A stretch of DNA of 41,291 bases from the NCBI GenBank assembly GCA_017381865.1, contig JAFOBJ010000034.1:1-41291 (forward strand). The letters run 5' to 3'. Position 1 is the first letter of the stretch, and each line of letters opens with the position of its first letter. A model generated the notes under the pieces. That model was not told the DNA's origin. It did no database searches and saw only the letters and a list, made by a program, of their open reading frames with translations. Of this stretch, positions 1 through 41,291 are shown one piece after another. The position numbers were made by a program, and so were the translations under genes. This DNA comes from Bacteroidales bacterium. GTDB taxonomy: Bacteria; Bacteroidota; Bacteroidia; Bacteroidales; F082.

Positions 1-1
1 A

Positions 2-256
2 ATCGATATGCATTGTTTCGAATATGTTGAAGATGGAATCCTATATGACGGATACATTTTTCCAAGCGAAACTTTCTCAGGTAAAGGAAATATCGGGAAT
101 ATTGAGGTGTCCTGCATAAACCCGGAGGCACAGGTACAGTTTCATCTTGGATATGAATATGATGAAAATGATGTCCATGACGTTCTGTTGTTATGCAAAA
201 CTTTCAATCTTGATATACCAGAGCAGTATCTTTTCGACTCCTGCTCCACACTCTGA
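2..256 (+). CDS. C-terminal end of an unidentified protein (5' truncated)
   Basis: The reading frame is open to the left edge of the window, so this is probably the last 84 or so residues of a longer gene whose start lies outside. The visible part is acidic and has no recognisable domain, signal peptide or membrane segment. It ends in LFDSCSTL. An overlapping frame (147-374) is also open, but its composition looks non-coding. I do not recognise the family, and a decayed gene end cannot be excluded. Confidence 0.45.
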   Translation: MDMHCFEYVEDGILYDGYIFPSETFSGKGNIGNIEVSCINPEAQVQFHLGYEYDENDVHDVLLLCKTFNLDIPEQYLFDSCSTL

Positions 257-584
257 TAATATCGTTCATCTTGGCGAGGATAAGATATCAGTTTTAAGGT
301 GTTTAAGAAGAAGAGGTTGGCTGGTGAGAAAGTATCATCATATAGGTATAGTGCTATCTGTGAAAAATTTATAGAGAGTGGGTTTTGAGGTATTTTCAGG
401 TCAATTAAAAATATATTTCGGCATTGCCCAATGAGGCATTGACTGCCCTTATACTGCCCCAATGGGATAGTCTGTTATATGTTTGTGGTTATTAGAGAGT
501 AATGGGGGTGTGAGTATTTTTCAATGAAGATGAATATTAAGAAAAAATAATGGTTTATAACCATGTAAACCATTGAAAATCAAA
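257..584. other. gene-free stretch
   Basis: No convincing gene is seen here. The stretch holds short repeated words around 420-470 (CAATGAGGCATTGAC, CCCAATGGG) and a small inverted repeat at 550-573 (TGGTTT/AAACCA). It may be the eroded remains of the gene ending at 256. Confidence 0.35.
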
Positions 585-624
585 GAGAGCGTATGAGTGG
601 AATTTACTTGTACGCTCTTTTTTT
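585..624 (+). terminator. rho-independent terminator
   Basis: An 8-bp stem AGAGCGTA/TACGCTCT (586-593 with 611-618) encloses a 17-nt loop and is followed by a run of seven T (618-624). It would end transcription arriving from the left. Its T-run doubles as the -33 element of the next promoter. Confidence 0.75.
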
Positions 625-652
625 GCTTGTTTGAGAAAATTTTATAATTTTG
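621..652 (+). promoter_or_regulatory. Bacteroidota-type promoter
   Basis: TTTTG (621-625) is followed by exactly 19 bases and then TAATTTTG (645-652), matching the TTTG-N19-TAnnTTTG consensus of the main Bacteroidota sigma factor. The start of transcription would be near 657, about 22 bases before the ATG at 679. Confidence 0.7.
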
Positions 653-678
653 AGCTGTATTACATTAAAAATTTAGTT

Positions 679-1254
679 ATGAAACGTTTAATAATCACTC
701 TATTTATCTGCTTGTTCTCTGCATCAGGCATTGTTAATGCACAGGTAAATCAATCTAGATGGGCTAATGAGTGGAGGTATGCATTTTCAAAAGAAGGAAT
801 GAAAGAATGGAGACCAGAGTTTACATTAAAGAGATCTGGTGGTTTTTTCACAGAAAGAAGGATGCTTACTGGTGGTGTAAGGGTAGATGAAAAACGTTCT
901 TTTGCTTTGTATCTCGGGCAAGGAGATCAATGGATAGATCATGTGCCAGCTAGTGTATATTCAATAAGAACAGGTATTTCTTTTCGCAGATACTGGCATC
1001 TTGGAGCTCGAAAGACTTTTGCATTTTACAGCGATTTGAGTGCTGGCATTGGTTGGGTGTATAAAATTGATGGTGGATACCATGAAACACCTGATGGAGA
1101 GATCTATAGGATTTCAGAAGAGGTCGGTGATATGTTGTTTGAGGTATTGTGGCAACCGGGTTTTCGTGTCAGATTTTATAAAAATATTCATATGTTCTTC
1201 GGACCGACCTTAGCAACAGATTGTATAGGCATTCATTTTGGAGTTGGCTTCTAA
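679..1254 (+). CDS. secreted/outer-membrane beta-barrel-like protein, unknown function
   Basis: The protein has 191 residues and begins with a clear Sec signal peptide (MKRLIITLFICLFSASGIVNAQ, cleavage after NA). The ATG at 679 is chosen because an upstream TTG at 631 lies within the promoter. The mature part alternates polar and aromatic residues, has several Gly/Phe-rich strands, and ends with a terminal Phe (FGVGF), all typical of small outer-membrane barrels of Bacteroidales. There is no catalytic motif. It stands alone, with its own promoter and a gene on the opposite strand downstream. The assignment to the outer membrane is inference from signal peptide and strand pattern. Confidence 0.65.
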   Translation: MKRLIITLFICLFSASGIVNAQVNQSRWANEWRYAFSKEGMKEWRPEFTLKRSGGFFTERRMLTGGVRVDEKRSFALYLGQGDQWIDHVPASVYSIRTGISFRRYWHLGARKTFAFYSDLSAGIGWVYKIDGGYHETPDGEIYRISEEVGDMLFEVLWQPGFRVRFYKNIHMFFGPTLATDCIGIHFGVGF

Positions 1255-1287
1255 ATCATTTTCTGAGATTTTGAAATTCTGAGTTTC

Positions 1288-1728
1288 TTAAAAAAGTCCC
1301 ACAATTTTCTCCAGCCATTCTTTGTCGGTTTCATCAAATGTGGCAAGTTTCTCACTGTCGATATCTAAAACCGCAACAACTTGATTTTCTTTAAATATCG
1401 GTACGACAATCTCACTCTGTGATGCGCTGCTACAAGCAATGTGTCCTGGAAACTCATGGACGTCCTTAACGACAATTGTCTGTGCTTCTTTCCATGAAGT
1501 GCCGCAAACTCCTTTGCCATAAGCTATTCTCGTACAAGCAACTGGACCTTGAAACGGACCTAAAACTAGCTCGTTGTCAATCACACGATAAAAGCCAGTC
1601 CACCAGAATCTGAATGCCTCATGTATGATGGCAACTACATTCGCCATATTGGCGATTTCATCTTTTTCCTTACCTAATAATGCCTTGATTTGTTCGTAAA
1701 GAAGCTGATATTTTTCTGTTTTCTTCAT
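1288..1728 (-). CDS. msrC: free methionine-(R)-sulfoxide reductase, GAF domain (fRMsr)
   Basis: This 146-residue single-GAF-domain protein should reduce free L-methionine-(R)-S-oxide in the cytoplasm, using thioredoxin as donor. The three family cysteines are present at residues 65, 75 and 99 (ACTRI, GVCGT, IACSS). Their spacing of 10 and 24 equals that of the yeast enzyme as I recall it. The start MKKTEK is preferred over an upstream ATG at 1785, because the extra 19 residues are not part of the family. It is a single gene, convergent with the secreted protein gene to its left. The symbol follows the E. coli enzyme. Confidence 0.85.
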   Translation of the reverse strand: MKKTEKYQLLYEQIKALLGKEKDEIANMANVVAIIHEAFRFWWTGFYRVIDNELVLGPFQGPVACTRIAYGKGVCGTSWKEAQTIVVKDVHEFPGHIACSSASQSEIVVPIFKENQVVAVLDIDSEKLATFDETDKEWLEKIVGLF

Positions 1729-1871
1729 AAATTGTAATGTATGACGAGCAAAAATAATAAAAATATTCTTAAAAACTTTTAACATTTGCCATTAGTCTTT
1801 AGCCTTTAGATAAAGTTTCTTCCCGTTAACTTTCAATTTGATAGCATAAAAGTTAAAAATAGTTAAAATCC

Positions 1872-1902
1872 TTGACAAGAGTATTTTTCTGTTATACTTT
1901 TG
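1872..1902 (+). promoter_or_regulatory. Bacteroidota-type promoter for the T9SS cargo gene
   Basis: TTG (1872-1874) is followed by 20 bases and then TACTTTTG (1895-1902). Transcription would start near 1907, giving a leader of about 26 bases before the ATG at 1933. Confidence 0.7.
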
Positions 1903-1932
1903 CAATCGAAACTTTAATAAAAACCAATATTT

Positions 1933-4932
1933 ATGAGAACTAGAAATTTACTTTTCTTAGTCGCTTGTTTAATATTTTCATTAAACGTAAAAGCGCAGGA
2001 CGGTTATCAAAGAGTAACAGATTTGTCCCAAATCCAGAATGGTAGCAGTGTTATTTTTGCTGCTCGTCATGATTCACTGTCAACAATAAGTTATTATGCT
2101 ATGACCAACGATGCTCAAGGGAAGCCTCAGGGTGTCTTGTTTGCAGCTACAGATTATGGTGATGGTGTAGAGCTCCCGAAAGAAATAGTTGATAATGAGT
2201 CGCTTTATTCTTGGACGGTTGGTTTGTCAGGTGATGGATTCACTTTTATTAATTCTAAAGGAGACATGATTGGTTATGGTAGTAGTGGTACTGATTTTGT
2301 CAAAAATGGAGCTAATTCTACATGGACTATTACAGCTGCTGTTTCTGGAGGAGGGACATCTGTTCCTAATCATAACGCATTTGTTATTACCAATGTTGGC
2401 GTGTCAAATCGAAGTATCGCTTTTAGAAAATATAGTGGCGATGCTGTATATGAGAAGTTTGCTCCTTATGCAAACTCAGCAACTAATATCGGTGGTAATA
2501 TTTACTTCTTTTACATCGATATTTTTGTGAAATCATCAGAAGTGACACCTGTTGTTTCATTGCCTAAGTTTACTCCTATATCTGGGAATTATACATCAGC
2601 ACAAAATGTTACAATCTCTTGTGATACAGAAGGTGCTGTTATACATTACACTCTTGACGGAAAGGCTCCGACAGAAGAAAGTAGTGTTTATTCAACACCG
2701 ATAGAAGTGTCAGAAACTACGATGATTAAAGCCTTTGCAAAGAAAGATGGTATGAAAGATAGTGGGGTGGCCACTGCAACATTTAAAATCATAGAAACTG
2801 TAGACGTTTCTTTCTACGACAATGGAAAGTTGTTGAAAACTATGAAACTAGCAAATGGCGATGCTGTTGGAGAACTTCCAGTCGCTGTAGCTCCAGAAGG
2901 ATTTGCTTTTAGCGGATGGACTGATGGTGAAATTATAGGTGCTGTTAATGAAATTCCTAATATAATTGCTTCGTCAACAATTATTAGTGAAGATGTAGAA
3001 TTACATGCAGTATTTTCTATTACTAATGAAAATTGTGTTGAAACAGAAGTGACATCATTGTCTAAATCTGATGACGTAATAATAGCAATCTCTAAAAATG
3101 GTAAATATTATGCAATGTCTCAAAATAAAGGAACTAGCGGACAACCAACAACGAAAGAATTAATCGTGTCTAATGCTACAATTGAGAGTACATTGTCAGA
3201 TGATATTAAATGGAATATCACATATAATAATGGAGATATGATTATTTGTCCTAAAGGTAATGAGGAAGTTTGGTTGTATTGTACATCAGGAAGTAATAAT
3301 AATTCCGTTAGAATTGGAACTAATGCCGATAATAATGTATTTGAATTGAAATCTGTAGAAATAGAAGGTGTTGTTTATTCTAATTATTTGTATAACAAAA
3401 CGACAGAACGATTTGTAGGCGTGTATTATGATGATGACTTGGCTGTTGATTGGAGAGCTTATAAACTTACAGCATCTGGATCATTCCCTACAAATATCAA
3501 AGAACAGACATATCATTTCTTTAAGTCGGAAGGGGTAAGTTATTATTGTACAAATATTGATATTCCTAAGGCTCAGACTATTGCGACAAATACTATTTGG
3601 GAAAATGTTAGTGTGATGAATCAGATTATTATTGAGAATGGAGCTACATTAACAATTAGTGGAATTATAACATGTACGAATGCAGATAATCTTATTATCA
3701 AGGAAGGTGGACAACTTTTGCACAATAATAAAGGTGTGATGGCTACTATTGAAAAAGAGATTCAAGGTTACGGAACTACTGACGAAGGATGGTATACAAT
3801 CAGTTCGCCTCTTGTTAAAGATGTTGAATTGTCTGATGTGAAAGATTTAATCCCAACAACAAATGACTATGATCTTTATCGTTATGATGAGCCAACAAGT
3901 TATTGGGAAAATATAAAAGATGAGACAAATAATTTTACCACTTTTGAAGCCGGAAGAGGTTATCTCTACGCTAATAAATATGATGCGACAATTTCATTTG
4001 TTGGAGAAGTTAATAGTGAATCAAAGAGTTATAATCTTACAAAAACAGATGGGATAAACCTCTCCGGATTTCATTTAATAGGAAATCCATTTACTCACAA
4101 CATTTATAAAGGAGCAGATGCTGCTATTGATGATGAAAATCTTGTTGAAGGTTATTATACACTATCGAATAGTGGCGCATGGGAAGTTAATGTTTCAAAT
4201 GAGAAGCCAATAGCCCCTTGCCAAAGTATTCTTGTAAAGACAATAAAATCAGGAGATATTGTGATAAATAAAACCAATCAGTTTTCATCGCAAAGGTCTG
4301 ACGATGATGAAATGTTGATGGTCAATGTGTCAAATAAAAATTATGAAGATAAAGCTTATGTCTCTTTTGGTAAAACTTATGGTTTAGAAAAAGTTGCTCA
4401 TCAGAATAAAGATATTCCAATGGTGTACTTCCCAGTTGATAAGGTGAATTATGCAATTGCAGTATTAGATTCAGATATAGAAGAAATTCCACTTTCATTT
4501 GTGCCTAAGACAATGGGTGAATATACCATCAGTATCAATTGTGGTAATAAAATGTTTGATAATGTGTATCTTGTTGATAATAAGACAGGAACTGTGACAA
4601 ATATGTTGACTGATGATTATACATTTGTTGCTACTACAAATGATACTCCTGATCGTTTTATTATTAGATTAAGTGAAGGTTTTTCATTAAGTGAACATTA
4701 TTATAGTTGTGAGAGATTTGCCTATGTTGATAACGGTAAGTTGATGCTCGATGATATTTCTGATAATGCTGTACTTGAAGTTTATGACGTTATGGGAAGA
4801 AAGGTCGATTGTAATATTATAAAGGGTAATAACGGACCTTGTTATGTTGAAATTGGCAATATACAGACAGGACTATATATCATAAAAGTGTCAGATAAGA
4901 AAGGTATTAGAATTCAAAAAATAGTTCTTTAA
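1933..4932 (+). CDS. large secreted surface protein with chitobiase-type Fn3-like domain and T9SS type A sorting domain
   Basis: This 999-residue protein starts with a Sec signal peptide (LLFLVACLIFSLNVKAQ). Residues of roughly 210-285 resemble the CHB_HEX_C domain (GAVIHYTLDGKAPTEESSVY, then IKAFAKKDGMKDS), a beta-sandwich often found in surface glycosidases and adhesins. A repeat-like strand region follows (SFYDNGKLLKTMKLANGD). The last 80 or so residues form a type A C-terminal sorting domain (VLEVYDVMGRKV ... GLYIIKVSDKKGIRIQKIVL), the signal recognised by the type IX secretion system. No catalytic domain was recognised. The protein is therefore predicted to be exported across the outer membrane and attached or released. 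Its promoter is directly upstream, and a small membrane-tail protein follows after a hairpin. Confidence 0.8.
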   Translation: MRTRNLLFLVACLIFSLNVKAQDGYQRVTDLSQIQNGSSVIFAARHDSLSTISYYAMTNDAQGKPQGVLFAATDYGDGVELPKEIVDNESLYSWTVGLSGDGFTFINSKGDMIGYGSSGTDFVKNGANSTWTITAAVSGGGTSVPNHNAFVITNVGVSNRSIAFRKYSGDAVYEKFAPYANSATNIGGNIYFFYIDIFVKSSEVTPVVSLPKFTPISGNYTSAQNVTISCDTEGAVIHYTLDGKAPTEESSVYSTPIEVSETTMIKAFAKKDGMKDSGVATATFKIIETVDVSFYDNGKLLKTMKLANGDAVGELPVAVAPEGFAFSGWTDGEIIGAVNEIPNIIASSTIISEDVELHAVFSITNENCVETEVTSLSKSDDVIIAISKNGKYYAMSQNKGTSGQPTTKELIVSNATIESTLSDDIKWNITYNNGDMIICPKGNEEVWLYCTSGSNNNSVRIGTNADNNVFELKSVEIEGVVYSNYLYNKTTERFVGVYYDDDLAVDWRAYKLTASGSFPTNIKEQTYHFFKSEGVSYYCTNIDIPKAQTIATNTIWENVSVMNQIIIENGATLTISGIITCTNADNLIIKEGGQLLHNNKGVMATIEKEIQGYGTTDEGWYTISSPLVKDVELSDVKDLIPTTNDYDLYRYDEPTSYWENIKDETNNFTTFEAGRGYLYANKYDATISFVGEVNSESKSYNLTKTDGINLSGFHLIGNPFTHNIYKGADAAIDDENLVEGYYTLSNSGAWEVNVSNEKPIAPCQSILVKTIKSGDIVINKTNQFSSQRSDDDEMLMVNVSNKNYEDKAYVSFGKTYGLEKVAHQNKDIPMVYFPVDKVNYAIAVLDSDIEEIPLSFVPKTMGEYTISINCGNKMFDNVYLVDNKTGTVTNMLTDDYTFVATTNDTPDRFIIRLSEGFSLSEHYYSCERFAYVDNGKLMLDDISDNAVLEVYDVMGRKVDCNIIKGNNGPCYVEIGNIQTGLYIIKVSDKKGIRIQKIVL

Positions 4933-4943
4933 ATCTGGAATTT

Positions 4944-4988
4944 GAGAATCTAGCATCTCTTTTGGGGTTTCTAGATGCTACGATTCTC
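4944..4988 (+). terminator. long intergenic hairpin (terminator-like, no T-run)
   Basis: GAGAAT and TAGCATCT (4944-4958) pair with AGATGCTA and ATTCTC (4973-4988) around a 14-nt loop, interrupted by a small bulge. No T-run follows, so it may weaken read-through or protect the 3' end of the large upstream message rather than end it fully. Confidence 0.55.
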
Positions 4989-5013
4989 TATTCTAATATT
5001 AAGAGGAAATGTC

Positions 5014-5277
5014 ATGAAAAAATGTATAATTGCGATATTGTTAGTATTTGTAATAGAGTTTGCTTCAAAAGCTCAGTCAGACGGCTTTTTTATGTATAAT
5101 AGGGGATATAAATACATTGAAGATGATGAGTATGAAATGGTGTTATTGCCTAAACAACATGGATCGGAATATAATTATTACGCAGATAATGCGCCATTAG
5201 AATCTGGGTGTTTGTTGTTGCTTGGAATGGGGTTAGTTTATATGAAATTTAAATACAAGCAAAAAACAGAGGCTTAA
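5014..5277 (+). CDS. small secreted protein with C-terminal hydrophobic/basic tail
   Basis: The protein has 87 residues. The ATG at 5014 is chosen because it starts a good signal peptide (MKKCIIAILLVFVIEFASKAQ) and follows AAGAGGAAATG. The C-terminus has three parts: a short polar motif (NAPLESG), a hydrophobic stretch (CLLLLGMGLVYM) and a basic tail (KFKYKQK). That layout is like sorting signals of the PEP-CTERM or LPXTG kind, although the motif is neither. The middle is short, aromatic and charged. It lies just downstream of a T9SS cargo gene. The function is unknown. Confidence 0.6.
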   Translation: MKKCIIAILLVFVIEFASKAQSDGFFMYNRGYKYIEDDEYEMVLLPKQHGSEYNYYADNAPLESGCLLLLGMGLVYMKFKYKQKTEA

Positions 5278-5346
5278 TATATAAGACGTTCTTTGATATA
5301 TTGCACATTTATTTTTGAATTATTTGAAGACACAAAGCAAGTTGCT

Positions 5347-5381
5347 AAAAAAAAGAACTCAAGATAAATACCTTGAGTTCT
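5347..5381 (-). terminator. rho-independent terminator of the dipeptidase gene
   Basis: Read on the - strand, a 10-bp perfect stem AGAACTCAAG/CTTGAGTTCT with an 8-nt loop is followed by a run of eight T. It sits 25 bases after the stop of the M3 peptidase gene. Confidence 0.85.
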
Positions 5382-5405
5382 GATATCTGAATGTTTTGAG
5401 TTTTA

Positions 5406-7433
5406 TTATATGATTCCTAATTGTTTCAAAAGAGCTTCAGGTTCTGGATCATGACCTCTGAAGTTGCGATATAAAACAGCGGGGTCAATGCTGTCGCCTT
5501 TTGTAAGCAATTCTCTAAATGAAGATGCTACATCTTTATTAAAGATGCCTTTTTCTTTGAAAAGAGAGAATCCGTCTGCTGCTAATACTTCCGCCCATTT
5601 GTATGAATAATATCCGGCGCTGTAGCCTCCTGAGAATATATGAGAGAATGCTGTTGAAATTATACATTCTGGAATAGAAGGAAGTACATTGGTTGCTGAT
5701 AATGCATGTTTTTCAAATGACAGAGGGTCTTCTTCAAAGATTTCTGTAAGGGTATGCCATGCCATATCTAAGATGCCAAATTGTAACTGGCGAATGTGAT
5801 AATATGCTGATAAATAATTTTTTGATTCTACGATTTTCTCGATTAACTCATTTGGTATAGTTTCTCCAGTTAAATAGTGTTTGGCAAATGTGTTAAGATA
5901 TTCGGGTTCGTAACACCAGTTTTCCATTATCTGTGATGGAAGTTCTACGAAGTCATGGTCGACGCTTGTACCTGTCATGGATTCATATTTTCCTTTTGTT
6001 AAGATTCCATGCAGTGCGTGTCCGAACTCGTGTAATAATGTGGTGAATTCGTCGTGGGTGATAAGAGAAGGAGTGTCAGCTGTCGGTTTTGTGAAGTTTG
6101 TGACGATGCTGATGAGCGGACGTTCATCAATATCATTAAATATTCTTTGACCTTTAAACTCTGTCATCCATGCTCCACCACGTTTGCTTTCACGAGGGAA
6201 GAAATCAGCATAAAATAAAGCAAGATGTGAGCCGTCATTGTCTGTTATATCATAAACCTGAACATCTTTATGATATACCGGGATGTCTGTTAATTTGTTG
6301 AATGTTAATCCATAAAGTTTGTTGGCTAGATTGAATATGGCTTCGATACAGTGCTCGAGTTGGAAGTAAGGTTTCAATTGTTCGTCATTTAAGTCATATT
6401 TCTCTAGACGTAATTTTTCGGAATAGAAACTGAAGTCCCAAGGCATGATGCATTCATCTTCGAAACCATTTGCTTTGGCGTAGACATTGAGATCTGCGAC
6501 TTCTTGTCTAGCCTTTGGTAGCGCTGGCGTTAAGAGCTTGTTTAGAAAATCATTGATGGCATTAGGGCTTTTTGCCATACGTCTTTCAGTTTTGTATTCG
6601 GCGTAATTGGTATATCCTAGAAGTTTGGCAGTCAGGATGCGTAACTCGGCGATACGTTTTATTATTTTACTGTTGTCGAGTTCGCCTCCAAATGCACGAG
6701 TGTTGTAGGCACGATACATTTTCTCACGAAGGTCGCGACGTTGGCTAAACTTCATAAAAGGAATATAGCTAGGAGCCGTCAGATTAAAAAGCCATCCATC
6801 TAAACCTTTGTCTTTTGCGGCATCAGCGGCTTGTTCTCTGACGTAATTAGGTAAACCGATTAAATCATTCTCGTCAGTAATGTTTAGCGAAAAAGCATTG
6901 GTCGCAGCGAGTACGTTTTTGCCAAATTGTAATGACAAGAGTGATAGTTCTTCAATATACTTGCTATATATTTTTTTGTTTTCTGATGATAGGTTGGCTC
7001 CATTGCGAGCGAAGCCTTCGTATGTCTTTTCGAGTAGTCTTGTTTCTTCAGCACTTAGGTTCATGGCATATTTCTGGTTATAAATTTTGTTCACGCGTTG
7101 AAACAGACTCTCGTTTAGACTAACATACATGGAAAATTCTGTTGTCAAAGGAGTTATCTCCTCTGCAATATTTTGCATTTCTTCGTTGGTGCTAGCTTCC
7201 AACAAATTATAAAAGATATGACTGACGTGATTTAACGTTGAACCAGCATATTCTAAAGCCTCGATGGTGTTTTCGAAAGTAGGTTCGTCAGGGTTGTTGA
7301 TGATAGTGTCTATTTCTACTTTAGCTTCTGCTATGGCTTGCTTGAATGCTGGAATATAATGTTGATTTTCAATCTTGTCGAATTGAGGTGCGCCGTATGG
7401 CAATTTCGATGTTGTTAAAAGAGGATTGTTCAT
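5406..7433 (-). CDS. dcp: M3-family peptidyl-dipeptidase / oligopeptidase
   Basis: This 675-residue protein has the length and motifs of Dcp/oligopeptidase A-type M3 zinc peptidases. The metal-binding motif HEFGHALHG (H468, E469, H472) is followed about 25 residues later by the third-ligand region ELPSQIMENW. Family blocks GGAWMTEFKGQ and HIFSGGYSAGYYSYKWAEVLAADGFSLF are also present. There is no signal peptide, so it is probably cytoplasmic, trimming dipeptides or short peptides. It follows the AlkD-like gene on the same strand after about 100 bases and has its own terminator. Dcp and OpdA/PrlC are hard to separate by eye. Confidence 0.88.
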   Translation of the reverse strand: MNNPLLTTSKLPYGAPQFDKIENQHYIPAFKQAIAEAKVEIDTIINNPDEPTFENTIEALEYAGSTLNHVSHIFYNLLEASTNEEMQNIAEEITPLTTEFSMYVSLNESLFQRVNKIYNQKYAMNLSAEETRLLEKTYEGFARNGANLSSENKKIYSKYIEELSLLSLQFGKNVLAATNAFSLNITDENDLIGLPNYVREQAADAAKDKGLDGWLFNLTAPSYIPFMKFSQRRDLREKMYRAYNTRAFGGELDNSKIIKRIAELRILTAKLLGYTNYAEYKTERRMAKSPNAINDFLNKLLTPALPKARQEVADLNVYAKANGFEDECIMPWDFSFYSEKLRLEKYDLNDEQLKPYFQLEHCIEAIFNLANKLYGLTFNKLTDIPVYHKDVQVYDITDNDGSHLALFYADFFPRESKRGGAWMTEFKGQRIFNDIDERPLISIVTNFTKPTADTPSLITHDEFTTLLHEFGHALHGILTKGKYESMTGTSVDHDFVELPSQIMENWCYEPEYLNTFAKHYLTGETIPNELIEKIVESKNYLSAYYHIRQLQFGILDMAWHTLTEIFEEDPLSFEKHALSATNVLPSIPECIISTAFSHIFSGGYSAGYYSYKWAEVLAADGFSLFKEKGIFNKDVASSFRELLTKGDSIDPAVLYRNFRGHDPEPEALLKQLGII

Positions 7434-7468
7434 AGTATTTATTATATGTATTTGTTGTTAATAAAGGA

Positions 7469-7476
7469 CAAATGTA
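7469..7476 (-). promoter_or_regulatory. -7 promoter element for the dipeptidase gene
   Basis: TACATTTG on the - strand lies 35 bases upstream of the ATG at 7433. No good -33 TTTG is found 19-20 bases further up, so this is a partial match. Confidence 0.4.
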
Positions 7477-7533
7477 TAAAATAACTTTGAATAAAAAATT
7501 GTCAATGAATGATGGAAGTATATTGGCTAAATA

Positions 7534-8241
7534 TTATTTCATTAATTCTTGTCGTGTTTCTTTGTCGAATTTTTCTATTGAATATCGCAACATTGTTCTT
7601 GGCATCATTGTTTTGTGTTCCATAATAAAATCGTATAGTCGTTTCGGATTTCGTTTGCCAGCTTCGCGTAACATCCAACCTATTGCCTTGTGCATTAAGT
7701 CGTGTTTGTGATGCATCATTTTTTGAGATAGTAGATAAGTGTCGTCTAAGTCGTTGTTTCTGATGAATGTCAGTGTTGAGACTATGGCAATTCTGTTGTC
7801 CCAGAGCAAGTCGCTTTCTGCTAGTCGGTAAAGTATGTCGCGTTTTCTGTCGAGAAGAAATTTGCCTACTATTTGTGGTGCGCTTAAATCTACCAAGTCC
7901 CAATTGTTGATATATCTTGTCTGTGATAGATAGAAGTCGAAGGTGTCTTGTGTTACTTCTTTTTTGGAATTGTTGACAAGAATCAACAAAGCGCACATTC
8001 GCATCTCGTGCCAAGGACTGTGTATCAATTCCTTAATGACATTAAAACTGACATTACTGAATTCTTTTGCTACTTCTCTGATATTTGGAACGGTGACTCC
8101 AAGGAATTTGTCGCCTTCTCCATATTGACCTTTGCCGGTCTTGAAGAAACGTGGTAAAACGATTTTCTTTTCTTCGTCAGAACGAGCGACTAAAGCGTTG
8201 TATATTTGGTTTGTCATATTTTTAGTTAAGTTTATGTTCAT
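7534..8241 (-). CDS. DNA alkylation repair protein, AlkD-like (HEAT-repeat glycosylase)
   Basis: This protein of 235 residues (or 227 if it starts at MTNQIYN) has the AlkD family pattern: FLGVTVPNIREVAKEF near the N-terminus, HEMRMCALLILV, NNWDLVDLSAPQIVG, HKAIGWMLREAGKRNP and a C-terminal MPRTMLRYSIEKF. AlkD enzymes remove alkylated bases such as 3-methyladenine and 7-methylguanine using a curved stack of HEAT-like helices. The ATG overlaps the stop codon of the upstream transporter gene (TAATG), so the two are likely translated from one message. Confidence 0.85.
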   Translation of the reverse strand: MNINLTKNMTNQIYNALVARSDEEKKIVLPRFFKTGKGQYGEGDKFLGVTVPNIREVAKEFSNVSFNVIKELIHSPWHEMRMCALLILVNNSKKEVTQDTFDFYLSQTRYINNWDLVDLSAPQIVGKFLLDRKRDILYRLAESDLLWDNRIAIVSTLTFIRNNDLDDTYLLSQKMMHHKHDLMHKAIGWMLREAGKRNPKRLYDFIMEHKTMMPRTMLRYSIEKFDKETRQELMK

Positions 8242-9899
8242 TACATCAAAAGCAATAAAATAATTTGACCGCTTATGATTCGCAAGAACATTGTTAGAGG
8301 ATAAACGGTGGAATATGCTACGGCAGGTTTGTCATTGTTTGCAGACTGACTAGCAAATGCTAATGCAGCAGGATTCGTAGTGGCTCCAGATATAAGTCCT
8401 GCCAATGAGAAATAGTTGATATGAAATACATAACGCCCTAATAATCCGATGATGATAATAGGTATTATAGTGATTATTACTCCGTATGCGACATAGAGCA
8501 AGCCGTCACCTTCTATGATGGTGTGCAGAAAACTGTCGCCAGCATCAATGCCTACACTTGCTAAGAATAAAGCAATGCCAATTTCTCTTAACATAAGATT
8601 GGCACTCACTGTGGTGTATGTGATGAGTTTTAGTTTATGCCCGAAACGACCAATTAGAATAGCTATGATGAGCGGACCGCCTGCGAGACCGAGTTTTACA
8701 GGTGTCGGCATTCCTGGGAATTTTAATGGAATACTTCCGACAAGAATGCCGAGGAATATTCCAACAAATATTGTGATGATGTTAGGAGTGTCCAATTTCT
8801 TTAATTCGTTTCCTAACAATTGGGCAACATGATCAATAGATTCTTTTTTGCCAACAACCATGATTCTGTCTCCGATCTGTAGTTCAAGGTTTGGGTCTGC
8901 AAACAAGTCAACGCCAGAACGATTTACACGGGTAACAATGACATTATATATGTTTGAAAGATGTAAGTCTTTAAGTTTCTTTCCGTTGATGTCAGATTTA
9001 GTGATGAGTATACGACGTGAAATCATAGGTAAACTTTCGTTGATCCAGTTGAAATCGCTTTTTTTGCCGAAAAACTTAGTGATAGACTCAATATCTTCTT
9101 CTTTACATATAACCATGATGAAGTCACCTTGATGTAAGATTGTGTCAGCGTCGGGCTTGCTGATTATGTCTTGATGACAAATTCGAGAGCATATAAAATG
9201 ATGTTGAGTGAGTTTTGTTATTTCTTTCAATGGCTTAGCAGTGATGGCATCGTTGCAAATTTCAAGTTGTAATACTGTTAACGACTCGCCATCTTTGTCA
9301 TGTGTTTTCAGATATTCTTCTTCCTTATCAATATTAATACGGCATATATATTTGACGGCAATGATGGCAATGATGGCACCTGCTATGCCGAGAGGATAGG
9401 CACAAGCATAACCTAAAGATATTGGGTCGCCAGTGTAGTTAATCTGGTTGAGTGCTTCGTTGGCGGCTCCTAAACCTGGAGTGTTGGTAGCTGCGCCAAA
9501 TAAAACGCCGACTATCATAGGTAGCTCGATGGAACCATCAATATAATATAAAACTAATGCGACAATAATGTTGAGAAATACAATTCCCATAGCCAATATG
9601 TTGAATATAATGCCTCCTCGTTTAAAAGATGAAAAAAACGAAGGCCCGACTTGTAATCCGATACAAAATACGAATAATATCAGACCGAAGTCTTTAATAA
9701 AAGTTAAGGTGTTGGGTTCTATCTGAAATCCGAGGTGACCGGCGAAGATACCGACGAATAAAACCCAAGTGATACCTAGTGAAATGCCTCGTATTTTGAA
9801 TTTTCCTAAAAATACGCCAATGGAAATTATGATGGCATATAATAAAATTGTGTTAGCTGTGCTTAAATAATTGGAGCATAATGATTCGAACCAACTCAT
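8241..9899 (-). CDS. AspT/YidE-family putative transporter with two RCK-C (TrkA_C) domains
   Basis: This 552-residue membrane protein has the architecture of the aspartate:alanine exchanger family. It has an N-terminal block of about five to six helices, two soluble TrkA_C/RCK_C-like domains (around residues 190-370, ending in [14 protein letters not shown]-like text), and a second helix block. Family repeat motifs [16 protein letters not shown] and [17 protein letters not shown] occur one in each half. The substrate is unknown; some members exchange amino acids or dicarboxylates. It shares an overlapping stop/start with the AlkD-like gene, though no functional link is obvious. Confidence 0.82.
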
Positions 9900-9921
9900 G
9901 ATGATTTTAACTTGATTAGTG

Positions 9922-9929
9922 CAAAAATA
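9922..9929 (-). promoter_or_regulatory. -7 promoter element for the transporter gene
   Basis: TATTTTTG on the - strand lies 22 bases upstream of the ATG at 9899. The -33 element is not clear. Confidence 0.35.
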
Positions 9930-9997
9930 TATACTTATTCGGTTTTTCCCATTGAGAATAACATATTATGATGGATAGTTGTTTTTAAGATAATTAT

Positions 9998-10360
9998 TTA
10001 TTTGATATACTTTTCGGATAAATAAACTCCAAGGAAAACAAATGCTATTGAGATAAGTACTGATGCTAAAATATAAACGATTGCAGATAACCGTTGTCCG
10101 CTTTGCATCATCTGAAAGGCTTGGGCTGAGAATGTGGAAAATGTGGTGAACCCTCCGCAGAATCCTATGGCTAAAAGAAGATATAATGGGCTTTGCGATG
10201 CAGGGATAAGCAAACCTATGATGAAAGAACCGACTATGTTGACTAATAAAGTCGCTAACTCACTGCAAATTGACAAATATGTGAAAAGACAAGTAATTAA
10301 GTAACGCGCAATGCTACCTAATGCGCCACCGGCTCCGACTAATAAAATGTTTTTTATCAT
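9998..10360 (-). CDS. crcB: fluoride ion channel CrcB/Fluc
   Basis: This 120-residue protein with four predicted membrane helices exports fluoride as an antiparallel dimer in the inner membrane. Family signatures are GGALGSIARY near the N-terminus, an Asn in helix 2 (LLVNIVGSFIIG) and GFCGGFTTFSTFSAQ, which contains the Phe-box region. It is single-copy here, with no adjacent crcB paralogue. I looked for but did not see a fluoride riboswitch upstream. A TACCTTTG -7 element lies at 10410-10417 on the - strand. Confidence 0.92.
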   Translation of the reverse strand: MIKNILLVGAGGALGSIARYLITCLFTYLSICSELATLLVNIVGSFIIGLLIPASQSPLYLLLAIGFCGGFTTFSTFSAQAFQMMQSGQRLSAIVYILASVLISIAFVFLGVYLSEKYIK

Positions 10361-10374
10361 AATTTTAGATTAAT

Positions 10375-10399
10375 AGACAACGGTCAACAGTCAACAGTC
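10375..10399. repeat. simple short-word repeat (GTCAACA type)
   Basis: GACAACGGTCAACAGTCAACAG-like text consists of near-identical 7-base words. It lies in the leader of crcB, between the -7 element and the start codon. The same word family recurs at 16513-16543 and 26497-26520. Confidence 0.6.
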
Positions 10400-10473
10400 T
10401 TTGAATATGCAAAGGTAGGAATAGTTTTTAAGGTTTTTTGTAAAATTCTATAGAAATTAATCTGATTTTTATA

Positions 10474-10505
10474 TTTGTTTTTCATATTCTTTTTTTGTAG
10501 TTTTG
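10474..10505 (+). promoter_or_regulatory. Bacteroidota-type promoter
   Basis: TTTG (10474-10477) is followed by 20 bases and then TAGTTTTG (10498-10505). The leader to the ATG at 10529 would be about 19 bases. Confidence 0.65.
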
Positions 10506-10528
10506 TAAGATATTAAAATGTACAAAAT

Positions 10529-11119
10529 ATGAGAAGAATAATCGCAACACTTTCATTTTTGATGATCTTAATGTCATCATCTTTTGCACAAAATTCTGAA
10601 CATTTGAAATTTAAAGGCGTACCTATTGATGGAACTTTGAATGAGTATGTTAGTAAAATGAAGCAAGCTGGATTTGTTTTAGAAGGAACAGAAGATGGAA
10701 TAGCTTTGTTGAGCGGTGAATTCGCTGGATATTCGGATTGTATTGTAGGTGTACAAACTTTGCAAAAGTTAAATCTTGTTCATGAGATAGTTGTGCTTTT
10801 TCCTTCTCAAGATAAATGGTCTGGATTGAGCTATGATTATGAAAGATTGAAAACTATGCTTACTAAGAAATATGGTGCACCAGACGAATGTATTGAAAGG
10901 TTTAATAGCCCGTCTTATAGGATTGAAGATGATAACGATAAAATGCGTGAAGTTAGGATGAATAATTGTAAATATTATTCTACATATAACACGGATAATG
11001 GTTCTATCTCATTGACAATAAGTAATGACGGATATGGGATTGGTTGCAGAGTTAAGTTATTCTACTCTGATAAAACTAACTCAGAGATTTTTGATGAAGC
11101 TGCAATGGAAGATTTATAA
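10529..11119 (+). CDS. secreted protein of unknown function
   Basis: This 196-residue protein has a Sec signal peptide (IIATLSFLMILMSSSFAQ). The mature part begins with LKFKGVPIDGTLNEYVSKMKQAGF, a pattern I associate with a Bacteroidales family of small periplasmic proteins whose members assess a small conserved fold. No enzyme motif is seen. Two Cys pairs are possible (SDCIVG, DECIER, NNCKYY, GIGCRV), which fits a disulphide-bearing exported protein. It has its own promoter. The next gene starts 9 bases downstream, so they may share a message. Confidence 0.6.
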   Translation: MRRIIATLSFLMILMSSSFAQNSEHLKFKGVPIDGTLNEYVSKMKQAGFVLEGTEDGIALLSGEFAGYSDCIVGVQTLQKLNLVHEIVVLFPSQDKWSGLSYDYERLKTMLTKKYGAPDECIERFNSPSYRIEDDNDKMREVRMNNCKYYSTYNTDNGSISLTISNDGYGIGCRVKLFYSDKTNSEIFDEAAMEDL

Positions 11120-11128
11120 ATCTTCGTT

Positions 11129-11431
11129 ATGAAAAAAATAAAAATAACTGTGATGCGTATGGCTCGTTACGACGACCTTATGGCGCAATATGAAAACCCT
11201 ATTGAACATGCTTGCGACTTGCATCTCGGTCAGACTTTTATAGTTGAAAATGTTCAAAAACCTGAAGGATTGTGCGATAGCGCATGGGAAACACTTTTGC
11301 CTTTTGTGAAAGAACTTTCTGAAGGTGGCGGCAACTTCTTCGATGGCTGGATGAAGAATCCTCATTCGGCAATGCTTTCGTGTAACGACGGTTTCCGTCC
11401 AGTGAGTTTCTATGTAGAAGTTGTAAAATGA
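11129..11431 (+). CDS. TIGR04076-like small protein
   Basis: This 100-residue cytoplasmic protein reads like the TIGR04076 family: an N-terminal KIKITVMRM strand, a central LGQTFIVEN...PEGLCDSAWETLLPFVKELSEGG block and a terminal CNDGFRPVSFYVEVV. The biochemical role of that family is unknown; its conserved Cys residues (here in EHACDLH, GLCDSAW and LSCNDG) suggest metal or redox chemistry. The stop overlaps the next start as ATGA, so it is translationally coupled to the acetyltransferase. Confidence 0.7.
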   Translation: MKKIKITVMRMARYDDLMAQYENPIEHACDLHLGQTFIVENVQKPEGLCDSAWETLLPFVKELSEGGGNFFDGWMKNPHSAMLSCNDGFRPVSFYVEVVK

Positions 11432-12024
11432 CAACTAATTATGAATTGTGCATTATGAATTATGAATTGAACATAAGGAAGGCAACCCAATCCGATGCGC
11501 ATCTCATTGCCTCAGTCGTCGCTATGGCGATAGGGGAGGAATCCGCAATATTGTACGGCGGCGAAAACTACATGAATGTCTTTGAAGAAATCGCTCTTTT
11601 GGAAAACTCACAATATAGTTATCGTAATGCCTTTGTGGCTGAAATAAACGGCAATGCCGCAGGCGCAGTGGTAGCATATGATGGTGCGGAATTATATCCT
11701 CTAAGAAAAGCGACTCTCGATGTTATTTCAAAACATACTGCAAAAGAACTGCAAATGGCTGATGAGACTGACGCTTCTGAATTTTATCTCGACAGCCTTG
11801 CTGTACTTCCAGAATATCGTGGCTTTGGAGTTGGCGCAAAACTGATTCATGCTGTGAAAGAAAGGGCTTTTAATGAATATAATAAAAACCTCGGACTTCT
11901 GGTCGATTTTGAAAATCCTGATGCTGAACGTCTTTATCAATCTGTCGGTTTTGAACGCTCTGATGTCAAGGATTTTCTGGGACATAAAATGTGGCATCTT
12001 GTGGTTAAGACAACAAGACTATAA
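11428..12024 (+). CDS. GNAT-family N-acetyltransferase
   Basis: This 198-residue protein carries the GNAT core. It starts with LNIRKATQSDAHLIASVV, continues with EFYLDSLAVLPEYRGFGVGAKLI, which includes the acetyl-CoA-binding R/Q-x-x-G-x-G/A motif, and ends with NPDAERLYQSVGFER. The substrate is unknown. The first 14 or so residues (MTTNYELCIMNYEL) are encoded by an ATTATGAATT simple repeat and do not belong to the GNAT fold. The start at 11428 overlaps the previous stop; an in-frame ATG at 11455 is the alternative. The last codons are part of another small repeat (GACAACAAGACT). Confidence 0.82.
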   Translation: MTTNYELCIMNYELNIRKATQSDAHLIASVVAMAIGEESAILYGGENYMNVFEEIALLENSQYSYRNAFVAEINGNAAGAVVAYDGAELYPLRKATLDVISKHTAKELQMADETDASEFYLDSLAVLPEYRGFGVGAKLIHAVKERAFNEYNKNLGLLVDFENPDAERLYQSVGFERSDVKDFLGHKMWHLVVKTTRL

Positions 12025-12036
12025 GACAACAAGACT
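12009..12036. repeat. direct repeat GACAACAAGACT x2
   Basis: Two identical 12-bp copies (12009-12020 and 12025-12036) are separated by ATAA. The first copy encodes the last residues of the acetyltransferase, and the second lies after the stop. Confidence 0.7.
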
Positions 12037-12127
12037 GCAATTTGTATTTGGAATAATTTGGAATAAAAAGAAATAAAAAGAACTTGTGTTTTTTTACAAA
12101 AAAAAATAATTTCTAACAATTATTTTA

Positions 12128-12135
12128 TACATTTG
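12128..12135 (+). promoter_or_regulatory. -7 promoter element directly before a start codon
   Basis: TACATTTG ends only 4 bases before the ATG at 12140. With the usual distance from the -7 box, transcription would begin at or next to the start codon, giving a leaderless message. No clear -33 element is seen. Confidence 0.5.
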
Positions 12136-12139
12136 CGGT

Positions 12140-12829
12140 ATGAGAAGTGCTTGTGTACATAATAACCAAATTAAAACTAAGATATTGTTGCTTTTAGCAG
12201 TATTTATGCTGTTTTGTGAGGTTGGACAAGCACAAGTAAAAAAAACTTCCCAGTCACGCTCGGCTTCGAAATCTTTTATAGAAGTGCTAAAAAGAGGCCT
12301 TAATGTAGAACATATTCCTTTTGCTCTTAAAACGAATGCACTTGGCGACTTGATGGCAATACCAAATATAGGCGCAGAGATATGTGTTTATAAGAATTTT
12401 ACTGTTGGTGTGTCTTACAATAACATTTGGCTTCGCAATAAAGCTCATACAAAATATTACCGTTTCGAGGCATTTGAAGCAGAGGTCAGTTATTACATTA
12501 ATAAGCAAAGAGCATCATTTGTCAAAGGTCATCATGTCGGCATTTACGGACAAATGCAAACATGGGATTTTACACTCAAAAAACAAGGCTATCTTGCTGA
12601 AAGATGGTCGTTTGGAGGTGGAGTTTCATATGGTTATACTTTGCCTATTGTCAAAAATTTGAATGTTGATTTCGAAATAGGCTTAGGTTATCTAGGCGGA
12701 AAAAGACATCAATATGTGCCAGAAAATGGACTTCGTAAATGGATGTCTTCTAAACAGTTCCATTGGGTTGGCCCTACAAAGTTAGAAGTGACTCTACAAT
12801 GGGTTTTAGATTTTAAAGGATGGAGGTAA
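12140..12829 (+). CDS. DUF3575-type outer-membrane protein of the fimbrillin operon
   Basis: This 229-residue exported protein has a hydrophobic signal (ILLLLAVFMLFCEVGQAQ) after a 14-residue polar start. The mature part has the DUF3575 pattern: IPFALKTNALGDLMAIPNIG, followed by strand pairs (FTVGVSYNNIWL) and GIYGQMQTWDF / RWSFGGGVSYGYTLPI, with a terminal strand ending in VLDFKGWR. It is predicted to be a small beta-barrel. In Bacteroidales such genes are commonly the first gene of Mfa/Fim-type fimbrial operons, as here. A strong Shine-Dalgarno sequence for the next gene overlaps its stop codon. Confidence 0.75.
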   Translation: MRSACVHNNQIKTKILLLLAVFMLFCEVGQAQVKKTSQSRSASKSFIEVLKRGLNVEHIPFALKTNALGDLMAIPNIGAEICVYKNFTVGVSYNNIWLRNKAHTKYYRFEAFEAEVSYYINKQRASFVKGHHVGIYGQMQTWDFTLKKQGYLAERWSFGGGVSYGYTLPIVKNLNVDFEIGLGYLGGKRHQYVPENGLRKWMSSKQFHWVGPTKLEVTLQWVLDFKGWR

Positions 12830-12836
12830 GATAGAA

Positions 12837-13874
12837 ATGTTGCAGAAAATCACCTACTTACTGGTATTCTTGTCTATTATCCTGGCAGTCGTTTCTTGCC
12901 AGCCTCACGACCCTTTTTATTTTAGTAGCACACAAGGAGCAAGAGTTGGAATTGGTGTGGATTGGTCGGAGTTTAAAGAAGATGATGTGAGCGGTCTTAG
13001 TTTGGTGATTTTCCCTTCGATGGATACTACTCGTAGCATACGCCATACCACAAATTCTATAAATCATGTAGAAATGAATCTCCCTGTAGATGAATATACA
13101 ATACTTGCTCATAATCAAGGTGTTGCGGAATTTGGTACAATTGTATTTAGTGGTATGAACCATTTGTCAACTGCAAAAGTTTCTCCAGAACGTTGTTCTT
13201 CCGATTGGTACAGACCTAGAGAGAATGAAGTTCTGGTGGTAAACCCAGAGTGGCTGGCGTTTGACAGAAACGTGTTTATGGTGACTGAAGAAATGCTTGA
13301 TGGCTCCTATTATGAACCAAACAAGAAAAAAAGCAGCGATGCATTTGAAGTGGCATCATTGTCGCCTAAAAATGTCATCTACACTTTGCATGTATCTATT
13401 GGCGTAAAAGGTATCAATAATTTTAGAACAGGACGAGCTTCGATTTCAGGTATGGCAGATGGCTACTTCCCTGGAATTGAGGAATATAACACCCAACAAG
13501 TGACGCATTTGATGGAAGATTGGAAGATTGATAAGAAATACGCTCATCCTGATGGAATGCAAGAAGGAACGATTACTTCTCAGATAAGTTGTTTCGGACT
13601 TCCTGCAGAACATGCTAGCGATTCTACTGATAATGTATTGCAAATCAGCTTGTTGATGGTTGATAATCAAACGGTGGTTAATCATACGTTTAATGTGGGC
13701 GACAAATTTTATAAACGAACAGCTGATGGTAATTCTCTCCATATCTATCTCGACTTGAAATTGCCTGAACAGTTGCCGGATGTGAATCCAGAAGAAGGAA
13801 GCAATGGACAAAGCGGTTTCGACGCTGAAGTCGATGATTGGGGAGAAGAGGAAAAAACAGAAGTGATAATGTAA
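12837..13874 (+). CDS. DUF5119-type fimbrillin-associated lipoprotein
   Basis: This 345-residue protein has a lipoprotein signal (LSIILAVVSC, lipidated Cys at about residue 21). The beta-rich body (GVDWSEF ... GLSLVIFPSM ... VEMNLPVDEYTILAHN) is typical of DUF5119 proteins encoded with fimbrillins, thought to be anchor or accessory subunits. A GGAGG at 12822-12826 lies 10 bases before the ATG, a clear Shine-Dalgarno sequence, which is uncommon in Bacteroidota and supports this start. The acidic C-terminus (VDDWGEEEKTEVIM) is probably flexible. The fimbrillin gene follows after 46 bases. Confidence 0.75.
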   Translation: MLQKITYLLVFLSIILAVVSCQPHDPFYFSSTQGARVGIGVDWSEFKEDDVSGLSLVIFPSMDTTRSIRHTTNSINHVEMNLPVDEYTILAHNQGVAEFGTIVFSGMNHLSTAKVSPERCSSDWYRPRENEVLVVNPEWLAFDRNVFMVTEEMLDGSYYEPNKKKSSDAFEVASLSPKNVIYTLHVSIGVKGINNFRTGRASISGMADGYFPGIEEYNTQQVTHLMEDWKIDKKYAHPDGMQEGTITSQISCFGLPAEHASDSTDNVLQISLLMVDNQTVVNHTFNVGDKFYKRTADGNSLHIYLDLKLPEQLPDVNPEEGSNGQSGFDAEVDDWGEEEKTEVIM

Positions 13875-13920
13875 TGAATTTTATAAATAAACCTATTATT
13901 AACATTTAAAAAATTTAATT

Positions 13921-15171
13921 ATGAAAAAGAATTTTTTATGGGCAATGATGGCAGCCGCAGTATTGATGAGCTGTAATCCAGACAAAGACTTGATGGAAAA
14001 TCGTAATCAAGTCGATGGCAACGCTGTTGCTTTTAGTACTTATGTTAACAAATCTCGTGCTAGTGTAGTTGATACAGACCACATTAAACTTCACGGTTTT
14101 GCTGTTAATGCTTACTACACAGGCCTCGACATCTTCGAAGATGCTACACAACCTGGCTTTGATGGCACATTCGAAAGATTTATGGACAACACTAAGGTGT
14201 CATTTAACGAAGAAAAAGGCACTTGGACTTATTCTCCAGTAAAATACTGGCCTAACACAGAAGGTGAACAAGTTAGCTTCTTCGCTTATGCTCCTTACAA
14301 CTGCCCACAAATCACATTCCCTAATGATGACAATCGTTCAACATTGCTCTTCAGTGTTAACAACGATGTTAAACAACAAGTAGACTTGGTTTATCACAAG
14401 GCTGGCGGTGATGCAGTTGCTGGTATTGAAAAATCTATTGACCTTCAAAAACCAACTATCAACAGCACAATTAACTTGAACTTCTTACATGCTCTTTCTC
14501 GTATTTCTTTCAACGTAAAGGCTGTTGTTGATGATGTAAATGCAAATAGCGACAACTTACTCGATGGTAATACTCGCATCAACATCAGAAAGTTGGCTTT
14601 AATCACAGCTGACGATTCTTATGTATATGAAGAAGGTAATCTCGTTGGTCCATTCTATACAGAAGAAACACTCAATACACTCAATGGTGAATGGGGTAAC
14701 AATGATGCTCAAGCTACACAAGGTTTCGAATTTGATGGCGATGAATTCTATCGCGCAGTCGATGTTAACGATACTCCAGCTATCGAAGGCGACGACATCG
14801 TTCAACTCAACAAGTTCAATACAGCACAACGTTTGTTGAACGACGAATCTTACTTGATGATTATCCCTCAAAACTTCGAAACAACAGATGGTTTCCGTAT
14901 TTATATTGAATACGATGTTATTTCTGAAGAACTTGACAACAATGGTCAAGACAATAACATTATAAGTGATAACAGCACAATCACTAACAAGATTTACTCA
15001 GATGTAATGAATACTAACTTCGTTGCTGGTAAAGCTTATGCATTCAACCTCTACTTAGGTATGACAAGCGTTAAATTTGATGCAAATGTTACAGAATGGC
15101 CAGCTGAAACAAATGGCGATGAAAATGATGATACTTGGACTCCAGAAAACGATACAGAACATCAAAACTAA
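13921..15171 (+). CDS. fimbrillin family (Mfa_like_1/FimA-type) pilin lipoprotein
   Basis: This 416-residue prepilin has a lipobox (AAVLMSC, Cys18). An Arg at residue 46 in NKSRASVV is followed by Ala47, the same residue numbers at which P. gingivalis FimA is processed by an Arg-specific protease (known for FimA, inference here). The body has the Mfa_like_1 pattern: FAVNAYYTG, YSPVKYWPNTEGEQVSFFAYAP and INLNFLHALSRISFNVKA, with a C-terminal FNLYLGMTSVKFDANVTEW strand that in relatives acts in polymerisation. Codon use is strongly biased to C-ending codons, unlike the two upstream genes, which suggests high expression. A terminator follows. Confidence 0.85.
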   Translation: MKKNFLWAMMAAAVLMSCNPDKDLMENRNQVDGNAVAFSTYVNKSRASVVDTDHIKLHGFAVNAYYTGLDIFEDATQPGFDGTFERFMDNTKVSFNEEKGTWTYSPVKYWPNTEGEQVSFFAYAPYNCPQITFPNDDNRSTLLFSVNNDVKQQVDLVYHKAGGDAVAGIEKSIDLQKPTINSTINLNFLHALSRISFNVKAVVDDVNANSDNLLDGNTRINIRKLALITADDSYVYEEGNLVGPFYTEETLNTLNGEWGNNDAQATQGFEFDGDEFYRAVDVNDTPAIEGDDIVQLNKFNTAQRLLNDESYLMIIPQNFETTDGFRIYIEYDVISEELDNNGQDNNIISDNSTITNKIYSDVMNTNFVAGKAYAFNLYLGMTSVKFDANVTEWPAETNGDENDDTWTPENDTEHQN

Positions 15172-15196
15172 TTATCTGATTTGATAACAAAAAATC

Positions 15197-15227
15197 GGGT
15201 GCTGCTATAAAGTGGCACCCATTTTTT
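15197..15227 (+). terminator. rho-independent terminator of the fimbrillin operon
   Basis: A GGGTGC/GCACCC stem (15197-15202 with 15215-15220) with a 12-nt loop is followed by ATTTTTT. It lies 25 bases after the fimbrillin stop. Confidence 0.85.
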
Positions 15228-15262
15228 GTATTTGGCAAATAAATGCAACAGCTAAACCTCTG

Positions 15263-16483
15263 CTAATCATTCCTGATAATCTTAAATTTTACAGACATAT
15301 CTGGATCTGTAACTATTTCCTCTCCTGGCTTTAGATTGTCGAAAATCAATTGGAATGATTCTCTGTACCAGTCTGTGTATGACGTGAAAATATCTTTGAT
15401 TTTCTCGCTGAGATATGAGTTCCAAGATGTTATGAAATCGTTGTAAAAAGGCGTGTCCGACGGAATCTGTTCTGCCCATTTCTTATAATCTGTGCTGATG
15501 AGATTTTGATACATCTCAGCAATTGCGTTGAATTCGTTAACATCTGAAACAGGTCCTTCTTCAATCTTGATTTTTATTGCTGCAATTTGTGCGTCAATAT
15601 ATTGTGTGGCTTTTGCTAAAATTTCTTTCTCATTGATAGTGTATGTCTTGCCTGAGATATAATGTTTGGTAATTGCGAATGACAAGGCGAAGAGAAGAAT
15701 TAGAATTGTAGAAATAACGATGCTTGTCTTTGTGATTTTCTTTTTCTTGATGTAATTTCTGATTTCGCCAACGGAAGAAAAACGCCTCTCTTTATCTTGC
15801 TGAGCGCATTTGTCTGCGATTTTCTGATATGACTTAGGGAAGTTATTTTTTAAGATGATTCCTAAAGAATAAATGTCGGCGCGACAATCTATTGTGTTGT
15901 TTGGAGTCATCTGTTCAGGAGCGGCGTATTTTCTAGTGCCTGCAGCTTGTTTAAGAATGACGTAATCGTCGGTATCAGAAAGACCGAAGTCGATGATTTT
16001 TACGTTGTTGCCGTTATTTGTGATAAGAATGTTGCTTGGCTTTAAGTCACGATGAATGATTTGTTTTGAGTGAAAATACTCCATCGCATCAAGCAACTCA
16101 TTGAAAATCTTATCATAAAACCCCTTGGTCTGCGTCAGCGTCTGTGTCAGCGTCTGCGTCAGAGTCAGCCCCTCGATATATTCCATCACGATGCAGTCGC
16201 CGAGATTAGGAATATTTTGGAAGTCGATAGTCTTGACGATATTGGGATGGTCTAATGAACGTGATATCTCAAATTCTTTTTTGAGTAAGTCTTGATAGAA
16301 TCTCTCATTTTTGAATTCAGGTTTGAGACCTTTCAAGATGACTTTCTTTCCAAGATATGTCGCAGTATGGAGACTGCTATATCCTTTAGTTTCAATTTCT
16401 TTAATGTCGAAGAAAGAAGACTTTGTTTCTGAATGACAATCTTGAAACACAAAACCTGAACTTGAAATATCGTTGCTGTTCAT
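15263..16483 (-). CDS. membrane-anchored Hanks-type Ser/Thr protein kinase
   Basis: This 406-residue protein has a kinase domain at residues of about 25-230. The key residues are Lys51 (VILK), Glu70, the HRDLKPSN loop (Asp146), DFG (Asp165) and AAPE (188-190), so it should be active. The Gly-rich loop is reduced to GYSS. A membrane segment (SIVISTILILLFALSFAI) follows a Lys-rich linker, and about 140 residues would lie outside the cytoplasm. Residues 109-119 (TQTLTQTLTQT) come from a DNA repeat. The start at 16483 is preferred because an upstream in-frame ATG (16519) precedes the -7 box TACCTTTG (16501-16508). It is divergent from a small DNA-binding-like gene. Target proteins are unknown. 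Confidence 0.88.
   Translation of the reverse strand: MNSNDISSSGFVFQDCHSETKSSFFDIKEIETKGYSSLHTATYLGKKVILKGLKPEFKNERFYQDLLKKEFEISRSLDHPNIVKTIDFQNIPNLGDCIVMEYIEGLTLTQTLTQTLTQTKGFYDKIFNELLDAMEYFHSKQIIHRDLKPSNILITNNGNNVKIIDFGLSDTDDYVILKQAAGTRKYAAPEQMTPNNTIDCRADIYSLGIILKNNFPKSYQKIADKCAQQDKERRFSSVGEIRNYIKKKKITKTSIVISTILILLFALSFAITKHYISGKTYTINEKEILAKATQYIDAQIAAIKIKIEEGPVSDVNEFNAIAEMYQNLISTDYKKWAEQIPSDTPFYNDFITSWNSYLSEKIKDIFTSYTDWYRESFQLIFDNLKPGEEIVTDPDMSVKFKIIRND
16127..16169. repeat. in-frame simple repeat within the kinase gene
   Basis: Near-repeats of GTCTGCGTCAGC, GTCTGTGTCAGC and GTCTGCGTCAGA encode the LTQT units just after the kinase hinge (EYIEGL). The same CAGTCTGTGTCAG word type is found in intergenic DNA at 31349-31441. 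Confidence 0.65.
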
Positions 16484-16500
16484 CGTTGCTGATTTTGGAG

Positions 16501-16508
16501 CAAAGGTA
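16501..16508 (-). promoter_or_regulatory. -7 promoter element for the kinase gene
   Basis: TACCTTTG on the - strand lies 18 bases before the ATG at 16483. No good -33 element is visible; a GTCAACGGACAACAGACAAC-type repeat occupies that place. Confidence 0.45.
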
Positions 16509-16595
16509 AGAAAAGTCAACGGACAACAGACAACGGATAACAGATTTTTCAGAAATAGGGAAAGTAGTCTGTGGTCTTATAAAAAGAATTAAAAA

Positions 16596-16641
16596 GGACT
16601 AATAAGAACCAAATTAGTTCTAAAAAAAGTCTTTACATTTG
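16596..16641 (+). promoter_or_regulatory. promoter with shared upstream box (site C)
   Basis: The box GGACTAATAAGAAC (16596-16609) differs by one base from site A (17318-17331). It ends exactly 24 bases before the -7 element TACATTTG (16634-16641), the same distance as in sites A and B. The -33 position reads CAAAT instead of TTTTG, so an activator may be needed (inference). Confidence 0.55.
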
Positions 16642-16661
16642 CGAAAACAAATAGTTAAGGT

Positions 16662-17228
16662 ATGAAGACAAGTCAAGAAATTATAAAGTTAAAACAACTG
16701 GTTGAAGATTCTATTCCTCGTAAAATAAAGACTCCGGCAGATTTTGTGTATCTTTCTGGTGTTATTTTCGAGAGATGTGGTGAGACGATTTCTGAAACGA
16801 CGCTCAAACGTATTTGGGGATATATAGAAGGTTATGACACAACTCGTTTTCATACGCTTTCTATCTTGGCTAAGTTTGTTGGATATAACGACTGGGACGA
16901 TTTCGTGAAAGAAAACACCGCCGATCCTAACGAGCATTCGGAGGAGATTATGCAGAAATGTATATATACCAAAAATTTAGTTGTTGGAGATAGGATTTAT
17001 TTCACTTGGTTTCCCGACAGAGAATGTCTTGTTGAATATCAGGAGAATAATGTTTTCAAAGTTATAGAAGCGCAAAACAGCAAGTTGCAGAAAGACGATA
17101 GCTTCGTCTGTGGTTTCTTCATCGAAGGGCAGCCTTTATACATGGATGACCTTACAAGAGATGGCGAGACATATGCGATGTTCGTCGTTGGAAAGAACGG
17201 AGGGTTGAAGATCGTGGAGAAGAGGTGA
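16662..17228 (+). CDS. small DNA-binding-like protein of a Bacteroidales family, unknown role
   Basis: This 188-residue cytoplasmic protein has an N-terminal half (KLKQLVEDSIPRKIKTPADFVYLSGVIF, SETTLKRIWGYIEGYDTTRFHTLSILAKFVGYNDWDDFV) that I recognise as a recurrent Bacteroidales helical module. Its TTLKRIWGY...LSILAKFVGY spacing looks like a helix-turn-helix. The C-terminal half is beta-rich (VVGDRIYFTWFPDRECLVEY, GGLKIVEKR) and may be a ligand or protein-binding barrel. It is divergent from the kinase gene and carries the same promoter box as two neighbouring operons, so it is a candidate regulator of the island. That role is inference. Confidence 0.6.
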   Translation: MKTSQEIIKLKQLVEDSIPRKIKTPADFVYLSGVIFERCGETISETTLKRIWGYIEGYDTTRFHTLSILAKFVGYNDWDDFVKENTADPNEHSEEIMQKCIYTKNLVVGDRIYFTWFPDRECLVEYQENNVFKVIEAQNSKLQKDDSFVCGFFIEGQPLYMDDLTRDGETYAMFVVGKNGGLKIVEKR

Positions 17229-17259
17229 TTTGGTTAGGAATTAAGAATTAAGAATATTG

Positions 17260-17285
17260 GGACGTATTTGATACGTCCTTTTTTT
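17260..17285 (+). terminator. rho-independent terminator
   Basis: An 8-bp perfect stem GGACGTAT/ATACGTCC with a 3-nt loop (TTG) is followed by seven T. It ends the unit starting at 16662 and isolates it from the operon at 17394. Confidence 0.85.
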
Positions 17286-17312
17286 GTGTCAGCCAGACAC
17301 GGGTCTCTACAT

Positions 17313-17363
17313 GAAAAGGACTAAAAAGAACTTTTGAAATTACCTTTAGCTTGGTTTAATTTG
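17313..17363 (+). promoter_or_regulatory. promoter with shared upstream box (site A)
   Basis: The box AAAAGGACTAAAAAGAAC (17314-17331) is joined directly to TTTTG (17332-17336), then 19 bases, then TTAATTTG (17356-17363), a near-consensus -7 element. The match to site B continues upstream into GTCTCTAC (17303-17310). The leader to the ATG at 17394 is about 26 bases. Confidence 0.65.
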
Positions 17364-17393
17364 CAAACAGAATAAAAATATAAAATATCGTTT

Positions 17394-17564
17394 ATGAAAA
17401 TTCCTGGATTATCAATTTCGCTGAAACGTGCAGTTGGCATCAGCGGGGTGAAAAACAAAGTGGCTAAGAAACTGGGTGTTCCGACAACCAAACAAGGATT
17501 GGAACGTAAAATCGGCGATGCAGTCATCAGTGCTGTGGTAGGCAAAAAGAGAAAACGTAAATAA
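17394..17564 (+). CDS. 56-residue basic protein, first gene of the lipoprotein/TerB operon
   Basis: This short gene encodes a protein starting MKIPGLSISLKRAVGISGVK and ending VVGKKRKRK, with about 16 Lys/Arg and almost no acidic residues. It has a promoter 31 bases upstream, ends 6 bases before the next ATG, and shows normal codon use, so I regard it as real. I recall similar small MKIPGLS...KRA.GI...PTTKQG.ERK proteins in Bacteroidales, with no known function. The high charge suggests binding to nucleic acid or membrane surfaces; this is inference. Confidence 0.7.
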   Translation: MKIPGLSISLKRAVGISGVKNKVAKKLGVPTTKQGLERKIGDAVISAVVGKKRKRK

Positions 17565-17570
17565 GACGGT

Positions 17571-18848
17571 ATGAGAAAGTTTTTCTATATATTCATTATC
17601 TTGTTGTTAGTCAGTTGTGATAATGATAAGATAAAGTTGTCGGAAGAAGAGATGCTTCGATACAATACCACACTGCAACAAATTGAGGAGGTCGAGAAAC
17701 TTTATGCCAAAGCGGAAAGATACAAAAACAATGGTTCTTTGGCTCAGCTGATGGAAATGTCGGAGTCTCTTGCATATGACTATAATGATAAAGGAATGAA
17801 TCATGTGACGATTCAATATTGCGATTCTTTGAGGGATAGAGTGGTGAAACTGAAATCAGATTGCAAGGACTTTTACGAACATACGATAATTTCATCAGGA
17901 AAGATTGACTTGATGAATATTCATAACAATCTTATTGAAGGAACGGTGACATATCCGGTATATCTTAATCAAGGAGAGTTGCTGTTTTATAACGTAAGGT
18001 CAGAAATATCATCATCGGTAAAGATTTATAATTATGACGCTCGCAGAATGATGAAACAATATGCTAATCGTCAGAATGTAAACGATTCGTTAAGAATCAG
18101 TTTTTCTGGAATATATCTTATAGAAATAATTCCTGGTGGGAGTCAGTATTGTTCAGTTGACATCGCTTGCCGTCCTTGTAATGCGAAGGATATTTATTAT
18201 CGTCCTGAAATCAAATCAGAGGTGGTGGCTTGTAACAAAGGTGATTTTGGTTATAAGGCTACGCAAGGAGTTAAGATGTATAATTGTTTTGATGAAGCAA
18301 GGAAATTCACTCTTAGAGGACAGCTTAAAGCGGTTTTCTCAGGAGCATCCACAGCTTTGGTGGCGGTTCAGATTCCATCAAATGCAACAGACATACTTTA
18401 TTCTTTACGAATTGCTACGAGCGAACAGGACCGTTCTTCTGATGGTGAATTCTACGACGACCTGACATATTCTTACAGTAAAATAAAGTTTCTGGGCTTG
18501 CCTATCTATGAAAGAAGCAAAAGTAACGGCTTGTTGAAGACTTTGCTCGACGACAATCGCCCTATTCGTGAAGAGGACGCATATTGCAATATGTATGTGT
18601 TTAGAAACACGACGCAGGCAAAGCAATTTCAAGATGGAACGAAGAAAGCGTCTGAGTTGAATTACGATGTGGATTATTCAACACTCGGCACGCAGTCGTG
18701 TAACGGAAGAGTACCTGTCAATGGCTTGAAAACAATATACCTCGCCTTTGAAAACGAAAGAGTGAGATATACCAATTACATCTGGGTGGAAGCAGTGGCA
18801 ATTGTTCCTGTTACAGAATATCACAAAACAGAATATACAATTCAATAA
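17571..18848 (+). CDS. lipoprotein of unknown function
   Basis: This 425-residue protein has a lipoprotein signal (FFYIFIILLLVSC, Cys16). Residues of about 22-110 are helical, with heptad-like spacing (LRYNTTLQQIEEVEKLYAKAERY...LAQLMEMSESLAYDY). The rest is beta-rich, with two repeats of similar layout (LLFYNVRSEISSSVKIYNYD and CNMYVFRNTTQAKQFQDGT) and several Cys. No enzyme motif was recognised. It lies between the small basic protein and the TerB-like protein and is probably co-transcribed with both (gaps 6 and 27 bases). It may be the envelope arm of a system that the kinase or TerB-like protein senses. Confidence 0.65.
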   Translation: MRKFFYIFIILLLVSCDNDKIKLSEEEMLRYNTTLQQIEEVEKLYAKAERYKNNGSLAQLMEMSESLAYDYNDKGMNHVTIQYCDSLRDRVVKLKSDCKDFYEHTIISSGKIDLMNIHNNLIEGTVTYPVYLNQGELLFYNVRSEISSSVKIYNYDARRMMKQYANRQNVNDSLRISFSGIYLIEIIPGGSQYCSVDIACRPCNAKDIYYRPEIKSEVVACNKGDFGYKATQGVKMYNCFDEARKFTLRGQLKAVFSGASTALVAVQIPSNATDILYSLRIATSEQDRSSDGEFYDDLTYSYSKIKFLGLPIYERSKSNGLLKTLLDDNRPIREEDAYCNMYVFRNTTQAKQFQDGTKKASELNYDVDYSTLGTQSCNGRVPVNGLKTIYLAFENERVRYTNYIWVEAVAIVPVTEYHKTEYTIQ

Positions 18849-18875
18849 ATAAACAAACTTTAAAATTTAAGTGTT

Positions 18876-20159
18876 ATGGCAATGGAAGAAAATAAAACTA
18901 TTACGGCGAACGAACAACTTGAAAAATTGATGGATATGGCATTGGTTGACGGTATCTTAACCGACAAAGAAAGAGAAGTGATAATGAAGAAAGCTCAGAC
19001 TTTAGGAATTGATGCAGATGAAGCCGAGATGATATTGGAAGCAAAAGTTTATGAATTTAATAATAAAGACACACGAAATAAGGCTGAAACAAAAACGCAG
19101 ATACAAAACCAGAATGTTTTTAGGGTAAATGAAATCTTTTCTACTAACACTGCCCATTTTAGAGAATATAAAAAACTTGTAAAAGAAGAGTATTCTATTC
19201 ATAAGGTTATGGGCTTTAGGAGTAATAAAATACATATTAGTGATCAAGAAAAAAATGAATTTGAGCGTAGAAAAAGCGAAATTATTACGAAAAAATTCGA
19301 AAATTATCTTATGTCTGTCGATTTTAAGGATGAAACGGAACAAATGACAATGCTTAATTTCCTTTTTGAATTATGTTCTAAAAAAGACAAAATTTATGAG
19401 TATACTTGTCCAATAATAATAGATAATGCTGAGAAGATACTAAATCCAATAAATCCTCAAAACTTTTCAGATATAATGAGCACATTGGATATTTTGTGGA
19501 AGTTATATCCTGGAAAAAGTGTGCTTCCCCAAAGACTTGATGAAAATATCTCATCGAGGATTATAAAACTTATTAATAACGTCTTTCCTGAAAATGAATC
19601 TGAGGTGTTGGAAGCATTAGATGTTCTCTTAAAGTTCCTCCCAAAGGTGGCTGAAGAGGTTGATGAAATCAAATCAACAGCCATATCAAAAATAAAGGAA
19701 GTTATTAAAGAAGCAAAGGTAAACTTTGGTGATAATGAATGTATTTTGGAAAAGATAAAAACAGTGACTGATGAATTCAGTAATCTTGTTGAATTGTATA
19801 AACAAGCTGCTAAATCTGAAAAGAAATATAAAAGAGCATTGAAAATATATAATTTTTTAAAAATCTTTTGTACAGTGTTGTATGTAATTCTGGTGGCAGC
19901 TTATATATATGGAGCATATTTTATAGGTGATTGGGTCTGGGGTGATGGCAGTGATGCTAAAGTTTTTGGACAGATAATAAGAATACTTGGAATCATTATG
20001 GCTGAATTCGTGTATAATCTTACAATCATTATTATCATTTATGGTATTTTCGAGTTGTTTGGTGAGCCTTTTAGTATTGATTCTCTTATGCCAAAATGCC
20101 CAGAAGGAAAAATAATTTATGCTGAGAAATATATTCCATTATTTAAATTAGAAGCATAA
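18876..20159 (+). CDS. TerB-like domain membrane protein
   Basis: This 427-residue protein begins with a TerB-like module (residues of about 10-55: EQLEKLMDMALVDGILTDKEREVIMKKAQTLGIDADEAEMIL), an acidic, probably metal-binding helical domain known from tellurite/stress-response proteins. A long helical charged region follows (EYKKLVKEEYSIHKVMG ... EVDEIKSTAISKIKEVIKEAK). Two membrane segments lie near the C-terminus (FLKIFCTVLYVILVAAYIYG and IIRILGIIMAEFVYNLTII). It is therefore an inner-membrane protein with a large cytoplasmic head. It is last in its operon and followed by a strong terminator. TerB domains often occur near kinases and phosphatases, which fits the kinase gene here. Confidence 0.7.
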   Translation: MAMEENKTITANEQLEKLMDMALVDGILTDKEREVIMKKAQTLGIDADEAEMILEAKVYEFNNKDTRNKAETKTQIQNQNVFRVNEIFSTNTAHFREYKKLVKEEYSIHKVMGFRSNKIHISDQEKNEFERRKSEIITKKFENYLMSVDFKDETEQMTMLNFLFELCSKKDKIYEYTCPIIIDNAEKILNPINPQNFSDIMSTLDILWKLYPGKSVLPQRLDENISSRIIKLINNVFPENESEVLEALDVLLKFLPKVAEEVDEIKSTAISKIKEVIKEAKVNFGDNECILEKIKTVTDEFSNLVELYKQAAKSEKKYKRALKIYNFLKIFCTVLYVILVAAYIYGAYFIGDWVWGDGSDAKVFGQIIRILGIIMAEFVYNLTIIIIIYGIFELFGEPFSIDSLMPKCPEGKIIYAEKYIPLFKLEA

Positions 20160-20184
20160 CTATATTTATTTTACCTTAATAAAA

Positions 20185-20228
20185 ACACAAAGGCGTCATT
20201 TTTACAGTGACGCCTTTAGTGTTTTTTT
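20185..20228 (+). terminator. rho-independent terminator of the TerB-like operon
   Basis: A 14-base arm ACACAAAGGCGTCA pairs with TGACGCCTTTAGTGT (one bulged base), has a 9-nt loop and is followed by seven T. Confidence 0.85.
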
Positions 20229-20249
20229 GTTACATACATGTATAGTAGT

Positions 20250-20288
20250 GTGCTAATCTATGCGTAAGACAATATTGACATGTCTTTA
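20250..20288. repeat. 39-bp direct repeat, copy 1
   Basis: The copy begins GTGCTAATCTATGC and ends TTGACATGTCTTTA. It matches 21116-21154 at 34 of 39 positions without gaps. The two copies flank the coiled-coil gene (20296-21078). Confidence 0.8.
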
Positions 20289-20295
20289 TATACAT

Positions 20296-21078
20296 TCATT
20301 TTCTGTTATAAATAAACTTCATTATAGGAGCAAGGAAGTTATTTTTGCAGACACAATAAAAAGCGAAATTGTTCTTATAGACCTCAAATTCTTTATATGT
20401 CTGTTCTTTAATCTCCATTTTTATATTGGAAATATTAGTTGATTTTTTGTCATAGGTATTCTTGTCTTCTTCTATTTCCCGCTCTAGTTTAAGTGCTCCC
20501 GCTTTTACATTTTCAATTTCTTGCAACTTCTCTTCATATAGAACAACTATTGGTTTTTTTGCTTCAGCTTTCGCTTTTGCTTGTTCATAGCGTTCCTCTG
20601 CTTTGCTTATTACACCATCGGTCTTTTCTCTTAATTCATCAATTTTCTTTTCTGCAAGATCGTAGAATTTCTCATATTCCTTTTTTAATTTCCTATCCAC
20701 TTTTTTATCCTCTCCATAATAATTCTGCCACTTATCATACAAAATCTCGCACTTTTGATTCATGGTTTCTTCAAGAGCCTTAAGCTTGTTTTCTTGTTCC
20801 GCTTTTATACGTTCATATCTCTCTTTTTCTATTGATAGTTTTTCGAGAGCTTCTTCGTAAGCTTTTAATTCAGATTCTTTTTTTGCTTCCTTTTGTTTTT
20901 CAATTTGCTCAGATAATGTCTGAACTTTTTCCATTAATGAATTCTGATGTTTGTTGTAGGTGTCTAAACGTTCTTTCTTTTTCTTATACAGAGATATGTA
21001 TTCCATATCTCTGTATATCTGGTTATTTGAATTTATACGTTTTTGTATAAGCTCTTGAATCATTTTTTCTCTATCCAT
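20296..21078 (-). CDS. coiled-coil protein, unknown function
   Basis: This 260-residue protein is almost entirely predicted coiled coil from residue 10 to 230 (runs of Glu/Lys with regular Leu/Ile, e.g. LSEQIEKQKEAKKESELKAYEEALEK and YEKFYDLAEKKIDELREKTDG). The C-terminus is short, aromatic and Cys-containing (NFAFYCVCKNNFLAPIMKFIYNRK) and could be a membrane or partner-binding tail. The start MDREKMIQEL is preferred over an ATG 33 bases upstream. The gene is bracketed by 39-bp direct repeats, so it may be a unit inserted into or duplicated within this locus. No function is inferred. Confidence 0.7.
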   Translation of the reverse strand: MDREKMIQELIQKRINSNNQIYRDMEYISLYKKKKERLDTYNKHQNSLMEKVQTLSEQIEKQKEAKKESELKAYEEALEKLSIEKERYERIKAEQENKLKALEETMNQKCEILYDKWQNYYGEDKKVDRKLKKEYEKFYDLAEKKIDELREKTDGVISKAEERYEQAKAKAEAKKPIVVLYEEKLQEIENVKAGALKLEREIEEDKNTYDKKSTNISNIKMEIKEQTYKEFEVYKNNFAFYCVCKNNFLAPIMKFIYNRK

Positions 21079-21115
21079 AGTCTTTTGTGTTTTATGTCTC
21101 AAAATAAGCAAAGAC

Positions 21116-21154
21116 GTGCCAATCTATGCATAATACAATGTTGACACGTCTTTA
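21116..21154. repeat. 39-bp direct repeat, copy 2, with hairpin
   Basis: This copy begins GTGCCAATCTATGC and ends TTGACACGTCTTTA. Together with the preceding bases it forms an inverted repeat AAAGACGTG/CACGTCTTT (21110-21118 with 21145-21153), so it can fold as a hairpin. The word TTGACACGTCT recurs at 24203-24213. Confidence 0.8.
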
Positions 21155-21165
21155 ATGGAAAACTT

Positions 21166-21342
21166 TTATTTTAGAGTTTTCTTGTGGGCTTGTAGTCTTG
21201 CGATATCACCTTTGAGGCCTGCAATTTGAGTTTTTTTCATCCCCTTGTCCCCAAGGTGTATGCCAGCTTGTATTCTTGCAATTTCAGCTTTTTTGTTGGC
21301 AATTTCTCTTTCGCATTCTGCTTTTGTTGATGGCATTCCCAT
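21166..21342 (-). CDS. 58-residue helical protein
   Basis: This small gene lies 3 bases after the stop of the GNAT-like gene and is in the same direction, so it is the fourth gene of the operon. The protein (MGMPSTKAECEREI...) contains two similar helical segments, ANKKAEIARIQAGIH and AGLKGDIARLQAHKK, separated by GDKGMKKTQ, which suggests a two-helix hairpin. It ends KKTLK. The pattern has affinity with the heptads of the LRR gene tail in the same operon. No family is recognised. Confidence 0.65.
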   Translation of the reverse strand: MGMPSTKAECEREIANKKAEIARIQAGIHLGDKGMKKTQIAGLKGDIARLQAHKKTLK

Positions 21343-21345
21343 GAT

Positions 21346-21915
21346 TTAATGTGTTTTAAAATTATGCCTACTCTTTATAGGATTTTCGGCTTGTTCCTTT
21401 TTTAATTTTTTGTTAATTCTCTTATATATTTCAGATTTGTGTAATCTTTCTCTAGAAATCCAGAGGTAATGGTAATTCTTTGAAGAATAGTATTTTATAA
21501 ACCCTATGCTGCGGTTGAAGCGCATTGCTATGTCATTGTCTAATTCACAAGCGGTTCTTACTTTGATTCCGTTTTCAAGCATTGTATCGATAAGCAATAT
21601 ATAGGCATTGTAGTTTAAAAGTGTGTTGCCTGAAATCCAGCCTCCGCCATGTAAAGAGACCTTGAGGTTTTTCTCATCTTCAATGTATGCGTAAATGAAT
21701 CCGAATGGCTTGTTTGTTTTCAGATTATATGATACATAACACTGGCCGCAATCATAGCTGAGTAATTTTTCTAATCCATGAATATCTGATATGTCTGAAA
21801 AGATTCTCTTCCAGTCAGACTCTTTAAAAGAATCTATCAAGGACTCTGTTGAGCGGCATCTCCATTCAACGAGTTCGTTTTTAGCATCAAGTCCTGTCAA
21901 TAAATCCTTTATCAT
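21346..21915 (-). CDS. GNAT-like acetyltransferase-fold protein
   Basis: This 189-residue protein has a central region that looks like a GNAT fold: KPFGFIYAYIEDEKNLKVSLHGGGW (strands 3-4) and NAYILLIDTMLENGIKVRTACELDNDIAMRFNRSIGFIKYY, the last part matching the usual N...A..F...GF end of GNAT proteins. The acetyl-CoA loop is not canonical, so activity is uncertain. The basic C-terminal tail (INKKLKKEQAENPIKSRH) may bind nucleic acid. Three-base gaps on both sides show tight coupling with the nuclease-fold gene and the 58-residue gene. Confidence 0.6.
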   Translation of the reverse strand: MIKDLLTGLDAKNELVEWRCRSTESLIDSFKESDWKRIFSDISDIHGLEKLLSYDCGQCYVSYNLKTNKPFGFIYAYIEDEKNLKVSLHGGGWISGNTLLNYNAYILLIDTMLENGIKVRTACELDNDIAMRFNRSIGFIKYYSSKNYHYLWISRERLHKSEIYKRINKKLKKEQAENPIKSRHNFKTH

Positions 21916-21918
21916 TTT

Positions 21919-23442
21919 TTAAGCTTTTTCTGTTTTTATTCCGTAATGTTTCTCAGCATAGTCAGACAACGTCTTGAAATCATCAATGACTTCGTTGCCG
22001 ACTTTACGATTAGACCAGAATTTCAGTGTCATGACTTTGACACCATTTAAAACAAGATGATATTTTTCTGCTAAATCTCCCTTGTAAAAATCCCATTCTA
22101 TATATGCTCTCTCTGGGAATTTTTCAGTGTCGTCGGTATATTTTATCCTATTTTCTGCGTCATATTCATAAAATAGATATTGATATACTTTTTCGTAATG
22201 ACTTGCACATTCGTTGACAGGAAAGGCATTTCTTAGGTCAGACAAAGTTGCATTTGGATTTTGCTCAGCCCAAGCTTTGAAAATGTAGAAAGAGGCGATG
22301 CTCTTAGGAACGGCTTTGACATTTCCTTTGTTGTCGGTTTCGTTGATAGTCACGCCATTGTTGTTGATTACAATGTATTTTACATTATCGCGGTTGCTTG
22401 CTTTTATATCGAACAACTTTTTAAGGCTATCGTTCTGGTTGCCTTCGTTTTCATCCTCATTGTCGAATTCTTTTCCATATAAATATATTATACGAAGCAG
22501 CATTTTGTTGGTATCCCAAAAAGAAGAAAGCAAGGATTCGCAATTATTGTCCTTAATACTTTTTCTGATGTTGCTAAGATTGTCCCTGAAGATGTTTTTT
22601 AATTCCACTTTTTTGTTATAATAAGCTACCATTGAAGAATTTAGCAAATCATCGTATCTCATTAGCAATTCTGAGAATGTTTTCTTGTTTTTCTTTGAAA
22701 CTGCTAATATTGTTTCCAGATTGCTCATTTTTCCATTGTCGTCAATCTGTTTTTTAGCCTGGCCGAGATTTATGATATAATCTTCCAATATGATTTTAGT
22801 GTCGGTGTCCATTTCCATATTCAACAATGGTTCGATGACATGTTCTAAAACATCTTGGTAAGTGATTATGAAATAATTGGCAATTTCGTTCTTCTCGTTT
22901 TCTGGATAAGGAGTCAGATAAATAGGAATTATGATGCTGTCTTTGTATTCCTTTTCAGCCCAATCCTTGTATGTCGTAGTTTGGTCATCGTGATGCTTCG
23001 AATCAACTTTATTCTCTATGATGACGATAATATCCTTTTTGAAATCTTTTTCAGAATTTTCTTTGAATATGTTGAATTTAGCGAAAATGTCGATTCTTCC
23101 TTTGTTCTTATCACTTTCGACGGCTTTTTCCGTCTCAATATGAAAGTCTTGTATCTTATAATCTCCAATCAAAAGGATGTTTAGAATGTCTTCGTTGAGA
23201 ATGTTATTGTTATCTGTATTTACCAGCATTCGTAATAACTTTTTCAATGGCTCTTCGTCAAGGTTATGGCTGCCGTTTATGTCGAGTAGCCATTTGAGGA
23301 ATGCACTATGAGAAAGCTCTCTTCGCTCAATATTCATTATATTGAAGATAGTAGTTCTATTATAATATGAATTGAGCCTCTGGAAATCAGAGTCGTTATA
23401 AAACTTTATTATTTGGCTTCTCATAGAATTGTTATTATGCAA
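21919..23442 (-). CDS. PD-(D/E)XK nuclease-superfamily protein (PDDEXK_4-like)
   Basis: This 507-residue protein has an N-terminal ELSHSAFLKWLLD motif, followed by the catalytic core of the PD-(D/E)XK fold. The core has Asp118 in GRIDIF, then Glu143-x-Lys145 in VIIENKVDS, then Gln154 and Tyr158 in DDQTTTY. This order is characteristic of the PF14281 family, whose members occur in many bacterial accessory and defence regions. The C-terminal half (EWDFYKGDLAEKYHLVLNGVKVMTLKFWSNR) is beta-rich. It is the second gene of a - strand operon, 6 bases after the LRR gene. DNA cleavage is inferred from the fold only. Confidence 0.78.
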   Translation of the reverse strand: MHNNNSMRSQIIKFYNDSDFQRLNSYYNRTTIFNIMNIERRELSHSAFLKWLLDINGSHNLDEEPLKKLLRMLVNTDNNNILNEDILNILLIGDYKIQDFHIETEKAVESDKNKGRIDIFAKFNIFKENSEKDFKKDIIVIIENKVDSKHHDDQTTTYKDWAEKEYKDSIIIPIYLTPYPENEKNEIANYFIITYQDVLEHVIEPLLNMEMDTDTKIILEDYIINLGQAKKQIDDNGKMSNLETILAVSKKNKKTFSELLMRYDDLLNSSMVAYYNKKVELKNIFRDNLSNIRKSIKDNNCESLLSSFWDTNKMLLRIIYLYGKEFDNEDENEGNQNDSLKKLFDIKASNRDNVKYIVINNNGVTINETDNKGNVKAVPKSIASFYIFKAWAEQNPNATLSDLRNAFPVNECASHYEKVYQYLFYEYDAENRIKYTDDTEKFPERAYIEWDFYKGDLAEKYHLVLNGVKVMTLKFWSNRKVGNEVIDDFKTLSDYAEKHYGIKTEKA

Positions 23443-23448
23443 ACACTT

Positions 23449-24069
23449 TTAATTTTTAAAAAGATTAGAAAAGAAACCAGAATTCGATTTTTGATCGTTG
23501 GTTTTATATTTAAGATCTGCTATTTCGTTTTTAAGGTTAGTTATTTCGTTCTTAAGATCGGCTATTTCGTTTCTAATTTCCAAGAATTCGTCGTTAGAGT
23601 TTGCTGTGGTTTCAGATTTTTCAGAGCTTGAATTAAGTCTTGGATTTTCTGATATATTCTTGAACTGTCCCCATAGTGGATGGTTTTTATAAGTGTTTAA
23701 AGCACCTTGAGGAACCATTAAAATATCGAAATCTGATATGCCAACAAGCTTTCCAAGCATAGGGGGAATTTTGCTTTTCAATGCAATGACTATTTTATTA
23801 CTATCGGTACCATATTTTCCACAACCTTCTATTTTTGTTATTGATTCAACGCTCGCTGGAATAGTTAAATTACAGCCGTAGATATTTCCTATAGAAATAA
23901 TCGTATCTGGAATTATTATTCCAGTGCAATTAAATATGCTGCCAATAGAAATGTAATCATTAGGAATAACTATACCGTTAGCTTCACTGATTGAGTCAAT
24001 AGAACTGCTTTTGCCCAAATAGAAGCTAAATTCACTGTAATGATGTTCTCCGATTTTTATATTTGCCAT
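23449..24069 (-). CDS. leucine-rich-repeat (BspA-like) protein with heptad C-terminus
   Basis: This 206-residue protein has LRR_5/BspA-type repeats (GIVIPNDYISIGSIFNC, GIIIPDTIISIGNIYGC, LTIPASVESITKIEGC) and the typical BspA closing motif (VPQGALNTYKNHPLWGQFKNI). Unlike surface BspA proteins it has no signal peptide, so it should be cytoplasmic. The tail is a short coiled coil of exact 7-residue repeats (NEIADLK, NEITNLK, NEIADLK). It leads an operon with the PD-(D/E)XK nuclease, the GNAT-like protein and a 58-residue helical protein. LRRs could serve as a recognition module for that nuclease (inference). Confidence 0.72.
   Translation of the reverse strand: MANIKIGEHHYSEFSFYLGKSSSIDSISEANGIVIPNDYISIGSIFNCTGIIIPDTIISIGNIYGCNLTIPASVESITKIEGCGKYGTDSNKIVIALKSKIPPMLGKLVGISDFDILMVPQGALNTYKNHPLWGQFKNISENPRLNSSSEKSETTANSNDEFLEIRNEIADLKNEITNLKNEIADLKYKTNDQKSNSGFFSNLFKN
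23509..23571. repeat. three tandem 21-bp units in the LRR gene
   Basis: Units at 23509-23529, 23530-23550 and 23551-23571 all end TATTTCGTT and encode NEI-x-x-LK heptads. Because 21 is a multiple of 3, copy number can change without a frameshift. Confidence 0.8.
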
Positions 24070-24106
24070 AATTTTTAAGTTTTAGTTTATAAGAAAAATG
24101 TTTCTG

Positions 24107-24156
24107 CAAAAGTCAAGGTTTCTTTTTACATATCAAAAGTTCTTTTTGGTCCTTTT
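24107..24156 (-). promoter_or_regulatory. promoter with shared upstream box (site B)
   Basis: On the - strand AAAAGGACCAAAAAGAAC (24156-24139) is joined to TTTTG (24138-24134), then 19 bases, then GACTTTTG (24114-24107). It matches site A in sequence and spacing, and the match goes on upstream into GTCTCTAC (to 24166). The leader to the ATG at 24069 would be about 33 bases. Confidence 0.6.
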
Positions 24157-24158
24157 GC

Positions 24159-24288
24159 GTAGAGACGCGTCGAACACACAAATGAAATAAAACAAGGAGT
24201 GTTTGACACGTCTTGATGGGATAATATAACGAGAGACGTGTCAACAACCTCTTTTTATATTTTTATGGTGTTGTCGACGCGTCTCTAC
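24159..24288. repeat. nested inverted repeats (REP/BIME-like element)
   Basis: The outer pair is GTAGAGACGCGTCGA (24159-24173) with TCGACGCGTCTCTAC (24274-24288), perfect over 15 bp. The inner pair is TTGACACGTCT (24203-24213) with AGACGTGTCAA (24234-24244), perfect over 11 bp. The arms resemble each other. The element fills most of the gap between the LRR gene and the GH97 gene; no gene is seen in it. Confidence 0.8.
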
Positions 24289-24297
24289 CTAAGACCC

Positions 24298-24332
24298 AAT
24301 TATGCATTAAGCATTATGAATTATGCATTAAA
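24298..24332. repeat. simple ATTATGCATTA-type repeat
   Basis: ATTATGCATTAAGCATTATG-type words overlap the 3' end of the GH97 gene and encode its last residues (YLMHNS). The same word family occurs at 11435-11472. Confidence 0.6.
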
Positions 24333-26446
24333 TAAACCGCGCATCCTCCGCCGGCTGCCATCTTAATAAATAAGGTGTCGTTGGATGATACTGTCTTCTT
24401 TTCTATTTTGTATGAGGTAGGATTCGTCTCCCAATGAGCGTCGTCGCCATCGGAATAAATCGTCGCTTCGTATGATTTGCCTTTCTCTAGGAACGTAAGA
24501 GGAATTTCGATTTCACGCGCCGAGCCGTTCGTGGCCGCTCCTAAAAAGAAATCCTCTCCGGCTCGGCGCACAATCGCTACATATTCTCCAGGCTCGCCCT
24601 GAAGCGCCTCCGACCAGTCGCAGTCGGGATTGAAGTCGCGGAAAAACTGAAACGCAGGATGTCCTTCGTAATGCTCAATCATGTCCGATGCCATCTGAAG
24701 CGGAGAATATAATATCACCCAGTTGGCGAGTTGTTTCGCCAGTGTGGTGTTGACGCGGCTGTTGCCTTTGTCGTTGTCGTTCCATTTCTTACGTTGTGGC
24801 GAGTTACGAGTGTTGTCGAACAAGATGTCGAATGTGCCGGGAGTGTAGTCCATCGGTCCGGCGAGCAGTCGTGTGAAAGGCAGCATGACATGATGTTCTG
24901 GCGGGTTGCCTTCGCTCCAGGCGTTCCATTCCATACCGCGTGCGCCCTCGCGTGTCATCATGTTAGGGTAGGTGCGTCGTATACCAGTGGGTTTGATAGG
25001 CTCGTGTACGTCGAGCGTGATATGATGTTTCGCTGCTGTCTCCACGACTTTTCTGTAATGACGCACGTTGTGTTGTCCGTGGTGATTATGGAAGTCGGGG
25101 AGGCCTCCAGCGTAACCTGTCTTGACGCAGTTGATGCCTTTCTCTTTCGTCCAGCGATATGCTTCTTCTAACTGATTTTCATAGTTGATGATGTTACCGC
25201 CAGTCTCATGGTGTCCGATGACTTCGACATTTTTCGTTTTCGCGTAACGCATGATTTCGTCAATGTCGAAGTCGGCGTAAGCCTTGGTGAAGTCGAAGTT
25301 CTGACGTCCGCCCCAGCTGTCCCATCCTTCGTTCCATCCTTCGAAAAGGACAGCGTCGATGTTGTTATTGGCGGCGAAGTCGATATAACGTTTTGCGTTT
25401 TCCGTCGTCGCGCCGTGACGGTCGCCCATAACCCAGCTCTCCACGCCGAGATGCATTCCCCACCACACTCCGACATATTTCATCGGTCTTATCCACGAAA
25501 GGTCGCCTTCTAAAACGCAAGGCTCGTTGAGGTTTAAGATGAGGTTGGAGTTTATTAGACCGACGGCTTTGTCGGAAATCTGTATTGTACGCCAAGGACT
25601 TATGAAGTTATCTTTTTCAAAGATGGCTTTTATGTTGCTGTTAGGATAAGGAGCGAGTTTTGCTTTGAGCTGTGAGCCTTGAGCTGTGAGCTTCAAAGTC
25701 ATCTCTGGAAAATCCGTCAACGCAGCCTCGTGGATGCTGGCGTAAATTGACACTGACTCTGACACTGACTCAGAACTTATAGACTCATTGACTGATAGAC
25801 TTGTAGACTTGTAGTCTTGTGGTCTTGTGGTCTTAAAAGTAAACGGTGTATTAGCGTCTTCGACTTCATTCAAAGGGAGCGTGCGATATAGCAATTCGTA
25901 AGTCTCGAAACTCGCTGGAATAGACCAAGAAACGCCGTTTTCTTTTATGTTGAAAGTCGTTAGTTCGTCGGTTAGAATTATTTTGTCTGTGTCTTTTACT
26001 TTGTATTCATAACGGAAGCCAAGTCCGTCGTTGAAGAGTCGGAAGCGTATTATGAGATAGGTGCTGTCGATGTTAGCGAGGTGAATCGCCATCTCGTTAT
26101 AATGGTTGCGAATGTTTTTGTTTTCGCCCCAGATTTGTTCCCAAGTCTCGTCTTTAGAAGAAAATTCTGTCTTTATTATTTCAAAAGAATTTTTAAGATT
26201 AAGTCCGTCTTTTGCATCGAAACCTAATTGAGAATCATCGATGAAGATGTTGTCGTCGACTTTTACGTCGTAAAACATTTCGCCTTCGATGTTAGTTTTG
26301 AAAGCGACTTTTATCCTTCCGTCAGGAGAGCTGACTTCATTCTTCGGTGATGAGCAGGAATATAATAATGTACAATTGACAATTAACAATGTGCAATTGA
26401 CAATTAAGAGTGATAGCTTTTTTATTTTTTGGATGATGATATTCAT
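24314..26446 (-). CDS. glycoside hydrolase family 97 (SusB-like alpha-glucosidase), lipoprotein
   Basis: This 710-residue exported lipoprotein (lipobox LLYSC, Cys31) should cleave alpha-glucosides at the cell envelope. Order of regions: N-terminal GH97_N beta-sandwich (SPDGRIKVAF...WGENKNIRNHYNEM), catalytic barrel (GVWWGMHLGVESW, VLFEGWNEGWDSW, VKTGYAGGLPDFHNHHGQH), C-terminal beta domain. Glu residues in HHETGG, VHEPIKPTG and MTREGARGMEWN correspond, as I recall, to the Ca/base and acid positions of inverting SusB, so an inverting enzyme is likely. Two stretches are repeat-derived: the duplicated LLIVNCT in the signal peptide and SVNESISSESVSESVSIY in the N domain. No SusCD genes are adjacent. 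G+C is visibly higher in the last two thirds of the gene. Confidence 0.88.
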   Translation of the reverse strand: MNIIIQKIKKLSLLIVNCTLLIVNCTLLYSCSSPKNEVSSPDGRIKVAFKTNIEGEMFYDVKVDDNIFIDDSQLGFDAKDGLNLKNSFEIIKTEFSSKDETWEQIWGENKNIRNHYNEMAIHLANIDSTYLIIRFRLFNDGLGFRYEYKVKDTDKIILTDELTTFNIKENGVSWSIPASFETYELLYRTLPLNEVEDANTPFTFKTTRPQDYKSTSLSVNESISSESVSESVSIYASIHEAALTDFPEMTLKLTAQGSQLKAKLAPYPNSNIKAIFEKDNFISPWRTIQISDKAVGLINSNLILNLNEPCVLEGDLSWIRPMKYVGVWWGMHLGVESWVMGDRHGATTENAKRYIDFAANNNIDAVLFEGWNEGWDSWGGRQNFDFTKAYADFDIDEIMRYAKTKNVEVIGHHETGGNIINYENQLEEAYRWTKEKGINCVKTGYAGGLPDFHNHHGQHNVRHYRKVVETAAKHHITLDVHEPIKPTGIRRTYPNMMTREGARGMEWNAWSEGNPPEHHVMLPFTRLLAGPMDYTPGTFDILFDNTRNSPQRKKWNDNDKGNSRVNTTLAKQLANWVILYSPLQMASDMIEHYEGHPAFQFFRDFNPDCDWSEALQGEPGEYVAIVRRAGEDFFLGAATNGSAREIEIPLTFLEKGKSYEATIYSDGDDAHWETNPTSYKIEKKTVSSNDTLFIKMAAGGGCAVYLMHNS
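25675..25834. repeat. simple repeats inside the GH97 gene
   Basis: TTGAGCTGTGAGC occurs twice (25675-25695). The stretch 25748-25834 is built of GACACTGACTC, GACTTGTA and GTCTTGTG words. All remain in frame in the GH97 N-terminal domain and encode Ser/Glu-rich and Lys/Ser-rich linkers. Confidence 0.65.
26371..26408. repeat. simple repeat forming the GH97 signal peptide
   Basis: CAATTGACAATTAACAATGTG and CAATTGACAATTAAG are near copies. On the - strand they encode the duplicated LLIVNCT in the hydrophobic core of the lipoprotein signal. Confidence 0.7.
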
Positions 26447-26450
26447 AACA

Positions 26451-26458
26451 CAAAGATA
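26451..26458 (-). promoter_or_regulatory. -7 promoter element directly before the GH97 start codon
   Basis: TATCTTTG on the - strand ends 4 bases before the ATG at 26446, so the message may be leaderless. The -33 element is weak. A GTCAACA-type repeat lies upstream at 26497-26520. Confidence 0.45.
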
Positions 26459-26553
26459 GGATTTTTTGAAAACATAGGATGAATTTTATGGAATAAGTCT
26501 GTTGACTGTTGTCCGTTGACAGAAACATTTGTTAAAAAAACTTTTAAAAAAAC

Positions 26554-26584
26554 ATTGGTTTAGAAAAAATAAATGCTAAATTTG
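26554..26584 (+). promoter_or_regulatory. promoter of the hydrogenase cassette
   Basis: ATTG (26554-26557) is followed by 19 bases and TAAATTTG (26577-26584), close to consensus. The leader to the ATG at 26685 is about 95 bases, long for this window, and leaves room for regulation, although no known riboswitch was recognised. Confidence 0.7.
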
Positions 26585-26684
26585 TTGCTCGATTAAAAAG
26601 GGAAAAAATATTGCGATATTGTCGTGGTATTTTTAAAATTTAATTCGTTTTATATTATTTATCAACAAGATAAAATTTTTTGAT

Positions 26685-26975
26685 ATGACTACTCTTAAAG
26701 TATGCGTCGGCAGTTCATGCCATTTGAAAGGTTCTTACGATGTTATCGAAGCCTTTAAGGAAATATTAAAAAAATATGATGTAGAAGACGTTGTTGATCT
26801 TCAAGCTAGTTTCTGTCTCGGTTTCTGCGCTAAAGGCGTTACCGTAAAAACAGAAGGTTTCGACGAACCAACAGTTCAAAAACTCGGCGAAGACTGCCTC
26901 TTCATCCATAACGTAAACAAAGATAACGCAGAAGAACTCTTCGCAAAAGAAGTTTATCCTTTGTTAGGTTTATAA
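26685..26975 (+). CDS. [2Fe-2S] thioredoxin-fold ferredoxin, NuoE/HydC-like
   Basis: This 96-residue protein has the four cysteines of the NuoE-type [2Fe-2S] centre: Cys7 and Cys12 (C-x4-C in VCVGSSCHLKGS), then Cys44 and Cys48 (C-x3-C in FCLGFCAKG). It lacks the N-terminal helical part of full NuoE. In bifurcating hydrogenases a similar subunit passes electrons between a NuoF-like subunit and the hydrogenase, but no NuoF-like gene is present here. It is the first gene of the cassette, 39 bases before the HydS-like gene. It probably delivers electrons to, or senses redox state for, the following proteins. Confidence 0.83.
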   Translation: MTTLKVCVGSSCHLKGSYDVIEAFKEILKKYDVEDVVDLQASFCLGFCAKGVTVKTEGFDEPTVQKLGEDCLFIHNVNKDNAEELFAKEVYPLLGL

Positions 26976-27014
26976 TCTAAAACATAATTTCGTCGATTTT
27001 TAATTTTAAAAAAC

Positions 27015-28736
27015 ATGGCGGATTATCTAGAATTTAAAAACGCTAAGTGTAAGGACTGCTACAAATGTCTTCGTGAGTGTCCTGTCAAAGCTATCGAGGT
27101 CAAGAATCATCAGGCTAGAATCATCGAGAGCCGTTGTATCTTGTGTGGTCATTGTACCTTGATATGTCCTCAAAATGCTAAGATAGTTCACAGTTCTTTG
27201 AACGAGATAAAGCAGATTCTTAACAGTGGCACAAAAGTCGTTGCAAGTGTTGCACCGTCGTTCCTTTCAAGTTTTGGCTTAAAGGATTTTAACGTATTTA
27301 AAATTGCCTTGGCAAAAGTCGGTTTCTTCGATGCAGAAGAGACTGCTTACGGAGCAGAGCTTGTGACACAGCAATATAAGGCTTTATTAGAGTCTAAACA
27401 ATTCAAGAATTTCATCACATCGGCATGCCCTGCAGTGTGCCGCCTCATCCAAGCTTATTATCCAAAGGCATTGCAATATCTTGCTCCTGTCGACTCTCCA
27501 ATGATAGCTCACGCTAAGATGTTGAGAAAACAGCATCCAGATGCAAAAGTCATCTTCATCGGACCTTGTATCGCCAAGAAACGTGAGGCGATAGAAAGCG
27601 GCATCATCGACGGCGTCTTGACATACGACGATATGCAGGAATTGTTCGCAGAAAAGAATATCGTTCTCGACGAAATTATCAACATTTCTTTGGAAAATAA
27701 GAAAGGCACAGCTTGTCTGTCAAAGGCTTATCCTATAAGCCACGGCATCATCAAGGCGTTTCCTGAACTTCCAAAAGGTTACGACTATATGGCTGTCGAC
27801 GGTCCTGACCGCTGCGTCGATGCGTTGCAAAACATCGACAACCTCGAGAATGTATTTCTTGAGATGAATATCTGTAAAGACGGCTGCGTCAATGGCCCTT
27901 GTAGCCTCAGCGTCAATATCAAAGGTGGTAGCATCAAGGCGACTTCAGATGTGTTGAAATATTATAAAAACGACATCAGGACTTTGGCTCCTCATAAATA
28001 TGAAGAGCACGATATAGACCTTAATAAATTATATCCTCGCATAAGAAACAACAGCATGCCGCCACCGGAACGCGAGATTAAATGTATCTTGGCGAAAATC
28101 GGCAAACATAAACCTGAAGACGAACTTAACTGCTCGGCTTGCGGTTACGACACTTGCCGCGATAAGGCTTGGGCTGTGTATAACGGCTACACCGACGCTG
28201 AGATTTGTCTCCCATATATGCGCGAACGTGCTGAGTCTCTTTCTTATGAAATCATTCAGCATAGCCCTAACGGTATCATCTTGTTGGATTCTGATTTCTA
28301 TATCCAAGATATTAACGATAAGGGTAGAGAACTCCTCGGCATCAACGACCCTCACGCTGAAGGTCGCCACGCTAAAGACTTCTTCAACCTCACCGACTTT
28401 ATCATAGCTTATAACGAAAAACGTAACGTTATGGTAGAGAAGATGTTCGTTCCATCAACAGGTAAGTACGTCGATATGGCGATAACTTATCTTAAAGATC
28501 AGAATATGCTGTTTGGCATCTTGATGGATGTCTCTAACCAAGTTAATTACGATATGGAAATTAATAAGGTAAAGATGGAGACATTGAAGACTACCGACGA
28601 GGTTATTAAGAAACAAATGCGTGTGGCTCAGGAGATTGCGTCACTTCTCGGCGAGACAACAGCAGAGACAAAAGTCGCTCTCTTGAAATTAAAGAAGACA
28701 CTTTCTGACGAACGTATAGAGAAAGGAGATAAGTGA
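27015..28736 (+). CDS. HydS-like [FeFe]-hydrogenase homologue with PAS domain (putative H2/redox sensor)
   Basis: This 573-residue protein has two N-terminal [4Fe-4S] motifs (Cys12-15-18-22 and Cys41-44-47-51). The H-cluster domain has its four ligand cysteines (Cys138 in TSACP, Cys185 in GPCIAKK, Cys287 and Cys291 in ICKDGCVNGP). A further Fe-S motif follows (Cys373, 376, 381, 398 in NCSACGYDTC...EIC), then a PAS domain (about 412-515) and a short helical tail. The usual proton-relay Cys before the first ligand is Ala137, as in sensory group C enzymes. High turnover is thus unlikely, and a sensing role passed to the PP2C protein encoded next (overlapping stop/start) is the best reading. Confidence 0.82.
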   Translation: MADYLEFKNAKCKDCYKCLRECPVKAIEVKNHQARIIESRCILCGHCTLICPQNAKIVHSSLNEIKQILNSGTKVVASVAPSFLSSFGLKDFNVFKIALAKVGFFDAEETAYGAELVTQQYKALLESKQFKNFITSACPAVCRLIQAYYPKALQYLAPVDSPMIAHAKMLRKQHPDAKVIFIGPCIAKKREAIESGIIDGVLTYDDMQELFAEKNIVLDEIINISLENKKGTACLSKAYPISHGIIKAFPELPKGYDYMAVDGPDRCVDALQNIDNLENVFLEMNICKDGCVNGPCSLSVNIKGGSIKATSDVLKYYKNDIRTLAPHKYEEHDIDLNKLYPRIRNNSMPPPEREIKCILAKIGKHKPEDELNCSACGYDTCRDKAWAVYNGYTDAEICLPYMRERAESLSYEIIQHSPNGIILLDSDFYIQDINDKGRELLGINDPHAEGRHAKDFFNLTDFIIAYNEKRNVMVEKMFVPSTGKYVDMAITYLKDQNMLFGILMDVSNQVNYDMEINKVKMETLKTTDEVIKKQMRVAQEIASLLGETTAETKVALLKLKKTLSDERIEKGDK

Positions 28737-29896
28737 TGGAGTTGTGTTTGGAATATGGATGTACCTCGGTGAATAAGTTCGGCGAAGAACTCTGCGGCGA
28801 TAATGTCGTCAGCATGGTCGACGGCGACTATACCACATTGGTGCTCGCTGATGGTCTGGGCAGCGGCGTGAAAGCTAACATTCTTTCCACCCTTACCTCA
28901 AAGATTTTATGCACCATGGCAGCCAATGGCATCGACATCGACGAATGCGTCGAGACTCTCATCCAGACATTGCCGGTATGCCATGTGAGAGGCGTCGCTT
29001 ATTCCACATTCTCATTGATACGCGCTAACAACGAAGGACGAGGTTTCCTATATGAATTCGATAACCCTCAGGCAATATATTATCATAAAGGTAAATGCAC
29101 TGATTTCCAAAGAGAAAAACTGGAGATATGCGGTAAAACTGTTTATAAGTCAGAACTGAATCTTGAGGAAAATGACGTTATCATGGTGATGTCTGACGGC
29201 ACAGTTCACGCTGGCATCGGACAGATTCTTAACTTCGGATGGGAACGCAAACAAATCATGGAACATCTCGACAGAAACCTGAAACCAACGATGTCGGCAA
29301 GAGCGATGGCATGTGTCCTGACAGCAGCGTGCAATGACTTGTATCTCGACAAACCAGGCGACGATACAACAGTGGCAGCGGTGAAGATACGCCCTCGTCT
29401 TAACGTCAGCATCATGGTCGGTCCTCCTGTCGATAAGGAAAAAGACAACTTCTATGTGGAACGTTTCATGGAAGGCGCAGACAAGACTATCGTTTGCGGC
29501 GGAACGAGCTCTCAAATCGTGGCTCGTTATCTCAACAAACCGCTTCGCACTAGCTTCGACTTCCCTGATAAAGACGTGCCGCCAATAGGTTTCATTGAAG
29601 GCGTCGACCTTACAACAGAAGGCGTCCTCACATTACGACGACTCCTTGACCTCTCGGAGAAATATCTCTCTCTTAACGACTTAACACCAAAGACATTCAC
29701 AAAACAAGATGGTGCTTCTCTCTTGGCAAATATACTTTTTGAAGAAGCAACACATATAAAATTCTTCGTGGGACAAAGTGTCAACGTGGCTCACCAAGGT
29801 CTGCCAATCGACATCACCATGAAAATGAAACTCGTAGAGAAACTCGCAGAAAATATGCGTTCTATGGGTAAGATAGTAACATTGAATTATGATTAA
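28736..29896 (+). CDS. SpoIIE/PP2C-type serine phosphatase
   Basis: This 387-residue cytoplasmic protein has the PP2C metal sites: GDN (Asp22), ADGLGSG (Asp39), SDGTVHAG and GDDTTVAAV. This is the order found in SpoIIE-like phosphatases. A C-terminal region of about 150 residues (IMVGPPVDKEKDNFYVERFMEGADKTIVCGGTSSQIVARYL) is of a type seen with hydrogenase-linked phosphatases and may bind a ligand. The start ATG overlaps the previous stop (TGATG) behind a strong AAAGGAG, so it is coupled to the HydS-like protein. It would relay the sensor state by dephosphorylating a partner; no anti-sigma-factor gene is visible nearby. Confidence 0.83.
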   Translation: MELCLEYGCTSVNKFGEELCGDNVVSMVDGDYTTLVLADGLGSGVKANILSTLTSKILCTMAANGIDIDECVETLIQTLPVCHVRGVAYSTFSLIRANNEGRGFLYEFDNPQAIYYHKGKCTDFQREKLEICGKTVYKSELNLEENDVIMVMSDGTVHAGIGQILNFGWERKQIMEHLDRNLKPTMSARAMACVLTAACNDLYLDKPGDDTTVAAVKIRPRLNVSIMVGPPVDKEKDNFYVERFMEGADKTIVCGGTSSQIVARYLNKPLRTSFDFPDKDVPPIGFIEGVDLTTEGVLTLRRLLDLSEKYLSLNDLTPKTFTKQDGASLLANILFEEATHIKFFVGQSVNVAHQGLPIDITMKMKLVEKLAENMRSMGKIVTLNYD

Positions 29897-29905
29897 TTTA
29901 AAGAT

Positions 29906-31348
29906 ATGAGCACAAACAAAAGAGTTTTTGACACAAACGTACAAGTTGTAAAGTACAACGTTTTGAAAGAAGTTATCCGCCGTGCATACGAAGGCGGTTT
30001 GGAAGAAGCATATTATGAAATTCCTAAGGTGATATGCCCAGGTCCAAAACCTCAAATCCGTTGTTGTATCTACAAAGAAAGAACTATCATCCAAGATAGA
30101 ATCAAATTGGCAATGGGTGGCGACAAAAACAACCCTAACCCAGTGGAAGTCATCGACATCGCTTGCGACGAATGTCCAGCAGAAGGCGTAATGGTAACAC
30201 CAGCATGCCGCGGTTGTATGGTCCACGCTTGTCAAGAAGTATGTCCTAAAGGCGCTATCTCAATCGTAAACAAACGCGCTGTCGTCGACAAAGAAAAATG
30301 TATCGAATGTGGTAAATGTTCAAAGGCTTGTCCTTACTCAGCAATCATCATGCAACATCGTCCATGTATGGTAAGCTGTAAAGTGAAAGCTATCACCATC
30401 GATGAAAATAAAAAAGCTAAAATCGACAACGACAAATGTATCTCTTGCGGTGCATGTGTTTACAAATGTCCTTTCGGCGCTATCTCAGACAAATCATACG
30501 TTCTCGACATCATCGATATGTTGAAGAAATCTGAAAACAATACTAAGTATAAAGTATACGCTGTCATAGCTCCAGCTATCGTAAGTCAATGTCGCTTCGG
30601 CAGACCAACACAGGTCGTTACAGCAATCCAAAAGCTTGGTTTCCACCAAGTTGTTGAAGCAGCTCTCGGCGCTGACATCACATTATACCACGAAGCATTA
30701 GAATGGAAAGAAAAAGGTTTGATGACAACATCATGCTGCCCATCATACGTTGCTTTCATTGAAAAGAACTTCCCAGAATTAGTTCAACATATCTCACACT
30801 CAGTATCTCCAATGATTTTGACAGCTCAGATGATTAAACACTCAGACCCAACAGCTAAGTGTATCTTCATTGGACCATGTGCTTCAAAGAAATTCGAATT
30901 CAAATTGCCAAAGACAGGCGGTGCTATCGACTGCGTAATGTCATTTGAAGAATTACAAGCATTCTTGGATGCTCGCGGCATCGACACTGTTGAATGTGAA
31001 GACACTGTATTAGACAACGCTTCATTCTACGGAAGAATCTTCGCTAAGTCAGGCGGTATCGTTCAAGGTCTCCTCGACGTAGCTAAAGAACTTAACGTTG
31101 AAGGTCTTAAACCAATCGTGATGAGCGGCATCGACGAATGTAAAGCTAACTTGATGAAGCTTAAATTCGGCAAGGCAACAGAAAACTTCTTCGAAGGTAT
31201 GGCTTGCGAAGGCGGCTGCTTGAACGGACCACTCTGTATCACACACAGCCCTCGTAACATCGTCGACGTTGATAAGTACGGTAACGAAGCAAAAGAAAAG
31301 ACAATCCATAATTCTGTTAAGTTGTACGAAATGACAACGAAAGAATAA
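29906..31348 (+). CDS. [FeFe] hydrogenase, group-B-like, monomeric
   Basis: This 480-residue enzyme should couple ferredoxin oxidation to H2 release in the cytoplasm. The N-terminal part has Cys-rich Fe-S sites (Cys132-135-138-142, Cys154/158, Cys178-181-184-188). The H-cluster motifs are complete: TSCCPSYV with relay Cys277 and ligand Cys278, GPCASKKFEF with Cys325, and MACEGGCLNGP with Cys434 and Cys438. The Tyr in place of Trp after TSCCP and the layout of the N-terminal Fe-S sites fit group B rather than the classical group A enzymes. It is last in the cassette, 9 bases after the phosphatase. The maturation genes hydEFG are not in this window. Its codon use is strongly biased, so it is probably highly expressed. 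Confidence 0.87.
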   Translation: MSTNKRVFDTNVQVVKYNVLKEVIRRAYEGGLEEAYYEIPKVICPGPKPQIRCCIYKERTIIQDRIKLAMGGDKNNPNPVEVIDIACDECPAEGVMVTPACRGCMVHACQEVCPKGAISIVNKRAVVDKEKCIECGKCSKACPYSAIIMQHRPCMVSCKVKAITIDENKKAKIDNDKCISCGACVYKCPFGAISDKSYVLDIIDMLKKSENNTKYKVYAVIAPAIVSQCRFGRPTQVVTAIQKLGFHQVVEAALGADITLYHEALEWKEKGLMTTSCCPSYVAFIEKNFPELVQHISHSVSPMILTAQMIKHSDPTAKCIFIGPCASKKFEFKLPKTGGAIDCVMSFEELQAFLDARGIDTVECEDTVLDNASFYGRIFAKSGGIVQGLLDVAKELNVEGLKPIVMSGIDECKANLMKLKFGKATENFFEGMACEGGCLNGPLCITHSPRNIVDVDKYGNEAKEKTIHNSVKLYEMTTKE

Positions 31349-31441
31349 CACAGACACAGACGCTGACTATTGACACAGACACAGACTATTGACACAGACT
31401 AGTCAGAGTCAAAAGTCAGAGTCAGAGTCAAAAGTCAGAGT
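31349..31441. repeat. simple repeat array (ACACAGAC and GTCAGAGTC words)
   Basis: The stretch directly after the hydrogenase stop is made of CACAGACACAGAC, GACTATTGACACAGAC and GTCAGAGTCAAAAGTCAGAG. No gene is present. A terminator follows. Confidence 0.75.
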
Positions 31442-31454
31442 TCATATAAAAAGG

Positions 31455-31483
31455 CGCGATTCGAAAGAGTCGCGTTTTTTTTT
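31455..31483 (+). terminator. rho-independent terminator of the hydrogenase cassette
   Basis: An 8-bp stem CGCGATTC/GAGTCGCG (one T-G wobble) with a GAAA tetraloop is followed by nine T. Confidence 0.9.
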
Positions 31484-31543
31484 GAACTAAGAACTAAGGC
31501 TTTTGAACTAAGAACTTTTGCTGATAGCTGACAGTTGATAGCT
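31484..31543. repeat. simple repeat (GAACTAAGAACT and TGATAGCTGACAG words)
   Basis: Two word types follow the terminator: GAACTAAGAACT, repeated with GAACTTTTG variants, and CTGATAGCTGACAGTTGATAG. No gene is seen up to aspA (31699). Confidence 0.65.
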
Positions 31544-31601
31544 AGCATAAAAAACTGCAAAAAAAACATGTAAAAAAAATATCCTAAATAGAAAAATATA
31601 G

Positions 31602-31609
31602 TATATTTG
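31602..31609 (+). promoter_or_regulatory. -7 promoter element of aspA
   Basis: TATATTTG is a full match to TAnnTTTG. The -33 element is A-rich and unclear. The leader would be about 85 bases of A/T-rich sequence. Confidence 0.55.
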
Positions 31610-31698
31610 CACACGTTTAAATAAGGTGTAAAAATCTTATTAAATTAAAACGTAAAAAATAAAAATTAATCACAGAACAGAAATAAAAATAAAAAGAA

Positions 31699-33093
31699 AT
31701 GGCAACAAAACAAACTCGCACAGAATTTGACCTTATTGGTGCACGCGAAATCCCAATGGAATGCAAGTATGGCGTTCAAACAATCAGAGCTATTGATAAC
31801 TTCCCAATCACAGGTATCGGCCTCAACCGTTATCCTAACATTGTTAAGTATTTAGGCGTTATCAAGAAAGCTGCAGCAGTCGCTAACTACGAAACAGGTA
31901 AAATCAGCAAAGAAATTTACGAAGGTATCGTAAAAGGCTGTGATGATGTTATCGCTGGCAAATACAACGATCAATTCCCAGTTGACGTTATCCAAGGTGG
32001 TGCAGGTACTTCAACAAACATGAATGCTAACGAAGTTATCGCTAACCTCGCTTTGGAATATATGGGCCACGAACCAGGTCAATACGAATTCTGTTCACCT
32101 AACGACCACGTTAATGGTTCACAATCAACAAACGACGCTTATCCATGCGCAGTACATTTAGCAATGTACGCTGACCACCTCGAAATGGTTAAACATTTGG
32201 ATATGCTCATCGAATCTTTAGAAAAGAAAGCTGAAGAATACAAAAACATCATCAAGATGGGTCGTACACAGCTCCAAGACGCTGTTCCTATGACATTAGG
32301 TCTTACATTCAACGCTTTCGCTCAATCAATGAAGAATGAAAAAGCTCACCTTCTTGAAGCAGCTAAAGAATTATTATATAGCAACATGGGTGCAACAGCT
32401 ATCGGTACAGGTATCTGTTCAACATTAGAATATAGAGAAGTATGTCTCCGCGCTTTACGCGAAATCACAGGCTGGGACATCCAATTAGCAAAAGACTTCG
32501 TACAAGCTACATCAGACGCTACTCCAATGTTAGTTTACTCAAGCGCATTGAGAACACTCTGCACAAGCTTATGCAAAGTATGTAACGACTTACGTTTAAT
32601 GAGCTCAGGTCCACGTTGCGGTTTAGGCGAAATCAGCCTCCCAGCATTACAACCAGGTTCATCAATCATGCCAGGTAAAGTTAACCCAGTTATCCCAGAA
32701 GTAGTTAACCAAATTTGCTACCGCGTTATGGGTAACGACCACTGCATCATGTTAGGCGCTAACAACGCTCAATTAGAACTCAACGTTATGGAACCAGTTA
32801 TGGTTTACGCATTGTTAGAATCAATCGAATTGATGCAAAACGGCTTCGACGTATTACGTACACTCTGTATCGACGGTATCGTAGCAAACGAAAAACGTTG
32901 CAAAGAATTAGTTGAAAACAGCGTTGGCGTTATCACAGCTTTAGTTCCTGTCATCGGTTACAAACCATGTACAAAACTTGCTAAAGAAGCTATCGAAACA
33001 GGCAGAGGCGTTATGGATCTCGTAAGAGAACAAGGTTTGTTAACAGAAGAACAAATCGAAGACGCAATGTCAACAAAGAGAATTATGCTCTAA
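31699..33093 (+). CDS. aspA: aspartate ammonia-lyase (aspartase)
   Basis: This 464-residue cytoplasmic enzyme splits L-aspartate into fumarate and ammonia. It has the fumarase/aspartase superfamily signature GSSIMPGKVNP (320-330), with catalytic Ser in the SS loop. Other blocks favour aspartase over fumarase C: an N-terminal DLIGAREIPMECKYGVQTIRAIDNFPI, QFPVDVIQGGAGTSTNMNANEV and GRTQLQDAVPMTLGL (fumarase usually has GRTHLQDA). It has its own promoter and terminator and lies just upstream of the Na+-NQR and fumarate reductase genes. It can thus feed fumarate to respiration. Codon use is extremely biased, which indicates high expression. Confidence 0.9.
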   Translation: MATKQTRTEFDLIGAREIPMECKYGVQTIRAIDNFPITGIGLNRYPNIVKYLGVIKKAAAVANYETGKISKEIYEGIVKGCDDVIAGKYNDQFPVDVIQGGAGTSTNMNANEVIANLALEYMGHEPGQYEFCSPNDHVNGSQSTNDAYPCAVHLAMYADHLEMVKHLDMLIESLEKKAEEYKNIIKMGRTQLQDAVPMTLGLTFNAFAQSMKNEKAHLLEAAKELLYSNMGATAIGTGICSTLEYREVCLRALREITGWDIQLAKDFVQATSDATPMLVYSSALRTLCTSLCKVCNDLRLMSSGPRCGLGEISLPALQPGSSIMPGKVNPVIPEVVNQICYRVMGNDHCIMLGANNAQLELNVMEPVMVYALLESIELMQNGFDVLRTLCIDGIVANEKRCKELVENSVGVITALVPVIGYKPCTKLAKEAIETGRGVMDLVREQGLLTEEQIEDAMSTKRIML

Positions 33094-33113
33094 TTTAAGA
33101 TAAATTGCAAAAC

Positions 33114-33155
33114 GGATGGTATCTTTTGATGCCATCCTTTTGTCGTTTTTAAAAG
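33114..33155 (+). terminator. rho-independent terminator of aspA
   Basis: A 10-bp stem GGATGGTATC/GATGCCATCC (one T-G wobble) with a TTTT loop is followed by TTTTGTCGTTTTT. Confidence 0.88.
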
Positions 33156-33160
33156 TATAG

Positions 33161-33190
33161 TTGTAAATCCTTATCTAAAGTATATATTTA
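33161..33190 (+). promoter_or_regulatory. promoter of the nqr operon
   Basis: TTG (33161-33163) is followed by 19 bases and TATATTTA (33183-33190), one base from the consensus. The leader to nqrA is about 20 bases. Confidence 0.55.
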
Positions 33191-33215
33191 CTTTTTTAAA
33201 AATAAACAACTTTTT

Positions 33216-34562
33216 ATGATTAAAATTAAAAAAGGTATTGATATTCACCTTGTTGGCGAAGCAAAGAAAGAGATGAAGGTCTACGAACCTACTCTTTATG
33301 CTATCAAACCTCTCGATTTTATCGGAGTAGTGCCAAAAATGCACGTTGCAGAAGGTGATGACGTGAAAGTCGGTACCGTTCTTTTCCACGACAAGAAAAA
33401 CGAAGGCATTTTCTTCACATCTCCAGTATCAGGAAAAGTGAAAGCTATCGTCCGTGGTGAAAAACGCGTCATCCTTCAAGTCGTCGTCGAATCAGATGGA
33501 AAATATGAAGCCATCGACTTCGGTAAAGCAGAGCCATCAAAACTCACACGCAATGAGGTGATAGAAAAAATGGTACAAAGCGGAACATGGACAATGCTTC
33601 GTCAACGTCCTTATTCAACAATCGCTAACCCACAAGATGAACCAAAATGTGTTGTCGTATCAATGTTCGATACAGCTCCAATGGCTCCAGATAACAACTT
33701 CATCGTTGCTGGAAAAATGGAATCAATCAAAGCTGGCGTCGAAGCTCTCGCTAAATTGACAAACGGCAAGGTTTATCTCAATGTCAATTCTTCAGAGACA
33801 AAGAAAGCTCTCGAAGCATTGAACTTCTCAGCAAAGAACGTTTCAGTTAACGAATTCCAAGGTCCACACCCTGCAGGTAACGTAAGTACTCAACTCAATG
33901 TCTTGTCACCAATCAACAAAGGCGAAACTGTTTGGTACACATACGCACAAAACCTCGTAGCTATCGGAAACCTCTTCCTTACAGGTAATTACGACAGCAA
34001 TAGAGTAGTGGCTTTCACAGGTTCAGAAGTTAAAGAGCCTGCTTATTACCAAACAAGAATCGGCGCTGATATGTCAGGTTTATACAGCAACATTACATCA
34101 GAAAATGTTCGTATCATCAGCGGTAACGTATTGACAGGTAAGAAGATCAACGGCGACAACTTCTTGGGATTCTACGACTCACAAATATCAGTTATCCCTG
34201 AAGGTGACCACTATCAACTCTTCGGTTGGTTAGCTCCTAACTTCAAGAAGTTCACTTCAACAAACACAATGGGCGCATCATTATGCAAGAAGAGCCGCAA
34301 GGTTCTCGACACCAACCTCAACGGTGGTATTCGTCCTTTGATTATGACAGGTAACTTCGAAAAGGTTTTCCCATTCGACATCTATCCAATGCAGCTCATC
34401 AAAGCTTGTATCATCAAAGATATCGACCAAATGGAAGAACTCGGAATCTATGAAATCGATGCAGAAGATTTCGCATTGTGTGAAGTCATCGACCCATCGA
34501 AGACACCAATTCAACAAATCATCCGTGAAGGTTTAGAATTACTTCGCAAAGAAATGAACTAA
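33216..34562 (+). CDS. nqrA: Na+-translocating NADH:quinone reductase subunit A
   Basis: This 448-residue peripheral subunit starts with the NqrA pattern MIKIKKGIDIHLVGEAK and a lipoyl-like beta domain (HVAEGDDVKVGTVLFHDKKNEGIFFTSPVSGKVKAI). It continues with the RPYSTIANP and ISGNVLTGKKINGDNFLGFYDSQI blocks and has no membrane helices. It sits on the cytoplasmic side of the complex, probably near the quinone site. It is the first gene of a complete nqrABCDEF operon in the standard order. Length and motifs are normal for Bacteroidales. Confidence 0.95.
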   Translation: MIKIKKGIDIHLVGEAKKEMKVYEPTLYAIKPLDFIGVVPKMHVAEGDDVKVGTVLFHDKKNEGIFFTSPVSGKVKAIVRGEKRVILQVVVESDGKYEAIDFGKAEPSKLTRNEVIEKMVQSGTWTMLRQRPYSTIANPQDEPKCVVVSMFDTAPMAPDNNFIVAGKMESIKAGVEALAKLTNGKVYLNVNSSETKKALEALNFSAKNVSVNEFQGPHPAGNVSTQLNVLSPINKGETVWYTYAQNLVAIGNLFLTGNYDSNRVVAFTGSEVKEPAYYQTRIGADMSGLYSNITSENVRIISGNVLTGKKINGDNFLGFYDSQISVIPEGDHYQLFGWLAPNFKKFTSTNTMGASLCKKSRKVLDTNLNGGIRPLIMTGNFEKVFPFDIYPMQLIKACIIKDIDQMEELGIYEIDAEDFALCEVIDPSKTPIQQIIREGLELLRKEMN

Positions 34563-34577
34563 TTGAATATCAATATT

Positions 34578-35723
34578 ATGGGATTACGTAAATTTATAGA
34601 TAAAATAAAACCTAACTTTGAAGAAGGCGGCAAACTTTATTGCTTCCACTCATTCTTCGATGCAATGGAGACATTCTTCTACGTTCCTAACAAAGTCACT
34701 ATCAACGGTGCTCACGTCAGAGACGCTGTCGATATGAAACGTAACATGATTTATGTCCTCATCGCTCTTATTCCTTGCTTCCTCTTCGGAACATGGAACA
34801 TTGGTTATCAACATTTCCTTTCTCATGGTGAAGCCGCAACATTGATGCAAAACTTCGGCTACGGCTTGATGAAGATTTTACCTCTTTACATCGTGAGTTA
34901 TGTTGTTGGTCTTGGCATTGAAATCATCTTTGCACAAGTCAGAAAAGAAGAAGTCAACGAAGGTTTCTTCGTAACAGGCTTCCTCATTCCTTTAATTATG
35001 CCAGCTGATGTGCCATTGTGGATGCTCGCTATCGCAGTAGCTTTCGCAGTTATCATCGGTAAAGAAGTGTTCGGCGGCAGCGGTATGAACGTTGTCAACC
35101 CTGCTCTTCTCGCTCGTGCTTTCATGTTCTTCTCATACCCATCACAAATGTCAGGCGACAGCATCTGGATCGCAGAAAAAGCAGACGCTTATTCAGGTGC
35201 AACACCACTCGGTACATTGTTGAATGGCGGTGGAGTAGAACAACTTCCAAGCATGATGGAAATGTTTATCGGAACAATTCCAGGTAGTGTTGGCGAAACA
35301 TCAAAAATCGCTATTTTATTAGGTGCATTATTCCTCATCGTTACTGGCGTTGCTAGCTTGAGAGTCATCCTCTCAACATTCGTTGGCGCAGCAGCATTAG
35401 GTTTGTTATTCACAGCAATCGGCGTTTCAGACGTTCCATTCTACTATCATTACTTAATGGGCGGCTTCATGTTCGGTGCTATCTTCATGGCAACAGACCC
35501 TGTTACAGCAGCACAGACAAACTGCGGTAAGATTATCTACGGTTTCCTCATCGGTGCTATGGCAGTATTGATTCGCGTTGCTAACCCAGGTTACCCAGAA
35601 GGTATGATGCTCGCAATCTTGTTACTCAACGTATTCGCTCCATTAATCGACTACTGTGTAGTAGCAATGAATATCAGTAAACGTAAAAAACGCTGGGCTC
35701 AAGCAGAAAGGAGTGCAAAATGA
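34578..35723 (+). CDS. nqrB: Na+-NQR subunit B
   Basis: This 381-residue integral membrane subunit has about ten helices. Covalent FMN attaches to a Thr in the SGAT motif, here DAYSGATPLGT (Thr209). The ATG at 34578 is chosen because the reading frame before it starts with TTG directly after the nqrA stop and is not part of the family. The protein forms part of the Na+ path, together with NqrD and NqrE. Its stop overlaps the nqrC start (ATGA), so translation is coupled. Confidence 0.95.
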   Translation: MGLRKFIDKIKPNFEEGGKLYCFHSFFDAMETFFYVPNKVTINGAHVRDAVDMKRNMIYVLIALIPCFLFGTWNIGYQHFLSHGEAATLMQNFGYGLMKILPLYIVSYVVGLGIEIIFAQVRKEEVNEGFFVTGFLIPLIMPADVPLWMLAIAVAFAVIIGKEVFGGSGMNVVNPALLARAFMFFSYPSQMSGDSIWIAEKADAYSGATPLGTLLNGGGVEQLPSMMEMFIGTIPGSVGETSKIAILLGALFLIVTGVASLRVILSTFVGAAALGLLFTAIGVSDVPFYYHYLMGGFMFGAIFMATDPVTAAQTNCGKIIYGFLIGAMAVLIRVANPGYPEGMMLAILLLNVFAPLIDYCVVAMNISKRKKRWAQAERSAK

Positions 35724-36445
35724 AAGATAGATATATTTTCTTCTACATCACAGTCTTGACAGTGATAGTTGCAGCTTTGTTATCAGCAGCAGCATTGGTT
35801 TTACAGCCATTCCAAGAAGCAAATGTCAACAATGAAAAAATGATGAACATTTTACAAGCAGCCAACGTAAATATTGAAGAAGGCGCTAATGTTCAAGATC
35901 TTTTCAATAAAGACTGCGTTAAAATGATGCTCGTAAATGGTAAAGGTGAAGTTGTTGAAGAAACAACAGAAAACTACCAAAAATTTGCAGCTTTCACAAT
36001 GAATTTGAAAGACGAGCTTTATAAGAGAGACAATGGACAAGACTTCGTATTACCAGTTATCGTTATTAATAATGGTAAAGAAAATGTCAACGTTCTTCCA
36101 CTTCAAGGTGCAGGTCTTTGGGGTCCTATCTGGGGCTACATCGGCATGACATCAAACTTCCAAAATGTTGTAGGCGTTGTTTTCGACCACAAATCAGAAA
36201 CTCCAGGTTTAGGTGCTGAAATCACAACAGATAAATTCAGAAGCCAATTCCAAGGCAAGACAATCTTCAGTAATGGCGAATTCGTATCTGTTGATGTTGT
36301 TAAAGGCGGCGTTGCTAAATTATCAGCTGACCTTCAAAAACACTCAGTCGACGCTATCAGCGGTGGTACTATAACTTCACAAGGAGTTAATAATATGATT
36401 GAAAATGTGTTAGGATCTTATTTACCTTATATTGAAAAACAATGA
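35720..36445 (+). CDS. nqrC: Na+-NQR subunit C
   Basis: This 241-residue subunit has one N-terminal membrane helix ([21 protein letters not shown]) and a periplasmic FMN-binding domain. Covalent FMN should sit on Thr217 in DAISGGT; the usual motif is SGAT, and here Gly replaces Ala, which keeps the acceptor Thr. [35 protein letters not shown] is the typical family block. An AAAGGAG lies just before the ATG. It overlaps both neighbours by 4 bases. Confidence 0.94.
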
Positions 36446-37050
36446 GTAAGAATTTAGAACTTTTAACAGCTCCATTACGCAAGGCAAATCCTGTCACAGT
36501 ATTAATATTAGGTATTTGTTCTGCTCTCGCCGTAACAGCTAAGCTCAAACCGGCATTGGTAATGGCTCTTTCAGTAACAGTGGTTATCGCTTTGTCAAAC
36601 CTTGTTATCTCTTTATTAAGAAAAGGTATTCCTTCAAAGATACGTATCATCGTTCAACTTATAGTTATTGCAACTTTAGTTATCCTCGTTGACCAATTCT
36701 TAAAGGCTTTCGTTTATGATGTAAGCAAGCAGCTTTCAGTATTCGTCGGTCTTATCATCACCAACTGTATCGTTATGGGTCGTCTCGAAGCTTTCGCTAT
36801 GGCAAACGGTCCATGGGAATCATTGCTTGATGGTATTGGCAACGGTCTCGGTTATGGTATCATTTTGGTTATCGTCGCTTTCTTCCGTGAACTCTTCGGT
36901 TCAGGAACATTACTCGGTTTCCAAATCATCCCTGAAGGACTTTACAATTTCGGATATATGAACAACGGTCTTATGATTCTCCCTCCAATGGCATTAATCA
37001 TTGTTGGTGTTATCATGTGGCTACAAAAACCAGAGGAGGATAAGAAATAA
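36442..37050 (+). CDS. nqrD: Na+-NQR subunit D
   Basis: This 202-residue membrane protein has about six helices and belongs to the NqrD/RnfE family: [67 protein letters not shown] and FREL. The central TNCIVMGR holds a conserved Cys thought to share an Fe site at the NqrD/NqrE interface. It has 4-base overlap with nqrC and 1-base overlap (TAATG) with nqrE. Confidence 0.95.
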
Positions 37051-37667
37051 TGGAATCATTAGGTATTTTCATTCGTTCGATATTTATCGACAATATGATA
37101 TTTGCATACTTCCTCGGAATGTGCTCATATCTCGCTGTTTCAAAAAATGTTAAGACATCATTCGGTCTCGGCGTAGCAGTCGTTTTCGTTCTCGCCATCA
37201 CAGTGCCTATCAACTATTTGTTAGACAAATACGTTCTCTCAGCAGGCGCATTGGCATGGTTAAGCCCAAAATTCGCTGATGTCAACTTAGACTTCTTAAC
37301 ATTCATTCTCTTCATCGCTATCATCGCTGCTATAGTTCAAATCCTTGAGATGGTAGTAGAGAAATTCACTCCAGCATTGTATTCATCATTAGGTATCTTC
37401 TTGCCTCTTATCGCTGTTAACTGCGCTATCATGGGTGGCTGTCTCTTCATGCAAGAAAGAGACTTCAGCTCAGTAGGTCAGTCACTTTCTTACGGTTTAG
37501 GTTCTGGCCTCGGCTGGTTACTTGCTATCGTAGGTATTGCAGCTATCAGAGAAAAGATTAGATATTCACATGTTCCTAAGTCATTACAAGGCACTGGTAT
37601 CGCATTCATCGTTACAGGTTTGATGGGCATCGCTTTCATGTCATTCCTCGGTATTACATTCAAATAA
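37050..37667 (+). CDS. nqrE: Na+-NQR subunit E
   Basis: This 205-residue, six-helix membrane protein is the inverted-topology partner of NqrD: SIFIDNMIFAYFLGMCSYLAVSKNVKTSFGLG, GIFLPLIAVNCAIMGGCLFMQERDF and SGLGWLLAIVGIAAIREK. Conserved Cys residues in GMCSY and NCAIMGG match the Fe-binding positions. A GAGGAGG (37034-37040) lies upstream of the ATG, within the end of nqrD. Confidence 0.95.
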   Translation: MESLGIFIRSIFIDNMIFAYFLGMCSYLAVSKNVKTSFGLGVAVVFVLAITVPINYLLDKYVLSAGALAWLSPKFADVNLDFLTFILFIAIIAAIVQILEMVVEKFTPALYSSLGIFLPLIAVNCAIMGGCLFMQERDFSSVGQSLSYGLGSGLGWLLAIVGIAAIREKIRYSHVPKSLQGTGIAFIVTGLMGIAFMSFLGITFK

Positions 37668-37693
37668 TCAGTTACAGTTAAAAAGAAAAAGAA

Positions 37694-38938
37694 ATGAGTA
37701 CTACATCTATTATTTTATTAAGTATTGCAGTATTTTTAGTCGTTGTCTTGATTCCTGTAACAGTATTAGTTTTTGTTAGAAAAAAACTTGCTCCACAGGG
37801 CAAAGTGAAAATCAATATCAACGATGAAAAAGAAATTGAAGTAGAACCAGGCAACTCATTGCTTGCTACTTTAGCTAACGAACAAATATTCCTTCCATCA
37901 GCATGTGGCGGTGGCGGTAGTTGCGGTATGTGTCGTTGCCAAGTTCTCGAAGGCGGCGGAACAATCCTTCCAACAGAAACAGGATTCTTCAGCAGAAAAG
38001 AACAACAAAATCACTGGAGACTCGGTTGCCAAGTTAAAGTCCGTGAAGACATGAAGATTCACATCAACCCACAAATCTTCGGTATCAAGAAGTGGGAATG
38101 TGAAGTTGTCAGCAACAGAAACGTCGCTACATTCATCAAGGAATTCGTCGTTAAACTTCCAGAAGGCGAACACCTCAAGTTCTTATCAGGAGGTTACATC
38201 CAAATCGACGTTCCTAAGATTGATGTCAACTACAAAGACATCGACGTTGATGAAGAATACAGAGCAGACTGGGAAAAATTCGGTATGTTCGACTTGGTCA
38301 TGCACAACCCTGAACCACAGTTCAGAGCTTATTCAATGGCTAGTTACCCAGCTGAAGACAACATCATCATGCTCAACGTTCGTATCGCTACACCTCCATT
38401 CGACAGAGTTAACGGCGGCTTCATGAAAGTAAATCCAGGTGTTTGTTCATCATACATCTACTCATTGAAACCAGGCGACAAAGTCACTATCAGCGGTCCT
38501 TACGGTGAGTTCCACATCAAAGATACAAAACGCGAAATTATCTTCATCGGTGGTGGTGCTGGTATGGCTCCAATGCGTTCACACATCTTAGATTTATTCC
38601 TTACAAAACATACAGACAGAAAAGTATCTTACTGGTACGGCGGTCGTTCATTACGCGAACTCTTCTATATCGACGACTTCAGAAAGATTGAAGAAGAAAA
38701 TCCAAACTTCAAATTCAACATCGCTCTTTCTGCACCGCTTCCAGAAGACAACTGGACAGGTTATGTAGGTAACATCCACGAAGTATTGTTAGAAAATTAT
38801 CTTAAGAATCATAGCGAACCAGAAGAAATCGAATACTATCTCTGCGGACCTCCAATGATGACAGCAGCAGTCTTGAAGATGCTCGACAGTCTCGGCGTTC
38901 CAAAAGAAATGATTTCATTCGACGACTTCGGCGGATAA
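37694..38938 (+). CDS. nqrF: Na+-NQR subunit F (NADH dehydrogenase, FAD and [2Fe-2S])
   Basis: This 414-residue subunit takes electrons from NADH. It has one N-terminal membrane helix, a ferredoxin domain with cluster ligands Cys71, Cys77, Cys80 and Cys112 ([10 protein letters not shown] and RLGC), an FAD-binding motif RAYSMAS, and an NADH-binding region [13 protein letters not shown] with a terminal DFGG. All key residues are present. It ends the nqr operon, 26 bases after nqrE. No clear terminator follows; instead there is a simple repeat. Confidence 0.95.
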
Positions 38939-38948
38939 TATTTGACTA

Positions 38949-39015
38949 TGGGCAATGAGCTGTGAGTTATGAGCATTTCATTAAGCTCAAAGCTCATGGC
39001 TCGTAGCTCAAAGCA
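38949..39015. repeat. simple repeat (GAGCTGTGAGTTATGAGC / AGCTCAAAGCTCATG words)
   Basis: The nqrF to transporter gap is filled by TGAGCTGTGAGTTATGAGC and GCTCAAAGCTCATGGCTCG with GTAGCTCAAAGC. Arms AAGCTCAAAGC and GAGCTGTGAG could pair weakly. The same GAGCTGTGAG word lies inside the GH97 gene (25675-25695). No promoter was recognised. Confidence 0.65.
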
Positions 39016-39053
39016 TAAAAGGAAAATTAAAAATCTAAAAAAAAACAAACAAA

Positions 39054-40499
39054 ATGAGTTCATCAATCAACAAAGGTCAAATCATTAAAATTGCTATTGC
39101 ATTAATAGCTTTTTTGGTATTGTGGATTCTTCCAACAACAACATTGGGATTACCAATGATTTCTGTAGTTGAACACCGTGTCATCGCTATCTTCGCTTTA
39201 GCTTTGATATTATGGTTCACAGAAGCTATTCCTTCATGGACAACATCAATTTTGATTATTGTTGTTCTTTTATTAACCTGTTCAGATCAGGCTATTATTC
39301 TTTTGCAAGAAGGTGGTAAAGAAGCTTTCAAAAGCATCGCACTTTCACACAAAACAGTGATGGGTTCTTTCGCTGATCCAACAATCATGCTCTTCTTAGG
39401 CGGTTTCGTTATCGCTATCATGGCATCAAAAATGGGTATCGACGCTCAACTCGCAAGAGTATTGTTAGCTCCATTTGGAACAAAATCAAAAGTTGTTCTC
39501 TTGGGCTTCTTACTCGTAACAGGTGTCTTCTCAATGTTTATCAGTAACACAGCAACAGCTGCTATGATGTTAACTTTCATGGCTCCTGTTTTACGTCAAC
39601 TCCCAGCTGACGACAAAGGTAGAACAGCTTTAGTATTAGCTATTCCAATCGGTGCTAACATAGGCGGTATGGGTACACCTGTTGGTACACCTCCAAATGC
39701 TATCGCATTGAAATACTTAAATGAAAGCTTAGGTTTCAACATCGGTTTCTTCGATTGGTCAATGATTATGATGCCTTTCGCAATTTTCTTGCTTATATTC
39801 GCATGGTTCATTCTCACTAAGATATTCCCATTCAAAAACGAAGAAATTCATTTAAAGATAGAAGGCGAAACAGCAAAAGGTACACCTCTTATTATTTCAT
39901 ACGTAACAATCGGTTTGACAATCTTATTATGGTTAACAGATAAAGTTACAGGTATCAATGCTAATACAGTTGCTATGGTTCCTATCGCAATATTCTGCGT
40001 ATTAGGCTTGTTTGGTAAGAAAGAACTTAAAGAAATCGATTGGGATGTTATCTGGTTGGTAGCTGGTGGTTTCGCACTCGGTACAGCATTAGACAAGTCA
40101 GGTCTTGCAGCACACTTAGTAGGTGCTATCCCATTTGCAGAATGGTCACCATTAGTAGTTATCATTGGTGCAGGTTTGATTTGCTGGTTCTTCTCAAACA
40201 TCATCAGCAACACAGCAACAGCAGCTCTCATCATTCCTGTTATGGTAGCAGTTGGTACAGGTATGGGCAGCGTACTCGAACCATTCGGCGGCATCTTGAC
40301 ACTTATCCTCGGCGTTACATTAGCAGCATCACTCGCTATGATATTGCCAGTATCTACACCTCCAAATGCTATCGCTTTCAGTACAGGTATGGTTGAAGTA
40401 AAACACATGCGTACAATGGGTGTCATCATGGGTGTTGTAGGTCTTATCTTAGCATTCACATTGCTTATCATCATTGGTAAAGCTGGTATCATGCTTTAA
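39054..40499 (+). CDS. DASS/SLC13-family Na+:dicarboxylate (anion) symporter
   Basis: This 481-residue membrane protein shows the internal two-fold repeat of the DASS family. Each half has an SNT substrate motif (FISNTATAAMM and ISNTATAALII) and a TPPNAIA motif (GTPVGTPPNAIALKY and VSTPPNAIAFSTG). These residues bind Na+ and the substrate carboxylates in relatives such as VcINDY. The likely substrates are C4-dicarboxylates (succinate, fumarate or malate), supported by its place between nqr and fumarate reductase genes; sulfate or citrate are alternatives. Codon bias shows high expression. Confidence 0.87.
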   Translation: MSSSINKGQIIKIAIALIAFLVLWILPTTTLGLPMISVVEHRVIAIFALALILWFTEAIPSWTTSILIIVVLLLTCSDQAIILLQEGGKEAFKSIALSHKTVMGSFADPTIMLFLGGFVIAIMASKMGIDAQLARVLLAPFGTKSKVVLLGFLLVTGVFSMFISNTATAAMMLTFMAPVLRQLPADDKGRTALVLAIPIGANIGGMGTPVGTPPNAIALKYLNESLGFNIGFFDWSMIMMPFAIFLLIFAWFILTKIFPFKNEEIHLKIEGETAKGTPLIISYVTIGLTILLWLTDKVTGINANTVAMVPIAIFCVLGLFGKKELKEIDWDVIWLVAGGFALGTALDKSGLAAHLVGAIPFAEWSPLVVIIGAGLICWFFSNIISNTATAALIIPVMVAVGTGMGSVLEPFGGILTLILGVTLAASLAMILPVSTPPNAIAFSTGMVEVKHMRTMGVIMGVVGLILAFTLLIIIGKAGIML

Positions 40500-40530
40500 T
40501 AATTTTAAAAAAACATAAACATTAAATATT

Positions 40531-41217
40531 ATGGCAAAAGGTCTTTCATCAATTACAAAGAAATTGATCATGGCTGTTACAGGTGGAGCTTTGGTGTTCT
40601 TCCTTTTATTCCATGCTTCAATGAACATTGTCGCAATCATCAAGCCAGAAGGCTACAACAAGATTTGCGAATTCCTCGGAGCTAACTGGTATGCTTTAGT
40701 AGCTACTGCAGGTTTGGCATTACTCATGGTGTTCCACCTTATCTATGCTTTCGTATTGTCATTACAAAACTACAGAGCTCGCGGTAAACAACGTTACGCT
40801 GTTGTTGAAAAACAAGAAGGCGTTTCATGGGCTTCAAAGAACATGCTCGTCATCGGTGCTATCGTTCTTATCGGTTTAGGCTTACACTTGTTCAACTTCT
40901 GGGCTAATATGCAACTTCCTGAAGTATTGCATAAATTAGGCATCCACGTTGAAGAAGCTGTTATGGATAATGTTACAAATGGCGTTCATTACATCGTTAA
41001 CACATTCTCAAGCCCAGTTTATTCAATCATCTACTTAGTATGGTTGGCATTCTTATGGTTCCATCTCGCACACGGCGTAGCAAGCGTTATGCAATCAATC
41101 GGTTGGAGCAACCATGTATGGCAAAACAGAATCGAAGTTATCGGCAAAATCATCGCTGCTCTCATCGTTGTCATGTTTGCTGTTGTAGTATTATATTATT
41201 GGTTAATTGTTGGTTAA
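40531..41217 (+). CDS. frdC: fumarate reductase/succinate dehydrogenase cytochrome b subunit (b558 type)
   Basis: This 228-residue membrane anchor has five predicted helices and His residues placed for two b hemes: LLFHASMNIVAII, MVFHLIYAFVLS, GLGLHLFNFWANMQ and WFHLAHGVASVMQSIGW. This pattern fits the sdhC_b558 family of Bacteroidota and epsilonproteobacteria. It passes electrons from menaquinol to the flavoprotein and iron-sulfur subunits. In an anaerobe with aspartase next door the physiological direction is probably fumarate reduction. The flavoprotein gene starts 12 bases after its stop. Confidence 0.9.
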   Translation: MAKGLSSITKKLIMAVTGGALVFFLLFHASMNIVAIIKPEGYNKICEFLGANWYALVATAGLALLMVFHLIYAFVLSLQNYRARGKQRYAVVEKQEGVSWASKNMLVIGAIVLIGLGLHLFNFWANMQLPEVLHKLGIHVEEAVMDNVTNGVHYIVNTFSSPVYSIIYLVWLAFLWFHLAHGVASVMQSIGWSNHVWQNRIEVIGKIIAALIVVMFAVVVLYYWLIVG

Positions 41218-41229
41218 TAGGATAATATT

Positions 41230-41291
41230 ATGAAAGAATTAAATTCTAAGATACCTGCAGGTCCATTGGCAGAAAAATGGACAAATTATAA
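41230..41291 (+). CDS. frdA: fumarate reductase/succinate dehydrogenase flavoprotein, N-terminus (3' truncated)
   Basis: Only the first 20 codons are present (MKELNSKIPAGPLAEKWTNY). The KIPAGPLAEKWTNY stretch matches, from memory, the conserved N-terminus of Bacteroides-type FrdA/SdhA. Position right after the cytochrome b gene supports the assignment. The rest lies beyond the window. Confidence 0.8.
   Translation, partial: MKELNSKIPAGPLAEKWTNY

Follow-up and report, generated by a model that had tools for sequence, protein, structure and literature searches.

Genes and features of the locus

The window, that is the whole stretch of DNA analysed here, is 41,291 nucleotides long and comes from a Bacteroidales bacterium. 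A preliminary description had placed in it an island of ten genes, including a kinase gene and two head-on operons, and all ten open reading frames were located at the coordinates given there; gene starts were taken from our own simple ORF caller, without a gene finder. The first gene, g1 (15263..16483, minus strand), encodes a predicted transmembrane Hanks-type Ser/Thr kinase of 406 aa found by the Pkinase profile, and beside it g2 (16662..17228, plus strand) encodes a predicted DNA-binding regulator of 188 aa. The other eight genes form two cargo operons facing each other, g3-g4-g5 on the plus strand and g10-g9-g8-g7-g6 on the minus strand. The plus operon holds a 56-aa basic protein which often adjoins g4 (g3, 17394..17564), a lipoprotein (g4, 17571..18848) and a protein having a TerB-like N-terminal domain and two transmembrane segments (g5, 18876..20159). 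The minus operon runs from a short BspA-LRR-like protein with a C-terminal coiled coil (g10, 23449..24069) through a PD-(D/E)XK nuclease (g9, 21919..23424), a 189-aa protein (g8, 21346..21915) and a 58-aa helical-looking protein (g7, 21166..21342) to a coiled-coil protein (g6, 20296..21078).

The G+C fraction of the island is 0.30-0.38 per kb and that of the left flank 0.32-0.40. AT-richness was rejected as a mark of foreign origin, as the island differs from most of the right flank and not from the left one. The segment 16500-16549 was likewise discarded as a regulatory element: it is a dispersed intergenic repeat of the GACAACAGACAACGG type which adjoins unrelated genes and matches four other contigs.

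The kinase

The membrane kinase proposed earlier is confirmed by a Pfam Pkinase match (E=1.2e-37), the catalytic motifs HRD144, DFG165 and APE188 and one hydrophobic segment (aa 253-271) followed by an outer part of about 130 aa, and by these motifs, profile and segment g1 is predicted to be a Hanks-type transmembrane Ser/Thr kinase. Among 86 kinases paired with g2 genes, 79 show a single hydrophobic segment beyond residue 230 and seven show none, and the catalytic HxD motif is kept in 83.

PADLOC profiles of defence kinases also match g1, the best being PD-T4-6 (1.3e-39), followed by MAD6 (1.2e-38) and Stk2 (3.7e-26); the likeness is one of kinase-domain profiles and is largely limited to that domain, and unlike these kinases g1 has a transmembrane segment, an outer part and g2 as partner. 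The single-gene defence kinase PD-T4-6 was rejected since the best stretch joins aa 38-212 with profile positions 24-202 of 292, with nothing beyond the kinase domain. MAD6 of the MADS system was rejected at 87.1 bits against an NCBIfam equivalog cut-off of 460, and no methyltransferase family was found by Pfam among the ten window proteins, which also speaks against MADS membership. Nor is this a two-component system, as a Pkinase and a protein outside all Pfam and NCBIfam families stand in place of histidine kinase and receiver domain.

Pairing of kinase and g2

The profile of g2 gave 144 matches. Filters on profile start and on upstream length (120 bp or more) left 141, which reduce to 102 distinct genes when the last 100 bp are compared. 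A kinase gene lies within 800 bp of 86 of these 102 distinct genes, in divergent (65), same-strand (16) or convergent (5) orientation. With a limit of 700 bp the pairing was found for 53 of 62 g2 genes in a set of 70 loci and for 67 of 82 in a set of 80 named loci, many contigs of which are the same as in the first set. No kinase lies within 800 bp of the remaining 16 of the 102; in the 70-locus set seven of nine kinase-less genes sit at a contig end, and in the 80-locus set 11 of 15 show no kinase at the cut-off applied even though at least 2.9 kb upstream is available.

Of the 99 congeneric genomes, 66 contain g2, and one scan of the GTDB genome set gave 138 confirmed stretches with it. No relative was found in phage records, none of 23 pattern matches in viral contigs is a relative, and plasmids gave one weak match (26.7% identity), so mobility of the g2 module is unproven. 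Among the open-access papers listed by literature searches, none describes the kinase-g2 pair in its title or abstract opening, which is weak evidence of novelty.

The operator element

Coordinated promoters had been claimed for the island, and this holds: two inverted copies of 27 nt (17314-17340 and 24130-24156, 93% complementary) and a related third copy (16594-16610) are present, far above chance. Their common element is a 17-bp direct repeat, AAGGACYAANAAGRACY, with the putative half-site WGRACY at a 10-bp period. The plus operon carries the operator AAGGACTAAAAAGAACT (17316..17332, plus strand), followed by TTTTG / TAATTTG, which fits the consensus of a Bacteroidetes-type promoter; the minus operon carries AAGGACCAAAAAGAACT (24138..24154, minus strand), and an array of the half-sites GAATT, GGACT and GAACC in 10-bp steps lies between g1 and g2 (16584..16610, plus strand).

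Of 102 regions upstream of g2, 56 contain half-sites paired at a spacing of 10 bp, and no pairs are spaced at 5-9 or 11 bp; pairs at 12 bp (3) and 14 bp (4) occur as well, and 46 of the 102 regions lack a 10-bp pair by the pattern used. Among the 1,427 remaining upstream regions of these loci, 43 carry such a pair too, and many, not all, of the 43 belong to cargo. The 99 congeneric genomes hold 39 exact sites against 5 for the reversed pattern, and 67 against 6 for a wider pattern. Fifty-three of 76 distinct sites have one of the 107 g2 places no more than 16 kb away, where about one is expected (53, 52 and 50 under the full list and two E-value cuts), and the other 23 lie farther away. Operator sites occur in 39 genomes, 37 of which also have g2, against 66 g2-bearing genomes among all 99 (Fisher p=6.6e-7).

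In 30 of 38 cases the operator class, taken from the first operator match per region, is shared by the g2 promoter and the cargo promoter; shuffling, which ignores relatedness, gave a mean of 18.2, and none of 10,000 shuffles reached 30. Locus L097 has two g2 genes 13 kb apart with different operator classes, and the cargo operator beside the first shares the class of that g2. Sequence comparison demonstrates the pairing of g1 with g2, the existence of the operator, its linkage to both g2 and cargo and the agreement of its variants, and it is by this comparison that kinase and regulator appear as adjacent genes with a common operator.

The g2 protein

The protein is made of an N-terminal HTH-like domain (aa ~5-90, by reading), a variable linker and a C-terminal domain. 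It belongs to no Pfam or NCBIfam family, 59 members searched gave no reliable Pfam or HTH match, and a profile search of the PDB returned three matches, all at chance level, hence no recognisable relative of known structure. The N-terminal domain alone recurs elsewhere in the phylum inside larger proteins, and seven of 11 such proteins fetched have one transmembrane segment behind it.

A count over 106 distinct sequences, made after linker residue 93 (codon 16938..16940, plus strand) had been noticed in the alignment, gave Ser in 105 and Thr in the other. Ser93 is thus a candidate phosphosite, and it could instead be conserved for structure.

Residue 46 (Thr in the window, codon 16797..16799, plus strand), in the putative recognition helix, tracks the G/A variation of the operator half-site. 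It ranks first for entropy-corrected association with operator class, being the best of the ranked g2 columns chosen post hoc; in raw mutual information residues 149 and 46 are about equal (0.689 and 0.680 bits). The residue is T in all 39 GG-class and S in 15 of 17 GA-class sequences. Cargo sites accompanying T46 proteins are GG/GG in 21, mixed in 7 and GA/GA in 4 cases, and those accompanying S46 proteins GA/GA in 15 and GG/GG in one. Against the rule, L091 combines T46 with four GA/GA cargo sites and L121 with a GA/GA site of its own, while L155 combines S46 with a GG site. The association rests on 4-7 tree changes, and a phylogenetic sign test, with one Asn46 row left out, was not significant (median p 0.5) because only 2-3 well-supported independent pairs are available. 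Together, operator linkage and the residue-46 association favour g2 as an HTH-type transcription regulator.

Cargo and its variability

In the plus operon, homologues of g3 occur in eight of 149 loci, duplicates included. The lipoprotein assignment of g4 agrees with the lipobox LVSC read from its sequence; the gene is present in 6 of the 99 genomes, where four copies lie no farther than 9 kb from g2, the G011 copy lies between two operators and the G022 copy is near neither. The membrane TerB-like protein proposed for g5 is upheld by two transmembrane segments and by its N-terminal 44-67 residues, which are 41-56% identical to TerB-type proteins of five other loci, but the profiles stay under their cut-offs (PF05099 E=0.048; NCBIfam DjlA E=1.4e-4). 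Nine of the 99 genomes have matches to g5, the majority limited to its N-terminal domain; TerB is therefore cargo and not core, and was rejected as anchor of the system.

In the minus operon, the nuclease call for g9 is well founded on PDDEXK_4 (E=1.1e-19, 71.6 bits against a cut-off of 22.3) and the residues RID...ENK, which predict a PD-(D/E)XK nuclease, and the protein is a PADLOC candidate for PDC-S26 (E=6.4e-30). For g8 the label 'GNAT-like' is not sustained, as no GNAT family matched in Pfam, NCBIfam or PADLOC, and g8 might be a remote member. The LRR assignment of g10 stands in part: g10 itself has no LRR match in Pfam, but its homologue in L027 reaches LRR_5 (E=2.2e-4, under cut-off). 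In L027 and L029 a segment homologous to g10 belongs to a TerB-domain protein. Homologues of g7 were found in L021 and L023, and none of g6 in the 149 loci examined, some of them duplicates.

An Rfam DUF805b cis-regulatory RNA (RF02914; 21365..21399, minus strand; 44.5 bits, cut-off 35.6) overlaps the end of g8, 22 nt before the start codon of g7, and has the same position in L021 and L023. Counting only the 128 matches above cut-off in the 99 genomes, 34 sites are near g2 where 1.7 are expected (34, 33 and 33 under the full list of 107 g2 places and two E-value cuts). The RNA was nevertheless rejected as a system-specific mark because it occurs in 76 of 99 genomes, precedes diverse genes, and has 91 of its 128 sites near neither g2 nor operator.

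Co-occurrence of at least four of the ten families had been named earlier as support for a system, and, apart from the window, eight distinct loci hold such sets: L021, L023, L025, L116, L121, L153, L174 and L198 (L167, L183 and L195 duplicate the contigs of L025, L116 and L121). Only two of the ten families are held by 108 of the 143 loci with any match (g1 occurs in 125 loci and g2 in 139), and most cargo therefore moves independently. Since the loci were fetched mostly for holding g2, this count shows the variability of cargo and not the standalone frequency of families. By these comparisons the ten genes are split into a conserved controller (kinase, g2 and operator) and exchangeable cargo. 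The system controlled by phosphorylation that had been supposed is thus supported as a genomic module of kinase, g2 and operator, but not as a block of ten genes.

Relation to known systems

AfsK-AfsR and PknH-EmbR are pairs of a Ser/Thr kinase and a transcription regulator, the regulators having FHA and SARP domains; neither pair is known to have exchangeable cargo. The arrangement proposed here resembles them in a Hanks kinase that would control a transcription factor, and differs in that g2, unlike AfsR and EmbR, has no Pfam or NCBIfam family and has a conserved linker serine. The Ter-dependent stress response combines TerB with TerC/TerD/TerY-type genes, and the island shares with such clusters a TerB-type domain and nearby kinases; it was rejected because the TerB-like domain of g5 is weak and no TerC, TerD or TerY is among the ten proteins.

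RptR is described as a 9-kDa autoregulatory repressor of an E. coli defence island, which binds a promoter array of 9-bp direct repeats whose palindromic core, TAGCTA, overlaps the -10 box (PMC12255303). As a small, autoregulatory protein that binds a direct-repeat array at the promoters of a defence-type island, g2 would resemble it, but here the repeats are of 10 bp (WGRACY) and lie upstream of the promoter elements, and the regulator is paired with a kinase, while the passages on RptR mention no kinase partner (PMC12255303). The NTP-dependent conflict systems that Kaur et al. (2020) describe are likewise modular and found in Bacteroidetes, some with a GYF domain; their core is not found in the window, and the text does not mention TerB and has SPFH in its reference list only (PMC7159879).

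Proposed mechanism and alternatives

The window is probably one instance of a common Bacteroidales kinase-regulator module with an exchangeable payload. The kinase g1 would sense a signal via its outer part and phosphorylate g2, encoded next to it, most likely on linker Ser93, whose conservation is the only hint of this step. The regulator g2 would bind the direct repeat of 10-bp period just upstream of its own promoter and of at least one cargo operon promoter, and binding would switch the cargo, here g3-g4-g5 and g10-g9-g8-g7-g6. Phosphorylation would presumably activate rather than repress, and the cargo of the window may be a stress or anti-phage payload. A more far-reaching version is offered tentatively, as somewhat short of an even chance: a Bacteroidales Ser/Thr-kinase counterpart of two-component systems, with one-TM kinase, linker Ser93 and dedicated regulators, in which paralogous pairs would be insulated by an operator code (Thr46 reading GGAC, Ser46 GAAC) and the pair would be a plug-in controller of strain-specific, often nuclease- or defence-like payloads, which would be exchanged in the form of operator-bounded cassettes.

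Part of the cargo in this and related loci (PDDEXK_4/PDC-S26, PvuRts1I-like, KAP NTPase, GIY-YIG) suggests a defence role, and one may ask if the whole is a dedicated anti-phage island, where kinase, LRR protein and lipoprotein sense infection, nuclease and TerB protein are effectors and g2 is a mere repressor. The PDC-S26 and PD-T4-6 matches fit this, as do the PvuRts1I-like, KAP, GIY-YIG and YhcG genes of related loci and the nuclease/KAP/TerB/KVKTLK-type cargo, found in 25 of 60 short-kinase loci against 1 of 22 long-kinase loci. We consider it rather unlikely, however: the PD-T4-6 and other kinase matches span the kinase domain only; 35 of the 60 short-kinase loci have none of these families within 10 kb, some loci being truncated at a contig end; neither g2 nor an operator accompanies the PvuRts1I/KAP/DUF4230 set of L024 in the 19 kb examined; no g2 turned up in phage records or viral contigs, and plasmids gave one weak match; and operators also directly precede genes for lipoprotein-like, LRR and large secreted-looking proteins and genes of no assigned function, other module copies carrying secreted or LRR proteins instead of defence-like cargo.

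The lipoprotein-like, LRR and large secreted-looking products among these operator targets, with the one-TM topology of the kinase and the adjacent SPFH-type and TerB genes of L025, L026 and L028, would suit an envelope or surface-stress response in which the outer part of the kinase senses damage or a ligand, the lipoprotein, LRR and TerB proteins repair or remodel the envelope and nucleases are incidental passengers. With several cargo proteins predicted to be nucleases or NTPases, this reading too is doubtful. It is quite improbable that another regulator or a sigma factor binds the operator and that g2 is its partner or effector, the g2 gene being one more target; two of the 39 site-bearing genomes lack any g2 match and g2 has no recognised HTH family, but the linkage of operator to g2 by genome and by locus, the class agreement, the differing classes of the two g2 genes in L097, the association of residue 46 with operator class and the reuse of the HTH-like domain elsewhere argue for g2 as the binding protein. 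A chance neighbourhood of unrelated genes in a variable region, to which the unique g6 and the cargo sets differing among genomes might point, is contradicted by the statistics of shared operators and g1-g2 pairing and by the eight loci with at least four families, and is extremely unlikely.

A kinase-regulator pair with a defined operator, as in the module preferred here, would let part of the regulon of an uncultured genus be read from sequence and would predict which genes of no assigned function are payload. Given the 17-bp site, the association of residue 46 and the linker serine, two proteins and a single DNA oligo would suffice for a direct test of each mechanistic step. Such a pair would further illustrate how inducible control can be placed over variable cargo, be it defence-like or surface cargo, in gut Bacteroidales.

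Gene layout and cassette arrangement

All ten genes of the preliminary description were found in the window and its account of the island was right overall. The one-TM Hanks kinase g1 and the 188-aa predicted regulator g2 are encoded divergently. The + operon contains g3 (56-aa basic protein), g4 (lipoprotein) and g5 (TerB-like membrane protein), with gaps of 6 bp (g3/g4) and 27 bp (g4/g5). In the - operon the genes g10 (LRR-like protein), g9 (PD-(D/E)XK nuclease), g8 (189-aa protein), g7 (58-aa helical-looking protein) and g6 (coiled coil) are separated, in this order, by 24, 3, 3 and 87 bp. The source genome consists of 99 contigs (2.1 Mb) with a completeness of 79%.

At least four of the ten families, a level of co-occurrence which had been proposed as support for a system, were found together in eight distinct loci besides the window. 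The counts by tblastn (E<=1e-6) were 8 in L021, 6 in L023 (7 at a laxer cut-off) and 4 each in L025, L116, L121, L153, L174 and L198; the records of the last two are titled Paludibacteraceae bacterium and Candidatus Gallipaludibacter merdavium. The genes g3 and g4 recur as a pair among the loci. The flank genes of the island (26685-31348) also border it in L021 and L023, and seen from this flank, both loci carry the g3-g10 block in the opposite orientation to that of the window, while the orientation of g1-g2 in L021 is unchanged. The g3-g10 cassette is bounded by the predicted operators at 17314-17340 and 24130-24156, which are 27-nt inverted repeats with 93% complementarity, so recombination between the operators could flip or exchange cassettes.

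The operator and its distribution

A shared 27-nt element precedes both g3 and g10, and a related copy lies upstream of g2. The operator core is AAGGACTAAAAAGAACT, in which a half-site is present twice with a period of 10 bp (17316-17332 on the + strand, 24138-24154 on the - strand). Exact copies precede operons of the same genes in L021 and L023; in L025, AAGGACCAACAAGGACT was found upstream of the nuclease and of a lipoprotein-like gene, and AAGGATTAAAAAGGACT upstream of g2.

The genome-wide search of the 99 congeneric genomes gave 39 exact sites of AAGGACYAAMAAGRACT vs 5 of the reversed pattern, and 67 sites of the wider pattern AAWGRACYAANAWGRACY vs 6 reversed. The stretches up to 16 kb around the 107 g2 places cover about 1.3% of the sequence; 53 of the 76 distinct operator sites fall within them, with 1.0 expected. 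Among the 39 operator-bearing genomes, 37 belong to the 66 having g2 (Fisher p 6.6e-7). In the upstream regions of 102 distinct g2 genes, 66 half-site pairs with 10-bp spacing were found in 56 regions, spacings of 12 bp and 14 bp in 3 regions each, and pairs with spacings of 5-9, 11 or 13 bp in none; for comparison, 43 of the 1,427 other upstream regions of the same loci carry a 10-bp pair. A pair of this kind lies within 200 bp upstream of 58 genes of at least 60 aa, most of them less than 10 kb from a g2 or located on a short contig; the 58 include a g2 copy of a second locus.

The kinase and g2 pair

The stable core of the module is the two genes g1 and g2. The latter is present in 66 of the 99 congeneric genomes. 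Sixty stretches around g2 or operator matches were fetched and pooled with ten earlier loci. In this set 53 of 62 g2 genes have a g1-like kinase no more than 700 bp away; seven of the other nine g2 genes are less than 500 bp from a contig end. The 80 loci with titled records, which overlap with this set, have a kinase beside 67 of 82 g2 genes, and 11 of the 15 kinase-less ones have at least 2.9 kb of sequence upstream. After removal of duplicates the kinase was found within 800 bp of 86 of 102 distinct g2 genes, in divergent (65), same-strand (16) or convergent (5) orientation. These 86 kinases keep the catalytic HxD in 83 cases (HRD 66, HND 13, HGD 3, HSD 1) and have a single hydrophobic segment past residue 230 in 79; their length is 300-649 aa in 60 and at least 650 aa in 22.

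The titled records of g2 relatives (80 listed of 138) are Bacteroidales or Bacteroidia MAGs nearly throughout, frequently from gut and rumen. One record titled uncultured Fibrobacter sp. (L209) has a g2 which is, on the tree, a near neighbour of the Bacteroidales MAG copy L184, and it is possibly a bin contamination.

g2 as putative reader of the operator

From the sequence comparisons, g2 is the probable reader of the operator. The operator class (GG or GA, for the half-sites GGAC and GAAC) of the g2 promoter is shared by the cargo promoters nearby in 30 of 38 cases, a count uncorrected for kinship; shuffling gave a mean of 18.2, and none of 10,000 shuffles reached 30. Locus L097 has two g2 genes, 13 kb apart and differing in operator class, and the cargo operator beside the first is of the first's class.

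Residue 46 is the top g2 column by entropy-corrected association with operator class, with residue 149 about equal in uncorrected association. It sits in ISETTLKR, a stretch which reads like a recognition helix. Thr46 is found in 39 of 39 GG-class g2 sequences and Ser46 in 15 of 17 GA-class ones. The g2 of the window has Thr46, and its L093 homologue, which is 70% identical, has Ser46. The cargo sites accompanying a Thr46 g2 are GG/GG (21), mixed (7) or GA/GA (4, all in L091), those with Ser46 are GA/GA (15) or GG/GG (1, L155), and one with Asn46 is mixed. With own and cargo sites pooled, residue and class agree in 61 of 64 rows; these traits change just 4-7 times on the tree, and with 2-3 supported independent pairs, which go in the same direction almost without exception, a sign test cannot become significant.

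No reliable Pfam family and no solved structure was matched by g2. Among 295 other genomes from across the phylum, 19 had matches to its N-terminal domain, located within larger proteins, which is compatible with a mobile DNA-binding domain. In 7 of the 11 fetched proteins (L231-L241) the domain is followed by a single TM segment, and these might be membrane-bound one-component regulators.

In g2 an HTH-like part is followed by a variable linker and a C-terminal part. Of 106 distinct sequences, 105 have Ser at linker residue 93 and the remaining one has Thr; this position has 0.08 bits, vs 1.6-3.7 bits at the other positions of 83-100. Thr47, Thr65 and Thr147 are nearly invariant too, but lie within conserved domains. 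Because the genomic partner of g2 is a kinase, the simplest reading is that Ser93 is a candidate site for phosphorylation by this kinase.

The cargo and the DUF805b RNA

The top five g9 matches (window, G011, G009, G018 and G057) lie about 11 kb or less from g2 or between operators; the nuclease was matched in 13 of 99 genomes, and the weaker matches are not within 16 kb of g2. Other cargo beside g2 includes PvuRts1I-like, KAP, GIY-YIG, YhcG, SPFH and DUF4230 genes, small KVKTLK-type proteins, LRR proteins and large secreted-looking proteins. Cargo of the nuclease, KAP, TerB or KVKTLK kind is found in 25 of 60 short-kinase vs 1 of 22 long-kinase loci (Fisher p 0.001). Locus L024 has g3, g4 and TerB along with PvuRts1I, KAP and DUF4230, and within its 19 kb neither g2 nor operator was found.

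A g10-like segment and a TerB-type domain occur in one protein at 9465-10739 of L027 and 9856-10950 of L029, and this predicted fusion ties together two cargo families of the window. The L027 protein also has 4Fe-4S family matches. A 194-aa protein behind an operator (L094, 4480-6593; L095; L149) is another putative recurrent payload; in L094 a radical-SAM/SPASM protein comes next.

The KVKTLK genes (L121, L096, L026, L024, L138) encode small proteins whose start follows the pattern KVKTLKxxFxxxFGxxLRVYKG, which we take to be reminiscent of a ubiquitin-like fold. Often there are several per locus, some behind a DUF805b RNA, and apart from one long member that matches TerB, the few that were scanned had no Pfam family.

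The DUF805b cis-regulatory RNA (RF02914) lies at 21365-21399 on the - strand, 22 nt before g7 and inside the cargo operon. Its position is shared by L021 and L023. Copies in L027 and at one of the two L121 sites precede KVKTLK genes. The family occurs in 76 of the 99 congeneric genomes and is enriched near g2 (34 of 128 above-cut-off sites within 16 kb, 1.7 expected). At 20 other places the genes behind it are diverse, with the start codon usually some 20 nt downstream of the RNA, which may thus be a general translation leader.

Interpretation of the module

The titles and abstract openings found in searches of the open-access literature contained no description of the g1-g2 pair, and the nearest analogue found was RptR (PMC12255303). 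The earlier idea of a phosphorylation-controlled stress or defence system holds in part, and our preferred description of the module, which we consider fairly likely, is a putative kinase-regulator switch with an exchangeable payload.
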